This document shows positions 1-64,000 of a stretch of DNA of 64,000 nt, piece by piece (the stretch's first letter is position 1; each line of letters opens with the position of its first letter). Source of the stretch: Xanthocytophaga agilis (lineage in GTDB: Bacteria; Bacteroidota; Bacteroidia; Cytophagales; 172606-1); contig NZ_JASJOU010000007.1 of NCBI RefSeq assembly GCF_030068605.1, positions 62,001 through 126,000 of the forward strand. Reading direction: 5' to 3'. A program made the translations under genes and the position numbers. The notes beneath the pieces are model-generated. The model did not search any database. It saw only the letters and a program-made list of their open reading frames with translations, and was not told the DNA's origin.

Positions 1-419
1 TTAAGCTTCGCACTTACTATCAACGTCAGATTTTGCTGGAACCCACAGAAGTAGTGATTCCGGATGAAGATAAACTATTTCTTGAGAAAGCAATGAAAAT
101 TGTGGAATCCAGATTGAGTGAACAGGAATTTAATGTACAGATTCTGGTACAGGAAATGGGAATGAGTCAATCTGTCTTTTATCGTCGCATCAAAAGTATC
201 ACAGGCCAGACAGTCGTTGAATTTATCCGGGACATTCGCATGAAAAGAGCTGCTCAGCTTTTGGCTCATACAACCTTGCGGGTTTCTGAAATTGCATTTG
301 AAGTAGGAATTGAAGACAATAAATATTTCCGGCAGACTTTTCAAAAAATCTACAATATGACACCATCTGAATACGCCAAACTTCATCGTAAAACAGAAAA
401 AGAAGAGTCGAATAAATAA
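1..419 (+). CDS. Hybrid two-component regulator, C-terminal AraC-type HTH part (partial)
   Basis: Only the C-terminus is inside the window. The reading frame is open from base 3, before the first possible start, so the gene begins outside. The visible 139 residues hold a short linker typical of hybrid sensor/response-regulator proteins (residues reading LRTYYQRQ then LLEPTEV) followed by an AraC/XylS helix-turn-helix domain: the FNVQILVQEMGMSQSVFYRR helix region and the second helix ending in the family signature KYFRQTFQKIYNMTPSEY. Such proteins (HTCS) are membrane sensors whose DNA-binding domain is on the same chain; in Bacteroidota they often control nearby transport or polysaccharide genes. 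The downstream efflux operon lies over 900 bp away, so a link is only possible. The stop codon lies within a terminator-like hairpin. Confidence 0.85.
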   Translation, partial: KLRTYYQRQILLEPTEVVIPDEDKLFLEKAMKIVESRLSEQEFNVQILVQEMGMSQSVFYRRIKSITGQTVVEFIRDIRMKRAAQLLAHTTLRVSEIAFEVGIEDNKYFRQTFQKIYNMTPSEYAKLHRKTEKEESNK

Positions 420-433
420 AAGCTCTTCTTTTC
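397..433 (+). terminator. Hairpin terminator overlapping the stop of the HTH gene
   Basis: AAAAGAAGAG at 398-407 pairs perfectly with CTCTTCTTTT at 423-432 around a 15-base loop that contains the stop codon. The right arm itself provides the T-rich tail. Confidence 0.55.
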
Positions 434-1277
434 TTATCCCATCTATTAATCCTCTCACTATGAAGTATTGCTGGCAAACTTATGGAAAGAGTCTGGCAAT
501 CACAATTCCTAGAATAATCCAGTTTTTCTATTGCTAAATTATTTTCCGTCCAATACTCTTGGATATACCTATTGCCTTTATCTATTAACAGAGATACTCT
601 ACTCAATTTTGTTTTCATCACCTAACCTGGAATACTTAAATAACTAAATTGGACTTATCTGTAGAAAAAGTGTGATTATACTAAAATCATAACTCTAAAT
701 ATGTTACTATTTAGTGTATTTTTTGTCATATTTAATGCAATTATTACACAAGCAATAAGAAGTACCTATCCTCTAAAATAATTCTCCCCACACAAACTAA
801 CTTTACAGACAACAGTCTGTATATCAACGCAATAAAAACAAAAATAGTATATATAAACTTCCAACGCAGACCCTTGTAAGTACAATTCCCGAGTCCGTTA
901 TCTGCATTGACAGACATAATCACAACCTACACATGTGTTTTCCAAAACACTTATCTAATTAAAGAATAGCCTCTCTCTTTTAATCACCTTTTAATGCTAC
1001 GTTAATTTCCCTTTAATTCAGCTGTTGCACTTTTGTAATAGAGAAGAGAATAAGTATTCCAATTTATGCGTCTTTTTAGTAATAATTTGTTAAGAATGAT
1101 CTGTCATCTGACAGGCATTGCCTCGGGGAAAACTGCATTATCGGCATCAACTACATTGACAATTTTACTGTCAATAACTCAGCATATATTTCGAGTAAAG
1201 AAATATGTACTCCCCGCCCCAAATTACCTAATCAACAACGCTGAATATCAATAGTAAAAATCAGAGCAGCTATAGTT
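434..1277. other. Long AT-rich intergenic region before the efflux operon
   Basis: About 850 bases without a convincing gene. Short open frames exist on both strands, but they lack family features and look like chance. A perfect 10-bp palindrome ACACATGTGT lies at 929-938. The length suggests promoter and regulatory DNA for the downstream efflux operon; I could not place a promoter with confidence. Confidence 0.5.
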
Positions 1278-1296
1278 ATGTGTATTGGTTACACAT
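1278..1296. promoter_or_regulatory. Operator-like inverted repeat upstream of efflux operon
   Basis: ATGTGTA at 1278-1284 and TACACAT at 1290-1296 form a perfect 7-bp inverted repeat with a 5-base spacer. It sits 38 bp upstream of the adaptor-protein start, a suitable place for a repressor or activator site. No cognate regulator is identified. Confidence 0.35.
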
Positions 1297-1334
1297 CTTT
1301 TAACGAAACATAAACCAAACTGTACAAATAGATT

Positions 1335-2420
1335 ATGAGTAGAATTTTCATGTTCATGAGTTTGTGTGCCTTGTTATGTTATACAAGTTGTACATCACAC
1401 AAAGAAGAAGAAAAGGAGGAAGAAACTGAATTCCTGGTTACCAGTCCTTTGCAAAAAGACACAACAGTTCTCAGAGACTATGTGTGTCAAATCCATGCCA
1501 TAAGCCACATTGAACTTAGAGCACTGGAAAAGGGCTACTTGCAGAAGATTTTTGTGGACGAAGGAAAGATGGTTAAAAAAGGGCAGATTATGTTCCAGAT
1601 TATGCCGATGCTTTATCAGGCTGAACTGGAAAAATCGAAAGCAGAAGCCAATTTTGCGGAGATTGAATACCTGAACACAAAAAGACTTGCGGATAGCAAT
1701 GTAGTAGCTCCTAATGAATTAGCATTGGCTAAGGCTAAGCTGAACAAAGCAAAAGCTGAATTATCCTTATCTCAAGTCCATTTAGGTTTCACAGAGATCA
1801 AAGCTCCTTTTGATGGTATCATGGATCACTTTCAGGTGCGGTTAGGTAGTCTTGTAGATGAAGGTGACTTGTTGACTACTCTGTCAGATAACAGCAAAAT
1901 GTGGGTGTACTTTAACGTTCCGGAAGCTGAATACCTGGATTATAAAACTAAGGTAAAAAAAGACAGTCTGATAAAAGTAAACCTGATGATGGCAAACAAT
2001 CAACTGTTTGACTATCCAGGTGTAGTAGAAACCATTGAAGCTGATTTTAATAATGAAACTGGTAACATTGCTTTCAGGGCTACCTTCCCTAATCCTAATG
2101 GGTTGTTAAGACATGGAGAAACAGGTAACATCCGCATGACCATACCTCTTAAAGGAGCGTTGATTATTCCTCAGAAGTCCACTTTCGAAGTTCTTGAAAA
2201 GAAATATGTATTTGTGGTTGGTAAAGATCACGTAGTACATCAGAAGGAAATTACTATTTCTGCTGAAATGCCTGATATCTATATAGTAAAAGATGGCTTA
2301 GCAGCAGACGAAAAAATTATGCTGGAAGGTATACGTAAGGTAAAAGAGGGAGATAAGATAGAATTCAAATATGAGGAACCGAAGTCGGTAATTTCTCACC
2401 TGAAAGTATATGTCGAATAA
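1335..2420 (+). CDS. RND efflux periplasmic adaptor (membrane fusion protein)
   Basis: Periplasmic adaptor that links an inner-membrane RND pump to an outer-membrane channel. The 361-residue length fits the HlyD/AcrA family. A lipoprotein signal with lipobox ending at Cys19 (CYTSC) indicates lipid anchoring. The biotinyl-lipoyl-like half-motif with GYLQKIFVDEGKMVKKGQ (about residues 69-88) is followed by an alpha-helical hairpin and the second half-motif (FTEIKAPFDGIMDHFQVRLG), then a beta-barrel domain. It is the first gene of a three-gene operon, 23 bp before the pump gene. Substrate cannot be told from sequence alone. Confidence 0.93.
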   Translation: MSRIFMFMSLCALLCYTSCTSHKEEEKEEETEFLVTSPLQKDTTVLRDYVCQIHAISHIELRALEKGYLQKIFVDEGKMVKKGQIMFQIMPMLYQAELEKSKAEANFAEIEYLNTKRLADSNVVAPNELALAKAKLNKAKAELSLSQVHLGFTEIKAPFDGIMDHFQVRLGSLVDEGDLLTTLSDNSKMWVYFNVPEAEYLDYKTKVKKDSLIKVNLMMANNQLFDYPGVVETIEADFNNETGNIAFRATFPNPNGLLRHGETGNIRMTIPLKGALIIPQKSTFEVLEKKYVFVVGKDHVVHQKEITISAEMPDIYIVKDGLAADEKIMLEGIRKVKEGDKIEFKYEEPKSVISHLKVYVE

Positions 2421-2443
2421 CATCAACATTTAAAAGCAAGCTA

Positions 2444-5400
2444 ATGTTTAATTTATTTTTAAAGAGGCCAGTATTCGCCATCGTCTTATCGCTTGTGATT
2501 ATTTTCATGGGCGTCCTGGCTGTCAAGACATTACCAACATCCCAGTTCCCTGAAATTGCGCCTCCGGTTGTAATGGTTTCTGCATCCTATCCGGGAGCTA
2601 GTGCCAAAGCATTGGCAGAGTCAGTTATTATTCCGCTGGAACAATCTATCAATGGTGCGTGGGGTATGCGTTACATGACTTCCGATGCAACCAGTGCGGG
2701 TGAAGCTAACATTCAGGTTATATTCAACCCAGGTACTGATATAAACCAGGCTCTGGTACAGGTTTCCAACCGTGTTCAGCAGGTGACTAACCGTTTACCT
2801 ACACTGGTACAACGTGAAGGGGTTGTTATTACGCCTGTAATTCCTAGTATGTTGATGTACGTTAACCTGTATAGTAAGGATAAGAATGCCAACATGAAGT
2901 TCCTTTTTAACTATGCTGGTGTTAACATGATTCCTGAAATACAACGGATCAACGGTATAGGACAAGCAAGGATTCTTGGTAGCCGGCAATATGCGATGCG
3001 GGTTTGGTTAAAGCCTGACCGTATGCGAGCGTATAATGTTTCTCCGGATGAGGTGATGGAAGCACTGAATGATCAAAGTATCATTGGTAAACCCGGACGG
3101 ATAGGTAGAGGGGATGGTAGCCGGGCAGAATCATTAGAATACGTTTTAGCTTACAGTGACCGTTTCAGTGAACCGTCTCAATATGAAAATGTAATTATCA
3201 GAGCAAATCCCAATGGAGAATTGCTTCGTTTGAAAGATGTAGCATCTGTTGTATTGGGAAGTGAATATTATGACATTTACTCCAACCTGAACGGACATCC
3301 ATCGGCAGCGATTGTATTAAAACAAACATACGGCAGTAATGCTACAGAGGTAATTGAAAACGTAAAAGCCAAGTTGGAGGATCTTAAAAAATCTTTCCCT
3401 CCCGGAATGGACTATGAGATCAGTTATGACGTTTCTAACTTCCTGGATGCCTCTACTGAAAACGTAATCCACACATTAAGAGATGCATTTATTCTGGTGG
3501 CGTTAGTAGTATTCGTCTTCCTTGGCGACTGGAGATCTACACTTATTCCAACACTAGCGGTACCTATATCGCTGATTGGTGCATTTATCTTTATGCAGTT
3601 GCTTGGGCTTACCATCAACATGATCACCTTATTCGCGGTTGTGTTGGCGATTGGTATTGTGGTGGATGATGCGATTGTCGTCGTCGAGGCAGTCCATGCG
3701 GCGATGGAAGAATATCATTTGTCGCCTTATCGAGCGGTACAGAAAGTGCTTAGAGAGATCAGTGGTGCGGTAATTGCCATTACCTTGTTGATGACTGCGG
3801 TGTTTATTCCGGTAGCCTTTATGCCTGGTGCTGTAGGTACATTCTACAGACAGTTCTCCATAACAATGGCTAGTTCTATTGTACTCTCTGGTTTTATTGC
3901 CTTAACCCTTACCCCTGTTCTTTGTGCTATGATCTTAAAGAATAATCATGGCAAACCAAAGAAATCAAATATTCTAACCAAAGCTCTTGATAGTTTTAAC
4001 CGGGGATTTGAGAAACTGACGGATAAATATACAAGTGTATTACGGGTAATAGCACACAGAAAGTGGGTGACTGTTGGTATGTGGCTGGCATTTGCAGCCG
4101 GGATTGCTATAGTTGCAAACATATTGCCTTCCGGCTTTATTCCTAGTGAAGATCAGGGTATGATTTACGCCATTATCCAGACACCTCCAGGTTCAACTCT
4201 TGAGAGAACCAATGATATATCCCGTCAGTTGCAGGAAATTGTTGAAAAAGTAGATGGAATAAAATCTGTTTCTTCCATAGCAGGTTATGAGGTATTGACA
4301 GAAGGTCGGGGATCAAATGCAGGTACATGTTTGATTAACCTGAAACCATGGTCTGAACGCAAACATACCATGCAGGAAATTATTTATGAACTGGAAGAGA
4401 AAGCAAAAGAGATTCCGGGTGCAACCATAGAATTTTTCGATCCGCCAGCTGTACCTGGATTTGGAGCGGCAGGTGGTTTTGCATTACAGTTACTGGACAA
4501 AACCAATAGTGGTGATTACAATCAGCTTGAAAAAGTGAAAAACGATTTCATGGCAGAATTGGGCAAGCGCAAAGAACTTACAGGTCTATTCACTTTCTTC
4601 AGTGCCAACTATCCACAATACGAGATTGAGATAGACAATCAGCTGGCCATGCAGAAAGGGGTAACTATCGGTAATGCTATGAATACACTTTCTATTTATG
4701 TAGGAAGTACATACGAACTTGGTTTCATTAAATATCAACGTTTCTTTAAGGTGTTTGTTCAGGCTGCACCGGAATACAGAAGACTCCCAAGTGATATCAT
4801 GGAAATGTATGTAAAAAACGACCATGGTGAAATGGTTCCGTTCTCAGCTTTCATGAAGATTAAAAAGAAACAGGGAGCCAATGAAATCAACCACTACAAC
4901 ATGTATAATACAGCAGCCGTACGCGGTGCTCCTGCCAAAGGATACAGTAGTGGTGAGGCAATCAAAGCAGTACAGGAAGTGGCAGCCAAAACCTTACCTC
5001 ACGGCTTTGATATTGACTGGGCAGCTCTTTCCTATGATGAGGTAAGACGTGGAAATGAAGCGGTTGTAATTTTCGTCATCGTATTAGTCTTCGTTTACTT
5101 TGTACTTGCAGCACAATACGAAAGCTTTATTATTCCATTAGCCGTAGTGTTCTCATTACCTCCAGGTGTATTCGGATCATTTATGTTGATTAAATCCATG
5201 GGATTGGCTAACGACATCTATGCTCAGGTAGGACTTGTCATGCTTGTTGGGTTGTTAGGAAAGAACGCTGTATTGATTGTAGAGTTTGCCGTTCAGAAAA
5301 ACAAGCAGGGTGCAACTATAATCGACGCAGCTATTGAAGGTGCCAAAGTACGTTTCAGACCTATTTTGATGACATCTTTTGCCTTTATTGCAGGGTTAAT

Positions 5401-5647
5401 TCCATTAGTAATCTCTCATGGTGCAGGTGCAATTGGTAACCGTACTATCGGTGGCTCTGCACTGGGTGGTATGCTTTTCGGAACCATTTTCGGGGTACTT
5501 ATTGTACCTGGGTTGTACTACATATTCGGAAGCCTGGCAGAAGGCCGGAAGATGATTAAAGATGAAGAAGAAGGTTCATTAACTGAAGGCTTCGTACATA
5601 GCATAGACACTTTTCCCATAATTGATGACAGCAAAGACGATGAGTAA
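2444..5647 (+). CDS. RND multidrug efflux pump, HAE1 (AcrB-like) permease
   Basis: Inner-membrane proton-driven exporter of the hydrophobe/amphiphile efflux family; 1067 residues, full length for AcrB-type pumps. The N-terminus MFNLFLKRPVFAIVLSLVIIFMG is the standard first membrane helix. Family marks include the N-terminal porter-domain stretch ASYPGASAKALAESVIIPLEQ, the membrane motif GIVVDDAIVVVEAV with the acidic pair of the proton relay in helix 4, the repeated second half with VGLLGKNAVLIVEFA in helix 10, and PILMTSFAFIAGLIPLV near the end. It lies between adaptor and outer-membrane factor genes and its stop overlaps the next start by 8 bases, implying translational coupling. Confidence 0.96.
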   Translation: MFNLFLKRPVFAIVLSLVIIFMGVLAVKTLPTSQFPEIAPPVVMVSASYPGASAKALAESVIIPLEQSINGAWGMRYMTSDATSAGEANIQVIFNPGTDINQALVQVSNRVQQVTNRLPTLVQREGVVITPVIPSMLMYVNLYSKDKNANMKFLFNYAGVNMIPEIQRINGIGQARILGSRQYAMRVWLKPDRMRAYNVSPDEVMEALNDQSIIGKPGRIGRGDGSRAESLEYVLAYSDRFSEPSQYENVIIRANPNGELLRLKDVASVVLGSEYYDIYSNLNGHPSAAIVLKQTYGSNATEVIENVKAKLEDLKKSFPPGMDYEISYDVSNFLDASTENVIHTLRDAFILVALVVFVFLGDWRSTLIPTLAVPISLIGAFIFMQLLGLTINMITLFAVVLAIGIVVDDAIVVVEAVHAAMEEYHLSPYRAVQKVLREISGAVIAITLLMTAVFIPVAFMPGAVGTFYRQFSITMASSIVLSGFIALTLTPVLCAMILKNNHGKPKKSNILTKALDSFNRGFEKLTDKYTSVLRVIAHRKWVTVGMWLAFAAGIAIVANILPSGFIPSEDQGMIYAIIQTPPGSTLERTNDISRQLQEIVEKVDGIKSVSSIAGYEVLTEGRGSNAGTCLINLKPWSERKHTMQEIIYELEEKAKEIPGATIEFFDPPAVPGFGAAGGFALQLLDKTNSGDYNQLEKVKNDFMAELGKRKELTGLFTFFSANYPQYEIEIDNQLAMQKGVTIGNAMNTLSIYVGSTYELGFIKYQRFFKVFVQAAPEYRRLPSDIMEMYVKNDHGEMVPFSAFMKIKKKQGANEINHYNMYNTAAVRGAPAKGYSSGEAIKAVQEVAAKTLPHGFDIDWAALSYDEVRRGNEAVVIFVIVLVFVYFVLAAQYESFIIPLAVVFSLPPGVFGSFMLIKSMGLANDIYAQVGLVMLVGLLGKNAVLIVEFAVQKNKQGATIIDAAIEGAKVRFRPILMTSFAFIAGLIPLVISHGAGAIGNRTIGGSALGGMLFGTIFGVLIVPGLYYIFGSLAEGRKMIKDEEEGSLTEGFVHSIDTFPIIDDSKDDE

Positions 5648-7073
5648 TAAAAGAATATTGAATTGCTTAGCCACAGGCTGTATTCTCTTACTGGTTACAG
5701 CTTGTAGTGTACCGACTACATCAGTCAGAACAGAAAATAAGAAAGTCCCTGCGAGTTTTAATAACTCGCAGGACTCTACCAATACTGCAAAGATCAGATG
5801 GAGGGACTTCTTTACAGATCCTAATCTGGTCGCTCTGATTGATACTGCGTTGAAAAACAACCAGGAATTAAATATTACATTACAGGAAATTGAAATTTCC
5901 AGAAATGAAATAAGAGTCAGAAAAGGAGATTACATGCCATTTGTAGGTTTACGAGGAGCAGCTGGCGTTGAAAAGTCTGGCCGATATACTCTTCAGGGAG
6001 CTACTGAGGCAAATACTCAGATCAAACCGGATAAGGAAATGCCAGATCCATTGCCAGATTATCTGGTAGAAGCTTTTGCTACCTGGGAACTGGATATCTG
6101 GCATAAATTACGCAATGCGAAAAAGGCAGCAGTAAACCGGTATCTGTCTTCTGTAGAAGGAAGAAACTTCATGGTTACCAACCTGATTGCAGAGATAGCT
6201 AACTCTTATTATGAATTACTGGCGTTGGACAATCAGCTAGCTATTGTAAGGCAGAATATTGAGATTCAGAATAATGCGCTGGAAATTGTAAGACTGCAGA
6301 AACAATCTGCCCGTGTTACAGAACTAGCAGTACGCAGGTTTGAAGCACAAGTGCTTAACACCCGAAGTATTCAGTATGGTATTCAGCAAAGAATTGTTGA
6401 AACAGAAAACCGGATTAACTTTCTGCTTGGTCGGTATCCTCAACCTATCCAGAGAGACTTCCAAGCTTTCAACAACTTAATTCCAAGTACTATATATTCA
6501 GGTGTTCCCTCTCAGTTGCTGGCAAATCGCCCGGACATTAAACAAGCTGAACTAGCACTTATGGCAGCGAAGCTGGATGTAAAATCAGCGAAGGCTAACT
6601 TCTATCCATCTCTGCGTATTTCAGCAGCTATTGGCTTTGATGCATTCAATCCATCTTATCTGATCAAGACACCTCAATCTTTGCTGTATTCACTGGCAGG
6701 AGATTTGATTGTGCCTTTGGTTAACAGAAACGCCATAAAAGCAACATATATCAATGCTAATGCCAGACAATTGCAGGCTGTTTACAATTATGAACGTACT
6801 ATTCTAAACGCCTATGTTGAGGTAGCCAATCAGGTATCAAAAATCAGTAATCTTGAAAAGAGTTACGATTTGAAAGAGAAAGAAGTGCAGGCATTGACCC
6901 AGTCTATCACTATTTCCAACAACCTCTTTAGTTCCGCAAGAGCTGATTATATGGAAGTATTGTTAACTCAACGGGATGCGCAAGAATCTAAGTTTGAACT
7001 GGTTGAAACCAAGATGCAACAGATGAATGCTATGGTTAATATTTATCGAGCATTAGGTGGTGGATGGAATTAA
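5640..7073 (+). CDS. Outer-membrane efflux channel lipoprotein (NodT/OprM family)
   Basis: Outer-membrane factor (TolC-like trimeric channel) completing the tripartite RND pump. I chose the ATG at 5640 because it gives a clean lipoprotein signal (MSNKRILNCLATGCILLLVTAC) with the lipid-bearing Cys at residue 22; an in-frame upstream start at 5622 is possible. The protein has the two tandem outer-membrane-efflux repeats with long helices, and family signatures such as SQLLANRPDIKQAELALMAA and YPSLRISAAIGF around residues 290-330. Its length of about 477 residues is normal. The start overlaps the pump gene end. Confidence 0.93.
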   Translation: MSNKRILNCLATGCILLLVTACSVPTTSVRTENKKVPASFNNSQDSTNTAKIRWRDFFTDPNLVALIDTALKNNQELNITLQEIEISRNEIRVRKGDYMPFVGLRGAAGVEKSGRYTLQGATEANTQIKPDKEMPDPLPDYLVEAFATWELDIWHKLRNAKKAAVNRYLSSVEGRNFMVTNLIAEIANSYYELLALDNQLAIVRQNIEIQNNALEIVRLQKQSARVTELAVRRFEAQVLNTRSIQYGIQQRIVETENRINFLLGRYPQPIQRDFQAFNNLIPSTIYSGVPSQLLANRPDIKQAELALMAAKLDVKSAKANFYPSLRISAAIGFDAFNPSYLIKTPQSLLYSLAGDLIVPLVNRNAIKATYINANARQLQAVYNYERTILNAYVEVANQVSKISNLEKSYDLKEKEVQALTQSITISNNLFSSARADYMEVLLTQRDAQESKFELVETKMQQMNAMVNIYRALGGGWN

Positions 7074-7138
7074 GCAGATAGTGCCAATAGATTACGCAAT
7101 TATCTACGTTAAATAGTTTAGAACTACACATAGTAAAC

Positions 7139-7170
7139 AAAAGGTTCGGGCATATTGGCCGAACCTTTTT
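7139..7170. terminator. Strong terminator after the efflux operon
   Basis: AAAAGGTTCGG (7139-7149) pairs with CCGAACCTTTT (7159-7169) over a 9-base loop and is followed by a T run. It sits between the plus-strand efflux operon and the minus-strand T6SS operon, and the A-rich left flank means it may work for both. Confidence 0.8.
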
Positions 7171-7212
7171 TATTTATAGCTATCGAAGTACTGCTAGACA
7201 AATCATCTAAGT

Positions 7213-7347
7213 TCATACTATAAATGTATGAATCAAAAACAGAATCAGGCCAACAATTGCCATTTCCAATGTTATTATAAAAATCTGGTGTAACCTTATC
7301 TTCTTTAGCCAGTTTTCAGGATCATTCTTGTTGTCTTTTAAAATCAT
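7213..7347 (-). CDS. Possible 44-residue single-pass membrane peptide
   Basis: A short frame that reads MILKDNKNDPENWLKKIRLH and then a hydrophobic helix (IFIITLEMAIVGLILFLIHTF) before the stop. It has a charged, hydrophilic N-terminus and one clear membrane segment. It is on the same strand as tssH and begins 98 bases after the tssH stop, so it could be the last gene of the T6SS operon. Gap content is otherwise empty. I do not recognise a family; coding status rests on composition and position only. Confidence 0.4.
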   Translation of the reverse strand: MILKDNKNDPENWLKKIRLHQIFIITLEMAIVGLILFLIHTFIV

Positions 7348-7445
7348 ACCACAATAGTACTACTCAGGCAATGTCTCAGGAGGGGGTATTTTCACCTATT
7401 GTAGGGTATTAAATCGTTTGTAAGTAGATACTCAATTTTTCATAG

Positions 7446-9947
7446 TTATGAAACTACCTCTAAAAGAGGATTTAATGTAACCATCCATTCCAGTAGCCCT
7501 TCCTGTACATGTACTTTCACCAATGATCCTTTCTCTACTTCACCAGCCACTATCATGTGTGATATAGGCCTGCGCAGCTTATTTCTGATAACACCTTTTA
7601 ATTGTCGGGCACCATACTGTGGGGCAAACTCACTTAAGGCAAGATAGCGCTTAGCCTCTTGCGTCAATTCCAGCGTAATACCTTGTTTGTTAAGCAAGTC
7701 TGTTAATCCATGCAGATGCAGATCAAAAATCCGCACAGCATTTTCTTCAGAAATAGGACCAAATGGGACAATCTCTGTCAACCGAGCCAGAAATTCAGGT
7801 CTGAAATAGCGACTCATAATTTCCATAAGTTCACTGGCAGCAGGAATTTCCTGATGGTTAAATTTATGCGAAATAAAATCACTGCCAATGTTGGAAGTGA
7901 AGAGAATCACGGCATTTGAAAAATCTCCTTCCTTACCAAGTCTATCATGCAAGCGACCTTCATCCAAAATCTGCAGAAAGATGTCAAATACAGAACTGTG
8001 GGCTTTTTCTATCTCATCAAATAAAACTACAGAGTAAGGCTTCTGACGTATCTTGTTAACCAACAATCCGCCTTCTTCATAGCCCGTATACCCTGGAGGA
8101 GCTCCATATAATAAGGCTGCAGAATGTTCTTCCTTAAACTCTGACATATCAAACCGAATCAGAAAAGACTCATCATTAAATAGAAAGTTTGCAAGGGACT
8201 TAGCTAATTCTGTTTTTCCTGTGCCAGTAGGACCTAGTAAAAAAAACGACCCAATGGGTTGTCCAGCTTTAGTCAAACCAGAGCGTGCTTCCAGAATAGC
8301 ATCTGATAAGGCTTTTACTGCATGATCCTGACCAATAACCCGTTTCTTCAATACGCCATCAATTGTCAGTAGCTTATCCCGCTCTTTGCTTTGTATCTTA
8401 CCTAATGGAATTCCGGTTTTGTGTGATACAATAGCAGCTACATCCTGTTTATCTACGGAACCTTTTGGAAGGTCTGTAAGTGAAAGCAGCTTTTCAAGCT
8501 TTTTTTCCAGATGCTCATACAAAGCAGTTGGCAGATCCAGCTCTTCAACCAGAGGATCTTCCTCCAACTGATTTAATAATACAGGACTTACCTTATTTTT
8601 TAGTTGCTGATGATACCATTTCAGTTCCTGCAAATCGCCAGAGTCTGAACGTAAGGCAATCAATTGCTGTTGCAACAATTCCAGCTCCAGTTTTGAAGTT
8701 TCGCCTACCATGCGAATTGCTGCTAGCGTGCGATCTAGCAGATCAATGGCAGCATCAGGTAATCTCCGATCCTTTATATATCTTTTAGAAAGACGAACCG
8801 CCTCACTCACAGCGTCTTTTGTTACCTTCAGTCTATGGTGCTTTTCATAGAACGGGAGTAAATGTTGTAACATACGGGTAGCTGTTTCTACATCAGGCTC
8901 CTCTACATGTAACACTTCAAACCGACGACTAAACGCTTCATCGGCTTCAATATATTTCCGATATTCATCAGTGGTAGTAGCTCCAATAACGGTAAGTTCA
9001 CCCCGTGCTAATTCCGGCTTTAGCAGATTGGCAACGCCTGTTCCCATAGAACCCCTACTATCAAGCAACAGGTGTATTTCATCAATAAACAAAATAGCTT
9101 TTTCGAGTTGTTTTAACTCTTTCAGTATCCCCTTTAACCTGTCTTCTACTTCTCCTTTATACGATGCTCCTGCAATCAATGCCCCGTTATCCAGTTCCCA
9201 TACCTGTGCATTTCGCAGATGTACAGGCACATGACCTGCTACAATAGTCAGCGCAAATCCATCAACCAGAGCCGTTTTTCCCACACCGGGCTCTCCTACC
9301 AGAATTACATTGGGTTTGGTGCGTCTGCCTAAAGTTTCGGCAATCATACGGGTTTCCCGATCTCTGCCAATAATAGGATCAAGCAGTCCTTCTTTTGCCA
9401 GTTCGGTTTTATTCACACAATATTTTAACAGGTTTGTAAAAGATGTATTAGCAAGGGGAACTGTATTAGCTCTCTCAGTAGAATCAGATGATACAGTCTT
9501 AGAGTATACAGCCTGCTCTGTATCTATGTCAGCAAGGGCGGCATCTATAACTTCTTTTTGTATAAGGGGCAATGTCTTAAGCTGATCAGCGGAGAAAGCC
9601 AAACCCGGCTTTACTAATGCAGCCAATACAGCCACAGCATCCGTCTGCTCCCTACCTAGCTGCATTCTCACCAGATCAGCTAGTTCCATTACAGATTTTA
9701 CCTGTTCATCTCCTGAAGGATTTTGTACGCTACGTCCAGATCTGGGATAGCCTTCCATGCGTACTTCTGCCCAATCACGCAGATAATAAATATCTTTTCC
9801 TTGTGCAGCAAGCCAGGATGCCAGTCCAACGTCATTGTGTAGTAATCCCATTAGCAGGTGCGCAGGTCCAAACAATTCATTCTGGTATTCCTTACATAAC
9901 GACTGTGCAATCTGAATAGCACGCCGGACAGATTCAGTATAATTCAT
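7446..9947 (-). CDS. tssH: TssH (ClpV-type) AAA+ ATPase of the T6SS
   Basis: Double-ring AAA+ ATPase that disassembles the contracted TssB/TssC sheath in the cytoplasm so it can be reused. An N-terminal Clp repeat domain (about residues 1-150) is followed by the first AAA module with Walker A GEPGVGKTA near residue 217 and Walker B ILFIDEIH, then a coiled middle domain, and a second AAA module with GPTGTGKTE near 571 and VVLFDEIEKAH, ending in a ClpB-type D2 C-terminal domain. The 833-residue length fits ClpV. Because ClpB/ClpV are similar, the assignment to TssH relies on its place as last major gene of a complete T6SS operon. Confidence 0.9.
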   Translation of the reverse strand: MNYTESVRRAIQIAQSLCKEYQNELFGPAHLLMGLLHNDVGLASWLAAQGKDIYYLRDWAEVRMEGYPRSGRSVQNPSGDEQVKSVMELADLVRMQLGREQTDAVAVLAALVKPGLAFSADQLKTLPLIQKEVIDAALADIDTEQAVYSKTVSSDSTERANTVPLANTSFTNLLKYCVNKTELAKEGLLDPIIGRDRETRMIAETLGRRTKPNVILVGEPGVGKTALVDGFALTIVAGHVPVHLRNAQVWELDNGALIAGASYKGEVEDRLKGILKELKQLEKAILFIDEIHLLLDSRGSMGTGVANLLKPELARGELTVIGATTTDEYRKYIEADEAFSRRFEVLHVEEPDVETATRMLQHLLPFYEKHHRLKVTKDAVSEAVRLSKRYIKDRRLPDAAIDLLDRTLAAIRMVGETSKLELELLQQQLIALRSDSGDLQELKWYHQQLKNKVSPVLLNQLEEDPLVEELDLPTALYEHLEKKLEKLLSLTDLPKGSVDKQDVAAIVSHKTGIPLGKIQSKERDKLLTIDGVLKKRVIGQDHAVKALSDAILEARSGLTKAGQPIGSFFLLGPTGTGKTELAKSLANFLFNDESFLIRFDMSEFKEEHSAALLYGAPPGYTGYEEGGLLVNKIRQKPYSVVLFDEIEKAHSSVFDIFLQILDEGRLHDRLGKEGDFSNAVILFTSNIGSDFISHKFNHQEIPAASELMEIMSRYFRPEFLARLTEIVPFGPISEENAVRIFDLHLHGLTDLLNKQGITLELTQEAKRYLALSEFAPQYGARQLKGVIRNKLRRPISHMIVAGEVEKGSLVKVHVQEGLLEWMVTLNPLLEVVS

Positions 9948-9990
9948 ACAATTGATTAGTATTTTCAGTAATGAGAAGCAGGAGGGTATA

Positions 9991-10929
9991 TCAATCTGAA
10001 ATCTTCCGTATCTTCTTATTCAGATCTTCAATCTTATTTCTGGCTTCTGCCTTTGAGCTCTTATTTAATGTTTCGATAGCCAACTCATACATAGGTTTTC
10101 GGGCACAAGGTGGTTTCTTGCTATCATCCCCTCTTTGTATGAGCATATCAATAAACTCACTGGTAGTTTTCTCACGAACAGAACTTTCACTGGCAGATCC
10201 GGTATTGTTATTACTGCCAGCATTATTTCCAGAATTCACCGCACGTAGTCTTGCAATTTCGTCTTCCGCATTTTTCAATCTGGAAACATACAAAGCACAA
10301 TCGGCAGTCCTATCATCATTTCTTGCTCTGGAACCTCCTCCCCCACCAGAAGATGGAGCAGAAGATCTAGTAGCAGCAGCCTGTGCTAGCAATACTTCCA
10401 GCATATGAATCCTATCATCTTTTGCACTAAGGTCAGCATTCAGTTTATCTACAGCCTGTGTGTTTACGCCATTTTTCTGGAGACTTTCGCGTAAGTATGC
10501 AATTGTATTTCTGTATGTCAGAGAGGCATCGACCAGCAGGAGAACATTTTTGGAAAAGATTTTGGTGGAGTCTACTTTGAAAGAGGCAGTATCCCGCTTG
10601 AGATCATATACAGCTGATCGTATCATATTTTCACTTTCATCAATAGAACGCTTCAGGTTTCCCCGATCCAGATCATTGGTGGCATTAAGGTAGGCTTTAT
10701 CATTCTCTTCCAGAATTGTCAACTGTTTTACCATTTTTCCCAGCCGGGTATTGAGTTTCACCTGTTCTGATAATGCAATCCGGAGTTTTTCATTTTCCTG
10801 CTCCAATGCATCAGTAGGAGTACTGAAAAAGAAAGCCGCTGCAGCAAAGGGGATAATCATTGAACAACCATAGATGAGGGCAAACTGCCAGATAGCTAAT
10901 GTACGTTGTTTCTTATTAATCGCGTCCAT
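9991..10929 (-). CDS. tssO: TssO-like T6SSiii transmembrane protein
   Basis: TssO is a membrane protein found only in the Bacteroidota T6SS subtype. This 312-residue protein starts with a short cytoplasmic stretch (MDAINKKQRTLAIW), one transmembrane helix (about residues 14-36), then a long periplasmic region with coiled-coil character (residues 40-190), and a low-complexity Ser/Gly/Asn-rich linker (SSGGGGGSRAR near 195 and a GNNAGSNNNTGS stretch near 235) before a charged helical C-terminus. The topology and the position directly before tssH support TssO. The glycine-rich linkers are rather long and may be lineage specific. Confidence 0.7.
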   Translation of the reverse strand: MDAINKKQRTLAIWQFALIYGCSMIIPFAAAAFFFSTPTDALEQENEKLRIALSEQVKLNTRLGKMVKQLTILEENDKAYLNATNDLDRGNLKRSIDESENMIRSAVYDLKRDTASFKVDSTKIFSKNVLLLVDASLTYRNTIAYLRESLQKNGVNTQAVDKLNADLSAKDDRIHMLEVLLAQAAATRSSAPSSGGGGGSRARNDDRTADCALYVSRLKNAEDEIARLRAVNSGNNAGSNNNTGSASESSVREKTTSEFIDMLIQRGDDSKKPPCARKPMYELAIETLNKSSKAEARNKIEDLNKKIRKISD

Positions 10930-11050
10930 GACATACTTTAATTTATTACGAATTATAGTTTAATGGCGGAGTCAAAGGCAACAAATAGTATTTAGTATCT
11001 GGCAGATTGGCAAGCAATTATGACTTTACATCTAAGAGATTGTCTAAAGA

Positions 11051-11740
11051 CTATCGGTCACTCATTCTCTTTGCAGAGAATATTTTATTAACCAAATCTT
11101 GTTTTGCTTCCGCACTAATACGCAAACTTCCCTTTGTTTCAGAAACTCCATCCTTATCTTTAAATACCCGCACAGTACCAACATCCACCAAATCATTATA
11201 GGGATCCTCCTTGTCTTTCATATAAAAAGACGTGACAAGGTTCTTAACTCCATTGTCAGTAATCTCTCCGGAATAAATAGACAGCCAGGTATATTTAGCT
11301 CCACTAGATGTTTCCCCATGCTCTTCAGAAAACACACTGAAAAAATTCCCATGACCAGATATAAATGATCCTAAACCAGAAGCCTGATCAACCAAACTAC
11401 CATCATCTGTACTATATCCTTTGTAACTGGTTTTCACAGATAAATCAGTTACGTCCTGATCAAAAAACTGATAACGGTAATCTGCATAGCGCTTTCCTAT
11501 CTCATCATTCTTATCGGAACTGCCAAATAAGATATGCTCACTTGACAGATAAATACCTTCTATCTGAGGAGGTTTCATGCCCTCGTAAATAGTCATACCA
11601 TTCTGACGCATAGCATCCATATTTTCTGAAGGCACCAGATCCTTAATATCCTGAGAAAATCCGGTATCGGAATTTTCTTTCTTGCAGCTTGTTATTACAC
11701 TGATAACAAGCGCAATAAATAGAAATGATAATCGTTTCAT
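11051..11740 (-). CDS. Unknown lipoprotein in the T6SS operon
   Basis: A 229-residue protein with a lipoprotein signal (MKRLSFLFIALVISVITSCKK, lipid Cys at residue 19). The rest is soluble, with acidic and aromatic residues and no family that I recognise. It lies between the caspase-like gene (156 bases upstream) and tssO. Two readings are possible: an envelope part of the secretion system (some T6SSiii loci carry a lipoprotein called TssQ), or an immunity protein for the neighbouring caspase-like protein. Sequence alone does not decide between them. Confidence 0.7.
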   Translation of the reverse strand: MKRLSFLFIALVISVITSCKKENSDTGFSQDIKDLVPSENMDAMRQNGMTIYEGMKPPQIEGIYLSSEHILFGSSDKNDEIGKRYADYRYQFFDQDVTDLSVKTSYKGYSTDDGSLVDQASGLGSFISGHGNFFSVFSEEHGETSSGAKYTWLSIYSGEITDNGVKNLVTSFYMKDKEDPYNDLVDVGTVRVFKDKDGVSETKGSLRISAEAKQDLVNKIFSAKRMSDR

Positions 11741-11896
11741 ACTGTAAATGGTTTGAGAATTATAAAGTAGAAAGTATACTCACAAGCAGACTGATTGACA
11801 GACGATTGTTCGCTTCTGCTCTAACTTGTTAGTGTGCCATTACAGGTATTCGTAACCATTAAATTTCCAATTATCATCCTTTTTATCCAGGAATAA

Positions 11897-12430
11897 CTAT
11901 TCAATCATTTCGGAAAGGACCTGTCCACCACTCCCAATAGTGACTGTCTTTAAGTCACCCCAAAAATGCATCACATGTCCATCAAAAAAGCTTGCAATTC
12001 CCAAAGAAGTCCATCCTCTGATAGTTCCTCCACCTGTACGCAGATATATTTGTCCCATTTTTTGTAAAAAGGCAGATCCATCTGTCCCTTCTGCTACATT
12101 ACATCCATTACACAGAATACGTGAATTGGTGTTGAAAATGCTTTCATAATTCCGATTTGCCAGCCAGATTTCAATATTGCATGCCGTCAATACCTGATTG
12201 CCAAGCTTTATTCTTCCAGAATTTCCATGTGTGTCAAACAAAAGACGACTTACATGCACACCTCTTCTGATCAAGCCATCAAAGATGTCCTGAAGCTCAC
12301 TCAAGCTGCCACAGGAATAATAATAGCCTGCATTTTCTCTAGAGAGAGCATCAGACTCTAACTCCTGTGAATAAATAGAAACCCAGAGCTGATTCTGATC
12401 CGGATTTCCCCGTAATAATGGAATTGCCAT
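11897..12430 (-). CDS. Caspase-like (DUF4347-like) protein in the T6SS operon
   Basis: The middle of this 177-residue protein resembles DUF4347, a caspase-fold family: DTHGNSGRIKLGNQVLT is followed about 30 residues later by RILCNGCNVAEGTDGSAFL. These would place a catalytic His68 (in THG) and Cys110 (in GCNVAEG), the arrangement expected of a His-Cys protease dyad. I preferred the ATG at 12430, 20 bases after the tssK stop; an in-frame ATG at 12466 would overlap tssK by 16 bases and add 12 residues. It has no signal peptide. A role as a secreted protease effector is inferred from the T6SS context; an internal processing role is also possible. Confidence 0.65.
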   Translation of the reverse strand: MAIPLLRGNPDQNQLWVSIYSQELESDALSRENAGYYYSCGSLSELQDIFDGLIRRGVHVSRLLFDTHGNSGRIKLGNQVLTACNIEIWLANRNYESIFNTNSRILCNGCNVAEGTDGSAFLQKMGQIYLRTGGGTIRGWTSLGIASFFDGHVMHFWGDLKTVTIGSGGQVLSEMIE

Positions 12431-12450
12431 AGTATATAAAGACAAGGTTT

Positions 12451-13602
12451 TCAAATGGGACTCCAACGATTTTTAGAAGGCTCAGGGGTCTTTTGTTCAT
12501 TCACCTGATGCTCTATAATAAAGACATTCTGCCCCTTTCTTTTCCCTATTATCTCCAACTGTGACAGTTTAAAAAACACAGTTACCAATGTCTTATAAAA
12601 AGCATCCACCTCCGCAAATACCCTACCCAGTTCTGTATGATCATATTCAATCTGTAACACAGCTCTGACTTGGTTTTCGAAAGCACCAGGTACCAGATCC
12701 ATCCATTCACTGAGATAAGTCAATACTTCCTCTCTCTCCTTGGCAGGTCGACAGTTCAGAAACGTTTGTACCAGTTGTATTGGCTGCATCATTGTTTCCA
12801 GCATATGAATAGGTGCCTGTTGAGGAATACGCCATTTGAACCCAAAACGATATTGACTTACTTCTTTCAGAATCTCTTCTGAAAAACTTCCAATTGAGTC
12901 ACTTAAATCTGTTCGATTGGTTTTGTCTCTGGTTTTCTGAAACACCTTTGTTGTATAGGTTTCCAGCAGAGTTAGATGATTCTGAAAAGCAGCATACCAC
13001 TCACGCATCGGAAAAAGACTACTCACCGAAGTACAGGCAGGCAAATAATCGGTTACAGGCTGTAACTCGCCATTTTTATGAATAATCCGTCCAATAGTCA
13101 ATCCGTTAGAAAGTTCATCTGTATTGACAGCCTCTGATGGCATAATACTCAGCTGCAACTCTGGACGGGTAAACGGATACCGGGGGGGCATTTCATCTAC
13201 TATAGGTTCTCCAACAGGAATCCGCTTGAACAGATTTACACTTACTATCAGATTAAATTCCTGATTTACAAATGTCTGCATAGAGAACTTCTCTGTAATC
13301 TCTTTTAGGGTCGTTTGTAATTGTAAAGGGGTAGCATTGTACAACTCTATCCGACTTCCATTGGGCACAATAGCTCTACAACTCAACACCTTTACCTGTA
13401 TATTCTGATTGTAGTCACAAATAATCTGTACATTTAAAGCATCTGTCAGAGGCAAAATCCCATAGTTGTAACTGGTAAGGTCCAGTGCTGATACATCACG
13501 CAATGCATCATGAAGAAAAAACTCATTCTGTTCAAAATGACGGCGTGAGATCTTCATCCCATCTACCCAGTTTACCGGAAAATATTTCAGTTCAGTAATC
13601 AT
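12451..13602 (-). CDS. tssK: TssK, T6SS baseplate subunit
   Basis: TssK forms trimers that connect the baseplate wedges to the membrane complex. The 383-residue product has the family N-terminus (VNWVDGMKISRRHFEQNEFFLHD), in which the first domain resembles phage receptor-binding protein shoulders, and a C-terminal helical domain. It lies between tssG (78 bases upstream) and the caspase-like gene. The length is shorter than proteobacterial TssK (about 440) but usual for the T6SSiii form. Confidence 0.85.
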   Translation of the reverse strand: MITELKYFPVNWVDGMKISRRHFEQNEFFLHDALRDVSALDLTSYNYGILPLTDALNVQIICDYNQNIQVKVLSCRAIVPNGSRIELYNATPLQLQTTLKEITEKFSMQTFVNQEFNLIVSVNLFKRIPVGEPIVDEMPPRYPFTRPELQLSIMPSEAVNTDELSNGLTIGRIIHKNGELQPVTDYLPACTSVSSLFPMREWYAAFQNHLTLLETYTTKVFQKTRDKTNRTDLSDSIGSFSEEILKEVSQYRFGFKWRIPQQAPIHMLETMMQPIQLVQTFLNCRPAKEREEVLTYLSEWMDLVPGAFENQVRAVLQIEYDHTELGRVFAEVDAFYKTLVTVFFKLSQLEIIGKRKGQNVFIIEHQVNEQKTPEPSKNRWSPI

Positions 13603-13680
13603 GCGTATCTCTTTTATAAATAGATAGTCTGCTAGCTTTGTCTATTGTCTTGTAAAATTGTGTATAGTGAACTTCTGTCA

Positions 13681-14616
13681 TTACAAATACGTAGTATATC
13701 CCAGACGTCCGTTATAAATTTCCTCATCTACTACAAATATCTCATTATCAACTAACAGCTTTACTTCTATCCGATAGTCGGTTTCCATTGGAAACAAATA
13801 CTGGCTTAGATACCGAATCAACTGTTCTCCAACCCCTCCTGGCAAATAAGCTTGAATGCAGTGGGCATCTGTTGGTAGCACCTGAATCAATACAGAAGAA
13901 TGTACCTCTACATATTCGTCACCCATAACCCAATCTACCCCCAACCGTATCTCTCCCAGTCCGATGCCTGGTTGTTCAGCACGATAGCGGAGCGGAGGCT
14001 TGTGAATAATATTGACAGTATCTTCCAGTAAGGTTTCAAAACTTAATCGTATTTGTTCCCAGTCACCTGCTATCCGATGCACCATTGGCAGTAGATATAA
14101 CAGATTATGTATCTGAGAAGGAGTTAGAAATGCCGGAAAATTCCAGAACTCTGAAAACAAATCTCCTTCAAAGAATCCTTCTCCCTCAAATAAATATTTA
14201 CGTTCTTCCAGAATAAGCTTTACCCGTAATCTATAGTACTCCTGTTCCAGAGGCAGAAAAAAGCGTCTAGCAGCATTTTCCCGTTCCTGTTGTTGTTTTA
14301 TCTCCTTGAGAACTTCTTTTTTGGTTGCAGGAGGTTTATTCTGACTCGGCTGATGAAAAATGCCTTCCGGTAAAGAATCATATAATCCATCTCTGTTTAT
14401 TTCCAGACAAAGTTTTTTCTTTCCTGACCTTGCCATTTCTTCTACCCTGGCTTTTCCAATATCATTCTGAAAGTTTCGCTTGAACAATCCGATTGGAAGA
14501 ATTAGCAACTCTTCCATTGACAAACCGTTCTCCAATAGATTGGCAAGCAGTACTTCTGCACGAATGTCGACAGGCAATCGGTTAATCTGCTCAATATATG
14601 TGTCAAATGCAGACAT
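13681..14616 (-). CDS. tssG: TssG, T6SS baseplate wedge subunit
   Basis: Baseplate wedge component that pairs with TssF. The 311-residue protein starts MSAFDTYIEQINRLPVDIRAEVLLANLLENG, a typical TssG N-terminal helix region, then has a proline-rich linker (QPSQNKPPATKK) and a C-terminal beta-rich part with LGEIRLGVDWVMGDEYVEVHSS, which matches the conserved late-TssG region. Only 6 bases separate it from tssF, consistent with tight coupling of two proteins that act as a complex. Confidence 0.83.
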   Translation of the reverse strand: MSAFDTYIEQINRLPVDIRAEVLLANLLENGLSMEELLILPIGLFKRNFQNDIGKARVEEMARSGKKKLCLEINRDGLYDSLPEGIFHQPSQNKPPATKKEVLKEIKQQQERENAARRFFLPLEQEYYRLRVKLILEERKYLFEGEGFFEGDLFSEFWNFPAFLTPSQIHNLLYLLPMVHRIAGDWEQIRLSFETLLEDTVNIIHKPPLRYRAEQPGIGLGEIRLGVDWVMGDEYVEVHSSVLIQVLPTDAHCIQAYLPGGVGEQLIRYLSQYLFPMETDYRIEVKLLVDNEIFVVDEEIYNGRLGYTTYL

Positions 14617-14622
14617 CGTCAG

Positions 14623-16464
14623 TTATGAAAAGATGATTCGAAAAGGCAGATTACCAACTGTCTGTGCTTCCAGTATAGCTTTTAACTGCAATCCACGTTG
14701 CTCCCATTCTCTGGCAGTTTGTTCTATACCTCTGGCAGGCTTGACAATGACTTCAATACAGCGTACAAAACCTGCATTAAGTGCATTGCTTATCATAAAA
14801 CTTCTATGTACTTCTACAGATTGCGCCACATCTCCCAGTTCTTTCAGGCAGCTAGCCCGTACATCTTCCAGCGTCACAATCCGGTTCCGGGATAGCAAAG
14901 CTTTCCGATAGTGATTAATTTTTTCGGAAGCCTTTAAACGATCCCTTCCTCCTTGAGTAGTAGTAAGCAGATAAATCCTGTCTTTTTGCACATTCGCATC
15001 TGCATAAGCGGATAGTTTGCTCCCTACCGGAATCCGGTTAGCCTGACTTCCATGGCAAGTCCAATATTCTACAAATACATTTTCACTCTGTTGTGCTTGT
15101 TTAATTACCAGATAGGGAACTGGCGATTCCAGTATATCTTCTCTACCTACCTTTATTTCCAGACGGGCAATGGTCTGATTCAGCTCCCGGATAACAGAGG
15201 AAAGGAAATCTTCACCCAAGGCGGAGAATGATGAACTTTCGTCGCGGATCGTATCCAGCATATTGGTCAGCATCTCACGTGCATTCCGGTCATCAAAGCG
15301 GTTTATGCCATATTGCAAAGTGTAAGTTCGGGCTTGCAATTCCAGGAGATTACCTAAAGGAACAGATTGTAAACGAACTGAATTGCTATCTCTTACATCC
15401 CGTATTCCAAGAAACAGTCCATTTGCCTCCAAAGGAATGATATTGAAATTTGGCTGAAGTTTATAGGTAAGCTTGTTAAGCTTTCTGTTCATGATTGGGA
15501 TAGCATTGACCGAACAGAGTAAACTATTCAAAGCCTCTGTAGAAATAGCCTGCGAGAAACGGATCTGTATCCAACACAAAGTCTTTCGAATGGATTTTAG
15601 AGCACTTTGCCCAAACCATTGTTCCAACTCCTCCGGATAAAGCTTTTTTTCGATCTCTGATCCACCAGTAATAGTAACAAACTGACTTTCAAACTGCCAT
15701 TCGGTTTCTTTTTCCAGCTTCTTTACACCGTCCAGCTCTTTTTCCAGTGAGGTCAGAGCAAATTCCGACAGATTTGTCTGAGGTAAACCAACCTGAGTGG
15801 TTAATTTATGACGTCCGTTATACCATTCACTAAACGGAAGATATTTGTACCATGTATCTCGTTCCGGATGGCTCTGCCAGTCAAAATAAACAGACAGTTG
15901 TTGTAAGCTGGTAATATCTTCATCCAGTTCCAGCCCTATCCAAAGTGTCTGAAAGGAAGCAATATAGCCTGACTTCGCCTGTGCAACAGCTACTTTCTGT
16001 ACTCCTTCTTCTATCTGAAACAGCGTATGGGAAGAGGCTATATAGGTGATAGACGCATTAAATATGGGTAGCTTACGCAAAGGAGAGAAATACACATCTG
16101 CCTCTGTCTGACGCACAGTACGATCAGTATTGCGTAGCCGAAAGGCAAACTGCGAATCGGGGGTTACAAAACTAACAGGCTCAGTAGAACGCATCTGTAA
16201 AATTCCATAAGCAGCCTTGGCCGTTTCAACTTCCGGATTCATCAACTGCGCCAACCGATTGAGCAGACGGTTCTGTGTTTCACTGATCTCTGCAGAGATT
16301 TTCTCAAACTCCACAGAACATGCTTCTATTAACAATGCAACCAACGGATCAAAAGCTTCCAGTTCTGTTTCAGAGTATCCCCATAACTCTGCAGCACGAC
16401 GAAGCATTCGGTTTTTGACCTGTGCCCGCATAAAACTTTTGGAAGACAAAATATCTGATTGCAT
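14623..16464 (-). CDS. tssF: TssF, T6SS baseplate wedge subunit
   Basis: Major baseplate wedge protein, related to phage gp6. The 613-residue product has the conserved N-terminal helical region with AAELWGYSETELEAFDPLVALLIEA and QNRLLNRLAQLMNPEV (about residues 24-82), and further a conserved central region with the FDRLxNxx-type jelly-roll domains. The late region VTLEDVRASCLKELGDVAQSVEV (residues about 525-550) is the gp6/J-like part. It follows tssE and precedes tssG as expected for a baseplate gene block. Confidence 0.87.
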   Translation of the reverse strand: MQSDILSSKSFMRAQVKNRMLRRAAELWGYSETELEAFDPLVALLIEACSVEFEKISAEISETQNRLLNRLAQLMNPEVETAKAAYGILQMRSTEPVSFVTPDSQFAFRLRNTDRTVRQTEADVYFSPLRKLPIFNASITYIASSHTLFQIEEGVQKVAVAQAKSGYIASFQTLWIGLELDEDITSLQQLSVYFDWQSHPERDTWYKYLPFSEWYNGRHKLTTQVGLPQTNLSEFALTSLEKELDGVKKLEKETEWQFESQFVTITGGSEIEKKLYPEELEQWFGQSALKSIRKTLCWIQIRFSQAISTEALNSLLCSVNAIPIMNRKLNKLTYKLQPNFNIIPLEANGLFLGIRDVRDSNSVRLQSVPLGNLLELQARTYTLQYGINRFDDRNAREMLTNMLDTIRDESSSFSALGEDFLSSVIRELNQTIARLEIKVGREDILESPVPYLVIKQAQQSENVFVEYWTCHGSQANRIPVGSKLSAYADANVQKDRIYLLTTTQGGRDRLKASEKINHYRKALLSRNRIVTLEDVRASCLKELGDVAQSVEVHRSFMISNALNAGFVRCIEVIVKPARGIEQTAREWEQRGLQLKAILEAQTVGNLPFRIIFS

Positions 16465-16521
16465 AGAATGTAATGTTTGGAATAGTACTGTGATACGGTG
16501 TGCATCGAAAGATTACTTACA

Positions 16522-16950
16522 TCAAAAAGATAAGGGAGAGATATAGAATGCCTTATAAAACTCAAACTTTTCGTTTGTCTGATTCAACACGCCATCAATC
16601 CAGATTCCTAATCGACGCTTAATCCTGCGTTTGTGCTCACCCAATGTAAACTCATGATCTTCCATTTCTGCACGTACCCGTACATTTGCAAGTCGCTTTT
16701 CATATTCCGCAATGGTCGTTGTGACAGATTTTACAATTTCATCTTTCCAGCGATTGCTTGATTGCAGGCTAAAATCTTCTTCCCAAATACTACAGCCATA
16801 CTCTCCATCAAAACGTGACTCCCGAAAATGTGTAGTAAGGAGCAGAAACAGATTCTGAGCAACTGACTCCCGCAAACCACATTGTGTATGCATTTTCTTC
16901 TGCAAAATCTCGTCGAGTCGCAGAGGTAATGTGTAATAGCTCTTAGGCAT
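16522..16950 (-). CDS. tssE: TssE, gp25-like T6SS baseplate subunit
   Basis: TssE is the lysozyme-like gp25 homologue that starts sheath assembly on the baseplate. The stretch CGLRESVAQNLFLLLTTHFRESRFDGEYGCSIWEEDF is the GPW/gp25 signature, including the EYGC-W segment. I chose the ATG at 16950 (142 residues) because it follows a good ribosome site (GAAAGGA, 9 bases before) and starts right where homology begins; a longer frame opens at 17013 but overlaps the preceding gene. It lies 28 bases after the beta-barrel gene and 57 bases before tssF. Confidence 0.85.
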   Translation of the reverse strand: MPKSYYTLPLRLDEILQKKMHTQCGLRESVAQNLFLLLTTHFRESRFDGEYGCSIWEEDFSLQSSNRWKDEIVKSVTTTIAEYEKRLANVRVRAEMEDHEFTLGEHKRRIKRRLGIWIDGVLNQTNEKFEFYKAFYISPLSF

Positions 16951-16978
16951 AGCAAACCGTCCTTTCAAGTAGTAAGCC

Positions 16979-17926
16979 TCAAAACCGGAAAGCGATGCCA
17001 GCGCCCAGTCCAACAGAAGACACAGGTATTTTCAGATTCAGATTATCTGTCCGACGCTGAGATTCATCTATCTCTATAGGTTGATCAATCTGACTGGTAT
17101 TAGCATCAACATATGTATATTGTGCTTTGGTCACTTCTGAGCTATTAGACTTAAGCTGTACACTGGAAATAACTAGTTCTACAAAACCCCGTAACTGATC
17201 TACAATACGAAACTGGATACCCAAGGCAGCCTGATAGCCAAATCCTACCTTTTTCTCCAATTCATTGGTCATCTCAATTTCGTATCGTGCAGAAGGATTG
17301 TCAGGATAGGTAAAGTTAGAGGTATTTACATAGGATAGTTTAGTAGGAATTCCTATACAAACTCCTAATCGGTTATAGATATAATATTCAGGCTTGGATA
17401 CTGCCTTAAAGGTGATATTAGGAATGATATTTACAATTGTGTAGTCATAGTTCTTTTGCACTCTGGCAATATAACTGGTAGTTGGTTCAGACGAATTGAT
17501 TCGGTACTCAGAAGTTGTCGTATAACTTTCTGTAGCAGTACCTCCCAGAATATATTCTCCATCTATACCTATATTAATAAAGTCATTGACAACCAACCCT
17601 ACTCCACCTCCTACCCGCAAGCCAGCCCCAAATGACTTATCTACTTTGTAATCAGAACTTTTGGTTGTATAGGTGGTTGTACCATTGCCTGAGCTATAGG
17701 AATACGTACTGGATGGATCTACTCCCTGTCCGCTAAAGCCACCAGGTGTAAGCAAGCCATAAAATCCATAGGCCTTTACATAAAACTTATTTTCAGCAGC
17801 AGACTTTTTATTGGCTGACTCGGATGAAAATGGAGCAACTTCCGGAGAAGCAGCCATCTGAGCCATTATCCGGACACTCAATAAGGCCATAAAAACAGTC
17901 AGCAATAATGGTTTCGATGTATTCAT
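16979..17926 (-). CDS. Outer-membrane beta-barrel-like protein inside the T6SS operon
   Basis: A 315-residue exported protein with a signal peptide (cleavage near MAQ at residue 23) and alternating-residue strands ending in an aromatic last residue (GLGAGIAFRF), the usual mark of a small outer-membrane beta barrel. Ser/Thr/Tyr-rich loops (SSTYSYSSGNGTTTYTTK) are seen near residue 75. It is placed between tssN and tssE, so it is transcribed with the secretion genes. It is not a core Tss protein that I recognise. It might form the outer-membrane exit or anchor of the apparatus, but it may also be an unrelated passenger. Confidence 0.75.
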   Translation of the reverse strand: MNTSKPLLLTVFMALLSVRIMAQMAASPEVAPFSSESANKKSAAENKFYVKAYGFYGLLTPGGFSGQGVDPSSTYSYSSGNGTTTYTTKSSDYKVDKSFGAGLRVGGGVGLVVNDFINIGIDGEYILGGTATESYTTTSEYRINSSEPTTSYIARVQKNYDYTIVNIIPNITFKAVSKPEYYIYNRLGVCIGIPTKLSYVNTSNFTYPDNPSARYEIEMTNELEKKVGFGYQAALGIQFRIVDQLRGFVELVISSVQLKSNSSEVTKAQYTYVDANTSQIDQPIEIDESQRRTDNLNLKIPVSSVGLGAGIAFRF

Positions 17927-17983
17927 AATTGAAATAGTAGTAAGAATAGCTTTGGTTATAGGTTGTAGATGACCTTATAGTCT

Positions 17984-18742
17984 TCAAATCGTGTTTCGTT
18001 CTGCTTTGATGATGAAGTTATCCTGTATATTATTCTGCTGGAATGTCAGATCCGGATCGAAGTAACGCCTAGGAAAGAATCGCCCTCTGACTGCATAGAA
18101 ATGCCATCCATAAGGGTGGTTCTGTGAATCTGTAAACTGAATTCCATTGACACCATTTTGTTCATTGTAGTCATTCAGAAATATCAGAAACAGCTCTCCC
18201 AATGGCATCTGTAATGGAGCCTTCGCCTTAAAATTAGTTGTAGCAGCATCTGTAGCCCGTTTGGGAAATTCAAACTGTACAACCAGAATTTTAGACAAGT
18301 CAATCAAATCAAGATCAGGCATAGCCCCACCTAATGGATAGTACCATTTTTTGTATTCAGCATCCGGAATAGCCCGATAGGATCTATAAGTCCAGGCAAA
18401 CAGATAGGGTATAACAAATGGAATTACACAGGTAGCAAATCCGGCATTGCCAGCTTTAAAAACCAGAAGATATAAAAGCCATATGCTTATTCCTCCCAGA
18501 ATCTGTACAATGAGTGTTAAACCCAGACCATAAAGATCCTGATTCGTCTCTGGTGCAGTAAAAAACCGATACAACAGAAATAAGTGTGCAATACCTAACC
18601 CAAACCCAAGCAATTGAGCCAATAAATACCAACCCTGCATTGCCAAAGGGGATAAAAGTCCAAGCAATCCAGTCAGAATCAGTAGCAGGACCATGCCTGC
18701 CATATACAAAATACCTTTTGTTGGCTTAACAGAAGTTTTCAC
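17984..18742 (-). CDS. tssN: TssN-like T6SSiii transmembrane protein
   Basis: TssN is a multi-pass inner-membrane protein restricted to the Bacteroidota T6SS. This 252-residue product has about four transmembrane helices in its first half (near residues 11-33, 35-62, 73-97, 99-118), then a soluble C-terminal domain with ADAATTNFKAKAPLQMPLGELFLIFLNDYNEQ and a conserved GWHFYAVRGRFFPRRYFDP segment. Topology, size and position with tssD and tssE support the call. TssN and TssO are presumed to replace the TssJLM membrane complex of proteobacterial systems. Confidence 0.75.
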   Translation of the reverse strand: MKTSVKPTKGILYMAGMVLLLILTGLLGLLSPLAMQGWYLLAQLLGFGLGIAHLFLLYRFFTAPETNQDLYGLGLTLIVQILGGISIWLLYLLVFKAGNAGFATCVIPFVIPYLFAWTYRSYRAIPDAEYKKWYYPLGGAMPDLDLIDLSKILVVQFEFPKRATDAATTNFKAKAPLQMPLGELFLIFLNDYNEQNGVNGIQFTDSQNHPYGWHFYAVRGRFFPRRYFDPDLTFQQNNIQDNFIIKAERNTI

Positions 18743-18794
18743 CTGTCAATAGGGTTTAGATTAGGAATCAAATAATAGAGTATCAGACCTATGA

Positions 18795-19181
18795 TCAGGC
18801 ATGATTTTCATGGGCCACGCCACTTACTTCTATTTTGCGGGCGGAAATATTCAGACTGACAGTCATGGCACTGGCAGAGGTAGAATTGAAAGACTCGGAA
18901 TAGCCTACACAGTAAGCGTCTTCAAACTTGACTTCTTTTAAAGTAGAGTCTTCGTCTATTTTTTTGAAAACGATACTGCCATTGGTCTTTTTATAGGGAT
19001 CAATCATCCAGCCCAAAAGAGCGGTATCGTCACTGGTAACAATCTGAATAAACAGATTACCTCCTTTTACATTGGATGCCGGACGGCCTTTGTCGTCAGT
19101 AGCCTGACCAAATGAGAAGTTACAGCTTAACACATCGTATTCTCCGCCTTCTACTTGTAATGTTGCATTAAATGATGACAT
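18795..19181 (-). CDS. tssD: TssD (Hcp) tube protein, paralogue 3
   Basis: Hcp-type protein that stacks as hexameric rings to form the inner tube. The 128-residue product has the Bacteroidota TssD form: MSSFNATLQVEGGEYDVLSC, DDKGRPASNVKGG, LLGWMIDPYKKTNGSIVF, FEDAYCVGYSESF, and the ending ISARKIEVSGVAHENHA. It is the most standard of the three tssD genes in this operon, so I take it as the main tube subunit. It lies 52 bases before tssN and 56 bases after the 181-residue unknown gene. Confidence 0.93.
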   Translation of the reverse strand: MSSFNATLQVEGGEYDVLSCNFSFGQATDDKGRPASNVKGGNLFIQIVTSDDTALLGWMIDPYKKTNGSIVFKKIDEDSTLKEVKFEDAYCVGYSESFNSTSASAMTVSLNISARKIEVSGVAHENHA

Positions 19182-19237
19182 AGTGGTAAAGTGATTAGTA
19201 AGTGGAACTGAATAATAAATAAGTCTGCTTCTTTTAG

Positions 19238-19783
19238 TTATTGAGTCAATGCTTTTAACTGAAGTCTATACTCGAGGGTATATACCGCTGATAATTCCAA
19301 ACCTGTCCCAGCTCCTGGCACATCAAACATAAAAGCCAATGGACCAGAGCCTGAGTAGTTAAGTCCATTAATCACAGCATTGGCAACATTGGTAACGCCA
19401 TTGTACTGATTCATATTCATTGCCCCTTTCGCCATAGCCTCAAATGCCTTGTATTCATTTTCAGATAAAGGAATTTTTCCGAATCTGTCTTCAAAAGCTA
19501 TATTAAGTCCGGGACCACCGATATCAAGCCCATGTAGATCCACATAAAACTGCGTGTTCAGAACAAGGATAATGGATACGCCTACAGATGCTCCCAATCC
19601 AAGGCCTAACCGTACGCCAGGTGTTGCATAACAATACCACGGCGAACCTGAATTACCGGACTTGAGATCATCTAGTCGTATAATAGACCCATCCAGCGAT
19701 TCAAGGCCTACTACAGCCAACATACCGCCATATTTTAGGACGGAGCCTACCCAGATTTTATAATCAGGAATACTTAAAGCCAT
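19238..19783 (-). CDS. Unknown 181-residue glycine-rich protein between vgrG and tssD
   Basis: I do not recognise a family. It has no signal peptide. The first third has a hydrophobic glycine-rich core (GVRLGLGLGASVGVSIILVL, residues about 52-71) and the middle has NMNQYNGVTNVANAVINGLNYSG. The C-terminus has an alternating hydrophobic pattern (LELSAVYTLEYRLQLKA), suggesting beta strands. It lies 25 bases after vgrG and before a tssD gene, the usual place for a T6SS cargo effector or spike adaptor. The hydrophobic core would also fit a membrane-active protein; this is inference only. Confidence 0.75.
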   Translation of the reverse strand: MALSIPDYKIWVGSVLKYGGMLAVVGLESLDGSIIRLDDLKSGNSGSPWYCYATPGVRLGLGLGASVGVSIILVLNTQFYVDLHGLDIGGPGLNIAFEDRFGKIPLSENEYKAFEAMAKGAMNMNQYNGVTNVANAVINGLNYSGSGPLAFMFDVPGAGTGLELSAVYTLEYRLQLKALTQ

Positions 19784-19808
19784 TGTCAGAGCTGTTTTGT
19801 GTTACGAT

Positions 19809-21638
19809 TTAATTTAGTTTGATAAGTGCGGCTTCTACTTTTACCAAGGCTCCGCCTGATATATCTGTTGTAGCGGAAGAAGATAATTTTAGTTGTGCAC
19901 TGGCACTAACCTCTGCTGTGGTATCTGCCTGTGCTTTTATCTCCATTCCTTTCAACTTTAAAGCTGCTGTTGCTTCCTGCTCTATATTTTGTTTGGCACT
20001 GAGTTTGAAATTCATAGCCTCCAGATTGATTTTCTCATCTGCCTGCATGCTTATATTCTTTGCTTTCAGAGAGATATCTTTCGCTGCTTCCAATACAATA
20101 TCTCCCTGTGTTTGCAACTGAATTTTCCCATCATCTTCAAAGGAGATAATCAATGCTGCTTTATCCTGTTTATCTATATTTGAGATGGTGATTCGCTGTA
20201 TATTAGCATTGGGATCATCTTCGAAATTCAGCATGTTACCTCCTCTGAATAGAATCTGCTTAATCGTATTATCCTTGGTAGTATATTTTTCTCCACTCTT
20301 TTGAGGATACAAGCTGGTAATTACATACGGCATATTAGGGCTGTTGCCCTGATACCCAATTACCACCTGTGCATCTATTTCTGGAATAAAAAGCATCCCT
20401 TTTCCTTCTCCTGTATAGGGATGCCCTACACGTACCCAGGCAGTTTCCTGTTCGGACGACGCCCATAGGAATTGTACTTTTATCCGTCCCATTTCTTCCG
20501 GATCATCATTATCAATTACTTTTGCCAAGTCAGAATGAGCTACAGGGTGTATGATAGTGTGATTGGATGGAGGATACTCAGCCGATTCCGGAATAGCTTT
20601 AAACTGATTCACATAGTTTCCATTGCCATCTACTTCATGGATAATCTCTGTTACTCTGTATTTACCAAAACTCTCTGTAGCCTGTCCATCTTTTTGTGGA
20701 CGCACACTACTCACATCCAGTACAGCTCCTACTGAAAAGTCCGGATATTCACCTGTACCACGAAAATCCACCAGATAATTTGCCTCTACCGCTTTCCGTA
20801 TTTTTACAGTCTGGTCAACAGCCTGCTGGTTATCAAAAGGATGGTACAAAGTCTGCTCACTACTCTGCTCGAATAACCGTGTAGATTCATCCAAGGCAAA
20901 GCTGCTGAACTTGCCCAAACCATCTATCGACTGGTCTGCTGACTTACTCAGATATTGCTCATCTTGCATATAGTCATAGACAGCCATACTAAACTTGGAT
21001 GGCCGCAGCGAAATCGACATATGACAAGTCTGTACCCCATTCACTTCAAATGCAATGGTATCTGAAGATGAATGGTCTCCTATCAGTAGCTCCTTTCCAT
21101 TGTAATACATCCACTCACCCTGCTCGGCTGCCAGGCGACTCAGAAAAGCGTAATTGGTCTCTTTGTACTGAACTGCATATGACAGTTTCTCATTATGCTG
21201 GGTAGCAATCCGACGTTTGATCAGGTTCCGGGGATATTTGCCCAGAATAGACTCTGCAATCTGCCCAAAGGTCTGATCATGAAAGGTTCGTTGCGTCTGG
21301 CAATCTTCCAGCAGAATTGTTGGACTATAGCCTTTCAGCAAAAACACATTGACCAGATCACTTGTATTTTTCAAAGCAATCTCTGTGACGATACCTTTGA
21401 ACGCAAAAGAGAACGATCCCTTTTCCAGTACGGGTTCAAAAGAAAAGGCAATTGCCTTACCACACACATCCTGATGCGCCTGATGAAAGAACATCTCCTT
21501 AGGATCTTCTAATTCTTCAAAAGGCACTTCCAATTCAAATGAATGATGGGTAAACAAACTCTGTTCAATGCGCAACCGGGTATAGTGCGTTATCTTTTTT
21601 CCAGTCTCCAGTTCGATAGTTGCTTTTACCTGTTGCAT
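19809..21638 (-). CDS. vgrG: TssI (VgrG) spike protein
   Basis: Trimeric spike at the tip of the T6SS tube, related to phage gp27/gp5. The 609-residue protein has an N-terminal gp27-like region (QVKATIELETGKKITHYTRLRIEQSLFTH...), a gp5-like OB-fold around residues 370-440 with DDPEEMGRIKVQFLWASSEQETAWVRVG and GKGMLFIPEIDAQVVIGYQGNSP, and a C-terminal needle made of short Ala/Lys/Glu repeats (for example ISLKAKNISMQADEKINLEA). There is no extra C-terminal effector domain, so cargo must be carried by separate proteins or the PAAR protein. Confidence 0.93.
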   Translation of the reverse strand: MQQVKATIELETGKKITHYTRLRIEQSLFTHHSFELEVPFEELEDPKEMFFHQAHQDVCGKAIAFSFEPVLEKGSFSFAFKGIVTEIALKNTSDLVNVFLLKGYSPTILLEDCQTQRTFHDQTFGQIAESILGKYPRNLIKRRIATQHNEKLSYAVQYKETNYAFLSRLAAEQGEWMYYNGKELLIGDHSSSDTIAFEVNGVQTCHMSISLRPSKFSMAVYDYMQDEQYLSKSADQSIDGLGKFSSFALDESTRLFEQSSEQTLYHPFDNQQAVDQTVKIRKAVEANYLVDFRGTGEYPDFSVGAVLDVSSVRPQKDGQATESFGKYRVTEIIHEVDGNGNYVNQFKAIPESAEYPPSNHTIIHPVAHSDLAKVIDNDDPEEMGRIKVQFLWASSEQETAWVRVGHPYTGEGKGMLFIPEIDAQVVIGYQGNSPNMPYVITSLYPQKSGEKYTTKDNTIKQILFRGGNMLNFEDDPNANIQRITISNIDKQDKAALIISFEDDGKIQLQTQGDIVLEAAKDISLKAKNISMQADEKINLEAMNFKLSAKQNIEQEATAALKLKGMEIKAQADTTAEVSASAQLKLSSSATTDISGGALVKVEAALIKLN

Positions 21639-21652
21639 TGTTTGTTTAAAGA

Positions 21653-22159
21653 TTAGTTTGTGTGCTCCACACCATCTATTTTTATCTTCTCAGCAGAAAT
21701 ACGTAACAGCATACAGTAACTTCTGCCGGTTCTTTGCTGACAGCCTAGTAAGTCCCGAAATGAATTTTTCAGACTCTCTCCATCTTTTGTTTCATCAGGC
21801 CCAATGTCTGTGTTGATTAATTCTGTCTCAAGCAGTAATGAAGAGGAACTCTCATTATCCAGGGTAAAGCTTTCAATTAACGTCATCAGATATGCTCCTT
21901 CAAAAGCCACTTCCTTAAAAACTGTATCTACCTGATCTGTTCGGTAAAATAGTATTTGTCCGTCCTGTTTTTTGGTTGGATCAGCCATCCATGATCCCAA
22001 AGCTCCATCAGCCGTTCCATCCAGCATAATTCGTATCCGACCAGAATGCACTCCTGATGAAGGTCGTCCCCGCTGATCATATTTCTGACTAAGTGGCACA
22101 TGACATTGAATCACCTCATAAGTATTGCCAGCTACTTTAAATTCACCTTTAAAAGACAT
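21653..22159 (-). CDS. tssD: TssD (Hcp) paralogue 2, with an internal insertion
   Basis: The N-terminal part (SFKGEFKVAGNTYEVIQCHVPL, QRGRPSSGVHSGRI, GSWMADPTKKQDGQILFYR, FEGAYLMTLIESFTL) and the ending (LLRISAEKIKIDGVEHTN) match TssD. Between them, about residues 110-150, is an extra stretch (NTDIGPDETKDGESLKN...CQQRTGRSYC) not present in the 128-residue copy, which makes this protein 168 residues. The insertion lies before the last strand. It could be a ring-decorating loop, a cargo-binding element, or a specialised cap ring. Spacing to vgrG is 14 bases. Confidence 0.85.
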   Translation of the reverse strand: MSFKGEFKVAGNTYEVIQCHVPLSQKYDQRGRPSSGVHSGRIRIMLDGTADGALGSWMADPTKKQDGQILFYRTDQVDTVFKEVAFEGAYLMTLIESFTLDNESSSSLLLETELINTDIGPDETKDGESLKNSFRDLLGCQQRTGRSYCMLLRISAEKIKIDGVEHTN

Positions 22160-22192
22160 AAAAACAGGAAATAGATTGTTGTCAATACCTAC

Positions 22193-22564
22193 TTAGACTA
22201 TCAGAGTCGCTTCACCTATAGAGATCTGTTCTCCAACAATCTGAAGAGAACACTTCATAAAGGAGACGTCTGTATAGAAGTTGTCAATCATGTTTACACA
22301 GTATGCTTTCTGAAAAGAAATCACCTTGAGTTTAGCATCTTCATCCGTTTTATATATTTCTATTTCTCCATCTTTCTGCAAATGAGGATTTACCATCCAC
22401 TCGGTTATTTTGGTATCATCCATTGAGTCCATCACAACAAATATGATCCAGAGTGGTTTGGATGCAGGCTGCCCCTTGACATTGGCTTTACGATGGACGG
22501 TCACATGGCATGCTGTGAGTTCATACTGTTCTCCATCGAAAAGAAGATAGGCTTTGAATGACAT
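22193..22564 (-). CDS. tssD: TssD (Hcp) paralogue 1, divergent
   Basis: A divergent tube-protein paralogue. I chose the ATG at 22564 (123 residues, MSFKAYLLFDGEQYELTACHV) because the preceding 20 codons of the longer frame have no similarity to the other copies. It keeps VKGQPASKP, ITEWMVNPHLQKDGEIEIYK and FQKAYCVNMIDNF, and ends with VGEQISIGEATLIV. It differs strongly from the other two copies, so it may be a special ring (for example at the spike or baseplate end) rather than bulk tube. It lies between tssC and the second tssD. Confidence 0.8.
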   Translation of the reverse strand: MSFKAYLLFDGEQYELTACHVTVHRKANVKGQPASKPLWIIFVVMDSMDDTKITEWMVNPHLQKDGEIEIYKTDEDAKLKVISFQKAYCVNMIDNFYTDVSFMKCSLQIVGEQISIGEATLIV

Positions 22565-22677
22565 AAAGATTGAAATCTGATTTATGTAAACTATCGGCAA
22601 TATGTTTTCAGATGGGAACCACAAGGCCGTTTGGATCTGGCATTCCCATTTTACTATCTGTCTATAAAATATCCTGA

Positions 22678-24048
22678 TTATTGTTGCTGATAGTCAGCCT
22701 TCCAGTCAGCAGAATCCGGATCATCTCCTTTTTGACCATCCAGTTTGATTACAAACGTCTTGGCAGGAAAATAAGGAACCATATGAATGTCCAGATAAAT
22801 ACGGTCTTTCTTCTGAGGGTCCTGTTCAAACCGAAGCACCTTAAATTTTTCGATCAGTTTACCAGGCCCTGTTACACTATCCAAGAAGCGGGTAATCTGC
22901 TTCTGAATATCCATCCGGGTATTGACATTGAAGTTTTCAAAAGCTCTGCGATTCAGAAAATCAATCAGTACTTTGGTGATGTAATCAAATACTCGCACTA
23001 CCGAGTAAGTCTGCAAACCAATATTATCCCCACTGAAAAGAGTCTTGGCAGCAAATGGCATTACCTTTCCGTATTCCGCCACCATGGGAATTAGTCCTAA
23101 CTTTTCAATTTCACTGATTTCACTTTTCTTCAATTGGAATCGTACTCCATCTACTTCAAACAATGACCCATGCTTGCGCCCAGCAGTCACCTGTGACATC
23201 AGTGTGCTGTATATCCGACCTGCCAGTGCTGTTGATGGAGGCACATATAAGTCCTCTTCTTCTTGTACTTCCTGGTATCTTCCTCTTCCCACCAACCAGT
23301 TACAGGTCATAACCACATTCGACAGATACGCATCTCCTCCTGTAAGCTGAGCTGAGTCAAACAGATCTATCACATCTTCCGGAGCATCGAGGTGCTCAAA
23401 GTCTGTCACCAGCATAACTTTATTCTTATTGGCAATACGAGCCCATTTATCTACTACTTTTTTAGATCCCAGATATCCTGGTAATACCAGCAGTGAATAG
23501 TTATCCCGCAGGTCCAGCCGATCATAGTTTTTCTCAATCTCCTCTGTAATCGCATCAATGAAGGTAGTGTTTTCCAGATTGGTGACTTGCTCCATGTCAG
23601 CGTTCATGATCGACACATTCTTTAACTTGTCCTGATCCGCATTCTTAAAGAAATTAGCCACCGAACGATAAGACCGTTCCAAGTCTCGAACGGATGCAAA
23701 CGCATTACTTAGATTTTGGGTGAGTAACTGAGTAGCGGTTTCAGATTTTTCGGTTGCTTTTTCGATAAGTTCGGGCACAGTCTCAGCACTGCTAATCAGA
23801 TCAGAAAGCAGCCTCAGTCTTTTCTTTAATGCTTCTCTTTCTGCCTTTTTAGACTCATCCGTTAAAAAGATGCGTTTACGGGCTTTCTTCTCAGGATTCA
23901 GGTTTTGTAATCCATCAATAGTAGTTTCCAGAATACCAAAGCCACCGTATTTAGCTAATTTCTGTCCTGCCTGTTCCAGTGAAATAGCAGGCAACTGTTC
24001 CTTTACAGCCAATTGTCCTGCCTGAAGATTTTCTTTTGCCTCAGCCAT
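22678..24048 (-). CDS. tssC: TssC, large T6SS sheath subunit
   Basis: Large subunit of the contractile sheath. The 456-residue protein has the TssC pattern: a helical N-terminal region, the core with DRLDLRDNYSLLVLPGYLGSKKVVDKWARIANKNKVMLVTDF (about residues 190-235), RYQEVQEEEDLYVPPSTALAGRIYS, GKVMPFAAKTLFSGDNIGLQTYSVVRVFDYI and the C-terminal segment NFNVNTRMDIQKQITRFLDSVTGPGKLIEKF. It lies 67 bases after tssB, as in nearly all T6SS loci. Confidence 0.92.
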   Translation of the reverse strand: MAEAKENLQAGQLAVKEQLPAISLEQAGQKLAKYGGFGILETTIDGLQNLNPEKKARKRIFLTDESKKAEREALKKRLRLLSDLISSAETVPELIEKATEKSETATQLLTQNLSNAFASVRDLERSYRSVANFFKNADQDKLKNVSIMNADMEQVTNLENTTFIDAITEEIEKNYDRLDLRDNYSLLVLPGYLGSKKVVDKWARIANKNKVMLVTDFEHLDAPEDVIDLFDSAQLTGGDAYLSNVVMTCNWLVGRGRYQEVQEEEDLYVPPSTALAGRIYSTLMSQVTAGRKHGSLFEVDGVRFQLKKSEISEIEKLGLIPMVAEYGKVMPFAAKTLFSGDNIGLQTYSVVRVFDYITKVLIDFLNRRAFENFNVNTRMDIQKQITRFLDSVTGPGKLIEKFKVLRFEQDPQKKDRIYLDIHMVPYFPAKTFVIKLDGQKGDDPDSADWKADYQQQ

Positions 24049-24115
24049 AGTGATTTGTAGTTAATGAGAGTTAGATTGCTGACTGGTAAATCATTTTAAG
24101 TGAGAAAGTAAGGGG

Positions 24116-24562
24116 CTATTCTCCTTCTTCCAGTTCTTTGATGGCTTGCTGAAGAGCAGCAAGGTAAGCTGCCTTTGCTTCTGGATTTTCCAGCAAAGTC
24201 TTCAGAATTTTATTGGATTTGAGCTGTCGAACATATTTCTGGAAATCTTCAAACTGTAGATTCAGATTTTGCAGAAATTCACTCTGACTGAGTAGACCTT
24301 GTTTGCCAAAGTCAGCTACACTTCGGAATCGGAGTGTCTCCGTAAATGTACTTCCTTGTTCATCTGTAAATTCAACTTCTTTCTCAGGTTGAAAATGCTC
24401 AAATACATCTGTAACATTTTTCAGATCATATACAATCTCCGGTTGGATCGGAGGCTCATCGGTAAGTTTCTCAACAAGCAGTGTCCGGTTTTGCGGAATA
24501 TCGGTAATACCTTCACTTACATTAATTTTGCGTTCCTGTCCGCCAATGCCATAGTCAAACAT
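24116..24562 (-). CDS. tssB: TssB, small T6SS sheath subunit
   Basis: Small sheath subunit that intertwines with TssC. The 148-residue protein starts MFDYGIGGQERKINVSEGITDIPQNRTLLVEKL and includes the typical PEIVYDLKNVTDVFEHFQPEKEVEF and FRSVADFGKQGLLSQSEFLQNLNLQ segments. It is slightly shorter than proteobacterial TssB (about 165) but has the expected start and end. It sits between the PAAR gene and tssC. Confidence 0.9.
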   Translation of the reverse strand: MFDYGIGGQERKINVSEGITDIPQNRTLLVEKLTDEPPIQPEIVYDLKNVTDVFEHFQPEKEVEFTDEQGSTFTETLRFRSVADFGKQGLLSQSEFLQNLNLQFEDFQKYVRQLKSNKILKTLLENPEAKAAYLAALQQAIKELEEGE

Positions 24563-24598
24563 GATTGTAAGGGTTAGAGAGTAAAAGAATATATTGTT

Positions 24599-24892
24599 TT
24601 ATCCACCTATCAGAACTGTAGGGCAGCCCAGCACAATCAGGCCGCCATGTGCGGTCATGTCACCCATCCGGGCTGCGGGCTTTCCACCTATCAAAACTGT
24701 AGCAGATCCAAGTATAATACTATCGGGAGGGCCCACACAAGTACACATATCTCCCATTACAGCAGCGGGCATACTACCAATTAAAACAGTAGGCATTCCC
24801 GGACCCATTACAGGTCCTCCTACGTGTGGCACCAGCACCGTTATCATCGGGCAGGTATGCATATCACCAATGCGAGCGGCAGGCTTCGACAT
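24599..24892 (-). CDS. PAAR-repeat spike tip protein
   Basis: Sharpens the VgrG trimer at the tip of the T6SS. The 97-residue product is made of short glycine-rich repeats with PAARIGDMHTC, MPAAVMGDMCTC and KPAARMGDMTAHGG, and with TVLIGG/S closing each repeat. His and Cys residues near the turns fit the zinc site of the PAAR cone. There is no extension that could be an effector domain. It is the first gene of the T6SS operon; the long regulatory intergenic region lies upstream. Confidence 0.93.
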   Translation of the reverse strand: MSKPAARIGDMHTCPMITVLVPHVGGPVMGPGMPTVLIGSMPAAVMGDMCTCVGPPDSIILGSATVLIGGKPAARMGDMTAHGGLIVLGCPTVLIGG

Positions 24893-24940
24893 AATTATAA
24901 TTAGCTGGTTGTAAACAATTTCTGGTTTATATACTTTAGT

Positions 24941-24983
24941 AAGTGTGTATTTTGGCTATGTAACTAACCCTTTATACACACTT
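24941..24983. promoter_or_regulatory. Inverted repeat in the T6SS control region
   Basis: AAGTGTGTAT (24941-24950) and ATACACACTT (24974-24983) are perfect 10-bp reverse complements with a 23-base spacer. The right arm overlaps the first copy of the ACCCTTTATACACA repeat. It starts 49 bases upstream of the PAAR start codon, a natural operator position. Confidence 0.45.
24966..24980. repeat. Motif AACCCTTTATACACA, copy 1
   Basis: Exact 15-base match to copy 2 at 25410-25424, and near match to copy 3. It lies on the T6SS side of the intergenic region. Confidence 0.6.
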
Positions 24984-25095
24984 TATTTTCAGGATTCTTT
25001 TTTTCTTTTTCTTGTGACATATCCTGAAAAAATATACCCTCATCCTATCATTCTGGAAGTATCATTCTCTATTCCTGTCCTGTAAGGTCCTTCTC

Positions 25096-25249
25096 CCTTC
25101 GATGTCCTTCAGAAAGGATTCTCTCCCTCCCGGTCCTCCTGAAAGGATCTCGTGACAAGACCGGCGGCCTTTACTTTTGGAATTATTTTCTCTCAGAAAG
25201 TAAACACAACTCTATTTGTCACAGGATTCTTTCAGAAGGACAACGAAGG
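25096..25249. repeat. Imperfect 27-bp inverted repeat flanking about 100 bp
   Basis: The arm at 25096-25122 matches the reverse complement of 25223-25249 at 23 of 27 positions. The core reads TGTCCTTCAGAAAGGAT. Further similar pieces (GTCCTCCTGAAAGGATC near 25133-25149 and GATCCTTTCAGGG near 25281-25293) lie within the region. Between the arms, TTTACTTT (25170-25177) pairs with AAAGTAAA (25197-25204). This looks like a small dispersed palindromic intergenic element, not a gene. Confidence 0.55.
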
Positions 25250-25409
25250 AATGAACTTTCTAAGAAGATAGAGAGTGAGTGATCCTTTCAGGGAACAGGA
25301 AGATATTTTTCTTTATTTCCGGACCTCTAGAAAACTCCTCTAATCTGATCGCTGATTTTTCATCCTTTTTGTATGTACTAAGTACGGGATTGCAGAGAAG
25401 GTCTTCAAT

Positions 25410-25424
25410 AACCCTTTATACACA
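25410..25424. repeat. Motif AACCCTTTATACACA, copy 2
   Basis: Identical over 15 bases to copy 1, in the same orientation, 444 bases away and 166 bases before the sensor kinase start. Confidence 0.6.
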
Positions 25425-25482
25425 TAATTTGACCTGCTTAATGGGGAAAAGAGGAATTATAAGAGGATAAGTAAACATATAT

Positions 25483-25497
25483 ACCCTTTTATACACA
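25483..25497. repeat. Motif ACCCTTTTATACACA, copy 3
   Basis: Same motif with one additional T, 93 bases before the sensor kinase start. Copies 2 and 3 are about 73 bases apart (near seven helical turns), which suits binding by the same protein on one DNA face. Confidence 0.55.
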
Positions 25498-25589
25498 AGT
25501 CAGATAGGCGGAACATATAAAATCAGGCATTTATTTACTATTTTCGTATAAGCAGTTGTACCACTCAGATACAACTTACAAACTCCTTA

Positions 25590-28500
25590 ATGACAAATAC
25601 ATTTTATTATAAAGGCTGGCTATTATTTGTATTCCTCAGTTCGTTGGTTCATGCGCAGCTACCATCTGTCTCATTTGAAACTATTACTATTCAGGACGGA
25701 CTGCCCAGTAATACAACCTATTTTGCCACCCAAGACAAACAGGGATTTATGTGGTTTGGTACCCGCACATGCCCTACCCGATACGATGGATCTACTTTCC
25801 GGTCTTTCCTCACACCGGAAACCAATCTTGTCACAGGCATAGCAGCTGACTCTCAGAATACGATCTGGATTTCCAGTGACCGAAATGGAATCTGCCAGAT
25901 CAAATCCAACTCTATGAACATGCAATCCTTGTATAAGCCAGGTCATACACCTTCAGGGCCACAATCAGGATCTTTCTTTATTGATTCATATGGTAAAGGA
26001 TGGTATAGTGATATGCAAGGGATAAATCAGATGGATTTGACTACTCATAAAACCAAGTATTATCCTTTGCGCCAGACAAATTATGTATGGATAAAAGCAT
26101 CGTTTCTTGAAGACAGCCAGCATACACTATGGGCAATCTGTACAGATAACGGTTTATTCAGATATGATCGTAACAAAGATACATTTGTCTGCGTCCTGGG
26201 TGCGGATAGCAAAGTACCTGGAAGAAGTGATCCGATTGTTTTTACCAAAGGATGTGTGGATTCTAAAGGTATGCTGTGGTTAGGGTCAGAGAATCGCGGT
26301 CTCATTCAGTATAATCCTCACACAAATACCTATCAGACATTTCAGGATATGAACAGACCTTTGGCCATTACCTGTGTCCGAGAAGGGTTTGATGAGAATA
26401 ATCAAAGAATTTTGTGGGTTGGTACCCATGAAAGACTATGGGTATATCGCCCTGAACAACAAAAATTCTATGACTTTACTAATCTGTTTCCAGATGCCTA
26501 TAATGTCTATTATATTTTTCGGGAAAAAACCAATGGCATTGTATGGGTCTGCACATCAGAAGGCATTTTGAAATACCATCCACAAAGTAACCTTATTCAT
26601 AAAGTTCAGCTACCTGTCAATCTCCTTCAATTTTCAGTAACAGTTAATGTCATTACACCAGACCAACGTGACTCTACTGGTCAAAGCTTCTGGTTGGGGC
26701 TATCTCGTCAGGGCTTACTGCATTGGAACCGAAAAAGTGGACAGTTTAAACACATACACTTCCCACAGAATCTGCATCAGGCGGAGATTACCTGGATTGA
26801 CCAGCGACCAGATGGTATACTTTGGATTGGAGTGAACCGATGGGATTATAAACGGGGAGGACTATTTGTATATGATCCTGGCTCAGATAGATTTCTGGAT
26901 ACACCGCTAGCACGTTCAACCATTCCGTTTTATTCTGTGTCCTTCTTTATGTATGGATTCTTTGACAAATCGCAACGTCTCTGGATCGGCAACTCAGATG
27001 AAGGTATTCATGTATTAGATACAAAGACAACCAGGGATGTAACTCCCTGGAGCAAAGTAGCCCAGCAACAGTTTCAACACAATAGTAATCTGATTAATGA
27101 TCTATATCAGGATAGGCAAGGACGTGTGTGGCTTGCAACCTATCAGGGACTATACCTTGCAGATGAAAAACAAAAACGATTTGTAAGTTTGGATTCTATC
27201 GCGATCAAAAATAATCCCGGTTTTGATCAGACTGTTAATTCCATCTATGAGGATCATCAGGGACATATATGGGCTGCCCGCTGGGGTAGTATTACAGAAA
27301 CTGATTCCAAAGGCAACCTACTTACCCTACTTACCAGCAAAGATGGACTATATGACAGAGAGAACAACGGAATTGCAGAAGACACTTTAGGCAATATCTG
27401 GATTGGTAACTTTGAAGGATTACATTGTTATAATCCTTTCACTAAACGAATTATCCGCTTCACTATCAATGACGGGCTCTCACAAAACAATACACTGCGA
27501 CGTGTCTTTACCACACCCAATAAAAAGGAACTCCTGATTGGACAAAAAAATGGATTTGACATTGTAAATGTCTCCAATCTGATGAAAAAGCCTGTATTAC
27601 CTACATTGGCAATCAGCAGTTTTCAGGTACATGATAAGGTTTTACAGACAGATTTCACTCAGCCTATCAAACTCGAAAGACATGACAATGCCTTTACTGT
27701 CAACTTTGTTGCCTTAAATTACACCAAGCTACAAAACAACCAGTATGCTTATTTACTGGAAGGCTTTGAAGAAAAATGGCATCAAAGTGGTTCGGCACAT
27801 GTGGCTTATTATACGAATCTAGATCCTGGTTCCTATACACTGCGCCTGAAAGCAGGTGATGCCTTTGGGAACTGGAACCCTCATATTACCAGCATACATA
27901 TCACGATTTTACCCGCTTTTTACGAAACCTGGTGGTTCCGTATTATGATGGCAGTAGCTATCCTCACACTTCTATATGCACTTTATCATTACAGGGTACA
28001 ACAGATTTTGCAATTGCAACATGTCAGAAACAGGATTTCTGCCGATCTGCATGATGAAATTGGCTCGTCATTAAGTGGTATTAGCATTATGGGAATGATG
28101 GTAAAACAGAACCTTCAAAACCCTGCTGTGTCTTCTCCGTTTCTGGACAAAATGATGGAAGAGGTACATCGTATCAGCAGTTCCATGGATGATATTGTCT
28201 GGAGCATAAATCCTCACAATGATGAACTGTCCATACTTGTATCACGAATGGTCCGATATGCGTCAGAATTACTGGAAGCGCGGAATATAAACTATCATAT
28301 TCAGGTTCCTGATTCAATCGAAAACCTGAAACTTGAAATGGAGAAACGACGGGACTTTTATCTCATATTCAAAGAAGCGATAAATAACCTGGTTAAGTAT
28401 GCCCATTGCAGTCATGCCCGAATAACCATTACAGTCAACCATCATCAGCTACAAATGCTTATAGAAGATAATGGGATAGGATTTGACCCTGCTAGCCATC

Positions 28501-28622
28501 AGGACCGGAATGGTTTACGAAATCTGCAAAAACGAGCTGAGAATCTAAAAGGAGCTCTATCTATCCGTTCAGCCTTAGGTCAGGGTACAACTATTCGACT
28601 ACAATTTCCTGTTATACATTGA
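25590..28622 (+). CDS. Propeller-type sensor histidine kinase (Reg_prop/Y_Y_Y/HisKA_3)
   Basis: A 1010-residue membrane sensor. A signal peptide (residues about 1-22) precedes a long periplasmic region of two-component regulator propeller repeats (about 25-690; motifs such as GLPSNTTYFATQDKQGFMWFGT and LYQDRQGRVWLAT), then a Y_Y_Y domain (about 695-770), one transmembrane helix (about 785-805), and a NarL-type kinase core with phosphoacceptor His821 in DLHDEIGSSLS and an ATPase domain with EAINNLVKYAHCSH and EDNGIGFD. It is divergent from the T6SS operon and followed by its likely partner response regulator. No receiver domain is fused. Confidence 0.9.
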   Translation: MTNTFYYKGWLLFVFLSSLVHAQLPSVSFETITIQDGLPSNTTYFATQDKQGFMWFGTRTCPTRYDGSTFRSFLTPETNLVTGIAADSQNTIWISSDRNGICQIKSNSMNMQSLYKPGHTPSGPQSGSFFIDSYGKGWYSDMQGINQMDLTTHKTKYYPLRQTNYVWIKASFLEDSQHTLWAICTDNGLFRYDRNKDTFVCVLGADSKVPGRSDPIVFTKGCVDSKGMLWLGSENRGLIQYNPHTNTYQTFQDMNRPLAITCVREGFDENNQRILWVGTHERLWVYRPEQQKFYDFTNLFPDAYNVYYIFREKTNGIVWVCTSEGILKYHPQSNLIHKVQLPVNLLQFSVTVNVITPDQRDSTGQSFWLGLSRQGLLHWNRKSGQFKHIHFPQNLHQAEITWIDQRPDGILWIGVNRWDYKRGGLFVYDPGSDRFLDTPLARSTIPFYSVSFFMYGFFDKSQRLWIGNSDEGIHVLDTKTTRDVTPWSKVAQQQFQHNSNLINDLYQDRQGRVWLATYQGLYLADEKQKRFVSLDSIAIKNNPGFDQTVNSIYEDHQGHIWAARWGSITETDSKGNLLTLLTSKDGLYDRENNGIAEDTLGNIWIGNFEGLHCYNPFTKRIIRFTINDGLSQNNTLRRVFTTPNKKELLIGQKNGFDIVNVSNLMKKPVLPTLAISSFQVHDKVLQTDFTQPIKLERHDNAFTVNFVALNYTKLQNNQYAYLLEGFEEKWHQSGSAHVAYYTNLDPGSYTLRLKAGDAFGNWNPHITSIHITILPAFYETWWFRIMMAVAILTLLYALYHYRVQQILQLQHVRNRISADLHDEIGSSLSGISIMGMMVKQNLQNPAVSSPFLDKMMEEVHRISSSMDDIVWSINPHNDELSILVSRMVRYASELLEARNINYHIQVPDSIENLKLEMEKRRDFYLIFKEAINNLVKYAHCSHARITITVNHHQLQMLIEDNGIGFDPASHQDRNGLRNLQKRAENLKGALSIRSALGQGTTIRLQFPVIH

Positions 28623-28803
28623 CCAAAAAGGGTTATTGACATCCTGCATATACTCTGCTTTCTTTGTTAAGAGTTCATTTGTATCTGCGTAGTATTTTAC
28701 AAATACACGTTCACTTATTGTATCCTTCAAAGACAGACATATAGTCACAGTTGTCTTTCATACATATTGGTTAACTAGTTATATCTTTATTCTTATTCTT
28801 CTT
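28623..28803. other. Gap between kinase and regulator
   Basis: 181 bases, AT-rich, with no gene and no clear terminator, so the regulator could be cotranscribed or have its own promoter. Confidence 0.4.
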
Positions 28804-29445
28804 ATGTATCCGATTCATGTAGCCATTTATGAAGATAACGACAAGTTAAGGTCTTTGCTGGAAATGCTGATAGGCAATACAGAGGGGCTGATACTCAAAG
28901 GATCTTATGCAAATTGCAGCAATATTTACTGGGATATACGCCACTACAAACCACATGTAATTGTCATGGATATAGACATGCCGGAAGTAAATGGCATAGA
29001 AGGAATCCGGATAGTGAAGGAGTATGATGTAAGCATTCGGGTATTGATGCATACAGTATTTGATGATGATGAAAAATTATTTACCTGTCTGAGCAATGGA
29101 GCAGATGGATACTTACTCAAAAAAGATACATCCATGCACCTGATTCAATCTATTATGGATGTATATGAAGGAGGAGGACCTATGTCGCCTGGTGTTGCGA
29201 GAAAGGTATTGCAAACCTTTCATCAGCCTTTACGTACATCTAGTGAATACAATGTCACCCCACGAGAACGTCAGGTGTTGGAATTACTAGCTAAAGGATA
29301 TACCTATCGTATGATTGGAATTGAGTTTTCAATCTCTATTGAAACCGTTCGCCGTCATTTGAAGAACATCTATCAAAAACTACATGTTCAGTGTGGACCA
29401 GAGGCAGTTGCCAAAGCGATTCGGGAGAAGATTATTCAGGCTTAA
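28804..29445 (+). CDS. LuxR/NarL-family response regulator
   Basis: 213 residues: an N-terminal receiver domain with acidic pocket residues (YEDND), the phosphorylation site Asp56 in VIVMDIDMPE, and conserved Lys near 105 in YLLKKD; then a C-terminal LuxR helix-turn-helix (about 150-213) with TPRERQVLELLAKGYTYRMIGIEFSISIETVRRHLKNIYQKL. It lies directly after the propeller kinase of matching type, so the two form a likely signalling pair. The T6SS operon and its repeated upstream motif are plausible targets, by position only. Confidence 0.92.
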   Translation: MYPIHVAIYEDNDKLRSLLEMLIGNTEGLILKGSYANCSNIYWDIRHYKPHVIVMDIDMPEVNGIEGIRIVKEYDVSIRVLMHTVFDDDEKLFTCLSNGADGYLLKKDTSMHLIQSIMDVYEGGGPMSPGVARKVLQTFHQPLRTSSEYNVTPRERQVLELLAKGYTYRMIGIEFSISIETVRRHLKNIYQKLHVQCGPEAVAKAIREKIIQA

Positions 29446-29459
29446 CCCCAAATCGCTTT
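29413..29459. terminator. Weak hairpin between convergent genes
   Basis: AAAGCGATT (29413-29421) pairs with AATCGCTTT (29451-29459) over a long loop that contains the stop codon of the response regulator. The loop is long, so terminator function is uncertain. Confidence 0.3.
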
Positions 29460-29480
29460 TATATGAACCTGTAATCTTTT

Positions 29481-30137
29481 TTACAACTCACTCACCCATA
29501 CATTCTCTGTAAACTTATGAGATACTGTAGTGGATTTTCCGTTGATATTCAGTACCATTGATTGATCGAATTCAATCTTTTCCACTAACGTAACTTTACT
29601 CGACAAATCCATTCCTATTTTGGTCAGGTATTGCAGAAAAGCATCTGAGGTATCTTCCATACCTACAATTTTGTATTGTAAACCTTCCTCTATGTGAGTC
29701 AGCTTTATTTTCTTTACCTTGGTAATCTTACCATGTTGGTCTGGAATGGGATCTCCATGCGGATCAAATTGGGGAAAGCCTAAAAACTCATCAAGCCGGA
29801 TAATCAGTTGCTCAGATTCAATATGCTCCAGTTCTTCTGCCAGTTCATGGACTTCATCCCAGGCAAAACTTAGTTTTTCAACCAGAAATACTTCCCATAA
29901 ACGATGTCGGCGAATCACCCGTAATGCCAGTCTTTCGCCTTCTTCTGTTAAACTAACACCTTGGTATTTTTTATAATCAACTAACTGGCGGTCCGACATT
30001 TTTTTGAGCATGTCAGATACCGATGACGGTTTAGTTTGGGTTAATTGAGCAATAGCGTTGGTGGTAGCGCCATTATCACCGGAAGCACAAAGCTTATAGA
30101 TGATTTTTAGATAGTTTTCTTCTGTAAATGAAACCAT
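29481..30137 (-). CDS. DtxR/MntR-family metal-dependent repressor
   Basis: 218 residues with the three-domain DtxR plan: N-terminal winged helix (ENYLKIIYKLCASG...TTNAIAQLTQTKPSSVSDMLKKMSDRQLVDYKKYQGVSLTEEGERLA), a metal-binding and dimerisation helix region (HRLWEVFLVEKLSFAWDEVHELAEELEHIESEQLIIRLDEFLGFPQFDPHGDPIP), and a C-terminal FeoA/SH3-like domain. It is divergent from an NRAMP manganese transporter gene, with a DtxR-like palindrome between them, so MntR-type control of manganese uptake is the likely role. Iron sensing cannot be excluded. Confidence 0.9.
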   Translation of the reverse strand: MVSFTEENYLKIIYKLCASGDNGATTNAIAQLTQTKPSSVSDMLKKMSDRQLVDYKKYQGVSLTEEGERLALRVIRRHRLWEVFLVEKLSFAWDEVHELAEELEHIESEQLIIRLDEFLGFPQFDPHGDPIPDQHGKITKVKKIKLTHIEEGLQYKIVGMEDTSDAFLQYLTKIGMDLSSKVTLVEKIEFDQSMVLNINGKSTTVSHKFTENVWVSEL

Positions 30138-30260
30138 TTGCTTCTGTTTTTCTTTGCAGAACTCTGATTAGTAACGGTATATAGGGTTCATTCCGCTTCG
30201 TCAGAACTCTGACAAAATTCTTGATAGCAAAGGTAGTCGAAATATATTTTATAATTAAAA

Positions 30261-30276
30261 TTTAGACAAACCTAAA
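30261..30276. promoter_or_regulatory. Putative MntR/DtxR operator
   Basis: TTTAGACAAACCTAAA has symmetric half-sites TTTAG and CTAAA, resembling the TTTAGGnnnnCCTAAA boxes of DtxR-family repressors. It lies 114-129 bases before the chosen transporter start and 124 bases before the repressor start. Confidence 0.5.
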
Positions 30277-30389
30277 AAATTGTTTTGATAAATGCATTTT
30301 CTATTATAGATTTACTTAAAATTAGAAGCGCAATAAAACCATACATAAAAGTGAATACAAAAGTAAAAGAATTTCTTACCTCGGTATCT

Positions 30390-31727
30390 ATGCCCCAAAC
30401 CATTGCCTCCCAAACTGTTAATACAGTACAGACGTCGCAAGTGGACTCAATGGCATCAGAATGCATCACGATAGACGAAAGTAAAGGGTTCTGGAGTAAG
30501 CTAAAAGCTTTTATTGGTCCGGGATTATTGGTTGCAGTAGGATATATGGACCCGGGCAACTGGGCTACCGATATAGCAGGAGGTTCACAGTTTGGCTATT
30601 CTCTGCTTTCGGTCATAGGCCTTTCCAGTATTTTTGCTATGATTTTGCAATATCTGGCTCTTAAATTAGGTATTGTAACAGGTCATGACTTAGCTCAGGC
30701 CTGCCGGGAATCCTATTCCAAAGGTGTTACGATATTTTTGTGGGTGCTATGTGAGATTGCTATTATTGCGACCGACCTTGCGGAGATCATTGGTGCAGCA
30801 CTGGCAATTAACCTGCTTTTTAATATTCCTCTTAGTATTGGAGTACTGATCACGATAGCGGATGTGATGCTTTTACTATTATTGCAGCACAAAGGTTTTC
30901 AGGCATTGGAACGTACAGTAGGTGGGATCATCTTTATTATCATCCTATGCTTTGGTTACGAGATTTTACTTTCACAGCCAGATATTGCTCAATTAAGTAA
31001 AGGATTTATACCAAGTGCACAGATTGTAACAAATCCTAGTATGCTGTATATCGCAATAGGTATTCTGGGAGCTACAGTAATGCCACACAATTTATATCTA
31101 CACTCCAGTGTAGCCAAAATGCGTAAGTTTTCAGATACAGAAAAAGGAAAAAAGGAAGCCATTCGTTTCGCGAGTATTGACTCAACAGGATCCCTTTTTA
31201 TTGCCTTTCTGATCAATGCATCTATTCTGATTGTAGCGGCAGCAGCATTTCACTTTTCTGGTAATCACACTGTAGCGGATATTGGAGATGCTTATCATTT
31301 GCTTGATCCGTTATTAGGAGCCAAATGGGCAGCTATTGTATTTGGTATTGCGTTGCTAGCAAGTGGATTAAATGCTACACTCACAGGAACATTGGCTGGA
31401 CAGATTGTAATGGAAGGTTTTCTGAACCTGCGTCTGAAGCCATGGCTACGTCGCTTAGTAACCAGAGGGATTGCGATTATTCCTGCCTTGTGGGTAGCAT
31501 TCCTTTATGGAGAAAGAGGCACTGCACAACTATTGGTTTTCAGTCAGGTGGTATTGTCACTTCAGTTGAGCTTTGCAGTGGTTCCGTTGGTTATATTTAC
31601 CAGTAGCAAAGCAAAGATGGGAAAATTTGTTAATAGCCCGCTATTAACCACTATCACATGGATTGTAGCCTCTATCATTATCGTATTAAACCTATACCTG
31701 TTGTTTCAGGTATTGTTTGAAATATAA
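30390..31727 (+). CDS. mntH: NRAMP-family Mn2+/Fe2+ transporter
   Basis: Inner-membrane proton-coupled divalent metal importer. The helix 1 metal-binding motif DPGN appears in GYMDPGNWATDIAGGSQFGY, and the helix 6 motif in GATVMPHNLYLHSS (MPHN), both characteristic of the family. About eleven transmembrane helices fill the rest. I chose the ATG at 30390, giving 445 residues; a TTG start at 30285 in the same frame is open but would add an unusual N-terminal tail and place the start next to the operator. It is divergent from a DtxR/MntR-type repressor, consistent with manganese uptake. Confidence 0.93.
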   Translation: MPQTIASQTVNTVQTSQVDSMASECITIDESKGFWSKLKAFIGPGLLVAVGYMDPGNWATDIAGGSQFGYSLLSVIGLSSIFAMILQYLALKLGIVTGHDLAQACRESYSKGVTIFLWVLCEIAIIATDLAEIIGAALAINLLFNIPLSIGVLITIADVMLLLLLQHKGFQALERTVGGIIFIIILCFGYEILLSQPDIAQLSKGFIPSAQIVTNPSMLYIAIGILGATVMPHNLYLHSSVAKMRKFSDTEKGKKEAIRFASIDSTGSLFIAFLINASILIVAAAAFHFSGNHTVADIGDAYHLLDPLLGAKWAAIVFGIALLASGLNATLTGTLAGQIVMEGFLNLRLKPWLRRLVTRGIAIIPALWVAFLYGERGTAQLLVFSQVVLSLQLSFAVVPLVIFTSSKAKMGKFVNSPLLTTITWIVASIIIVLNLYLLFQVLFEI

Positions 31728-31782
31728 CTATGCCGCGTAGCTTACTACAGCTTTTTTGAATCTATGCGTTTCTTGATGCCTG

Positions 31783-31813
31783 AGCAGTTGCACATACGTG
31801 CAACTGCTTTTTT
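31783..31813. terminator. Strong terminator of mntH
   Basis: AGCAGTTGCAC (31783-31793) pairs perfectly with GTGCAACTGCT (31798-31808) over a four-base loop and is followed by a T run. Confidence 0.85.
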
Positions 31814-31825
31814 GTTTAGGTGTAT

Positions 31826-32368
31826 CTATTTTGCAAAGGCCACCTGAATAGTAGTAACTTCCCGTACCCAGCGGGCATGTTTCTTCTCTCCTGGCACGAC
31901 CAACCGATAAGGCCCTTCACCTGTTGCCAGTGGCTTACCATCGGCTTCAAAAACCAGAAACACAGACGCAGTAGTAAACTCGCTATCTAGTTCAGGTAGT
32001 GAAAATAAAGCTTCATATCCATCTGCTGCTTTTACCAGAACATACTTAACCAGGTTTTTCCCCCGTAGTTGAGCCCCTACTGTAACCTGAGCCGCCTTCA
32101 GTATCTCGCCCAAAGGTACACCTATAAACTTTCTTTCTTTGTCCCCCTTGTCCTTGGCTTTGACTTCTGTTACAGGCATTTTACGCAGGTCTTCGGTAGT
32201 CAATTGCAGAGACTTGCCAACTTCCCCTTCAATTTTTAAAGCTACTTGCCCTGTTGCTGATTTAGTAGTAGCGGGGGGTGTTTGTGCCATTACAGACACT
32301 AGCACAAAATTTACCAGAAGAGTCATTACAGACGAAATAAGAAGTATGTTCTTCATGGAGCTTTTCAA
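31826..32368 (-). CDS. Exported molybdopterin-oxidoreductase-like domain protein
   Basis: A 180-residue protein with a signal peptide (cleavage near VMAQ, residue 29). The rest resembles the sulfite-oxidase-type molybdopterin-binding domain: LTTEDLRKMPVTEV, GVPLGEILKAAQV, YVLVKAADGYEALFSLPELD, and GEGPYRLVVPGEKKHARWVREVTTIQV near the end. The cysteine that coordinates molybdenum in true oxidoreductases is not visible in the mature region, so it may be a non-catalytic binding or partner protein. It stands alone, with a 500-base upstream gap. Confidence 0.8.
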   Translation of the reverse strand: MKSSMKNILLISSVMTLLVNFVLVSVMAQTPPATTKSATGQVALKIEGEVGKSLQLTTEDLRKMPVTEVKAKDKGDKERKFIGVPLGEILKAAQVTVGAQLRGKNLVKYVLVKAADGYEALFSLPELDSEFTTASVFLVFEADGKPLATGEGPYRLVVPGEKKHARWVREVTTIQVAFAK

Positions 32369-32870
32369 AAGTTAGAGGAAAGAACAGGAAAGTCATAACT
32401 CCTTTCGCAGGCATCTGACTTGATATTACGAATTATTGATAACCAGATTAATAAAATACCTGTGGATTAAAATTGTGGTATCTTTTATGTCTGACATACT
32501 TCTGCTATCATGTCGATAATCATTCCATTAATATGTGATCAAACATACTACATCTCTGTATAAAGGATAATAATCCCGTCGTTATTTCCTTGCAAATATA
32601 CCGATTAATTTATATTCTCCTTTACGAATTGGATGAGAGGTAGATACCCTGTCAATCCGCCTATTTTTCTTCTTTCAGAACACACAAACTTTTAGGATTG
32701 CCTCTTCAGATTCACACTGAAGGAATAGCAAAAATATTTTTCAAAAAACACTATAACTTCCTGACAATGAAGTCTGAGCGTTATTCTGATATTTTTGGAT
32801 GCTAGGTTGGATTCAGGTATATTTAAGGTAAATAATTCACTCAATAAACGACTAACTATTTACAATCTAT
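32369..32870. other. Divergent intergenic region
   Basis: About 500 bases between two divergent genes. I see no coding frame of note and no clear motif except a short CTTCAG/CTGAAG hairpin in the half nearer the plus-strand gene. It must hold promoters for both sides. Confidence 0.4.
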
Positions 32871-33665
32871 ATGCCTCGTTATCACACTAATACAACCGCT
32901 ATTCGCAAATACAAATCTGAATATTATGGACTACTAGTTTATGAAGCCCGCCTGAACCATCAACTGTTCCGAATGGCACAACGTATCAAAGCCATTCAAA
33001 AAGATGAGGAACAATCTCTTGCCAACCAAGCACTGCTGACAAGTCTATTGGCTCACACGACCCAGCAAAAAGCAGAACTGGAAGCAAAACCAGCTTCTAA
33101 AGAAAGAGACAAGCAACTCAAAAAAGCAGAAAAAGAGTATAAAGAAGCCAATGTCAGTTACAAACGCAATGAATACCATTTGGCTGTGCTGGAAAAGAAA
33201 AAAGACAAGGATAACGCAGCTAAGTATGTGTTGAAAGAGATGAAACGCGATCAGGTACGTATTCGCATCAAGGCAGCCTATGATATCTGGAAAAAGCTTG
33301 AACAGGCAGAGCAATACAAGTTTATAGACTTTGAACTATTCAAGGCATTACACTTTGTGAAGCTCATAAAGCAGATCTCTGCTCAAACTACTACCCTATC
33401 TCAAACAATTCAGTCCGTAGAGAAACCTATCTCTCTGACCAGAACTTCATCCTCTATACCTGAAAATATATCACATATTACCATTCAGACATATACCCGT
33501 CCACAAAATTCCCCCAACATTCTTACTCAATCAGATCCTTTATTCAGAATCTGTAAAAAACCAACCTCTCATAAAACAAGGCTTTGCTCTTATATGAAAG
33601 CATTCATTTCCTATCCATCATATGTTCACTACCGAAATAGTGGGTTAAAAATCCATCAGATCTGA
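32871..33665 (+). CDS. Unknown lysine-rich coiled-coil protein
   Basis: I do not recognise a family. Of the 264 residues, about 25-155 are strongly helical and charged (AQRIKAIQKDEEQSLANQ, KERDKQLKKAEKEYKEA, LEKKKDKDNAAKYVLKEMKRD), suggesting a coiled coil. A conserved-looking patch RIRIKAAYDIWKKLEQAEQYK lies near residues 125-145, and the C-terminal third is Ser/Thr/Pro-rich and basic. It has no signal peptide or membrane segment. A decayed relative of the same patch is visible at 37577-37711, which shows that this gene belongs to a family with more than one copy in the genome. Confidence 0.7.
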   Translation: MPRYHTNTTAIRKYKSEYYGLLVYEARLNHQLFRMAQRIKAIQKDEEQSLANQALLTSLLAHTTQQKAELEAKPASKERDKQLKKAEKEYKEANVSYKRNEYHLAVLEKKKDKDNAAKYVLKEMKRDQVRIRIKAAYDIWKKLEQAEQYKFIDFELFKALHFVKLIKQISAQTTTLSQTIQSVEKPISLTRTSSSIPENISHITIQTYTRPQNSPNILTQSDPLFRICKKPTSHKTRLCSYMKAFISYPSYVHYRNSGLKIHQI

Positions 33666-33689
33666 TTTACTCTGATTCTTAGAAAAGGA

Positions 33690-36155
33690 TTAGTTGTCTG
33701 TAGAAGGAGCATTCTGCAAAAAGTTATTCTTAGGCTCTTTGTCCTTCTTAAATTCCAGTTTGCCAAACTTGTAAGTAAGACTGATACCAAAGGATCGATA
33801 GGGAACCTGCACAATTGTCGTGGAGACATAGTTTTCGGTTACTACGGTTGTGACCTGACGTATATATCTCGTGAATGGATTGGTAGCAGTCAGACCAAAG
33901 CTAGCATTCTTATGATGAAACTGTTTGCGTATAGCAAGATTATATGTAAGCTGTTGAGGCCTTTTTCCCTGAATCGTATTGATAGCAGACGAAAAGTTTC
34001 CAAATCCTTCCATCACCAGATCCCAGGGCAACTGGTAAATGACATTTAGATTAAGACGATAGTTAACTCCATTCGCTACCTGATTGGAAAGCAACGTATT
34101 CACCACACGCTTTTGGGTAACTATTGCATTGCCTCTTACACTTAGCTGAGTAGTCAATGGCAACTGTCCGGAAATACTTATACCAGAATTATACTCAATT
34201 CCAATATTTTGTCTTTTAGTTATTGAAACGTTCTGGTATGTAGAATCTCCTATTACGTATTCAGGGTAGAAAGTAGTATAAGGCTTAATATCATTGGTAT
34301 TTATTCGTTCAATCAACGCAATATACAAGCTACCACCATTCTTGAATGGTTTATTATATCCCAATTCTATATTGTTGCCAATTTCAGGTTTTAACAACGG
34401 ATTGCCAGTAGTGATATTATAGGGATCACTCAAATTCATAAATGGGTTGATTTCACGATAATCAGCTCTCTCAATCCTGCGGGTAAAGGCTAATTTGATA
34501 TACTGGTCACCTTTAAAATTGTGTGACAACACAATGGAAGGAACCAGATTATTGTAAGAAGGAATAGATGTATTGGGAAAATCAATTGTTACATCTGTAT
34601 GCTCAAACCGTAAACCCGTCTTTACATTCAAATAATGGAATAACGAAAAAGTACCAGACAAATATCCTGCATAAATTTTCATACTGTAATTCAATAGATA
34701 CGACTGAGAAGAGTCAGCTGTATATTGATTCAGGGAAGGAGAAAATACCAATACATCTGCCTGACTGTTAATATCCTGCAGGACTGTCTTTACTCCGGTT
34801 TCAAGTGTCAAGTCTGTTGTAAGAGGATGCGAATAATCAATGGACAAATTTGTCTGTTTATTATTTCCTGGTGTATGACCCGAGCTACCTGAATAAGGTA
34901 TATTCTCAGCCAGATACTGTTGTGTCTGACTGTAGTTATTTTGAGGTTTTCCAAAACTGGAACTATAGAGTACATTCAGTTCCTGTCCATCATTCCTGAG
35001 CTTTTTACTGTAGCTCAGACTCCATTCAAGAGCTCCTACAGATCCTTTACTGGTCGCATTACGCAGAATATTCTCAGAAGAAAGAAGTGATCCGTTAGTA
35101 TTAAAAACAGACTCATTTAGTTGAGTAGTACCTCTGCTTTCACTACCAAAATCAGTATAACCTATGGAACCGATGAGATTATCTTTTTTAGTAGGACTCC
35201 AATCAAATCCGATTCCTGATTGATAACCACTTCGTTGAAAATCCTGATAACCTTTTTGCAGTAACTGTGTTGTTTGCTCAGTATCTCCTTTTGAGAAGCG
35301 ATTTTGTGAACTAGGGGTTCTGGAACTAAGCTGTTTATTTCCACTAACAAAGGTGTTGATTCCAAAATTGTTTTTTCTAAAATTCAGATTAACTGATCCA
35401 TTTTCGAGTCGGGTACCAGCTGTCAAGCTGATTGTTCCATTCATTCCCTGCAAGTGATTTTCTTTTAGTACAATATTAATAATTCCACCAGTACCTTGGG
35501 CATCATACCTGGCTCCAGGGCTGGTCAACACCTCAATAGTCTGAATCTGACTGGCAGGAATAGAAGCAAGCGCATCCGTAAGACTGTTTCCAAAAATAGT
35601 AGAAGGCTTTCCATTAATCAGAAACCGTACATTTGGGTTACCTTGTAACTCCACATTGCCATCAATATCTACGGAAACCTGAGGTACCTTTCTCAAAACA
35701 TCAAGAGCAACACCACCCTGCGAAGTGATATCATTTGCTGCATTGTAAACAATCTTATCAATCTTATTCTCTACGATGGCTTTTTTTCCTACTACTGTGA
35801 CTTCATTGAGCACATTTACAGAGGGAGTCAGTTGAATGGTTTGCAAATCTTTGCCTGTCGTATTCAGCACGATATCTTTTACTACTGCTTTTTGATATCC
35901 AATAAAATCGACACTAAGCATGAATGTACCTGTAGTAGGAACAGTTACTTCAAAATCGCCTGTAGTTCCTGTTACAGTGCCATTTACTACCTTATTGGTT
36001 AGTTGATCAGTAAGTGCAACTGCTGCAAACTCTACAGGAAGGTTATTGGAAGCGTCAACTATCTTTCCTTTTATCTTCAGATTTGACTTATTCTGACTAT
36101 ATGCGTTTGCATAGATCAAACAAAACAAAAACAAAGTATATAAAAATGATTTCAT
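33690..36155 (-). CDS. Outer-membrane beta-barrel receptor with carboxypeptidase-like N-domain
   Basis: I chose the ATG at 36155, which gives a signal peptide (MKSFLYTLFLFCLIYANAYSQ) and 821 residues. After it come a CarboxypepD_reg-like Ig fold (LKIKGKIVDASNNLPVEFAAVALTD), a plug domain with GGVALDVLRKVPQVSVDIDGNVELQGNPNVRFLINGKP and GARYDAQGTGGIINIVLKE, and a C-terminal barrel of the OMP_b-brl_3 type with RRIERADYREINPFMNLSDPYNITTGNPLLKPEI. This is the TonB-dependent receptor-like family common in Bacteroidota; the ligand is unknown. No SusD partner is next to it. Confidence 0.9.
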   Translation of the reverse strand: MKSFLYTLFLFCLIYANAYSQNKSNLKIKGKIVDASNNLPVEFAAVALTDQLTNKVVNGTVTGTTGDFEVTVPTTGTFMLSVDFIGYQKAVVKDIVLNTTGKDLQTIQLTPSVNVLNEVTVVGKKAIVENKIDKIVYNAANDITSQGGVALDVLRKVPQVSVDIDGNVELQGNPNVRFLINGKPSTIFGNSLTDALASIPASQIQTIEVLTSPGARYDAQGTGGIINIVLKENHLQGMNGTISLTAGTRLENGSVNLNFRKNNFGINTFVSGNKQLSSRTPSSQNRFSKGDTEQTTQLLQKGYQDFQRSGYQSGIGFDWSPTKKDNLIGSIGYTDFGSESRGTTQLNESVFNTNGSLLSSENILRNATSKGSVGALEWSLSYSKKLRNDGQELNVLYSSSFGKPQNNYSQTQQYLAENIPYSGSSGHTPGNNKQTNLSIDYSHPLTTDLTLETGVKTVLQDINSQADVLVFSPSLNQYTADSSQSYLLNYSMKIYAGYLSGTFSLFHYLNVKTGLRFEHTDVTIDFPNTSIPSYNNLVPSIVLSHNFKGDQYIKLAFTRRIERADYREINPFMNLSDPYNITTGNPLLKPEIGNNIELGYNKPFKNGGSLYIALIERINTNDIKPYTTFYPEYVIGDSTYQNVSITKRQNIGIEYNSGISISGQLPLTTQLSVRGNAIVTQKRVVNTLLSNQVANGVNYRLNLNVIYQLPWDLVMEGFGNFSSAINTIQGKRPQQLTYNLAIRKQFHHKNASFGLTATNPFTRYIRQVTTVVTENYVSTTIVQVPYRSFGISLTYKFGKLEFKKDKEPKNNFLQNAPSTDN

Positions 36156-36283
36156 ATCAGAATGAATAATAAGGTGTATTTCTGGAAAATAGCTTTTTAG
36201 CTGGACAGTGCTCAAAGCTGGCATACAATTCTGTAGTTTTTTTGGAGAGTGGGGGTCTTCAAACTAATTTTACTAGAGAAATG

Positions 36284-37312
36284 CTATATATCTGTTTTTA
36301 CAACTTTTCCATTCGTAAATACATACACTTCATAATAATGCTTATTCACACCAAACACTTCTTCAATCAATACTTTGTCGGCCTCCTTACTCAACCGCGA
36401 TGCCACAACCCTTTGACTAGCAGGTAAGTCTTCAAAATTAATTTTAGTTTCAAATTCGATTCCTTCCTCATACTCAAATTCAAGAGTGAAAGTACCTTCC
36501 TTCCATTGTACTTGTGTTTGAACGCCATCAGATAAGGGTGTCAGGCTTATTTGTGTATGATTGGTATCAATTAGTCGATTGGTGGCCCCTGTCAGCAGGG
36601 ATATTCCGGAAATAATCATGGCACCATACCCAAGTCGCTTAAACCAGTTATCATTGATTTTAGGTAAAAGCCATTTCATTGCCCAGGAAGAGCCAATAGC
36701 TGCACCCCCAATCAAGATGCCCAGTAAAAACACATCATGGGTAAGCAAACCAAAAGAAGCATAGAGAAAAATCTTAATCAGATGCAGTAAAAGCTCGTTA
36801 GCAGCACGTGTTGCCAGAATCTGCTCTTTCGTCAATCCATATCGCAGGTAAAACCGATTAAACAATAATCCTACAGCACCTGTAAGGCCAGAAACAAAAC
36901 CAGCAGCAGCTCCAATGAGTGACAAATAAAAAACAGGCAGAGGCCTTTGAGCTATTGATTCCTTTTTTGATTTAAAAAGCATTGGCAGATTTCCCACCAG
37001 AAATAATCCCAGAATTAGTTCCAGATACAATGGATTCAGGTATTTAAGCAACCAAGCTCCAAGCCACACAGCAGGCAAGGCAGCAGGCACAAACCAGGCA
37101 ACAATCTTCCATTGAATATGGGACTTAAACACTGCCATGCGAGATACAGAACTTGCAGCAGTCCCGATAGATAACGTAGCAGGAACATTAGCAGCAGGTA
37201 ATATCGTTTTTAGCAAAGGAATTAAAAGCAGACCCGCCCCTCCGCCACAAACTGCAGAAAGTGAAAAAGCAAGCATTGCACAGATTACTAGCCATAAGGC
37301 GGAAATAAACAT
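36284..37312 (-). CDS. TSUP (TauE/SafE) family permease with C-terminal extension
   Basis: 342 residues. The first 250 are a sulfite-exporter-type membrane protein with about seven to eight helices and repeated glycine motifs (VCGGGAGLLLIPLLKTILPAANVPATLSIGTAASSVSRMAVF and the second half GAAAGFVSGLTGAVGLLFNRFYLRYG). Residues about 255-342 form an additional soluble beta-rich domain (TLEFEYEEGIEFETKINF, HYYEVYVFTNGKVVKTD) not usual in this family. The transported substrate may be a sulfur compound or organic acid; this cannot be told here. Confidence 0.85.
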   Translation of the reverse strand: MFISALWLVICAMLAFSLSAVCGGGAGLLLIPLLKTILPAANVPATLSIGTAASSVSRMAVFKSHIQWKIVAWFVPAALPAVWLGAWLLKYLNPLYLELILGLFLVGNLPMLFKSKKESIAQRPLPVFYLSLIGAAAGFVSGLTGAVGLLFNRFYLRYGLTKEQILATRAANELLLHLIKIFLYASFGLLTHDVFLLGILIGGAAIGSSWAMKWLLPKINDNWFKRLGYGAMIISGISLLTGATNRLIDTNHTQISLTPLSDGVQTQVQWKEGTFTLEFEYEEGIEFETKINFEDLPASQRVVASRLSKEADKVLIEEVFGVNKHYYEVYVFTNGKVVKTDI

Positions 37313-37576
37313 ATTGTGTTTGAGTAACCGTTTATAAATAGTTTCACAGATGTAGCTGTCAATAGACCAATGATTAATCTAGTTACTCACTGATTTCAAA
37401 GTCAGAGTAGAAGATTACATATAAAGGCTTATATGACAGATAAATCACTCAAACTTAGAAGACAATTCTGTAGATTTTTGGGATAATTGAGCAATTGTTA
37501 TCAAGGCATACAGAAAAATAATCCATGCAAACAGAATAAAGAGAATGTAGCTTTATTCAATAAGAAGAAAGAATAG

Positions 37577-37711
37577 AACAATGTTACTAAAGAAAATGAA
37601 ACCGGGATAAAGTATACCTATGCGAAGATCATCTATGATATCTGGAAAAGACTTGAGCAAGACCTCAAAAAGACAACACTTTACCAGGAATATTTACAAA
37701 ACTCCAAATAA
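37577..37711 (+). pseudogene. Remnant of a paralogue of the coiled-coil protein
   Basis: In this frame the DNA reads YAKIIYDIWKRLEQDLKK, close to RIRIKAAYDIWKKLEQAEQ of the 264-residue protein at 32871-33665, then goes on to a stop at 37709-37711. A stop codon lies directly upstream and no start is near. It is best read as a decayed duplicate; the rest of the 37313-37753 gap holds nothing else that I can support. Confidence 0.45.
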
Positions 37712-37753
37712 AGGACCAGTAATATCTTTTAAAAAGTATGCTTTAATATCTTA

Positions 37754-37954
37754 CTAGTTTTTCTCTTTACATTTACATTCAGAAGTCTGTAACTTGGCAC
37801 TTTCCTGACAAATCTTTTTTACAACCTTTATGCTTTCAGAGTCACAACTTTCGTAGCTTTCTATTGCTGCATTATTTTTCAAAACCTCACATTTCTCACA
37901 TTTGTTACAAGCTGTAAAACATAAAAAAGAGGCAAAAAGTACGATATATTTCAT
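37754..37954 (-). CDS. Small cysteine-rich lipoprotein
   Basis: I chose the ATG at 37954 (66 residues) because it gives a signal peptide (MKYIVLFASFLCFTAC) with a candidate lipid Cys at residue 16; the longer frame from 37987 adds a poor N-terminus. The mature part is short and Cys/Lys/Glu-rich with CNKCEKCEVL and a C-terminal SECKCKEKN, seven or more cysteines in all. They could bind metal or form disulfides. I do not recognise a family. Confidence 0.6.
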   Translation of the reverse strand: MKYIVLFASFLCFTACNKCEKCEVLKNNAAIESYESCDSESIKVVKKICQESAKLQTSECKCKEKN

Positions 37955-38123
37955 TATTGAGATTACGTTTGAGAAACATCTTAGCAAATATCACATTCTG
38001 TTCTAAAAAAACTATATTATTTTCCCCAACTTCCCCACATAAGTAACTCTATATTACAAAATAAACTATCCTAAAGAACATACTGATAAATACATAATCT
38101 GACACTTTATCTGGGCAAAAACT

Positions 38124-38715
38124 ATGACAAAAGAACAATTTACTATATTCTGGTCGTCAACTTTTCCTGATACACTTCCAATTTCTCATTATTTTAAATA
38201 CGATTATTCTGACAGATGGTTTAGAATTCATAGTCTGCCAGAATCCAAACGATATGCAGATAATGAAGAAGAATGGAATATTTTACTTCACAGACAGAAT
38301 ACTATTATCAGTGATTTGCTTGGGGGAAGGTAATCCGGTATTACTTATAACAGGAGACTATATAGAGAAAGGAACTACCAGCTATATACTGGAAGAAACG
38401 GAAGTTTTAAAACCATATAACTTTACATGGCTTGATGATATAGACTTTCACAAGATTGATCCAGCAAATTATCAACCTAATCAAGTCTACAAACCTGCTT
38501 TGGCAGAAACAGTTTGGCAATCTGGCCGACACAACACATTACTTCAGGCTATTGCCAATGATGAAATGAGAGCATTTTTTATTTCTATTGAAAGAACCAG
38601 TATGGTTGCGCCTTATGATGGAGGAATGGATTTTATCCTAAAAGATATCCAAACCAGGGATTCTTATAAACTAAAATACAAAGCTTGGTTGTCTAAAAGA
38701 CAAGATGGTTTTTAA
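38124..38715 (+). pseudogene. Frameshifted gene for an unknown cytoplasmic protein
   Basis: Two overlapping frames read as one protein. The first (38124-38333) gives MTKEQFTIFWSSTFPDTLP...RWFRIHSLPESKRYAD...RQNTIISDLLG and then stops. The second frame continues at once with EGNPVLLITGDYIEKG and runs to 38715 with APYDGGMDFILKDIQTRDSYKLKYKAWLSK. The switch falls on a run of five G at 38322-38326; four G would restore one protein of about 196 residues. I recall similar unnamed proteins in other bacteria (RIHSLP...KRY and APYDGG patterns), but give no function. It may be a true mutation, a phase-variable tract or a sequencing error. Confidence 0.7.
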
Positions 38716-38765
38716 CGAAAGAATATAAAATATGTTCATATCCTTTCGTTATTCTTATTTTTCTT
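38714..38765. terminator. Bidirectional hairpin between convergent genes
   Basis: AACGAAAG (38714-38721) pairs with CTTTCGTT (38743-38750); a T-rich tail follows on the plus strand. It overlaps the stop of the frameshifted gene and lies just before the end of the monooxygenase gene. Confidence 0.45.
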
Positions 38766-38768
38766 TTA

Positions 38769-39926
38769 TCACCCAACAATCTCACTCATAAAAGTGATAG
38801 CTTCAGGAGAGTGTAGCATAGCAGTTGAATCCAGCGTCATTTGGGCTGCTTCAGAGGCTCTGGTGCACATCTGTTTTTCGTACTGTGCTATAGCAGCCTG
38901 AAGGTCGGGAAACTTCTCACTGGTAAGGCATTCACTCAACTCCAACGCATCCAGCATGGCCATATTTACTCCTTCTCCGGCATAAGGAGGCATTAGATGG
39001 GCTGCATCTCCCAGCATAGTCAGATTGGATAGAGCCTCCCAGCTTTGGTCTAATGGCATACAATATTGCGGGCGAGGAATAAATACCGAAGCATTGACAA
39101 ATAACTCTTCCCATACACTATCCCAACCCGCAAACTCTTGTTTAAACCAGGCAAGCACCTGTGCCTTATCTTTAAAATCAATACCACTCTCACGTATCCA
39201 AAACTCATCTGTCTTGCAGCCTGTATAAAATGCCAGACTCCCATCCCCTTTTGAACTTACGATTAGCGTTTTATCATCTCCAAACGCAAATATCTTTCCA
39301 CCTTTTAGTAATTCATGAACGCCTGGTGCAGCAGTTTCTGAGTCATATACATAACCTTCTACAATAGTGATACCTGAGTAAAAAGGTTTGATAGAGGTGA
39401 TTACCGGACGAATCTTGGAATTGGCTCCATCTGCGGCGATCACAATGTCAGCATAGGCAGATACACCATTATGAAACATCAGTTTCCAGCCACTCTCTTC
39501 AGGTGTCATAGAAGCAAAATGACTATCCCAAACTACTGTATCTGGCTGTAAGGATTCAAGCAGAATCTTTCGCAAAGGACCGCGGTCTATTTCAGGTCGG
39601 GATTCATTATGATCAGTGAGTGAATGTTGGTCAGCCAGAATAACGGCATGTTTATCTATAATGCGTACCTTATCTGCCCCCGGACGATAGTTTGCCTGAA
39701 ACGCATCCATTAATCCGGCTTTTTCCAGAGCTTTCAATCCAGACTCTTCATGCAAATCCAGTGTAGCCCCCTGTACACGAGCCTCTTTGTTAAGATCCCG
39801 TTCGTATACTTTTACATCAGCTCCTTTTTTTTGTAAAAGTCTGGCTAAGGTTAATCCTCCGGGACCTCCGCCAACAATAGCAATTTTTTTGTTTTCTATC
39901 AGCATGATTGAAAATCGTTTAATCAT
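38769..39926 (-). CDS. TetX-like FAD-dependent monooxygenase
   Basis: 385 residues of the flavin monooxygenase superfamily. The FAD-binding GGGPGGLTLARLLQKKG lies near residue 18 with VYERD after it, and GDAAHLMPPYAGEGVNMAMLDALEL near 308 is the second FAD motif. Several stretches follow tetracycline-inactivating Tet(X) closely as I remember it: KEARVQGATLDLH, RPEIDRGPLRKILLESLQPDTVVWD, and the ending of the FAD motif. Many such homologues are not resistance enzymes. The start may be the ATG at 39905. It is the last gene of a likely four-gene minus-strand operon, 15 bases after an AraC regulator. Confidence 0.88.
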   Translation of the reverse strand: MIKRFSIMLIENKKIAIVGGGPGGLTLARLLQKKGADVKVYERDLNKEARVQGATLDLHEESGLKALEKAGLMDAFQANYRPGADKVRIIDKHAVILADQHSLTDHNESRPEIDRGPLRKILLESLQPDTVVWDSHFASMTPEESGWKLMFHNGVSAYADIVIAADGANSKIRPVITSIKPFYSGITIVEGYVYDSETAAPGVHELLKGGKIFAFGDDKTLIVSSKGDGSLAFYTGCKTDEFWIRESGIDFKDKAQVLAWFKQEFAGWDSVWEELFVNASVFIPRPQYCMPLDQSWEALSNLTMLGDAAHLMPPYAGEGVNMAMLDALELSECLTSEKFPDLQAAIAQYEKQMCTRASEAAQMTLDSTAMLHSPEAITFMSEIVG

Positions 39927-39941
39927 TTAACTGATACAAAA

Positions 39942-40694
39942 CTACTTCTGCTTCAAAACAGAAAATTGAATAAATCGGTCGTTTTTGTTTTGCTTCAACT
40001 CTTTTGGGGTAGCACCTGAATATTTTTTCACTTCCCGGATAAAATGAGCCTGATCTGCAAAGTTTTGTTCCGGAAATAACTTGCCATGTGTAATTTGTGG
40101 AAACGAGGCTCTGAACCGGAGAATGGTGCAGTATGTTTTTAATGGAAGTCCAAACTGTTGAGAGAAATAGCGATTGATTTGTCGGCTACTCCAATGTACA
40201 GTATCGGAAATCTCCTGAATAGTCACGGCTCCCATCGTAGAATACACCATTTCAAACAACTTGCGTTTACGGCTATCTACATCGGGCTTGAGTGCTTTTA
40301 GCATTTTAAGGGTTGCTTTTGTACAAAATGCATCAAAATCGGTAAGATCATTGGCAGCTATTCCCCAAAAATTATCTGGTAATACAAGTCTTTCATTCAA
40401 CAATGAGGATACTGAATTATCAAGCAGATACTCCACAGCAAGCAAATTAAAGCTAATGGCAAACATAACCGAATGGGGTGCAATGCTACTACAGGCAGGT
40501 TCGCTATCCAGTCCTGCCAGCATCACATGATAAGGTTCCGTAGCCGAAATTGAAAAGCACAAATCAATTCGTCCATCGGGTACTACAACCACTTCCTTTT
40601 CTTCATCAAAAGGATTAGCCAGCATCCAGAAACTTTCCACAAAATCGGCAAGTTCCGGAATGGGTTTATGTACTTTGTAAGCAACTACATTCAT
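39942..40694 (-). CDS. AraC-family transcriptional regulator
   Basis: I chose the ATG at 40694 (250 residues, MNVVAYKVHKPIPELADFVESFW), since the family N-terminus begins there. The N-terminal domain belongs to the type found before many Bacteroidota AraC regulators (PELADFVESFWML, VVVPDGRIDLCFSI). The C-terminal HTH region has TIQEISDTVHWSSRQINRYFSQQFGLPLKTYCTILRF and the second helix FADQAHFIREVKKYSGATPKEL. It probably controls itself and the TetX-like gene directly downstream, and is preceded by a membrane sensor-like gene at 34 bases. Confidence 0.9.
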   Translation of the reverse strand: MNVVAYKVHKPIPELADFVESFWMLANPFDEEKEVVVVPDGRIDLCFSISATEPYHVMLAGLDSEPACSSIAPHSVMFAISFNLLAVEYLLDNSVSSLLNERLVLPDNFWGIAANDLTDFDAFCTKATLKMLKALKPDVDSRKRKLFEMVYSTMGAVTIQEISDTVHWSSRQINRYFSQQFGLPLKTYCTILRFRASFPQITHGKLFPEQNFADQAHFIREVKKYSGATPKELKQNKNDRFIQFSVLKQK

Positions 40695-40727
40695 GGGATG
40701 AAAAATACATATTTTCATCCATACCAT

Positions 40728-42371
40728 CTACAATACCTCTTTGAAAGCACCTTGCACCTGCCTTACCTGAACCTGATGCTGATTTGTACGTTCTTGCTCC
40801 AGTTCCTCTATTCGTTGTAGGTATTCGCTTTCCCGACGGCGTACATCCTCCTGAATCGCATATAACTCTTCCATATTCTGACGAACCTCTTCCTCCTGTG
40901 ATTGCAACGCTTCTTTTTGCTGCAAGGTCATCTCTAACAGATTCCGTGTTTGTATATTTTTATTTTCATTCGAAACATGTAAGCCCAGATTTGTACAAAC
41001 ACGTTCCAGAAACTGAATATGATGCGCAGGAATAATCTGCAAAGAAGCAACCTCCAGAACGCCTACTACCTCTTCGTCTACTTTCATGGGTACAATCAGG
41101 ATATTTTTCGGAGTAGCCTCTCCTAAACCTGAAGTAATGGCTATATAATCATGCGGAATCTCCTGCAGATAGATAGTCTCTTTTTCAAGCACAACCTGTC
41201 CAGCCAGACCTTCCCCTATCTCTATTCGTTTGTTAATATATTTCTTGCGATTATAGGCATAACACGCCTGTATACTTAAATGTAGATCCTGTGGATTGGT
41301 AGAATCAACCAAAGAAATACATCCCTGATTGGTTTGCGTGTATTTAATAATAAAGCTTATTACCTGATCAAGAAGTATTGAAAAATTCTCATTCCTGGAT
41401 CGTAATATCTCATTAACCTGTGTAATACCTGTGTTACCCCAATTCCGTTTATTTTCTTCTTCTGAAATAGTTTTCAGACTTTGTCGCATTGTCGCCAATG
41501 CAGTACCTAATTCACCTGAATTATTAAACACACTTACATTGGAATCAAACTTTCCATTACCAACCTCAGTTGCAAAACCCTTAATATTGGATAAGTTATC
41601 GACCAATGTATGCAAGGCTTGATTCATTTCGCCAATTTCATCTGTGTATTGAGAATCTGTTATCTGCATTAAATTACCAAGAGATAACTCAGATAAGACA
41701 TCTTTTGCTTTAAGAATGGGTTCAGAAAGAAGTTTGGCAGTTCGGAATCCGATTCCTCCCATCACACATAAACTTGCAATCAATATACCCACAATTAATA
41801 GTTTGTTAAAAGAAACAATACCATTGGCACTGGCATTTTGTTTTTCTGAGTTATCAGATATTAATGCACTTAGGACACTCATTTTTTCAGCCAACAGATC
41901 AAAAGAAGCATTAAAAGCTATCAATCCTGCAGCAATTTGAACACTATCCTTCTGAAAAGTAAATGCTATCAATTGTTCGGACTGTACAATATATTTATTC
42001 AGTGCAGGCAGGACTTCATGTACAGCAATTTTGACTGAATCATTGATGTCTAGTTCAGATAATACCTCCAAGCTTTTCTGAAAGCTTGCTTTATGCTCAT
42101 TAAACTCAGTTCTGAACGCCTTTTGTGCGACTTCCCCTTTATCTTCAAGTAACAAGGCTTTGTAGACATCTGCACGTAAAGCATCGTGCATCATATCTGC
42201 ATTCATCTGATTATAGATAGCACTGGTATTTGTAATAAGCTGCTGCTGAGAATTATCCAATAGTATAAGTGCCCTATAGCAGAAAATACCGGACAAAACA
42301 AAGAAAAACATGTTTAACCCTATAATAGACAGGATCTTATGCTTAATTTTTAAATTATTAAAAATACTCAT
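40728..42371 (-). CDS. Membrane sensor with 4HB, HAMP and GAF domains, no output domain
   Basis: 547 residues. An N-terminal helix (about 12-32) and a second (about 185-207) flank a periplasmic four-helix-bundle sensor (4HB_MCP-like). A HAMP linker (about 208-262, LLSEPILKAKDVLSELSLGNL), a GAF domain (about 330-470, with RIEIGEGLAGQVVLEKETIYLQEIPHDY and NILIVPMKVDEEVVGVLEVAS), and a C-terminal coiled coil (about 475-540, glutamate/glutamine-rich) follow. There is no kinase, methyl-accepting or cyclase domain, so it must act through protein contacts. Its stop codon lies 34 bases before the AraC start. Confidence 0.85.
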   Translation of the reverse strand: MSIFNNLKIKHKILSIIGLNMFFFVLSGIFCYRALILLDNSQQQLITNTSAIYNQMNADMMHDALRADVYKALLLEDKGEVAQKAFRTEFNEHKASFQKSLEVLSELDINDSVKIAVHEVLPALNKYIVQSEQLIAFTFQKDSVQIAAGLIAFNASFDLLAEKMSVLSALISDNSEKQNASANGIVSFNKLLIVGILIASLCVMGGIGFRTAKLLSEPILKAKDVLSELSLGNLMQITDSQYTDEIGEMNQALHTLVDNLSNIKGFATEVGNGKFDSNVSVFNNSGELGTALATMRQSLKTISEEENKRNWGNTGITQVNEILRSRNENFSILLDQVISFIIKYTQTNQGCISLVDSTNPQDLHLSIQACYAYNRKKYINKRIEIGEGLAGQVVLEKETIYLQEIPHDYIAITSGLGEATPKNILIVPMKVDEEVVGVLEVASLQIIPAHHIQFLERVCTNLGLHVSNENKNIQTRNLLEMTLQQKEALQSQEEEVRQNMEELYAIQEDVRRRESEYLQRIEELEQERTNQHQVQVRQVQGAFKEVL

Positions 42372-42437
42372 ATACCTTTCTCAGAATAAACTGTGGTAAA
42401 TACAAACTGCAATGAAATAGTAGATTTGAGTTAGACA

Positions 42438-43232
42438 TTATTTTTTAAAACGCCAGGAGCAGCCTACTCCAATAAAAGAATCCGGAGCAGCGGGAGTTAA
42501 CCCAAAGCCTCCAGAAATATCCAGTTGACAATCATTAGTAACCAGGTAGGTAAACCCTCCATCAAATCTGTGATCAGCAGGTTGATTTTTAGTAATAAAA
42601 CCATAGCCCTCAATATACATACCCCACTTTTCAGAGAGGCTTCTTCCCAAAGTTAATGTATAGATATGTGTTGGAATGGTAGTAACAGCATTCCATTCAG
42701 AACCAATATTATAAGACAAACTAGATTTGTCAGAAAGTGTATGGCTCATCGTAAATCTATAGCGAGGCACAAAAGTATTTACCTGGTTTTCAGGGCATTT
42801 AAAAGCAGGCAAATCAACATGACAAATAAGAGAAGTTTTGGGTATGAGTCCACTCTCTTCACAAATATGCAACTTCATACCTAAGGCCACAGGGCTAAAA
42901 GAAGCCTCGCGTTCATGTACACTAGTCTCTCTCTTATAAATAGAATTACAACCCATATACTCGACAATGAGTCGAAACTCGGCATATTCAGATAATCCGT
43001 ATTTAATCAATGAAGTATTATAAGTGATATTTTGAATTCGAGAGGTATCTGATTTATCAAACTCATACTGAAATCCTGATTCAATCTGAAACATCCCTTT
43101 GGGAACAATAGAAGGACATTCTGTCTGATCCGGGCGATCTGTAGCAATTGATTCCTGGCCACTGACCGAGCCTATACAAACTAAAAAAATTCCTGTAGCA
43201 ATAATTCCAATTTGATGTTTTATGAAGTTCAT
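42438..43232 (-). CDS. Outer-membrane transporter-like barrel (Phenol_MetA_deg type)
   Basis: 264 residues with a signal peptide (residues about 1-25) followed by ESIATDRPDQTECPSIVPKGMFQIESGFQYEFD, a typical opening of the putative MetA-pathway/transporter outer-membrane family, and alternating strands to the end WRFKK. It lies 66 bases before the membrane sensor gene and probably is in the same operon. The substrate is unknown. Confidence 0.75.
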   Translation of the reverse strand: MNFIKHQIGIIATGIFLVCIGSVSGQESIATDRPDQTECPSIVPKGMFQIESGFQYEFDKSDTSRIQNITYNTSLIKYGLSEYAEFRLIVEYMGCNSIYKRETSVHEREASFSPVALGMKLHICEESGLIPKTSLICHVDLPAFKCPENQVNTFVPRYRFTMSHTLSDKSSLSYNIGSEWNAVTTIPTHIYTLTLGRSLSEKWGMYIEGYGFITKNQPADHRFDGGFTYLVTNDCQLDISGGFGLTPAAPDSFIGVGCSWRFKK

Positions 43233-43875
43233 AAAACCGTTGCATTTTAATTCGTTATCACCTGTTCCTCAGAGATAATCATATCTCCTTTTTAAAAATG
43301 CAAGTGGTAATAAACACCTTATAGCGTTAAAATATACCTGATTTCAGTTTGTAAATTTAGATACAAGCTATAGACAGAACAAAACACTTTGAAGACCACA
43401 AAACACTTCGTAAGATTCACAAACACAACACATTGATTATCAATAGACAAACAATCTAAAAACCATCTTTTTTCCACTTATCATATAATAAACCGCTTTC
43501 AATTGCCCTATACAAAAGAAGGAATAAAATAAAGACCAATAGATTTATACCACATTTTCCACAAAAGCAGTTAACACAAAAGTGTAATTTAAACCATTAA
43601 TTATCAGGCAACTGAATATAACAATAGACATGTATGAAATTTATAAAAACCATCACAATAGAAGAGGAAAACAGAAAACCGCAAAAAATCTTGAGGTTTA
43701 AATGATAAGATTCAAAGTTCATTTTATTTAAATCTCAAGATGAAACCAATATTTTTATAGATACACTATCTAAACTTGTAGTAGTTACTCCTTATAAAGA
43801 TGTCTTACAGATAGAAACCAGAGGCTGCAGACCTGGTTATAGAATAGAATTTCTTTATCTCTAACTCTCATCTGT
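43233..43875. other. Long AT-rich intergenic region
   Basis: About 640 bases of very AT-rich DNA between divergent genes. I see no reliable open frame, hairpin or repeat. It must contain the promoters of both neighbours. Confidence 0.4.
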
Positions 43876-44226
43876 ATGGCAAATCCTGCTAAAACCAAAC
43901 CTGTTTTGCAGCTAGGTATGACATTTCTTATTATTGGATCTGTACTGCTTGCTTGTGAAAAAAGTGCTGTTACCCCGTCAGAGTCTTCCTCTGCCCGTTC
44001 AACAGATAGCACAGATACATCGGCTACAACAAAAGATTCTATGTGTCATAAAAGAGATTCAATCCACCATGACTCTTTGTTTCATCATCCTCATGGTGAT
44101 AGCCTGCACCATTTTCATGAAGACAGCTTACACCACTTCCATCCAGATAGCTTACATCATCCGGATACTACAGGGATACCACATGACAGTGCACATCACC
44201 ATCCTCATCATCATGGAAAACACTAG
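43876..44226 (+). CDS. Histidine-rich lipoprotein
   Basis: 116 residues with an N-terminal hydrophobic signal (VLQLGMTFLIIGSVLLAC, lipid Cys at residue 27). A Ser/Thr-rich linker is followed by repeats of DSLHHFH and close forms (HHDSLFHHPHGDSLHHFHED), ending HHHPHHHGKH; around a quarter of the protein is histidine. This is a plausible divalent metal-binding (zinc, nickel, copper) surface lipoprotein. The repeat is tandem and could vary in length among strains. No metal transporter is next to it. Confidence 0.75.
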   Translation: MANPAKTKPVLQLGMTFLIIGSVLLACEKSAVTPSESSSARSTDSTDTSATTKDSMCHKRDSIHHDSLFHHPHGDSLHHFHEDSLHHFHPDSLHHPDTTGIPHDSAHHHPHHHGKH

Positions 44227-44295
44227 CAGGTATTTCAGTAGTTAGTACACCTGTTAGCGTCATCTACTTTAAAGTGGAGAAATAAAAGGTACAAT

Positions 44296-44337
44296 AAAGG
44301 CCTAAGATATGGTTAGTAACCATACCTTAGGCCTTTT
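44296..44337. terminator. Strong bidirectional terminator
   Basis: AAAGGCCTAAG (44296-44306) pairs perfectly with CTTAGGCCTTT (44326-44336), with an inner ATGGTT/AACCAT stem. The arms end in A and T runs, so it can end both the His-rich lipoprotein gene and the convergent RNA-repair gene. Confidence 0.85.
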
Positions 44338-44355
44338 CCTACTAAGAAGAATCTC

Positions 44356-46908
44356 TCACAATCTAGGATCTATGGGTTCGCTTTCCAAAGCTAGTACTCC
44401 AAAGACACATTGGTGCACAGTACGCAGGGACTGACGTTCTACAAACTTTTCCAAGGCTTCCATACCCAGTGCAAATTCCCGTAAAGCAAGGGACCTTTTA
44501 CCTCCCAGACTTCTGGATTTCAAACGTGTAATATTGGTAAAAGACGAATATTCAGGTCCATAGATAATACGCAAATACTCACTTCCCCGGCATTTGATAG
44601 CAGGTTGTACCAGACCTTTTTCGTTAGTGACAATAAACTCCATTGGCTTTACGACAAAACCTTCTCCTCCTGCATAGGTTAGTTGTTCCCACCATACAAT
44701 TGCCTCCTGGATCTCTGCTTCATTCTGAAGATCCACTACTTTATAAGGAGTTTTAAAGAGTAGCTGAGGATCACCATCACATAATTCTGCCAGAGTATCC
44801 ATATGCCAGCGATGTGTTTTGTCAGTATGAACTTTACCTTCAGTAGCCAGCAAATGAAAAGGAGCCAGTTTATAATCATCCAGGCTGGAAACCGGCCAGC
44901 AATAGTGACGATAGGCTGTTACAAACTTTTCAGCCATTTTCTGGCGTTCGGTATAACTTTTCAGCAAGTGCTCTACTTCCAGTCCTCTCCCCTTTGCCTG
45001 GGCCAAGACAGTGTTTACCATAGGTAATGCATGTGTTGCCGCAGCTCCTACAGCTGCATACTGATTTTGTAACAATGCCTGCGCTTTGGCCGACCAAGGC
45101 ATTAATTCACAATCCAATAACACCCAGTTGGTTTCAAACTTATCCCAGAATCCGGTTTTATCACAGGCAACTTTAATACGCTCTAAAAAGGCTTGTTCCA
45201 ATACACTATCTGTGAAAAAGCTACGTCCTGTACGGGTATAACAGACACCTATTCCTTCACCAGAAACTCCAAACCGTTTCAGAGCCGTTTCCTCATCCCG
45301 ACAAAGAACGACAATAGCTCTCGACCCCATGTGCTTCTCTTCACAAACTACAGTAGTTACTCCCTGATCGGAATAATACTTGAATGCCTCTGATGGATAT
45401 TCCAGCAAATCAGGCAGTTTACTAGTTTCTGTAGGAGACATAGTGGGTGGCAGGTAAATCAACCACTTAGGATTGATGGCAAAGCGACTCATTACCTCCA
45501 ATGCGGCCATGGCATTCTGCTCACGAATGGTCACACTATGGTGCAAACGCGTATGTATAATCTGTTTGCCAATTACATCATCTATGTCCAACACAACATC
45601 AGCAGGATTGTGGTTGTCTGTATTACCAGTTCCTTCAAAATCCAGTGGACGAGTAGACTGCGCATATATTTCTTTAGCCTTTACAGCTACCAATTCTTTC
45701 TCCGGGTAACGTAGTGCAGTAAGCTTTCCACCAAATACACAGCCTGTATCAATATCAATCGTATTGTTCTGCCACTGTGCTTCTACCACAGGGGTATGTC
45801 CATACACTACCATAGCCTTGCCTCGGTATTCAGCAGCCCAATTGATACGCACAGGCAAACCAAATTCATCGATCTCTCCAGTAGTTTCTCCATATAAACA
45901 GAATTCACGAACAGCCCCTGACCCACGTCCCTGCATTTCTTCTTTTAAGCCCGCATGAGCTACTACCAACCGGCCATCATCCACCACAAAATGGCTGATG
46001 AGTCCATCCAGAAATACTTTTACTTCTTCCAAAAACTCCTGAGATACAGAAGCAAGTTGCTCTACAGTACGGTCTAATCCATGTTTAAGCTGTACGTTTC
46101 TACCGTTGAGGTATTTCAGTAGCTTCACATCATGGTTTCCTGGCACACACAATGCCTTATCTTCTTTGACCATCTGCATGACCAATCGCAATACATCAGG
46201 GCTGTTTGGTCCGCGATCTACCAGATCACCCACAAAAAAGGCTTTACGCCCAACAGGTGGGGTAACTGAAAAGGGATTTGTGGTATCAAACTGATAGCCC
46301 AGCTTTTCCAGCAGTTCTTTCAATTCATCAAAACACCCGTGTACATCTCCAATGATATCGAATGGTCCTGTTTCGTATTTTCTATTATTGTACAGTGGTT
46401 GTCGTACAATGGATTCTACGGCATTTACTTCTGCTTCTGAATCCAGAATATATTGCTGACGAAAGCCTTCGCTCTTCAAGGTTTTCAGCGACTTTTTCAG
46501 ATTCTGATTATGTTGACGCACCACATGGCTGCCAAACTGGCGATCCGGACGCTGGTTATTGCGAGCCAGACAAACGGAATCCGGAAGATTAAATACGATA
46601 GCTACTACCAATGCATGATACTCTCTGGCAATCTGCATGAGTGCCTTACGCGATTCAGGTTGTACGTTGGTAGCATCCACAACGGTAAGCAGACCATTCT
46701 TTAGCCGTTTGCGAATGATATAGTGTACCAGCTCAAATGCATCTTTGGTAGCTGCCTGGTTATTTTCGTCATCAGAAACGATACCCCGACAGGTATCAGA
46801 TGAAACGATTTCGGTTGGTTTAAAAAATTTTCGGGCAAAGGATGATTTGCCGGAGCCGGTGGAACCGATTAATACAACTAAGGAAAATTCTGGAATTTTT
46901 ATCTGCAT
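44356..46908 (-). CDS. pnkp: Pnkp: polynucleotide kinase-phosphatase-ligase (RNA repair)
   Basis: 850 residues with the complete three-part Pnkp plan. An N-terminal 5'-kinase has P-loop GSTGSGKS (residues 15-22). A central 2',3'-phosphatase of the metallophosphoesterase class has DIIGDVHGCFDEL (from about 183), GDLVDRGPNSPDV and GNHD. A C-terminal ligase domain has the adenylation Lys525 in EEKHMGSRA. The enzyme heals and seals cleaved RNA such as tRNA and works with Hen1, whose gene lies 2.6 kb upstream on the same strand. All catalytic motifs look intact. Confidence 0.95.
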   Translation of the reverse strand: MQIKIPEFSLVVLIGSTGSGKSSFARKFFKPTEIVSSDTCRGIVSDDENNQAATKDAFELVHYIIRKRLKNGLLTVVDATNVQPESRKALMQIAREYHALVVAIVFNLPDSVCLARNNQRPDRQFGSHVVRQHNQNLKKSLKTLKSEGFRQQYILDSEAEVNAVESIVRQPLYNNRKYETGPFDIIGDVHGCFDELKELLEKLGYQFDTTNPFSVTPPVGRKAFFVGDLVDRGPNSPDVLRLVMQMVKEDKALCVPGNHDVKLLKYLNGRNVQLKHGLDRTVEQLASVSQEFLEEVKVFLDGLISHFVVDDGRLVVAHAGLKEEMQGRGSGAVREFCLYGETTGEIDEFGLPVRINWAAEYRGKAMVVYGHTPVVEAQWQNNTIDIDTGCVFGGKLTALRYPEKELVAVKAKEIYAQSTRPLDFEGTGNTDNHNPADVVLDIDDVIGKQIIHTRLHHSVTIREQNAMAALEVMSRFAINPKWLIYLPPTMSPTETSKLPDLLEYPSEAFKYYSDQGVTTVVCEEKHMGSRAIVVLCRDEETALKRFGVSGEGIGVCYTRTGRSFFTDSVLEQAFLERIKVACDKTGFWDKFETNWVLLDCELMPWSAKAQALLQNQYAAVGAAATHALPMVNTVLAQAKGRGLEVEHLLKSYTERQKMAEKFVTAYRHYCWPVSSLDDYKLAPFHLLATEGKVHTDKTHRWHMDTLAELCDGDPQLLFKTPYKVVDLQNEAEIQEAIVWWEQLTYAGGEGFVVKPMEFIVTNEKGLVQPAIKCRGSEYLRIIYGPEYSSFTNITRLKSRSLGGKRSLALREFALGMEALEKFVERQSLRTVHQCVFGVLALESEPIDPRL

Positions 46909-47364
46909 ATTGTTTTCATGTTCTATAGTATAAATTGGGTTGCAAGGAGTTAGTTTAATTTACTTCCTTCTTCTGGCAATGTAGGAGATTCAGGTTCCTA
47001 TGTTTTTTCCATTATACAATACATATCTCTTCCTACCGCATGTTACTTTCTTTAGGCAAGCAAAGAAAGTAACCAAAGAAAAGGCACTTTTTCCCGATCC
47101 TTCCCCTCACAAGGCCAAAGGCCAGCCTCGCGGGAAAAAGACTCCCTACGCACCTATACGCCCACTCACGATTAAAGTGAACACAACGCTCTTTGTAATA
47201 GTTTTTCTAGAATTTTATAAGACAATATATCTCTTCTTCAACTTTTCTCTTTCCCATCCTTTCTTTAGAATCTTGTAGCAAAGAGAGTGATCGTTTTTTG
47301 AGTAAAATATAAAGTTGGAATTCTTTTCTCTACAGTTTCTGATTACTCAGGTATGAAATCCATA
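46909..47364. other. Intergenic region with repeat hairpin
   Basis: About 450 bases upstream of pnkp. The only distinct structure is the hairpin at 47042-47073. An open frame across it reads KKVTKEKALFPDPSP and seems to come from the repeat, not from a gene. Confidence 0.5.
47042..47073. repeat. Perfect 12-bp hairpin, dispersed-repeat type
   Basis: GTTACTTTCTTT (47042-47053) and AAAGAAAGTAAC (47062-47073) are exact reverse complements over an 8-base loop. The flank CAAAGAAAAGGCAC and GC-rich AAGGCCAAAGGCC (starting 47112) differ in composition from the AT-rich surroundings. The element resembles dispersed intergenic palindromes I recall in many bacterial genomes. Confidence 0.55.
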
Positions 47365-48402
47365 TTAATTTACTATCGATTCGTAGGTTGGTACAGGGAT
47401 TTGGAGTTCGTTGGCTAGTTGTATCCACTTTTCAGGGGTAGTTAGGGTTTGTTGTAGGGTTTGATCGTTCAGGCTACCTTTTCGAGCTGAAAAGATTAGC
47501 GAACTGTAAAATAGCTGATGGGTTATCCGGTTTACATTTTCCCTATGTTCATGTTCCAATGCCACAGCTTTTTGCTGAATACTATTCAACATCTCTGGTG
47601 TTTTCACTAATAGAGAGGCAATCCACTTATCCATTTTCTGCACAAAGTCTGTTACATCTTCACGTGGTGAATTTCGGAAAGGCTCCAGTTCTTCTTCGAT
47701 TTTCCTAAACGTAAAACCTGACCATGTTTTGTGCTGCAAGACAGGCAATTGCCATTTGTAACGTTCTACGTCCCAATAATCACGGGAAGCAGGTACTGAA
47801 TAAATTTTAAACTCTGGCAACAAAATTCCGGTGAGTCTCATGCCATGGCAAGCACCTGTATCTATGCCATATACATTAGTAGGCCATATGTGTGCTTCTT
47901 CGCCCACTACATGATGACCAAAGATAATGGGTTTGCTACCTGTATAAAACTCAGGCCAGTACTGTTCTGTACCATAACATTTGGTCAGGTGTTTTTCTCC
48001 TGCGGTAGAAGCACATAACACTTCCTGCTTTTGCTCTTCTAGCGGAATACCATTTTCAAATCCACCATGCACTACAATTGCTTCTGGTATTTCATAATAA
48101 TAATCCAACTGCTCTGCCCAATCCAGAAACTCCTGATACCGGTCGCCAAACTGTAGCTTTACAATCTCCTGTCCGTAATGTAGTACTTTGTTCAGATGTT
48201 TTCGTTCATGATTGCCCATGACTACTTTGCTGTTAGGCCTGTTCCGAAAGAAGTCATACACTTTTACAGAATCCGGACCACGATCAATGATATCTCCTAC
48301 TGCCACAATCTGATCTTCGTCTGTGATACCTGCGATTTTTATCAATTGGAGTAACTCTTCGTAACAACCATGTATATCTCCAATAATTAAATGTTGTTTC
48401 AT
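47365..48402 (-). CDS. Metallophosphoesterase with extended C-terminus, in RNA-repair cluster
   Basis: 345 residues. The N-terminal 200 form a Ser/Thr-phosphatase-like metallophosphoesterase with metal-binding motifs GDIHGCYEELL (from residue 8), GDIIDRGPDSVKVYDF, GNHERKHL, HGGF and GHHVVGEE. It is similar in kind to the phosphatase domain of Pnkp. Residues about 215-345 are an extra helical region that I do not recognise (FQKMDKWIASLLVKTPEMLNSIQQKAVALEHEHREN). Position between hen1 and pnkp, on the same strand, suggests removal of phosphate or nucleotide ends in RNA repair, but the substrate is open. Confidence 0.88.
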   Translation of the reverse strand: MKQHLIIGDIHGCYEELLQLIKIAGITDEDQIVAVGDIIDRGPDSVKVYDFFRNRPNSKVVMGNHERKHLNKVLHYGQEIVKLQFGDRYQEFLDWAEQLDYYYEIPEAIVVHGGFENGIPLEEQKQEVLCASTAGEKHLTKCYGTEQYWPEFYTGSKPIIFGHHVVGEEAHIWPTNVYGIDTGACHGMRLTGILLPEFKIYSVPASRDYWDVERYKWQLPVLQHKTWSGFTFRKIEEELEPFRNSPREDVTDFVQKMDKWIASLLVKTPEMLNSIQQKAVALEHEHRENVNRITHQLFYSSLIFSARKGSLNDQTLQQTLTTPEKWIQLANELQIPVPTYESIVN

Positions 48403-48449
48403 ATATATACTGTACTCTTAAAAATTAAAATTCTGATGGTAAGAGATTT

Positions 48450-49109
48450 CTAAATCTCTCCTCCTATTTCGGCCAGCAAATTATACATTGCCTCACTCTG
48501 TGTACCTGCAAAACCAGTTCCGCTATCCTCGTCAATCATTGTTAGTATAGAGTGATTTATCAGATGAAAGTTTGCCTTTATACCTGTCCATACGTGAGGT
48601 GCATCCAGCCACAAGGGTTGTATAAGTAAACCTTTCTCATCAAAAAAGGTCAGATCATCAATCTCAAAGAATACATACTCTGAACTCAATGTCAGTTCCT
48701 GCAATACAAATGTGGTCAGGAAAGCAGATAAACGTTCATGTACAAGTTTGGTTTCACTCTTATCCTTTTTCAGTTGCTGGTGGTTCACATATATAGCCGG
48801 ATCTGCCTGATATATTTCTGTTTCACAAGTCCAGCAACCCTGGTTCTCCACCAGAAATACCACGCGGTCTTCATAAAAACGCAGTTCATCTACATCCAGC
48901 AGATAATCTTGTTTTTGAAATTTATGTAATATATCCGGCTTACTTTTCGCAATCTGATATACTCTTTTGAGTATATCTGGCAAAGCTTCCGGCAACTGGT
49001 TTATTGGAAACAGATCATCTTCTGTGATACTCAGCCATTGCATAGCAAAAGGCATTAATTGCTGAAAAGGATTTTGCAGAGAGATAAGCTGATTGCTTTT
49101 AGTATACAT
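48450..49109 (-). CDS. Unknown protein in RNA-repair cluster, SUKH-reminiscent
   Basis: 219 residues, soluble, no signal peptide. The middle part (LRFYEDRVVFLVENQGCWTCETEI...DPAIYV, residues about 75-110) recalls SMI1/KNR4 (SUKH) family proteins, which are often immunity proteins, but the match is by eye and weak. The start overlaps the end of the small membrane protein gene by 11 bases, so they are cotranscribed. It lies 47 bases before the metallophosphoesterase gene. Confidence 0.65.
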   Translation of the reverse strand: MYTKSNQLISLQNPFQQLMPFAMQWLSITEDDLFPINQLPEALPDILKRVYQIAKSKPDILHKFQKQDYLLDVDELRFYEDRVVFLVENQGCWTCETEIYQADPAIYVNHQQLKKDKSETKLVHERLSAFLTTFVLQELTLSSEYVFFEIDDLTFFDEKGLLIQPLWLDAPHVWTGIKANFHLINHSILTMIDEDSGTGFAGTQSEAMYNLLAEIGGEI

Positions 49110-49419
49110 TGTGTCTACCTTCGAGTCTGTTTTTTGCCTCTTGTATAAATTGTTTTAGAAAACCTGGTATCTTACTTAGCCGTTTTATTAGTATGTAGAT
49201 AATAAATCCGAGGATAAGCAGGTTGATAACCACCCAGATATTCATTCCTACCGAGATACCTTTTTGAAAATCGTTCATACTTTCCCAACTCCAGTACTCT
49301 CCCTTACTCTCCATATATGAATCATCATAATCCATCATCGCCACTCCAAAGAATATGCCTACGAATAGATCAAAGAGGACAACAACGAGTCCTACAAAAA
49401 TTTTATTCCGGGTAATCAT
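49099..49419 (-). CDS. Small two-helix membrane protein
   Basis: 106 residues with two transmembrane helices (about residues 9-28 and 55-77) separated by an acidic loop (DYDDSYMESKGEYWSWES) and ending in a basic cytoplasmic tail (KQFIQEAKNRLEGRH). I do not recognise a family. It overlaps the following unknown gene by 11 bases and lies 117 bases after hen1. Confidence 0.65.
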   Translation of the reverse strand: MITRNKIFVGLVVVLFDLFVGIFFGVAMMDYDDSYMESKGEYWSWESMNDFQKGISVGMNIWVVINLLILGFIIYILIKRLSKIPGFLKQFIQEAKNRLEGRHNVY

Positions 49420-49536
49420 ACCATTTATCTTGATTAGTGTATAGGAAGAAACATGAAATACGCTGTATAGTATTTCTTATAGAATAGTGGTCTATAAAGA
49501 ATATTGAATCAGGAAAAACTTTTAGTATTACAAATT

Positions 49537-50937
49537 TTAAACTTTTCGCTTAAACACCACACCTTGTGAAGAGGCGCCAACCTGTTCGTCTACTTCTCCC
49601 ACTGTAAAGAGTTCAGCTTCATAGCCAAAAACGTCTGTTATGTGTTGGGTCCATGTCTCAAACTCAGTCCGTGTCCACTCGAAGCGGTGGTCTTCATGGC
49701 GAAACTTCCCTTCAATCAGTGTTTCGTATTTCTGATTGTATTCAGCATTGGGAGTTGTGAGTAGTACAAGCTTAGGTCGGGCAAATCCAAATACAGATTG
49801 TTCCAATGCCTGAAGGCGATTCAAATCCAGGTGTTCAATTACCTCTACTAAAGCCGCTGCGTCAAACCCTTGCAAGCGTTTGTCCTTATAGGTCAGAGAG
49901 CCTTGAATCAGAGAAATACGCTGACGAACATGGGCTGGCAATCGGTCAAAACGGAGTCTTTCTGCTGCTATCTCCAGGCTACGATGGGACACATCCATTC
50001 CCAGAATTTCTTCAAACTGATTTTCTCTCAATAGCAATTGCAGGAGTTTTCCTTCTCCACATCCCAGATCAAGCACCCGTTTGCTATTGGAAGCCACTAG
50101 TTTTTCAAATACTGTCTGCAATCGTTGGTAATGCAGAGATACACGTTTTTGCTTCACTACCTTTACGACTTCGTTTTCTTCTTCCATCTCTTCCTCTTCG
50201 TCGGGTAGTTCTTCCCTCATCAAGACTTCAAAAGCCTGTCGGGTCAGATGGTGAATGTTTTTGAGGTATCGTTTGGTAATGAGTTCCTTTTCAGGATGCG
50301 CAGATAACCAGTCTTTCCCTTTATCCATCAGCTTTTCAATCTCCTGCTTGTTCACAAAATAATGTTTGTCATTATCCAGAACAGGCATTAGTACATACAA
50401 ATGTGAAAGCAGATCCTTCAGACGCAGGGTATGTTGCAACTTCAAAAGAAAATACTTACTGTCGCCCCATTCAGGTACTGTTGCATCCAGAAGATAGTTT
50501 TCCAGTTCCAGTGTATAGCCAAGAGGTTCGAATAATCGGCGAATCAGTGTCTCACCTCCTCTGACAGAAGCTACAGCCAACGTAACTTCCAGTGGAAACT
50601 TCACATCCACCAGTTCGGGTTTGTCCCGACAGGTTCCATTCATGGCTGTACTAAAACCAGTTGCTAATGCCACACTCATAAACGAAGATGCAACATAGGG
50701 CCGATCATTGACATAATGTGATAAAGCAAAGCTATCATTTGCCTTTCCGCGTATCAATTCAATCGGATCAATATCAAGTAACAAGGCTACCGTACAACGT
50801 TCTTCTGTTGCTTCCGGATAAAAAATGTGGGCTTTTCCAACAGCCAGATCTACAGACTGTAACTTTTGAGGATGTTTATAAAGCAAATATCCCAGATCCG
50901 TTGCCGGGGAATGGGTGGTGGTAATTGTTAAAAGCAT
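49537..50937 (-). CDS. hen1: Hen1: 3'-terminal RNA ribose 2'-O-methyltransferase
   Basis: 466 residues with an N-terminal Hen1-N domain that activates the Pnkp ligase (about 1-240, including HYVNDRPYVASSFMSVAL) and a C-terminal methyltransferase. The SAM-binding motif VLDLGCGEGKLLQLL is near residue 288, and the metal-binding residues follow the Hen1 pattern EVIEHLD and KFRHEDHRFEWTRTEFETW. It methylates the 2'-OH of the 3' end of a cleaved RNA before sealing by Pnkp, making the site resistant to re-cleavage. It is the first gene of the minus-strand cluster. Confidence 0.95.
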   Translation of the reverse strand: MLLTITTTHSPATDLGYLLYKHPQKLQSVDLAVGKAHIFYPEATEERCTVALLLDIDPIELIRGKANDSFALSHYVNDRPYVASSFMSVALATGFSTAMNGTCRDKPELVDVKFPLEVTLAVASVRGGETLIRRLFEPLGYTLELENYLLDATVPEWGDSKYFLLKLQHTLRLKDLLSHLYVLMPVLDNDKHYFVNKQEIEKLMDKGKDWLSAHPEKELITKRYLKNIHHLTRQAFEVLMREELPDEEEEMEEENEVVKVVKQKRVSLHYQRLQTVFEKLVASNSKRVLDLGCGEGKLLQLLLRENQFEEILGMDVSHRSLEIAAERLRFDRLPAHVRQRISLIQGSLTYKDKRLQGFDAAALVEVIEHLDLNRLQALEQSVFGFARPKLVLLTTPNAEYNQKYETLIEGKFRHEDHRFEWTRTEFETWTQHITDVFGYEAELFTVGEVDEQVGASSQGVVFKRKV

Positions 50938-51583
50938 GATTTATCTTATTTCATAGTTGTTTTTCATGAAAAGTAGTAACTCTCATGAAGTCAGTTCTCG
51001 CAATATAGGACTTTTATATGGTTCTTAAAACAGTGTAAAACTGTTATATGATCATAGAAAACCTGCTCTATGTAATCCCATCTATCGAAAACCCACTATT
51101 ACTTTTCTATAAAATACAGACAAACAAACACATACTTAATACAAACTAGCACTATTAATCAACTTGTAAAAAAGATATTATCTCTACCCGGTTAATGCAA
51201 AAAACCCTCAAAGCTGGTAGGAAAACAACTTTGAGGGCCTCTTATTTTTATAAGCTGATTGAAAAAAATTGGGGTATTCAATAGTGAATGTTACAGATAA
51301 TTCAGACTAAAAAGAAGCTGATATATTATTCACTTCTTCTGTCATAAACTCTCCCCACTCTTGTCTCAGAATAATATACGGAAAACAAGACCAAATAGAT
51401 TTGTGTTTTGTAAAATTCGTGACATTATTTTCATAATAAGCCTCTTTTATTCAAGCTGAGGCATTTATAAACCCAATCGTAAGCATTCTTCGCATTTATA
51501 TACAGCATATCCAGTGTTTGTGCTATAACTTATGTATATTCAACCCATTTATAACCTTACTTTGTATTGGTAGTTAATACCCT
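50938..51583. other. Divergent intergenic region
   Basis: About 650 bases, AT-rich, holding the terminator-like hairpin at 51205-51237 and presumably the hen1 and kinase promoters. No gene is visible. Confidence 0.4.
51205..51247. terminator. Isolated terminator-like hairpin
   Basis: CCCTCAAAG (51205-51213) pairs with CTTTGAGGG (51229-51237) over a 15-base loop; an A run precedes it and a T-rich stretch follows. No gene ends nearby, so it may end an unseen small transcript or act within a leader. Confidence 0.5.
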
Positions 51584-53983
51584 ATGTCTAAAGAATTACT
51601 AACATCAGGCCATTCAGTTTCTAATGGAACCGATAAAGATCCTCTTCAGGAATACTATTATCTGATTAGTCAGGCTCCATTTGAAGTTGCAATTCTGCGC
51701 GGAAGAGACTTTGTGATTGAGATGGCTAATGATGCAGCACTAGCAGTCTGGAACAGATCAAGAGAAGAAGTAATCGGACTTCCAATCCTCACGGCATTGG
51801 CGCATATCAATATTCACGTATTTTATAACATCCTCACTGAAGTATACATAACAGGAAATCCGTTTACTGCCAGTGAAATGCCATTCACTATCACCCAGAA
51901 TAACCACACAGAAACCCAGTATGTGTCATTTTCGTATACTCCCATGCGTGATCTGAATGGGAATGTGTTTGCGATACTTTGTAGTGGTAGTAATGTGACA
52001 GAACTCGTTACTGAACGGCAAAAGAGAGAAGCTAAAGAACAGCAGATACATCAGGAAAGACAAAATTTTTATAAACTCCTGATGCAGTCGCCAGGAATCA
52101 TGGGTGTACTAAAAGGTCCCGAACACAGATTTGAGCTAGCTAATACATTATTACAACAGGTAGTTGGGTTTAACAGAGATGTTTTGGGAAAAACTATTCG
52201 GGAGGCAGTACCCGAATTGGAGGCACAAGGTTTTGTTCAATTGCTGGATCAGGTTTATCAGACCGGAAAACCCGTAGTAGGCGAGGAACAACTGGTACAA
52301 CTGGACAAACAGGGAAACGGTGAATTGGAAGATCGGTTCTTCAATTTTGTGTATCAGCCAATAAAAGATGAGGAAGGTCTATCAGAAGGCATTCTGGTAC
52401 ATGCAGTGGATGTTACGGAACAGGTAAGAACCCGAAAGGTGATAGAAGAAAGTGAACAACGCTTTCGTACGTTGATAGAAAATGCCAAAGATATCATTAC
52501 ACTGAATGATGCCAGAGGGTACTATACCTATGTTAGCCCGGCAATCAAATCCGTTATGGGTTATACAGAAGAAGAACTACTGGGAAAACCCTGGTTTCAT
52601 TTCATTCATCCTGATCATATTCCTACACTCATTGCTGACAACTATCTGTTACGGCAACCAGGTCATTCGCTAACTTATCAACTTCGTTTTCAGCACAAAG
52701 ATACCACATGGCATTGGGTAGAAACACAGATTACCAACATGACACATATTCCTTATATAGGAGCCTATGTGTGCAATTTTCAGGATATTACCTTACAAAG
52801 AAATGCACAGGAATTTCTGGAACAAAGCGAAGAACGTCTTCGTCAACTGGCGAATCTGGTACCACAAATTATCTGGACTGCGGCCACAGATGGAACAGTA
52901 GACTACTTCAATGATCGATGGTATGAATTCACCGGTTTTGAGCCTGATTCAACAGGAACTAGTTGGATTAACATTCTACATCCGGATGATGTTGAGCATT
53001 GCCTGGCTGCCTGGAAATATTCTATACAAACAGGACATTTCTATCAGGTAGAATATCGTTTTAAAGATCGGATACAGGGTGGATATCGTTGGTTTTTGGG
53101 TAAGGCCTTACCTATCAAAGATGCAGAAGGCACCATAATTCGTTGGTTTGGTTCCTGTACAGATATTGATGATCAAAAACAATGGACAGAAGAATTGGAG
53201 CGCCTGGTACAATTACGTACCGAAGAACTACAACGTTCCAATGACGACCTTCAGCAATTTGCCCACGTAACAAGCCATGATCTGAAAGAACCTTTGCGGA
53301 AAATAAGAGTATTCAACAGTTTGCTGATCAAAGAACTTGGAGATAATCTGTCTGATCAGGCAAAGTTATATCTTCAGAAGATGACCAGCGCTTCAGAACG
53401 AATGGACAGCATGATTACAGGAGTATTAAACTATTCAGGTTTGAATCAGTTAGAGCACACGCAGAGTGAAATTGATCTTAATCAGATATTGAAGGCAATT
53501 GAAAACGACCTGGAAGTAGTTATTTCTCAGAAAAATGCAGTTATTCATTATAGTAATCTCCCTGCTGTACAAGGATATGGAGTGTTATTACATCAGTTGT
53601 TTTATAATTTACTGAATAATGCTCTTAAATTTTCCAGGAAGGACACACCTCCCCAAATTGTTATACGATCACAGTATCTCTCACCAGATAAAATGGTCTC
53701 ATTTTTACGTAGTGAATGTAAGGATATAATTGTACCAGACTCTGATCAGGAATATTATGTAATTGAAATAGAAGACAATGGAATTGGTTTTGAACCAAGT
53801 GAAGCCAAACAAATATTCAGAACATTTGCCCGCCTTCATTCACGAGATCAATATGAAGGCACTGGCCTGGGGCTAGCCCTCTGCAAGAAGATTGTTGAAA
53901 GACACAACGGCTTTATTACCGCCAATGGAAAATCAGGTCAGGGAGCAGTATTTTATATTTTCCTGCCTTTAGAAAGACGTTAG
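51584..53983 (+). CDS. Multi-PAS sensor histidine kinase
   Basis: 799 residues without membrane segments. Four PAS-type domains are seen: about 30-140, 160-285 (LYQSPGIMGVLKGPEHRF type), 290-410 (IENAKDIITLNDARGYYTYVSPAI), and 415-535 (LVPQIIWTAATDGTVDYFNDRWYEFTG). A HisKA domain has His565 in HVTSHDLKEPLRKI, and a catalytic ATPase domain has NLLNNALKFSR, IEDNGIGFEPSEAKQIF and TGLGLALCKKIVERHNG. It is a cytoplasmic, phytochrome-style kinase with unknown input. No response regulator is adjacent. Confidence 0.92.
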   Translation: MSKELLTSGHSVSNGTDKDPLQEYYYLISQAPFEVAILRGRDFVIEMANDAALAVWNRSREEVIGLPILTALAHINIHVFYNILTEVYITGNPFTASEMPFTITQNNHTETQYVSFSYTPMRDLNGNVFAILCSGSNVTELVTERQKREAKEQQIHQERQNFYKLLMQSPGIMGVLKGPEHRFELANTLLQQVVGFNRDVLGKTIREAVPELEAQGFVQLLDQVYQTGKPVVGEEQLVQLDKQGNGELEDRFFNFVYQPIKDEEGLSEGILVHAVDVTEQVRTRKVIEESEQRFRTLIENAKDIITLNDARGYYTYVSPAIKSVMGYTEEELLGKPWFHFIHPDHIPTLIADNYLLRQPGHSLTYQLRFQHKDTTWHWVETQITNMTHIPYIGAYVCNFQDITLQRNAQEFLEQSEERLRQLANLVPQIIWTAATDGTVDYFNDRWYEFTGFEPDSTGTSWINILHPDDVEHCLAAWKYSIQTGHFYQVEYRFKDRIQGGYRWFLGKALPIKDAEGTIIRWFGSCTDIDDQKQWTEELERLVQLRTEELQRSNDDLQQFAHVTSHDLKEPLRKIRVFNSLLIKELGDNLSDQAKLYLQKMTSASERMDSMITGVLNYSGLNQLEHTQSEIDLNQILKAIENDLEVVISQKNAVIHYSNLPAVQGYGVLLHQLFYNLLNNALKFSRKDTPPQIVIRSQYLSPDKMVSFLRSECKDIIVPDSDQEYYVIEIEDNGIGFEPSEAKQIFRTFARLHSRDQYEGTGLGLALCKKIVERHNGFITANGKSGQGAVFYIFLPLERR

Positions 53984-53999
53984 AAACAGATAATCATTC

Positions 54000-55865
54000 T
54001 TAAACAAATCGTATTTCTTCCACCTTCGCCAATGGAGCTCCAAATGCTTCCAGTCCTTTTATAGGATCAACAGATGAGAGGCTGCCAAAATGCAAACCTG
54101 TTCGTCTTTCTATTGATTTGATAGAAACCTGATAGGTCTCGAACTCACCAAATACAAACTCCTGATTACTCAGATGATCTTTTTGAGAGACCGTATAGCC
54201 AGTAGCACACAGTTTTCTGGTAGTATCATGAATAAAAACAAGGATCTTGAAAAAATCTACGGGAATTTTAACGCCATATTTTACAGGGTCCTGCTCTGTG
54301 AAAATCGGCCCTGTAAAGACAGATATCTTCATCGCATCCTGTCTTGCATTCTCCAATGCATAATCTTCCAGGGCCAGCCAAACAGGAGCATTAAAAGATT
54401 GCATCTGGGGAGTTGCATTGGTAACATGAAAACTATCACCTCCGGCAGCTTTGGCTAAAGCCAAATCACCCCAGATAGGATCTTCTTTTCTGGTCATATG
54501 CCCTCTCGAAAATTTCGGAGGGTTCCCATAGCATTCATTCTTGATCTGAAATTCTTTTGGAATTCGGCTATCATATTTCCAACCAGTCCTTTTAACACCT
54601 CTTTTGCTCAGTAATCCATCAATATTACAGGCACTATAAAAACATTGACGTCGTTCCCGGTTCATCACTACTGTAAAATGGTGATATTTTAGTTCCGACT
54701 GAGTTTCTCCATACAATTCAAATGTCAGCACATTATCCTTATCTCTGGTAACCTGGGGCAGAGGTACTCTATAGTTCTTTCCTAAAAAATCAGGTAAGTA
54801 TCCAGCCCTGTCATTATAGTCCTCTGGTGCACTTTCAGGAAATACATCCTCTTGTTCAGATTCTATTTCTGATGCAAGCCGCAGATCACCTGTCACAAAC
54901 TTAGGTGATACTTTTCTGAGGTGTTTCAAGATTTCCTCTCCCTTCACAGCATAGTTTTCCTTTTCAACCTCTCCCATAAAATGTAACCCTACAGCCGATC
55001 CTGTTTCATTATCAACAACAACCGATCCTGAATTCCCTCCCAATGTTGTACAATCATGATAGAAATACCAGGAATCCGAAACATCCTCCAGTATCTCACC
55101 TGGAGAACACCTTTTCACTTCATAAATATTATTGAATACCTCCTTTGCAGCCATCGTACTGATAATAGAGTTAGGATCATAGGCAGGATAGCCAATTACA
55201 CTAACAAATTGTTTTTCTATTATTTTTCGTGTTGAGATGACTATAGGCTCAGGTAGCTTGTTGTGTTTCTTTATTTTAAAGAATGCAATATCAGGTTGCG
55301 TAGTATTATCTTCAGTCATATAGACTATCTTCTCAAGTTCAACCTCAAACTCAGGTACAGCAACATTATCACCCCAATATTCTTCCTTAAAGTCAATTAA
55401 AGCTTCCATTGTATCTCCCAAAGGATTTTTTCTGAATACAAAGGACTTTCCTTTCTTCATTGCTACAAGTGAAGCAACATGTCGGTTTGTTACAATAGTA
55501 TCTTCAGTAATCAACCAGCCTGTACCACCATATTTCTTACCTGCTTTTAAGAATTCAATTCTCCCTACTGAAGGAATCACATGTTCTATCTTTTTTATAA
55601 AAGGTCTGATTCTATTCTTTAATTCGACAGAATCAGGTAGAATAACTTTGTTCTTTTTGATGAGTAAAGCCGGCCTAACATGTAGTAATATCATTGCTTC
55701 GGCTCGTGGTAACTCCGGAGCAGGTCCGACCATAGCTTTTTCCATTGCATTCTGATTGATATTATTGCGAATAGCAATAGGTAGGTTCTTTCCGGATTCA
55801 ATCAATTCATGTACTTCTTCCGAAAGTGCTTTATCTGCATTCAGGATTCGACGTATGGGATTCAT
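54000..55865 (-). CDS. Fusion of trypsin-like protease and DNA/RNA non-specific endonuclease
   Basis: 621 residues. An N-terminal helical stretch (1-50) and a conserved-looking segment AEAMILLHVRPALLIKKNK lead into a trypsin-like domain (about 100-320) with His129 in TNRHVAS, Asp192 in PDIAFFKI and Ser279 in GGNSGSVV, a full catalytic triad. The C-terminal part (about 355-621) is a NUC-type endonuclease with FSRGHMTRKEDP (catalytic His456), the partner Asn483 in VTNATPQMQSFN, and Glu near 500. It has no signal peptide, so it should act in the cytoplasm. The protease may activate or gate the nuclease; this is inference. The arrangement fits conflict or defence enzymes. Confidence 0.88.
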   Translation of the reverse strand: MNPIRRILNADKALSEEVHELIESGKNLPIAIRNNINQNAMEKAMVGPAPELPRAEAMILLHVRPALLIKKNKVILPDSVELKNRIRPFIKKIEHVIPSVGRIEFLKAGKKYGGTGWLITEDTIVTNRHVASLVAMKKGKSFVFRKNPLGDTMEALIDFKEEYWGDNVAVPEFEVELEKIVYMTEDNTTQPDIAFFKIKKHNKLPEPIVISTRKIIEKQFVSVIGYPAYDPNSIISTMAAKEVFNNIYEVKRCSPGEILEDVSDSWYFYHDCTTLGGNSGSVVVDNETGSAVGLHFMGEVEKENYAVKGEEILKHLRKVSPKFVTGDLRLASEIESEQEDVFPESAPEDYNDRAGYLPDFLGKNYRVPLPQVTRDKDNVLTFELYGETQSELKYHHFTVVMNRERRQCFYSACNIDGLLSKRGVKRTGWKYDSRIPKEFQIKNECYGNPPKFSRGHMTRKEDPIWGDLALAKAAGGDSFHVTNATPQMQSFNAPVWLALEDYALENARQDAMKISVFTGPIFTEQDPVKYGVKIPVDFFKILVFIHDTTRKLCATGYTVSQKDHLSNQEFVFGEFETYQVSIKSIERRTGLHFGSLSSVDPIKGLEAFGAPLAKVEEIRFV

Positions 55866-56002
55866 CTTGATTGTATAAGAAGATAATATACAACAAGTTA
55901 AATATCTATAACCTATTCATCAATACCTCATTTAAGGTATTGTAAGAAATTATGAATCTAGAAGTAAGGAAACGCAAAAAAGCTATACGATAATAAACGT
56001 AT

Positions 56003-56043
56003 CTCAGATAAAAACTCAGAACAGTTCAGAGTTTTTATCTGAG
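56003..56043. repeat. 41-base near-perfect palindrome
   Basis: The 15-base arms at 56003-56017 and 56029-56043 are exact reverse complements; an inner GAAC-A-GTTC hairpin sits between them, so almost the whole 41 bases fold on themselves. Further out, TTACTCTC at 56092-56099 pairs with GAGAGTAA at 56042-56049, and CTCTCAGAA (56095-56103) pairs with TTCTGAGAG (56117-56125). It lies upstream of the protease-nuclease gene and after the small membrane gene, so it could end the latter. Confidence 0.6.
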
Positions 56044-56113
56044 AGTAATGGAGGAGAATCTACTAGGAACATCTGATAAAACTAAAAATGGTTACTCTCA
56101 GAACGAAGATACC

Positions 56114-56356
56114 TTATTCTGAGAGCTGCTTCAATCGTTCTTTCTCTTTTTCGGATAACTGATCCATCCCTTTCTTGTTAATTTTATCCAGCAAACGATC
56201 TATTTCTTTTTCCTTGGCACGTTTGGCTGCATTGTACTTATCTTCTTTTGTCAACAATCCCTGATCTCCTGAAAACCAACCAGGTTGCGCAATCATGTAA
56301 TAGATAAATATAATAGGAAAGAGAACAAATAAGATATAAAACATATTACTAAACAA
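56114..56356 (-). CDS. Small membrane protein with DUF6576-like C-terminus
   Basis: 80 residues. A single transmembrane helix (about 4-24) is followed by a charged helical tail AKEKEIDRLLDKINKKGMDQLSEKEKERLKQLS. This tail resembles the short C-terminal module (EIDRILDKISKKGYESLT-type) seen at the end of rhomboid-like proteins in Bacteroidota. It may be a stand-alone copy of that module. Function unknown. Confidence 0.65.
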   Translation of the reverse strand: MFSNMFYILFVLFPIIFIYYMIAQPGWFSGDQGLLTKEDKYNAAKRAKEKEIDRLLDKINKKGMDQLSEKEKERLKQLSE

Positions 56357-56712
56357 AGATTCAATACGACAACTATATACAAAATATTCTTTTCATCTTT
56401 TCGCTCTACTAAATGCATACTAGTAGATATCAGGTATACCTGTCCCAAATTTTATAGTAACCACTATAAAACAGTAGTATTTATACCAAAAAGAAAGTAA
56501 AAGTAATTTGGATATTGAAGAGCAGCAATGTAGCTGGATATTTTAGTACATGTAAATCTAATTCAAGTGAAAATAGTATGCAAATTCCCAGAAAAAATGT
56601 GTAGGTAATTTTATAGAAAGTTGATAATCATTGCTAGTTTAGAAAGACGAATTTCTTCGGCCTATTATATAAAACAGCAAAGAACTTTTGGCCTCAAAAT
56701 ATAACTATATTT
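56357..56712. other. AT-rich divergent intergenic region
   Basis: About 355 bases, very AT-rich; I see no gene, repeat or hairpin of note. Confidence 0.4.
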
Positions 56713-57459
56713 ATGCACTATCAGGAAATAACACCCTATTCGTCACTTCTCCCCTATATTGACTGTTATTGGAGTATTCGGACAGGAGAGAATGTAGCTA
56801 ACAGATCTAACAGAGTAATACCAGATATTTGTGCTGATATTATCATCAATGCTGGTGAAGAAGTACAGGTATCTACTAATCAAAGGTATCTTCTCAGACA
56901 TGGAGCAGCATATCTGACAGGTACAATGACCACCTTTCAGGATACAATCCTAACCAATAATACACATCTTATAGGAATACGATTCAAACCCTTTGGTATG
57001 AGTTCCTTGCTAAATATTTTTTTACAAGGAGCAGCAGATACTATTACAGAAACCGAAAAATCTGTTTTTAATCTTTCTGTTCTTTCCACAAGGCAATCTC
57101 TGGTATCTATAGAATCGCTAAATAAATATCTGATCAGTAGAGTCAGGAATCAGAATGTAGATCGCTACAATCCTATTATTGGTACTATACTTGAACATAA
57201 CGGAAATATACCTATTAATGAACTAGCCCATGATCATTGTATTTCTGAAAGACAATTTGAACGTCTATTCCAAACTCATTTGGGAGTGACAGCCAAAGAA
57301 ATCTGCAACATTGTTCGGTTTCAACATGCGTTCAAACAGATTAAAAACCGAAAACACGAAAGTCTGCTGGACATTGCATATACATCTGGTTATTATGACC
57401 ATGCCCATTTAACCAAACATATCAAAAAGTATTCAGGGCAATCTCCCTCCTCTTTGTAA
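56713..57459 (+). CDS. AraC-family transcriptional regulator (DUF6597-type N-domain)
   Basis: 248 residues. The N-terminal domain starts MHYQEITPYSSLLPYIDCYWSI and has VIPDICADIIINAG, the layout of DUF6597-containing AraC proteins. The C-terminal HTH has INELAHDHCISERQFERLFQTHLGVTAKEICNIVRFQHAF and DIAYTSGYYDHAHLTKHIKKYSGQSPSS. It lies 88 bases before two small enzyme genes on the same strand and may control them. Confidence 0.9.
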   Translation: MHYQEITPYSSLLPYIDCYWSIRTGENVANRSNRVIPDICADIIINAGEEVQVSTNQRYLLRHGAAYLTGTMTTFQDTILTNNTHLIGIRFKPFGMSSLLNIFLQGAADTITETEKSVFNLSVLSTRQSLVSIESLNKYLISRVRNQNVDRYNPIIGTILEHNGNIPINELAHDHCISERQFERLFQTHLGVTAKEICNIVRFQHAFKQIKNRKHESLLDIAYTSGYYDHAHLTKHIKKYSGQSPSSL

Positions 57460-57547
57460 AACGTCGGATTTATACAAAGCACCAGTCATATCTCCACTCT
57501 ACCTTTGTTGTTATATATATCAGTACCACAACTAATAGTTTATAACT

Positions 57548-57988
57548 ATGCAACAACGTGTAAGTGTACTTACAATAGGGGTAGATAATCTGTCAGCTAT
57601 CCGTGCTTTCTATAGAGAAAAAATAGGCTGGCAACCAATCGCTGAGAATAAAGACATTCTGTTCATTCAGATGAATGGCTTTCTGCTTGGCTTTACCCAA
57701 CGAAAACCTTTGGCAGATTTTATAGGTATATCATCGGAAGGTACGGGTTTTCGGTCTTTTACTATTGGCTATAATGTTGATACCAAAGAAGAAGTAACAG
57801 AATGGTATCATAAATTAAAAAAACAAGGTATTACCATTTTAAAAGAACCAGAAGAAGCTTCTTTTGGAGGACATTTCTTTTATTTCTCAGATATAGAAGG
57901 CAACATTCTCGAAATTGCTTACAATCCATATATCGAATTAGATAATGTTGGTAATGTTCTGGGACATGCCTCTATTGATCATCTTTAA
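57548..57988 (+). CDS. VOC-family (glyoxalase/bleomycin-resistance-like) protein
   Basis: 146 residues with two beta-alpha-beta-beta-beta modules: the first begins VSVLTIGVDNLSAIRAFYREKIGWQP, the second FRSFTIGYNVDTKEEVTEWYHKLKKQGITILKEPEEASFGGHFFYFSDIEGNILEIAYNP. The last Glu (in ILEIAYNP) is the usual metal ligand of the fold. Substrate unknown. It lies 15 bases before the reductase-like gene, so they form a unit. Confidence 0.9.
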   Translation: MQQRVSVLTIGVDNLSAIRAFYREKIGWQPIAENKDILFIQMNGFLLGFTQRKPLADFIGISSEGTGFRSFTIGYNVDTKEEVTEWYHKLKKQGITILKEPEEASFGGHFFYFSDIEGNILEIAYNPYIELDNVGNVLGHASIDHL

Positions 57989-58003
57989 ATCTTTACTCAA
58001 ATC

Positions 58004-58558
58004 ATGCGGAAAATAATTCTGGATCTGGCAGTAACACTGGATGGATTTATCGAAGGCCCTAATGGTGAAGTGGACTGGTGTATTATGGACGATGATATGG
58101 GTTTCGATAAGTTTGTGGAGGAAATTGATACAATTTTGTATGGACGTATCAGCTATGAATTGTATGGGTACTATACACCTGATGCATCACGTTCACAAAC
58201 AGAAATTGACTTTGCAAAGGCTACTCAGAAAATGAAGAAATATGTCTTCTCCAAATCATTGAGTACTATACAAGGTAATGCAACGCTTGTAAGCGAAAAC
58301 ATAGCGGAAGAGATTTACAAACTAAAAGAAAGTCCGGGAAAGGATATCTGGCTCTTTGGTGGAGCAAGTTTAATAACTTCATTTATCCAGGCAGGTTTGA
58401 TTGATGAATACCGGATAGGTGTTCATCCGGTAGCTTTAGGCAATGGGAAACCACTATTCCAACAATTGCAACAACGCCTGGATTTACAGTTGATTGACAC
58501 AAAAGTATATCGGTCAGGTGTCACACTGTTACGTTATAAACCAAAGCAATCTGAATGA
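58004..58558 (+). CDS. Dihydrofolate reductase/RibD-C family protein
   Basis: 184 residues of the RibD C-terminal/DHFR-like fold: RKIILDLAVTLDGFIEGPNGEVDWC at the start, DTILYGRISYELYG, KYVFSKSL, GKDIWLFGGASLITSFIQAGLIDEYRIGVHPVALGNGKPLF. The YGR motif and GGAS loop fit NADPH binding. These stand-alone proteins are common in Bacteroidota and have unknown substrates; this is not the housekeeping DHFR. Its last codons are part of a strong terminator. Confidence 0.9.
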   Translation: MRKIILDLAVTLDGFIEGPNGEVDWCIMDDDMGFDKFVEEIDTILYGRISYELYGYYTPDASRSQTEIDFAKATQKMKKYVFSKSLSTIQGNATLVSENIAEEIYKLKESPGKDIWLFGGASLITSFIQAGLIDEYRIGVHPVALGNGKPLFQQLQQRLDLQLIDTKVYRSGVTLLRYKPKQSE

Positions 58559-58574
58559 TTGCTTTGGTCTTTTA
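58541..58574. terminator. Terminator overlapping the reductase stop codon
   Basis: CCAAAGCAATC (58541-58551) pairs perfectly with GATTGCTTTGG (58557-58567) over a five-base loop that contains the stop region; a T-rich tail follows. Confidence 0.75.
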
Positions 58575-58593
58575 TAGTAAATCATTTAACAAA

Positions 58594-59664
58594 TCATCTG
58601 GAGTTCAATTTCTTCTCAGCCAGTGCAGTTCCATCCACACGAGCTTTGATCTTCGAGAAAGCTATATTCCGGGCAGTTGAAATATCATCGGCAAAGGGAG
58701 AAAAACCACAATCATCTGTAGAACCTAATTGATTCAATGGAATGATTCTCGATGCTTCAACCAGAAGCTCACTGATTTCTTCAGCAGTTTCAATTCGTGG
58801 ATTCAAGACATCCGTAACACCCAGAAAGACACGTTGGCCAGGTTGCAGGTTTTCCTTAATGGATTTTAGTACAGACTGTTTTTCTTTCTCAGCCGCATAC
58901 TCCAGATAGAAGTTGCCAGCCTTTATTTTGAAAAGAAGTGGTAGCAATTCTGAATAAGGAATATCAGCACTATGGGTTGAGTCATGATCACCTCCTGGAC
59001 AGGTATGAACACCAATTCGGCGTCTTTCGTCTTCTGAAAAACGGTTCAGCACTTTGTTGTTTAATTCAATAAACGCATTCAACAGCTGTTTGCTAGGGTC
59101 TAGTTTCAAAGCAAGTCTGGCTTCTGTAAAGTCAATCTGAACAGTATAAGCTCCACCTATCAGACATTTACGAATATCTTTTTCTGCTTCGTCCAGCAAA
59201 TCGGCTATAAATTGGGCTTGCGCATATCCATCTATTCCTTCTGGCGGATACAACAAACTAATAGCAGATACAGCAATAACAGCCTGCTTTACAGGCAATA
59301 ATGTATACCTTTTAGCTTTCTCCAGATAACTACTGGCAAAAGTCTGATATCGAAAAGGTCCCGCTGTAATCTTTGGCAATTGCCGGGTGTGACCATCCGC
59401 AAAAGGTATGATTACACCATCAGCAGCCAAATGTGGATAGCCATGTATAGGATAAGTCACAAAGCTGGGTTTGGACTGTTCTCCATCTGAAATAACAGGC
59501 GAACCTGTAGCCTCTAATTCTTTGATAGTCTCAAGTGTCGCTTTTTCAAAGAGTGTATTTAATTCAGATTCTTTGATTTCTGACTTACTAAAGGCTTTCA
59601 TAGCATCTTGTAAATAAGCTGGACGAGGAATACTGCCAATAGGCTCTGTAGGTATTTGGGGCAT
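58594..59664 (-). CDS. MetE C-terminal-like (cobalamin-independent methionine synthase) protein
   Basis: 356 residues, about half of MetE (750), corresponding to its catalytic C-terminal barrel. The start has PTEPIGSIPRPAYLQDAM. Likely zinc ligands are His and Cys in GVHTCPGGDHDSTH, Glu in FYLEYAAEKE and Cys in GSTDDCGFSPF, all in the expected order, so a methyl or other one-carbon/thiol transfer reaction is plausible. Such short homologues often act on other methyl donors or substrates. No folate or methionine genes are adjacent. Confidence 0.85.
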   Translation of the reverse strand: MPQIPTEPIGSIPRPAYLQDAMKAFSKSEIKESELNTLFEKATLETIKELEATGSPVISDGEQSKPSFVTYPIHGYPHLAADGVIIPFADGHTRQLPKITAGPFRYQTFASSYLEKAKRYTLLPVKQAVIAVSAISLLYPPEGIDGYAQAQFIADLLDEAEKDIRKCLIGGAYTVQIDFTEARLALKLDPSKQLLNAFIELNNKVLNRFSEDERRRIGVHTCPGGDHDSTHSADIPYSELLPLLFKIKAGNFYLEYAAEKEKQSVLKSIKENLQPGQRVFLGVTDVLNPRIETAEEISELLVEASRIIPLNQLGSTDDCGFSPFADDISTARNIAFSKIKARVDGTALAEKKLNSR

Positions 59665-59724
59665 ACGATTTGTTTGTAAGATGTAAATAATGAAACATAT
59701 GTATAGGGGATTCGAAAAAGCAGG

Positions 59725-61959
59725 CTACATAACACTGTTACAAACAGCTATATTCTGAGTTGATTTTTTGTTAAAATCCAGCCTTTGCAGTTTTATCTTT
59801 TCGATTACATTACTGCCTTCTTTAATTTTAATAAACTGATTGGGAAGAACATTTTTAAAAGTTTGCATCAAACCACTCCCATGCCATTTGATCTCAATCT
59901 GGTCTATCATAGTGGCCTGTCCTATACCTATTTCTCTTTTTAGAGGAGATGAGCCGAAGCTTCCACCAGAATTCACATCACGGTATACAGATCGTGTTTT
60001 GCCATTTTCTGTGAAACTCACTTTCACGCTTGTGCCAATAGCCGCCTTGTTGGATTGAGTTCCCTCCAGTGTCAGAGACAACCAGTTATTATTGCTTTGT
60101 CCCGGATTCTGAAAAAAAGAGTTGGGGTAAGCATCACCTATATAGGCGCCACCCATCTCTATGAAAATATCCTGATCGCCGTCATTGTCCATATCGGCAA
60201 AGGCAACTCCGTGTCCTTTCTGAAGATTGCCCACTTTAGCGGATGTAGTCACATCTGCAAACCGTTCACCTCTTATGTTTTTAAACATCTTATTGGGAAC
60301 TAACGACTGGTAGTTGGGATTACCAGTTCCCAGATACATATCCAGATAACCGTCATTGTCAATGTCACCAAAGTTAGCTCCCATAGCAAAGGCAGTAGTA
60401 TATAAGCCCATCGCATGTGTTACATTGGTGAAAGTGCCATTGCGATTGTTATGATACAGACAGGGCTGTCCGGTAAACTTTTCTGGTTTGCCCAGATATT
60501 CAGCAGCAGCATAGCTTGCCAATGACTTTGTGAAGGTATAATCACAAACAAATATGTCCAGGTAACCATCATTATCATAGTCCCAGAACCAGGTAGGAAA
60601 TGTATTATGATCTTCATCTTTTAAACCTGCTTTGTTTGTAACATCTTCAAAGTCAATTATCCCATCTGTTACTCCTTTATTTCTTAAGAGAATACGTTCA
60701 CCATTCAGCGTTGAAATGAAAATATCCTTAAAGCCATCATTGTCATAATCTCCGGATGTAACTCCTTTTACAAAAGCATTGATGTTACAATGCACTTTGT
60801 CTGCCACATTGGTAAAAGTCCCATCTCCATTATTAAGATAAAATTCACAAGTCTGTAAACTCTCAGACCATTTGGAGGTCTCATTACCAATAAATACATC
60901 TAGCCACCCATCGTTGTTAAAATCATTCCAGGTTGCAGCCTGTGTAGGATGAAATGATAAAAGGCCACTTTCAATAGTGACATCTGTAAATGTACCATTG
61001 CCATTATTTCGTAACAATGAATTGGGCTGCTCACCAAATATAGTTCCCAGCCATGCACCACGAGTCACAAAAATGTCTTTGAACCCATCGTTATTATAAT
61101 CGGTCTGCATGATATTCAGACCTCCTGTTATCTTAGTTAATCCGCTAGCCTTACTTCGGTCAGTGAATGTCCCATCACCATTATTTTTGAAATAATGCAT
61201 GGGTTTATTGATATCCCAGCATGAGGTTACAATATCGATAAATCCATCCTCATCAAAATCCTCCAGAATCACTCCACCAGCATGATCTTTCTGATCAAGA
61301 CCTAAGCCGATAGCCAGATCTTCAAAGGGTTTGACTTCACAGTCATCCTGCCCACCCATGTTTGGAATCAGAAACTGTTTGGGAACATTTTGCGGGTATT
61401 CACCCAATGTCATATAGGCAATATTTAAAAGCCACCTCGCTTCCAGATCATCCGGACTGTTCGCCAGCTTTGCTTCGTATTCCTGAATAGCGGCACGAGA
61501 TCCTGTCATATCCTTATGAATTCCACCATTTTTAATAGGAAATACACACATTTCAACACCATGGTTAGTGACACAGTTTGTCTGTTCACCCTCTCTCAGG
61601 TAAGCCAGTGCCAGATTGCTTCGGATAGCATCAAAAAACGAAGCCGGTATTCTTGGATCTTTTAGTAGTGGCTCCAGAACCTGTACAGCTTCGGTAGCCC
61701 GACCCAGTTGCAGTAATACATTGGATCGCTCAAAGGCAGCCTGTATAATAACAACGAAATTATTCTGAGGGGTAACTTTTAATATAGAGTCTACAAAGGC
61801 AATCTTTGCTTCCGGACAAAAACCATTTTTATAATTATGCAGTTTCTGTTTTGTTTTTTCCAGAACTGCCAGCATCTGTTCTTCTGAAGATGGCTTATGA
61901 CATGAGAGTAAACCCAGCCATAAAACACCTAACAGCGTAAGGTATAATATAGGTTTCAT
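59725..61959 (-). CDS. CRTAC1-family lipoprotein with VCBS/FG-GAP repeats and ASPIC/UnbV domain
   Basis: 744 residues. A lipoprotein signal (MKPILYLTLLGVLWLGLLSC, Cys20) is followed by a TPR-like helical region (about 30-190) and seven or so FG-GAP/VCBS repeats (about 215-640) with calcium-binding motifs such as DFDEDGFIDIVTSCWD, DYNNDGFKDIFVTRG, DFNNDGWLDVFIGNE and DMDNDGDQDIFIEMG. The C-terminal ASPIC/UnbV domain starts with GTSVKVSFTENGKTRSVYRDVNSGGSFGSS. It is probably exposed on the cell surface; function of the family is poorly known. Confidence 0.92.
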   Translation of the reverse strand: MKPILYLTLLGVLWLGLLSCHKPSSEEQMLAVLEKTKQKLHNYKNGFCPEAKIAFVDSILKVTPQNNFVVIIQAAFERSNVLLQLGRATEAVQVLEPLLKDPRIPASFFDAIRSNLALAYLREGEQTNCVTNHGVEMCVFPIKNGGIHKDMTGSRAAIQEYEAKLANSPDDLEARWLLNIAYMTLGEYPQNVPKQFLIPNMGGQDDCEVKPFEDLAIGLGLDQKDHAGGVILEDFDEDGFIDIVTSCWDINKPMHYFKNNGDGTFTDRSKASGLTKITGGLNIMQTDYNNDGFKDIFVTRGAWLGTIFGEQPNSLLRNNGNGTFTDVTIESGLLSFHPTQAATWNDFNNDGWLDVFIGNETSKWSESLQTCEFYLNNGDGTFTNVADKVHCNINAFVKGVTSGDYDNDGFKDIFISTLNGERILLRNKGVTDGIIDFEDVTNKAGLKDEDHNTFPTWFWDYDNDGYLDIFVCDYTFTKSLASYAAAEYLGKPEKFTGQPCLYHNNRNGTFTNVTHAMGLYTTAFAMGANFGDIDNDGYLDMYLGTGNPNYQSLVPNKMFKNIRGERFADVTTSAKVGNLQKGHGVAFADMDNDGDQDIFIEMGGAYIGDAYPNSFFQNPGQSNNNWLSLTLEGTQSNKAAIGTSVKVSFTENGKTRSVYRDVNSGGSFGSSPLKREIGIGQATMIDQIEIKWHGSGLMQTFKNVLPNQFIKIKEGSNVIEKIKLQRLDFNKKSTQNIAVCNSVM

Positions 61960-62324
61960 TTATATAATCAAGGTTTGGGGTCATAAAAAATCGGACTGTC
62001 AAGTCGCAGCAAAAAATACCAGACGGATTCAGGCAGAGAAACCATCTATAGACAGAAAAATGAATAGCATGATGAACCAATTGTATGGAGCCATACAACC
62101 ATTGCTTTTATTGGATTTTCATTTACAATTGCTGATCTGCCTATCTATAAAAATCAACAATGGGCATAGCTTATTCTGCCTTGCAGAAAGCAGAAGAATA
62201 CACCAAACCACCTGTCTTAGGCTCTGAAATAAAGCCACAAGATACATGCACACTCTGGGTCTATAAGAAAGACCCAGGTATGGGAGCATCCATACATAGA
62301 CTGTGAAAATCCGATAAAAAACAG
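61960..62324. other. Intergenic region with possible small gene
   Basis: About 365 bases. It holds the 48-residue plus-strand frame at 62160-62306 and a CTGGGTC/GACCCAG hairpin (62255-62261, 62271-62277) lying inside that frame. Nothing else is visible. Confidence 0.4.
62160..62306 (+). CDS. Possible 48-residue protein
   Basis: A short frame opposite to its neighbours: MGIAYSALQKAEEYTKPPVL, continuing to a stop with IKPQDTCTLWVYKKDPGMGA near the end. The codon use looks ordinary and a stop codon lies just upstream, but there is no clear ribosome site and I know no relatives. Confidence 0.25.
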   Translation: MGIAYSALQKAEEYTKPPVLGSEIKPQDTCTLWVYKKDPGMGASIHRL

Positions 62325-62906
62325 TTATACTACTCTGGGAGGAGGAGAAGCGATATCCAGATAATGAGAAGAAAAATCTATTTTAGTCATAGCAGGATAT
62401 TGGGAAGACAGGCTACAAGCATAAAAGCAGAACGAAGTTTCCCATAAAGGCAGGTATTCTTGTGTCAATGAGAACTTGAGATGTTTTTGTGTTTTCTCAG
62501 TTTGTGGCCCTGCCGAATCTGCGATGTGCGTTTTTATGTGATTAGAAAGATCATTCTGTATCTGTTCCTGGGTGTGGTTATTGACACAATAAAGGTATAA
62601 TGTATCATTCTGTATACTACGCATTACCTTTTCATAAATTCTACCCTGATAGCTAAATTCTCCTTCTACAGGCTCCAGAGAATGGTCCAGTTGGTGATAC
62701 AAGTCAATGGGAATTGAAAACCGTATCCATTGCTGGTTATGCACCTTCGCATCTACTTCAGCCTGACTAAGAGCTAAACTATTGCTATCCAGAAATAGCC
62801 GTAGTTGTGTTCTTGCCATACTTTGGCGATATGTATAATACACATAATACCCCATGGTATTATAGAGCAACAAACCCAGGAGCAATATGGCAATCGCTTT
62901 CTTCAA
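62325..62906 (-). CDS. Unknown membrane-anchored protein
   Basis: 193 residues with an N-terminal hydrophobic helix (MKKAIAILLLGLLLYNTMGYYVYY), so it is probably anchored in the inner membrane with the rest outside. The mature part has FSIPIDLYHQLDHSLEPVEGEFSYQGRIYEKVMRSIQNDTLYLYCVNN, a pattern I remember from unnamed Bacteroidota proteins. It ends in an unremarkable Pro-rich tail. Function unknown. Confidence 0.75.
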   Translation of the reverse strand: MKKAIAILLLGLLLYNTMGYYVYYTYRQSMARTQLRLFLDSNSLALSQAEVDAKVHNQQWIRFSIPIDLYHQLDHSLEPVEGEFSYQGRIYEKVMRSIQNDTLYLYCVNNHTQEQIQNDLSNHIKTHIADSAGPQTEKTQKHLKFSLTQEYLPLWETSFCFYACSLSSQYPAMTKIDFSSHYLDIASPPPRVV

Positions 62907-63077
62907 GGTGGCATAAGGATATCTGTCAAAGATACAAACCTTTTAAATTATACCAAGAAAAACATAAACTTTTGCCATAATACATTCATCAGGCTAGAGA
63001 GTACCTTCCCTGCTACTAGGTTGTACATATAGTAACAGTTAAATACAATCTAGCCGATTTAAAAAGTTATATAAAAC

Positions 63078-64000
63078 TTAAAACTGAATCAACCGATTCT
63101 CAACCGAGGCCTGTTCTTTGGTATAGCTAACCCCATCAATCTTGTTACCTTCCTGGTCCAGCAGAGAAATAATACCGCCTTTATTGCTTAACTGGGCGCC
63201 ATTGCCACTTAGACGTACTTTCAGACTGGTATGTGCTTCAATAAAAATATTACCCAGCACGTCATATAACTTAGCCTTATCTGCAATGCGCCAGTTATGC
63301 AAAGCAATAGCCTCATTGTCAGAATTAAACAACACAACAAATTCTTTCCCAACATCATCTTTTGAGGGATTTACCATAGCAGCAATAATTCTAACAGGTG
63401 TTTTACTTTCCGGCTGCTGCGGATGATCTGGTGGCAATGTATTGAGCGGATCTCCGGTTTGATCGTCAGTATGCCATGCCTGTACCTGAAAAGCGATAAA
63501 GATAGCAACCCATTTGTTACGGGAAGGAAAGTGCAGCAGTAAGCCACCATCCTGATATACACCATTATCTTTTTTAAACCTACCCGAATTACCCTGATTC
63601 ATATGTATATCATGAATACCATTTCCAGGAGTAAATCCGAAGTATTGATCCGGTTTATTTTCCTCTGGTCCCCATTTCTCACCAAATGCATAGACAACAG
63701 CATCTGTGTCATTGATGGCCTGTTGCACATAAAAGTCCAGCTTCTCATTCAGGTCATTATCGGCTCCCGGTTGATTGTAAGGAATGGGCTTCATTTCTTG
63801 TGTTGGAAACAAGTTACCCCGAATGAAGTCTAATGCGATACCTGCAGGTCTTGATGGTATCTTAGTATATCCATCTGGCAGATTGGCTTGCACAATATTA
63901 TCTGTAATGGGATGTACGAAATTTTCATCCATGTAAAATAATACCTCGGGTGGACTTAACTGTGACATTACGTTGATAGCAATACGGTGGTGCTCTGTTC
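63078..64000 (-). CDS. DUF2278 protein with C-terminal lamin-tail-like domain (partial at right edge)
   Basis: The frame continues past its first in-window ATG to the window edge (TEHHRIAINV precedes it), and homologues begin further upstream, so the true start lies outside. The visible part has LLPPxxLFYxDENFVHP-type, FIRGNLF, GIHDIHMNQGNSGRFKKDNGVYQDGGLLLHFPSRNKWVAIFIAFQVQAWHTD, which are DUF2278 signatures, then a C-terminal domain (GKEFVVLFNSDNEAIALHNWRIADKAKLYDVLG...LSGNGAQLSNKGGIISLLDQEG) resembling a lamin-tail domain. No function is known. Confidence 0.85.
   Translation of the reverse strand, partial: TEHHRIAINVMSQLSPPEVLFYMDENFVHPITDNIVQANLPDGYTKIPSRPAGIALDFIRGNLFPTQEMKPIPYNQPGADNDLNEKLDFYVQQAINDTDAVVYAFGEKWGPEENKPDQYFGFTPGNGIHDIHMNQGNSGRFKKDNGVYQDGGLLLHFPSRNKWVAIFIAFQVQAWHTDDQTGDPLNTLPPDHPQQPESKTPVRIIAAMVNPSKDDVGKEFVVLFNSDNEAIALHNWRIADKAKLYDVLGNIFIEAHTSLKVRLSGNGAQLSNKGGIISLLDQEGNKIDGVSYTKEQASVENRLIQF

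Follow-up and report, generated by a model that had tools for sequence, protein, structure and literature searches.

The intergenic region between a T6SSiii cluster and a beta-propeller sensor kinase gene of Xanthocytophaga agilis contains three copies of a directional box that is probably the operator/promoter of the LuxR-type response regulator encoded at 28804-29445, located immediately 5' of a core promoter, and that would wire this regulator both to the T6SS and, through autoregulation, to its own gene. Because the box travels with the kinase/regulator pair across three families and heads T6SS clusters, the propeller sensor very probably controls the T6SS. All coordinates refer to the window, i.e., the entire 64-kb stretch of DNA analyzed here.

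The T6SSiii cluster (7446-24892, minus strand) encodes PAAR, a 148-aa protein at the TssB position, TssC, three Hcp/TssD proteins, VgrG, TssN, gp25/TssE, TssF, TssG, TssK, a ClpV-type ATPase and several unnamed ORFs, and its first gene is that of the PAAR protein (24599-24892, minus strand). Pfam matches were obtained for TssC, TssD (three proteins), the VgrG domains, gp25, TssG, TssN and the ClpB/ClpV-type ATPase, with a weak match for TssF and one just under the cut-off for TssK. The content of the cluster matches that of the T6SSiii of Bacteroidota, including the presence of TssN and, in the ORFs scanned, the absence of TssJLM (PMC10781749). The T6SS machine is ordinary; what is new is the promoter element. 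On the plus strand, as the earlier note had described, a 1010-aa sensor kinase (25590-28622; Reg_prop propeller repeats, Y_Y_Y, HisKA_3 and HATPase domains) is followed by its partner, a 213-aa response regulator (28804-29445, plus strand) that consists of a receiver and a LuxR/GerE helix-turn-helix and is the proposed binder of the box. Together these proteins have the make-up of a propeller-type two-component system. Assignment to the Bacteroides-type HTCS, in which a receiver and an AraC-type DNA-binding domain are fused to the kinase, was rejected because the kinase ends at the HATPase domain and the receiver and the GerE/LuxR helix-turn-helix reside in a separate protein. On its far side, the regulator gene is adjoined by an ordinary metal homeostasis pair (29481-31727), namely a gene for a DtxR-type iron-dependent repressor with a FeoA domain and, in divergent orientation, one for an Nramp-type metal transporter.

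Copies 1 (24965-24980) and 2 (25409-25424) are the same 16-mer, TAACCCTTTATACACA (sense TGTGTATAAAGGGTTA), whereas copy 3 (25482-25497) is degenerate, with one extra base (T); all three lie on the minus strand, and the opposite-strand reading of the box is TGKGTRTAAAGGGTTA. The earlier note had placed two exact 15-base copies and one T-inserted copy here, and all are present, the exact ones sharing 16 bases rather than 15. An exact direct repeat of 16 nt did not arise in any of 3000 simulations of the 697-bp region with the same composition. The exact 14-mer occurs three times in the 9.77-Mb genome, twice in the intergenic region of the window, so that a dispersed element, the outcome that the note had named as fatal to its proposal, is rejected. 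With one mismatch, the genomic frequency of the 14-mer does not exceed that of a reversed control, and looser matches elsewhere are accordingly mostly due to chance. When a matrix built from 17 foreign (non-window) sites only was run on the 64-kb window, the three copies ranked first to third, with scores of 22.8, 22.8 and 12.5 against maxima of 11.0-14.1 in six simulated windows.

Kinase orthologues were delineated by identity and by the gap to paralogues (the next kinase match in the same genome scores 197 bits, compared to >1000 bits for the orthologues). Close orthologues were detected in seven of the 291 sampled genomes of the order Cytophagales and in six of the 222 genomes of a second family, taken as Spirosomataceae. 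Eight genomes, which belong to three Cytophagales families and have kinase orthologues of 46-58% identity, show the same box anatomy. The kinase is located near a T6SS cluster also in genomes G034, G212, G450 and G418, where one box stands at the head of the T6SS genes and a second one in the gap separating the kinase from a GH5 cellulase gene. Altogether, 6/6 kinase-linked loci have the box at their T6SSiii cluster head; T6SS loci devoid of this kinase, as well as loci with more distant kinases, show no box above background. In the second family, all six kinase-positive genomes carry the box, compared to 17 of the 216 others, a test in which phylogeny is not modeled. The search of relatives proposed in the earlier note thus finds the motif near the kinase in three families and at T6SSiii cluster heads, and the lack of conservation of the intergenic region, which would have spoken against the proposal, did not materialize.

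Other kinase loci have other targets. The kinase-side box precedes genes for PKD-domain proteins in G451 and G456, with a second box upstream of a gene for a 167-aa protein in G451; boxes precede a gene for an S74 protein in G004 and genes for Kelch/TIG and S74 proteins in G074; and in G007, the regulator-promoter core alone was found, close to a contig end. Retention of the kinase without a nearby T6SS in G004, G074, G451 and G456 implies that the T6SS is not its sole or ancestral target. In G034, G212 and G450 (loci L071, L176 and L195), the GH5 cellulase gene is situated between kinase and T6SS head and has a box on either side. As G418 and G451 likewise have a GH5 homologue close to the kinase, this gene recurs in the locus. 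Two further complete box-promoters of G034 (C1:1292309 and C1:2892718; positions 6310 of L263 and 6719 of L264), one of which precedes a gene for a lipocalin-like protein, lie far from both the kinase and the T6SS and have near-identical flanks; possibly, these are duplicated or mobile promoter copies.

Read toward the target gene, the complete element has the form TGKGTRTAAAGGGTTA-T(T/G)G-N20-nAnnTTT(G/A), and the nAnnTTT(G/A) part begins exactly 24 nt downstream of the box in 17 of the 17 non-window sites, which were picked by the 16-mer alone and, being of common ancestry (the two extra G034 copies appear to be recent duplicates), do not represent 17 independent events. Promoters recognized by sigma-A in Bacteroidota consist of -33 and -7 elements (PMC12632263). 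In Flavobacterium psychrophilum, the TAnnTTTG element has been mapped to positions -12 to -5 (PMC9723704), and on this scale the conserved box would span about -51 to -36. At the 17 sites, TTG (about -35 to -33) and nAnnTTT(G/A) (-12 to -5) then resemble a Bacteroidota sigma-A promoter with the correct spacing. There are two differences: the box-linked -7 element starts with G or C in place of T and, unlike in a plain sigma-A promoter, a conserved 16-nt box adjoins the -33 element, as in activator-dependent promoters. In every genome, the box faces the target gene (T6SS cluster heads or genes for GH5 cellulase, lipocalin-like, PKD, Kelch and S74 surface proteins) and never the kinase; this orientation led us to reject the boxes as kinase promoters. 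The distance from box to ATG is mostly 50-140 nt; for the T6SS, it amounts to precisely 66 nt in G001 (the sister species), G034 and G450 and to 72 nt in the window. Longer distances are found for the T6SS of G418 (522) and G212 (167), the GH5 gene of G418 (181) and one further G034 site, x1 (395).

The two exact copies in the window relate differently to this anatomy. Copy 2, which faces the T6SS from a distance of 516 nt, is followed by TTG at 25406-25408 and GTACTTAG at 25378-25385. Copy 1 also faces the T6SS, 72 nt upstream of the PAAR start codon; it is not followed by TTG, and TACTAAAG (24934-24941) stands in place of the nAnnTTTG of other genomes. With the -33 and -7 elements added to the matrix, copy 2 becomes the best site of the window (27.4) and the promoter of the regulator gene the second best (13.0), and the score of copy 1 falls to 6.4 because its TTG and TTTG are absent. 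Copy 1 retains the putative operator and not the usual core promoter. The lack of both elements at copy 1 and the remoteness of copy 2, which is separated from the T6SS by a dispersed repeat, count against the box acting on the T6SS in this genome.

The link to the regulator comes from its own promoter (28620-28666, plus strand), in which the core AAAGGGTTATTG (28627-28638) is followed by TTTG (28663-28666) at the spacing seen in target promoters elsewhere. All 11 close orthologues of the regulator gene have the core upstream, with a variant form in G392, and nearly all of these promoters have TTT(G) at equal spacing (ATTG in G004). The helix-turn-helix of the regulator is nearly invariant among orthologues. 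In G034, where the regulator gene is 1.8 Mb away from the kinase, the element is carried by both the regulator promoter and that of a divergent lipocalin-like gene. The 291 genomes sampled from the order contain 21 matches to the strict core pattern, of which 15 fall in 6/7 kinase-positive genomes and six in 5/284 others (Fisher test, 4e-9, with phylogeny ignored); the box occurs together with regulator orthologues and is at background level in kinase-less T6SS loci. A one-mismatch bipartite pattern was abandoned as too loose, the control being equally frequent, except for matches in regulator promoters. In the genome to which the window belongs, three additional sites, C3:200902 (retained in G001), C18:169247 and C8:67808, are not claimed as regulon members as they have no convincing -7 element. 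The first of these, a near match TGTGTGAAAAAGGTTATTG (L268, 4903-4920) that is also present in the sister species, is located upstream of a 362-aa ORF and is a possible extra member with an imperfect -7 (GTAAATTG).

The rigid 24-nt spacing and the common core (AAAGGGTTATTG...TTTG) would also fit a pattern imposed by a dedicated alternative sigma factor, of which the box and the -7 element would form the extended promoter, merely co-occurring with the kinase and a regulator that acts elsewhere. This is unlikely: the downstream element looks like a primary sigma-A -7 box, no gene for a sigma factor was noted next to the locus, and the pattern tracks the kinase/regulator pair and is retained upstream of the regulator gene after relocation of the latter.

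The sister species G001, in which the locus is 97% identical, separates the boxes from the surrounding sequence. All three copies are identical between G001 and the window, and the segment with copies 2 and 3 (25401-25589) shows a single change in 189 bp compared to 28 in the 308 bp immediately upstream (Fisher test, 1.5e-5). The 10-bp inverted repeat AAGTGTGTAT/ATACACACTT (24941-24983; arms 24941-24950 and 24974-24983) is indeed perfect in the window, and 49 bases separate it from the PAAR start codon (24892), as the earlier note had it; it is not conserved, however, both arms being mutated in G001. The inverted repeat was therefore rejected as the operator and is probably incidental.

Between copies 1 and 2, the sequence is non-coding and contains a copy of a dispersed repeat (25093-25289; best-matching core at about 25133-25243) that is present at the same position in G001. 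This repeat has some 40 further sites in the genome at 77-90% identity, in addition to many unscored candidates (177 at first look), and a consensus derived from 30 copies has a long hairpin fold (-65 kcal/mol), which makes the repeat REP/MITE-like. An Rfam search gave no credible RNA, the one sub-threshold match being that of a miRNA model over the hairpin repeat, and no plasmid similarity was found. The presence of a genuine dispersed repeat in the same region, along with the failure of the one-mismatch motif to exceed its reversed control, might suggest that the box is itself a chance or dispersed sequence without a regulatory role. This explanation is highly improbable, given that the alignment of the dispersed repeat falls between the boxes and not across them, and given the conservation at orthologous loci across families, the fixed -7 spacing, the direction and the genome-level co-occurrence of the box.

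The window copies could also be fading relics of an ancestral layout (T6SS box, GH5 gene, kinase-side box) from which the GH5 gene was lost, the T6SS now being under an unrelated promoter. The lack of -33 and -7 elements at copy 1 and the non-coding, repeat-bearing interval between copies 1 and 2 are compatible with such decay. Several Spirosomataceae have GH5 at this place, but no GH5 remnant was seen between copies 1 and 2, so that a lost GH5 gene in the window is a guess and an ancestral GH5 here an assumption. The identity of the three boxes in G001 despite divergence of the nearby sequence further argues against decay, and we consider this scenario improbable.

Under the preferred explanation, in which the box is the operator of the LuxR-type regulator, the propeller kinase presumably phosphorylates the regulator on detecting an extracytoplasmic ligand. 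The regulator would then bind the box beside the -33 element and, as a class II-like activator, recruit the sigma-A polymerase to the non-consensus -7 element; the activated promoters would be those of the T6SS, of the other targets and of the regulator gene itself, which has the same core. The comparison of sequences shows the box itself, its conservation, direction and spacing and its co-occurrence with this pair; physical binding, activation rather than repression, the nature of the signal and the activity of copy 1 in this genome are what we infer. As to the wiring proposed in the earlier note, the connection of the LuxR-type regulator to the T6SS through the motif finds strong support in comparative genomics (occurrence in three families, co-occurrence, the core at the regulator gene), with the modification that the boxes face T6SS or surface-protein genes and not the kinase. 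The proposed coupling of the kinase to the T6SS agrees with the boxes at T6SS heads and has to be widened, as kinase and box are also kept beside non-T6SS targets.

Hybrid Reg_prop/Y_Y_Y systems control polysaccharide use in Bacteroides. The system described here resembles these in the combination of a propeller and Y_Y_Y sensor with a histidine kinase and in the presence of a GH5 glycanase gene among the Spirosomataceae targets; it differs in that the LuxR-type regulator is unfused and separate and in having the T6SS as a target, and no SusC/SusD-type locus was seen beside the kinase locus. VxrAB and ChvG/ChvI involve regulator families and a T6SS subtype other than those found here, where a Bacteroidota T6SSiii is combined with a beta-propeller kinase and a LuxR-type regulator. 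The respective papers place a proteobacterial T6SS under the two-component control of VxrAB in Vibrio cholerae (PMC4441509) and of ChvG/ChvI in Agrobacterium (PMC3460628); what is shared is a sensor kinase with a response regulator that governs T6SS expression, as predicted here. No transcriptional regulator of T6SSiii is described in the literature that we found, coverage of which is incomplete and does not prove absence, and neither Bacteroidetes nor Flavobacterium is mentioned where T6SS regulation has been reviewed (PMC10482370).

A broader and more tentative proposal, to which we give somewhat less than even weight, is that the directional box of a conserved Cytophagales regulon puts the T6SSiii, together with the GH5 glycanase and the lipocalin-like protein in Spirosomataceae, under a glycan- or envelope-sensing kinase, such that contact-dependent killing would be coupled to the detection of a surface polymer of prey or plant material. 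If true, this regulon would rank among the earliest cases of a Bacteroidota T6SS with a defined transcriptional control. The analysis yields a named kinase, a named regulator, a precise candidate operator and, for several species, the orthologous targets, which makes the trigger of a Bacteroidota weapon directly testable. That a single operator is reused for genes of the T6SS, a glycanase and surface proteins also gives a hint of what kind of signal may be sensed.
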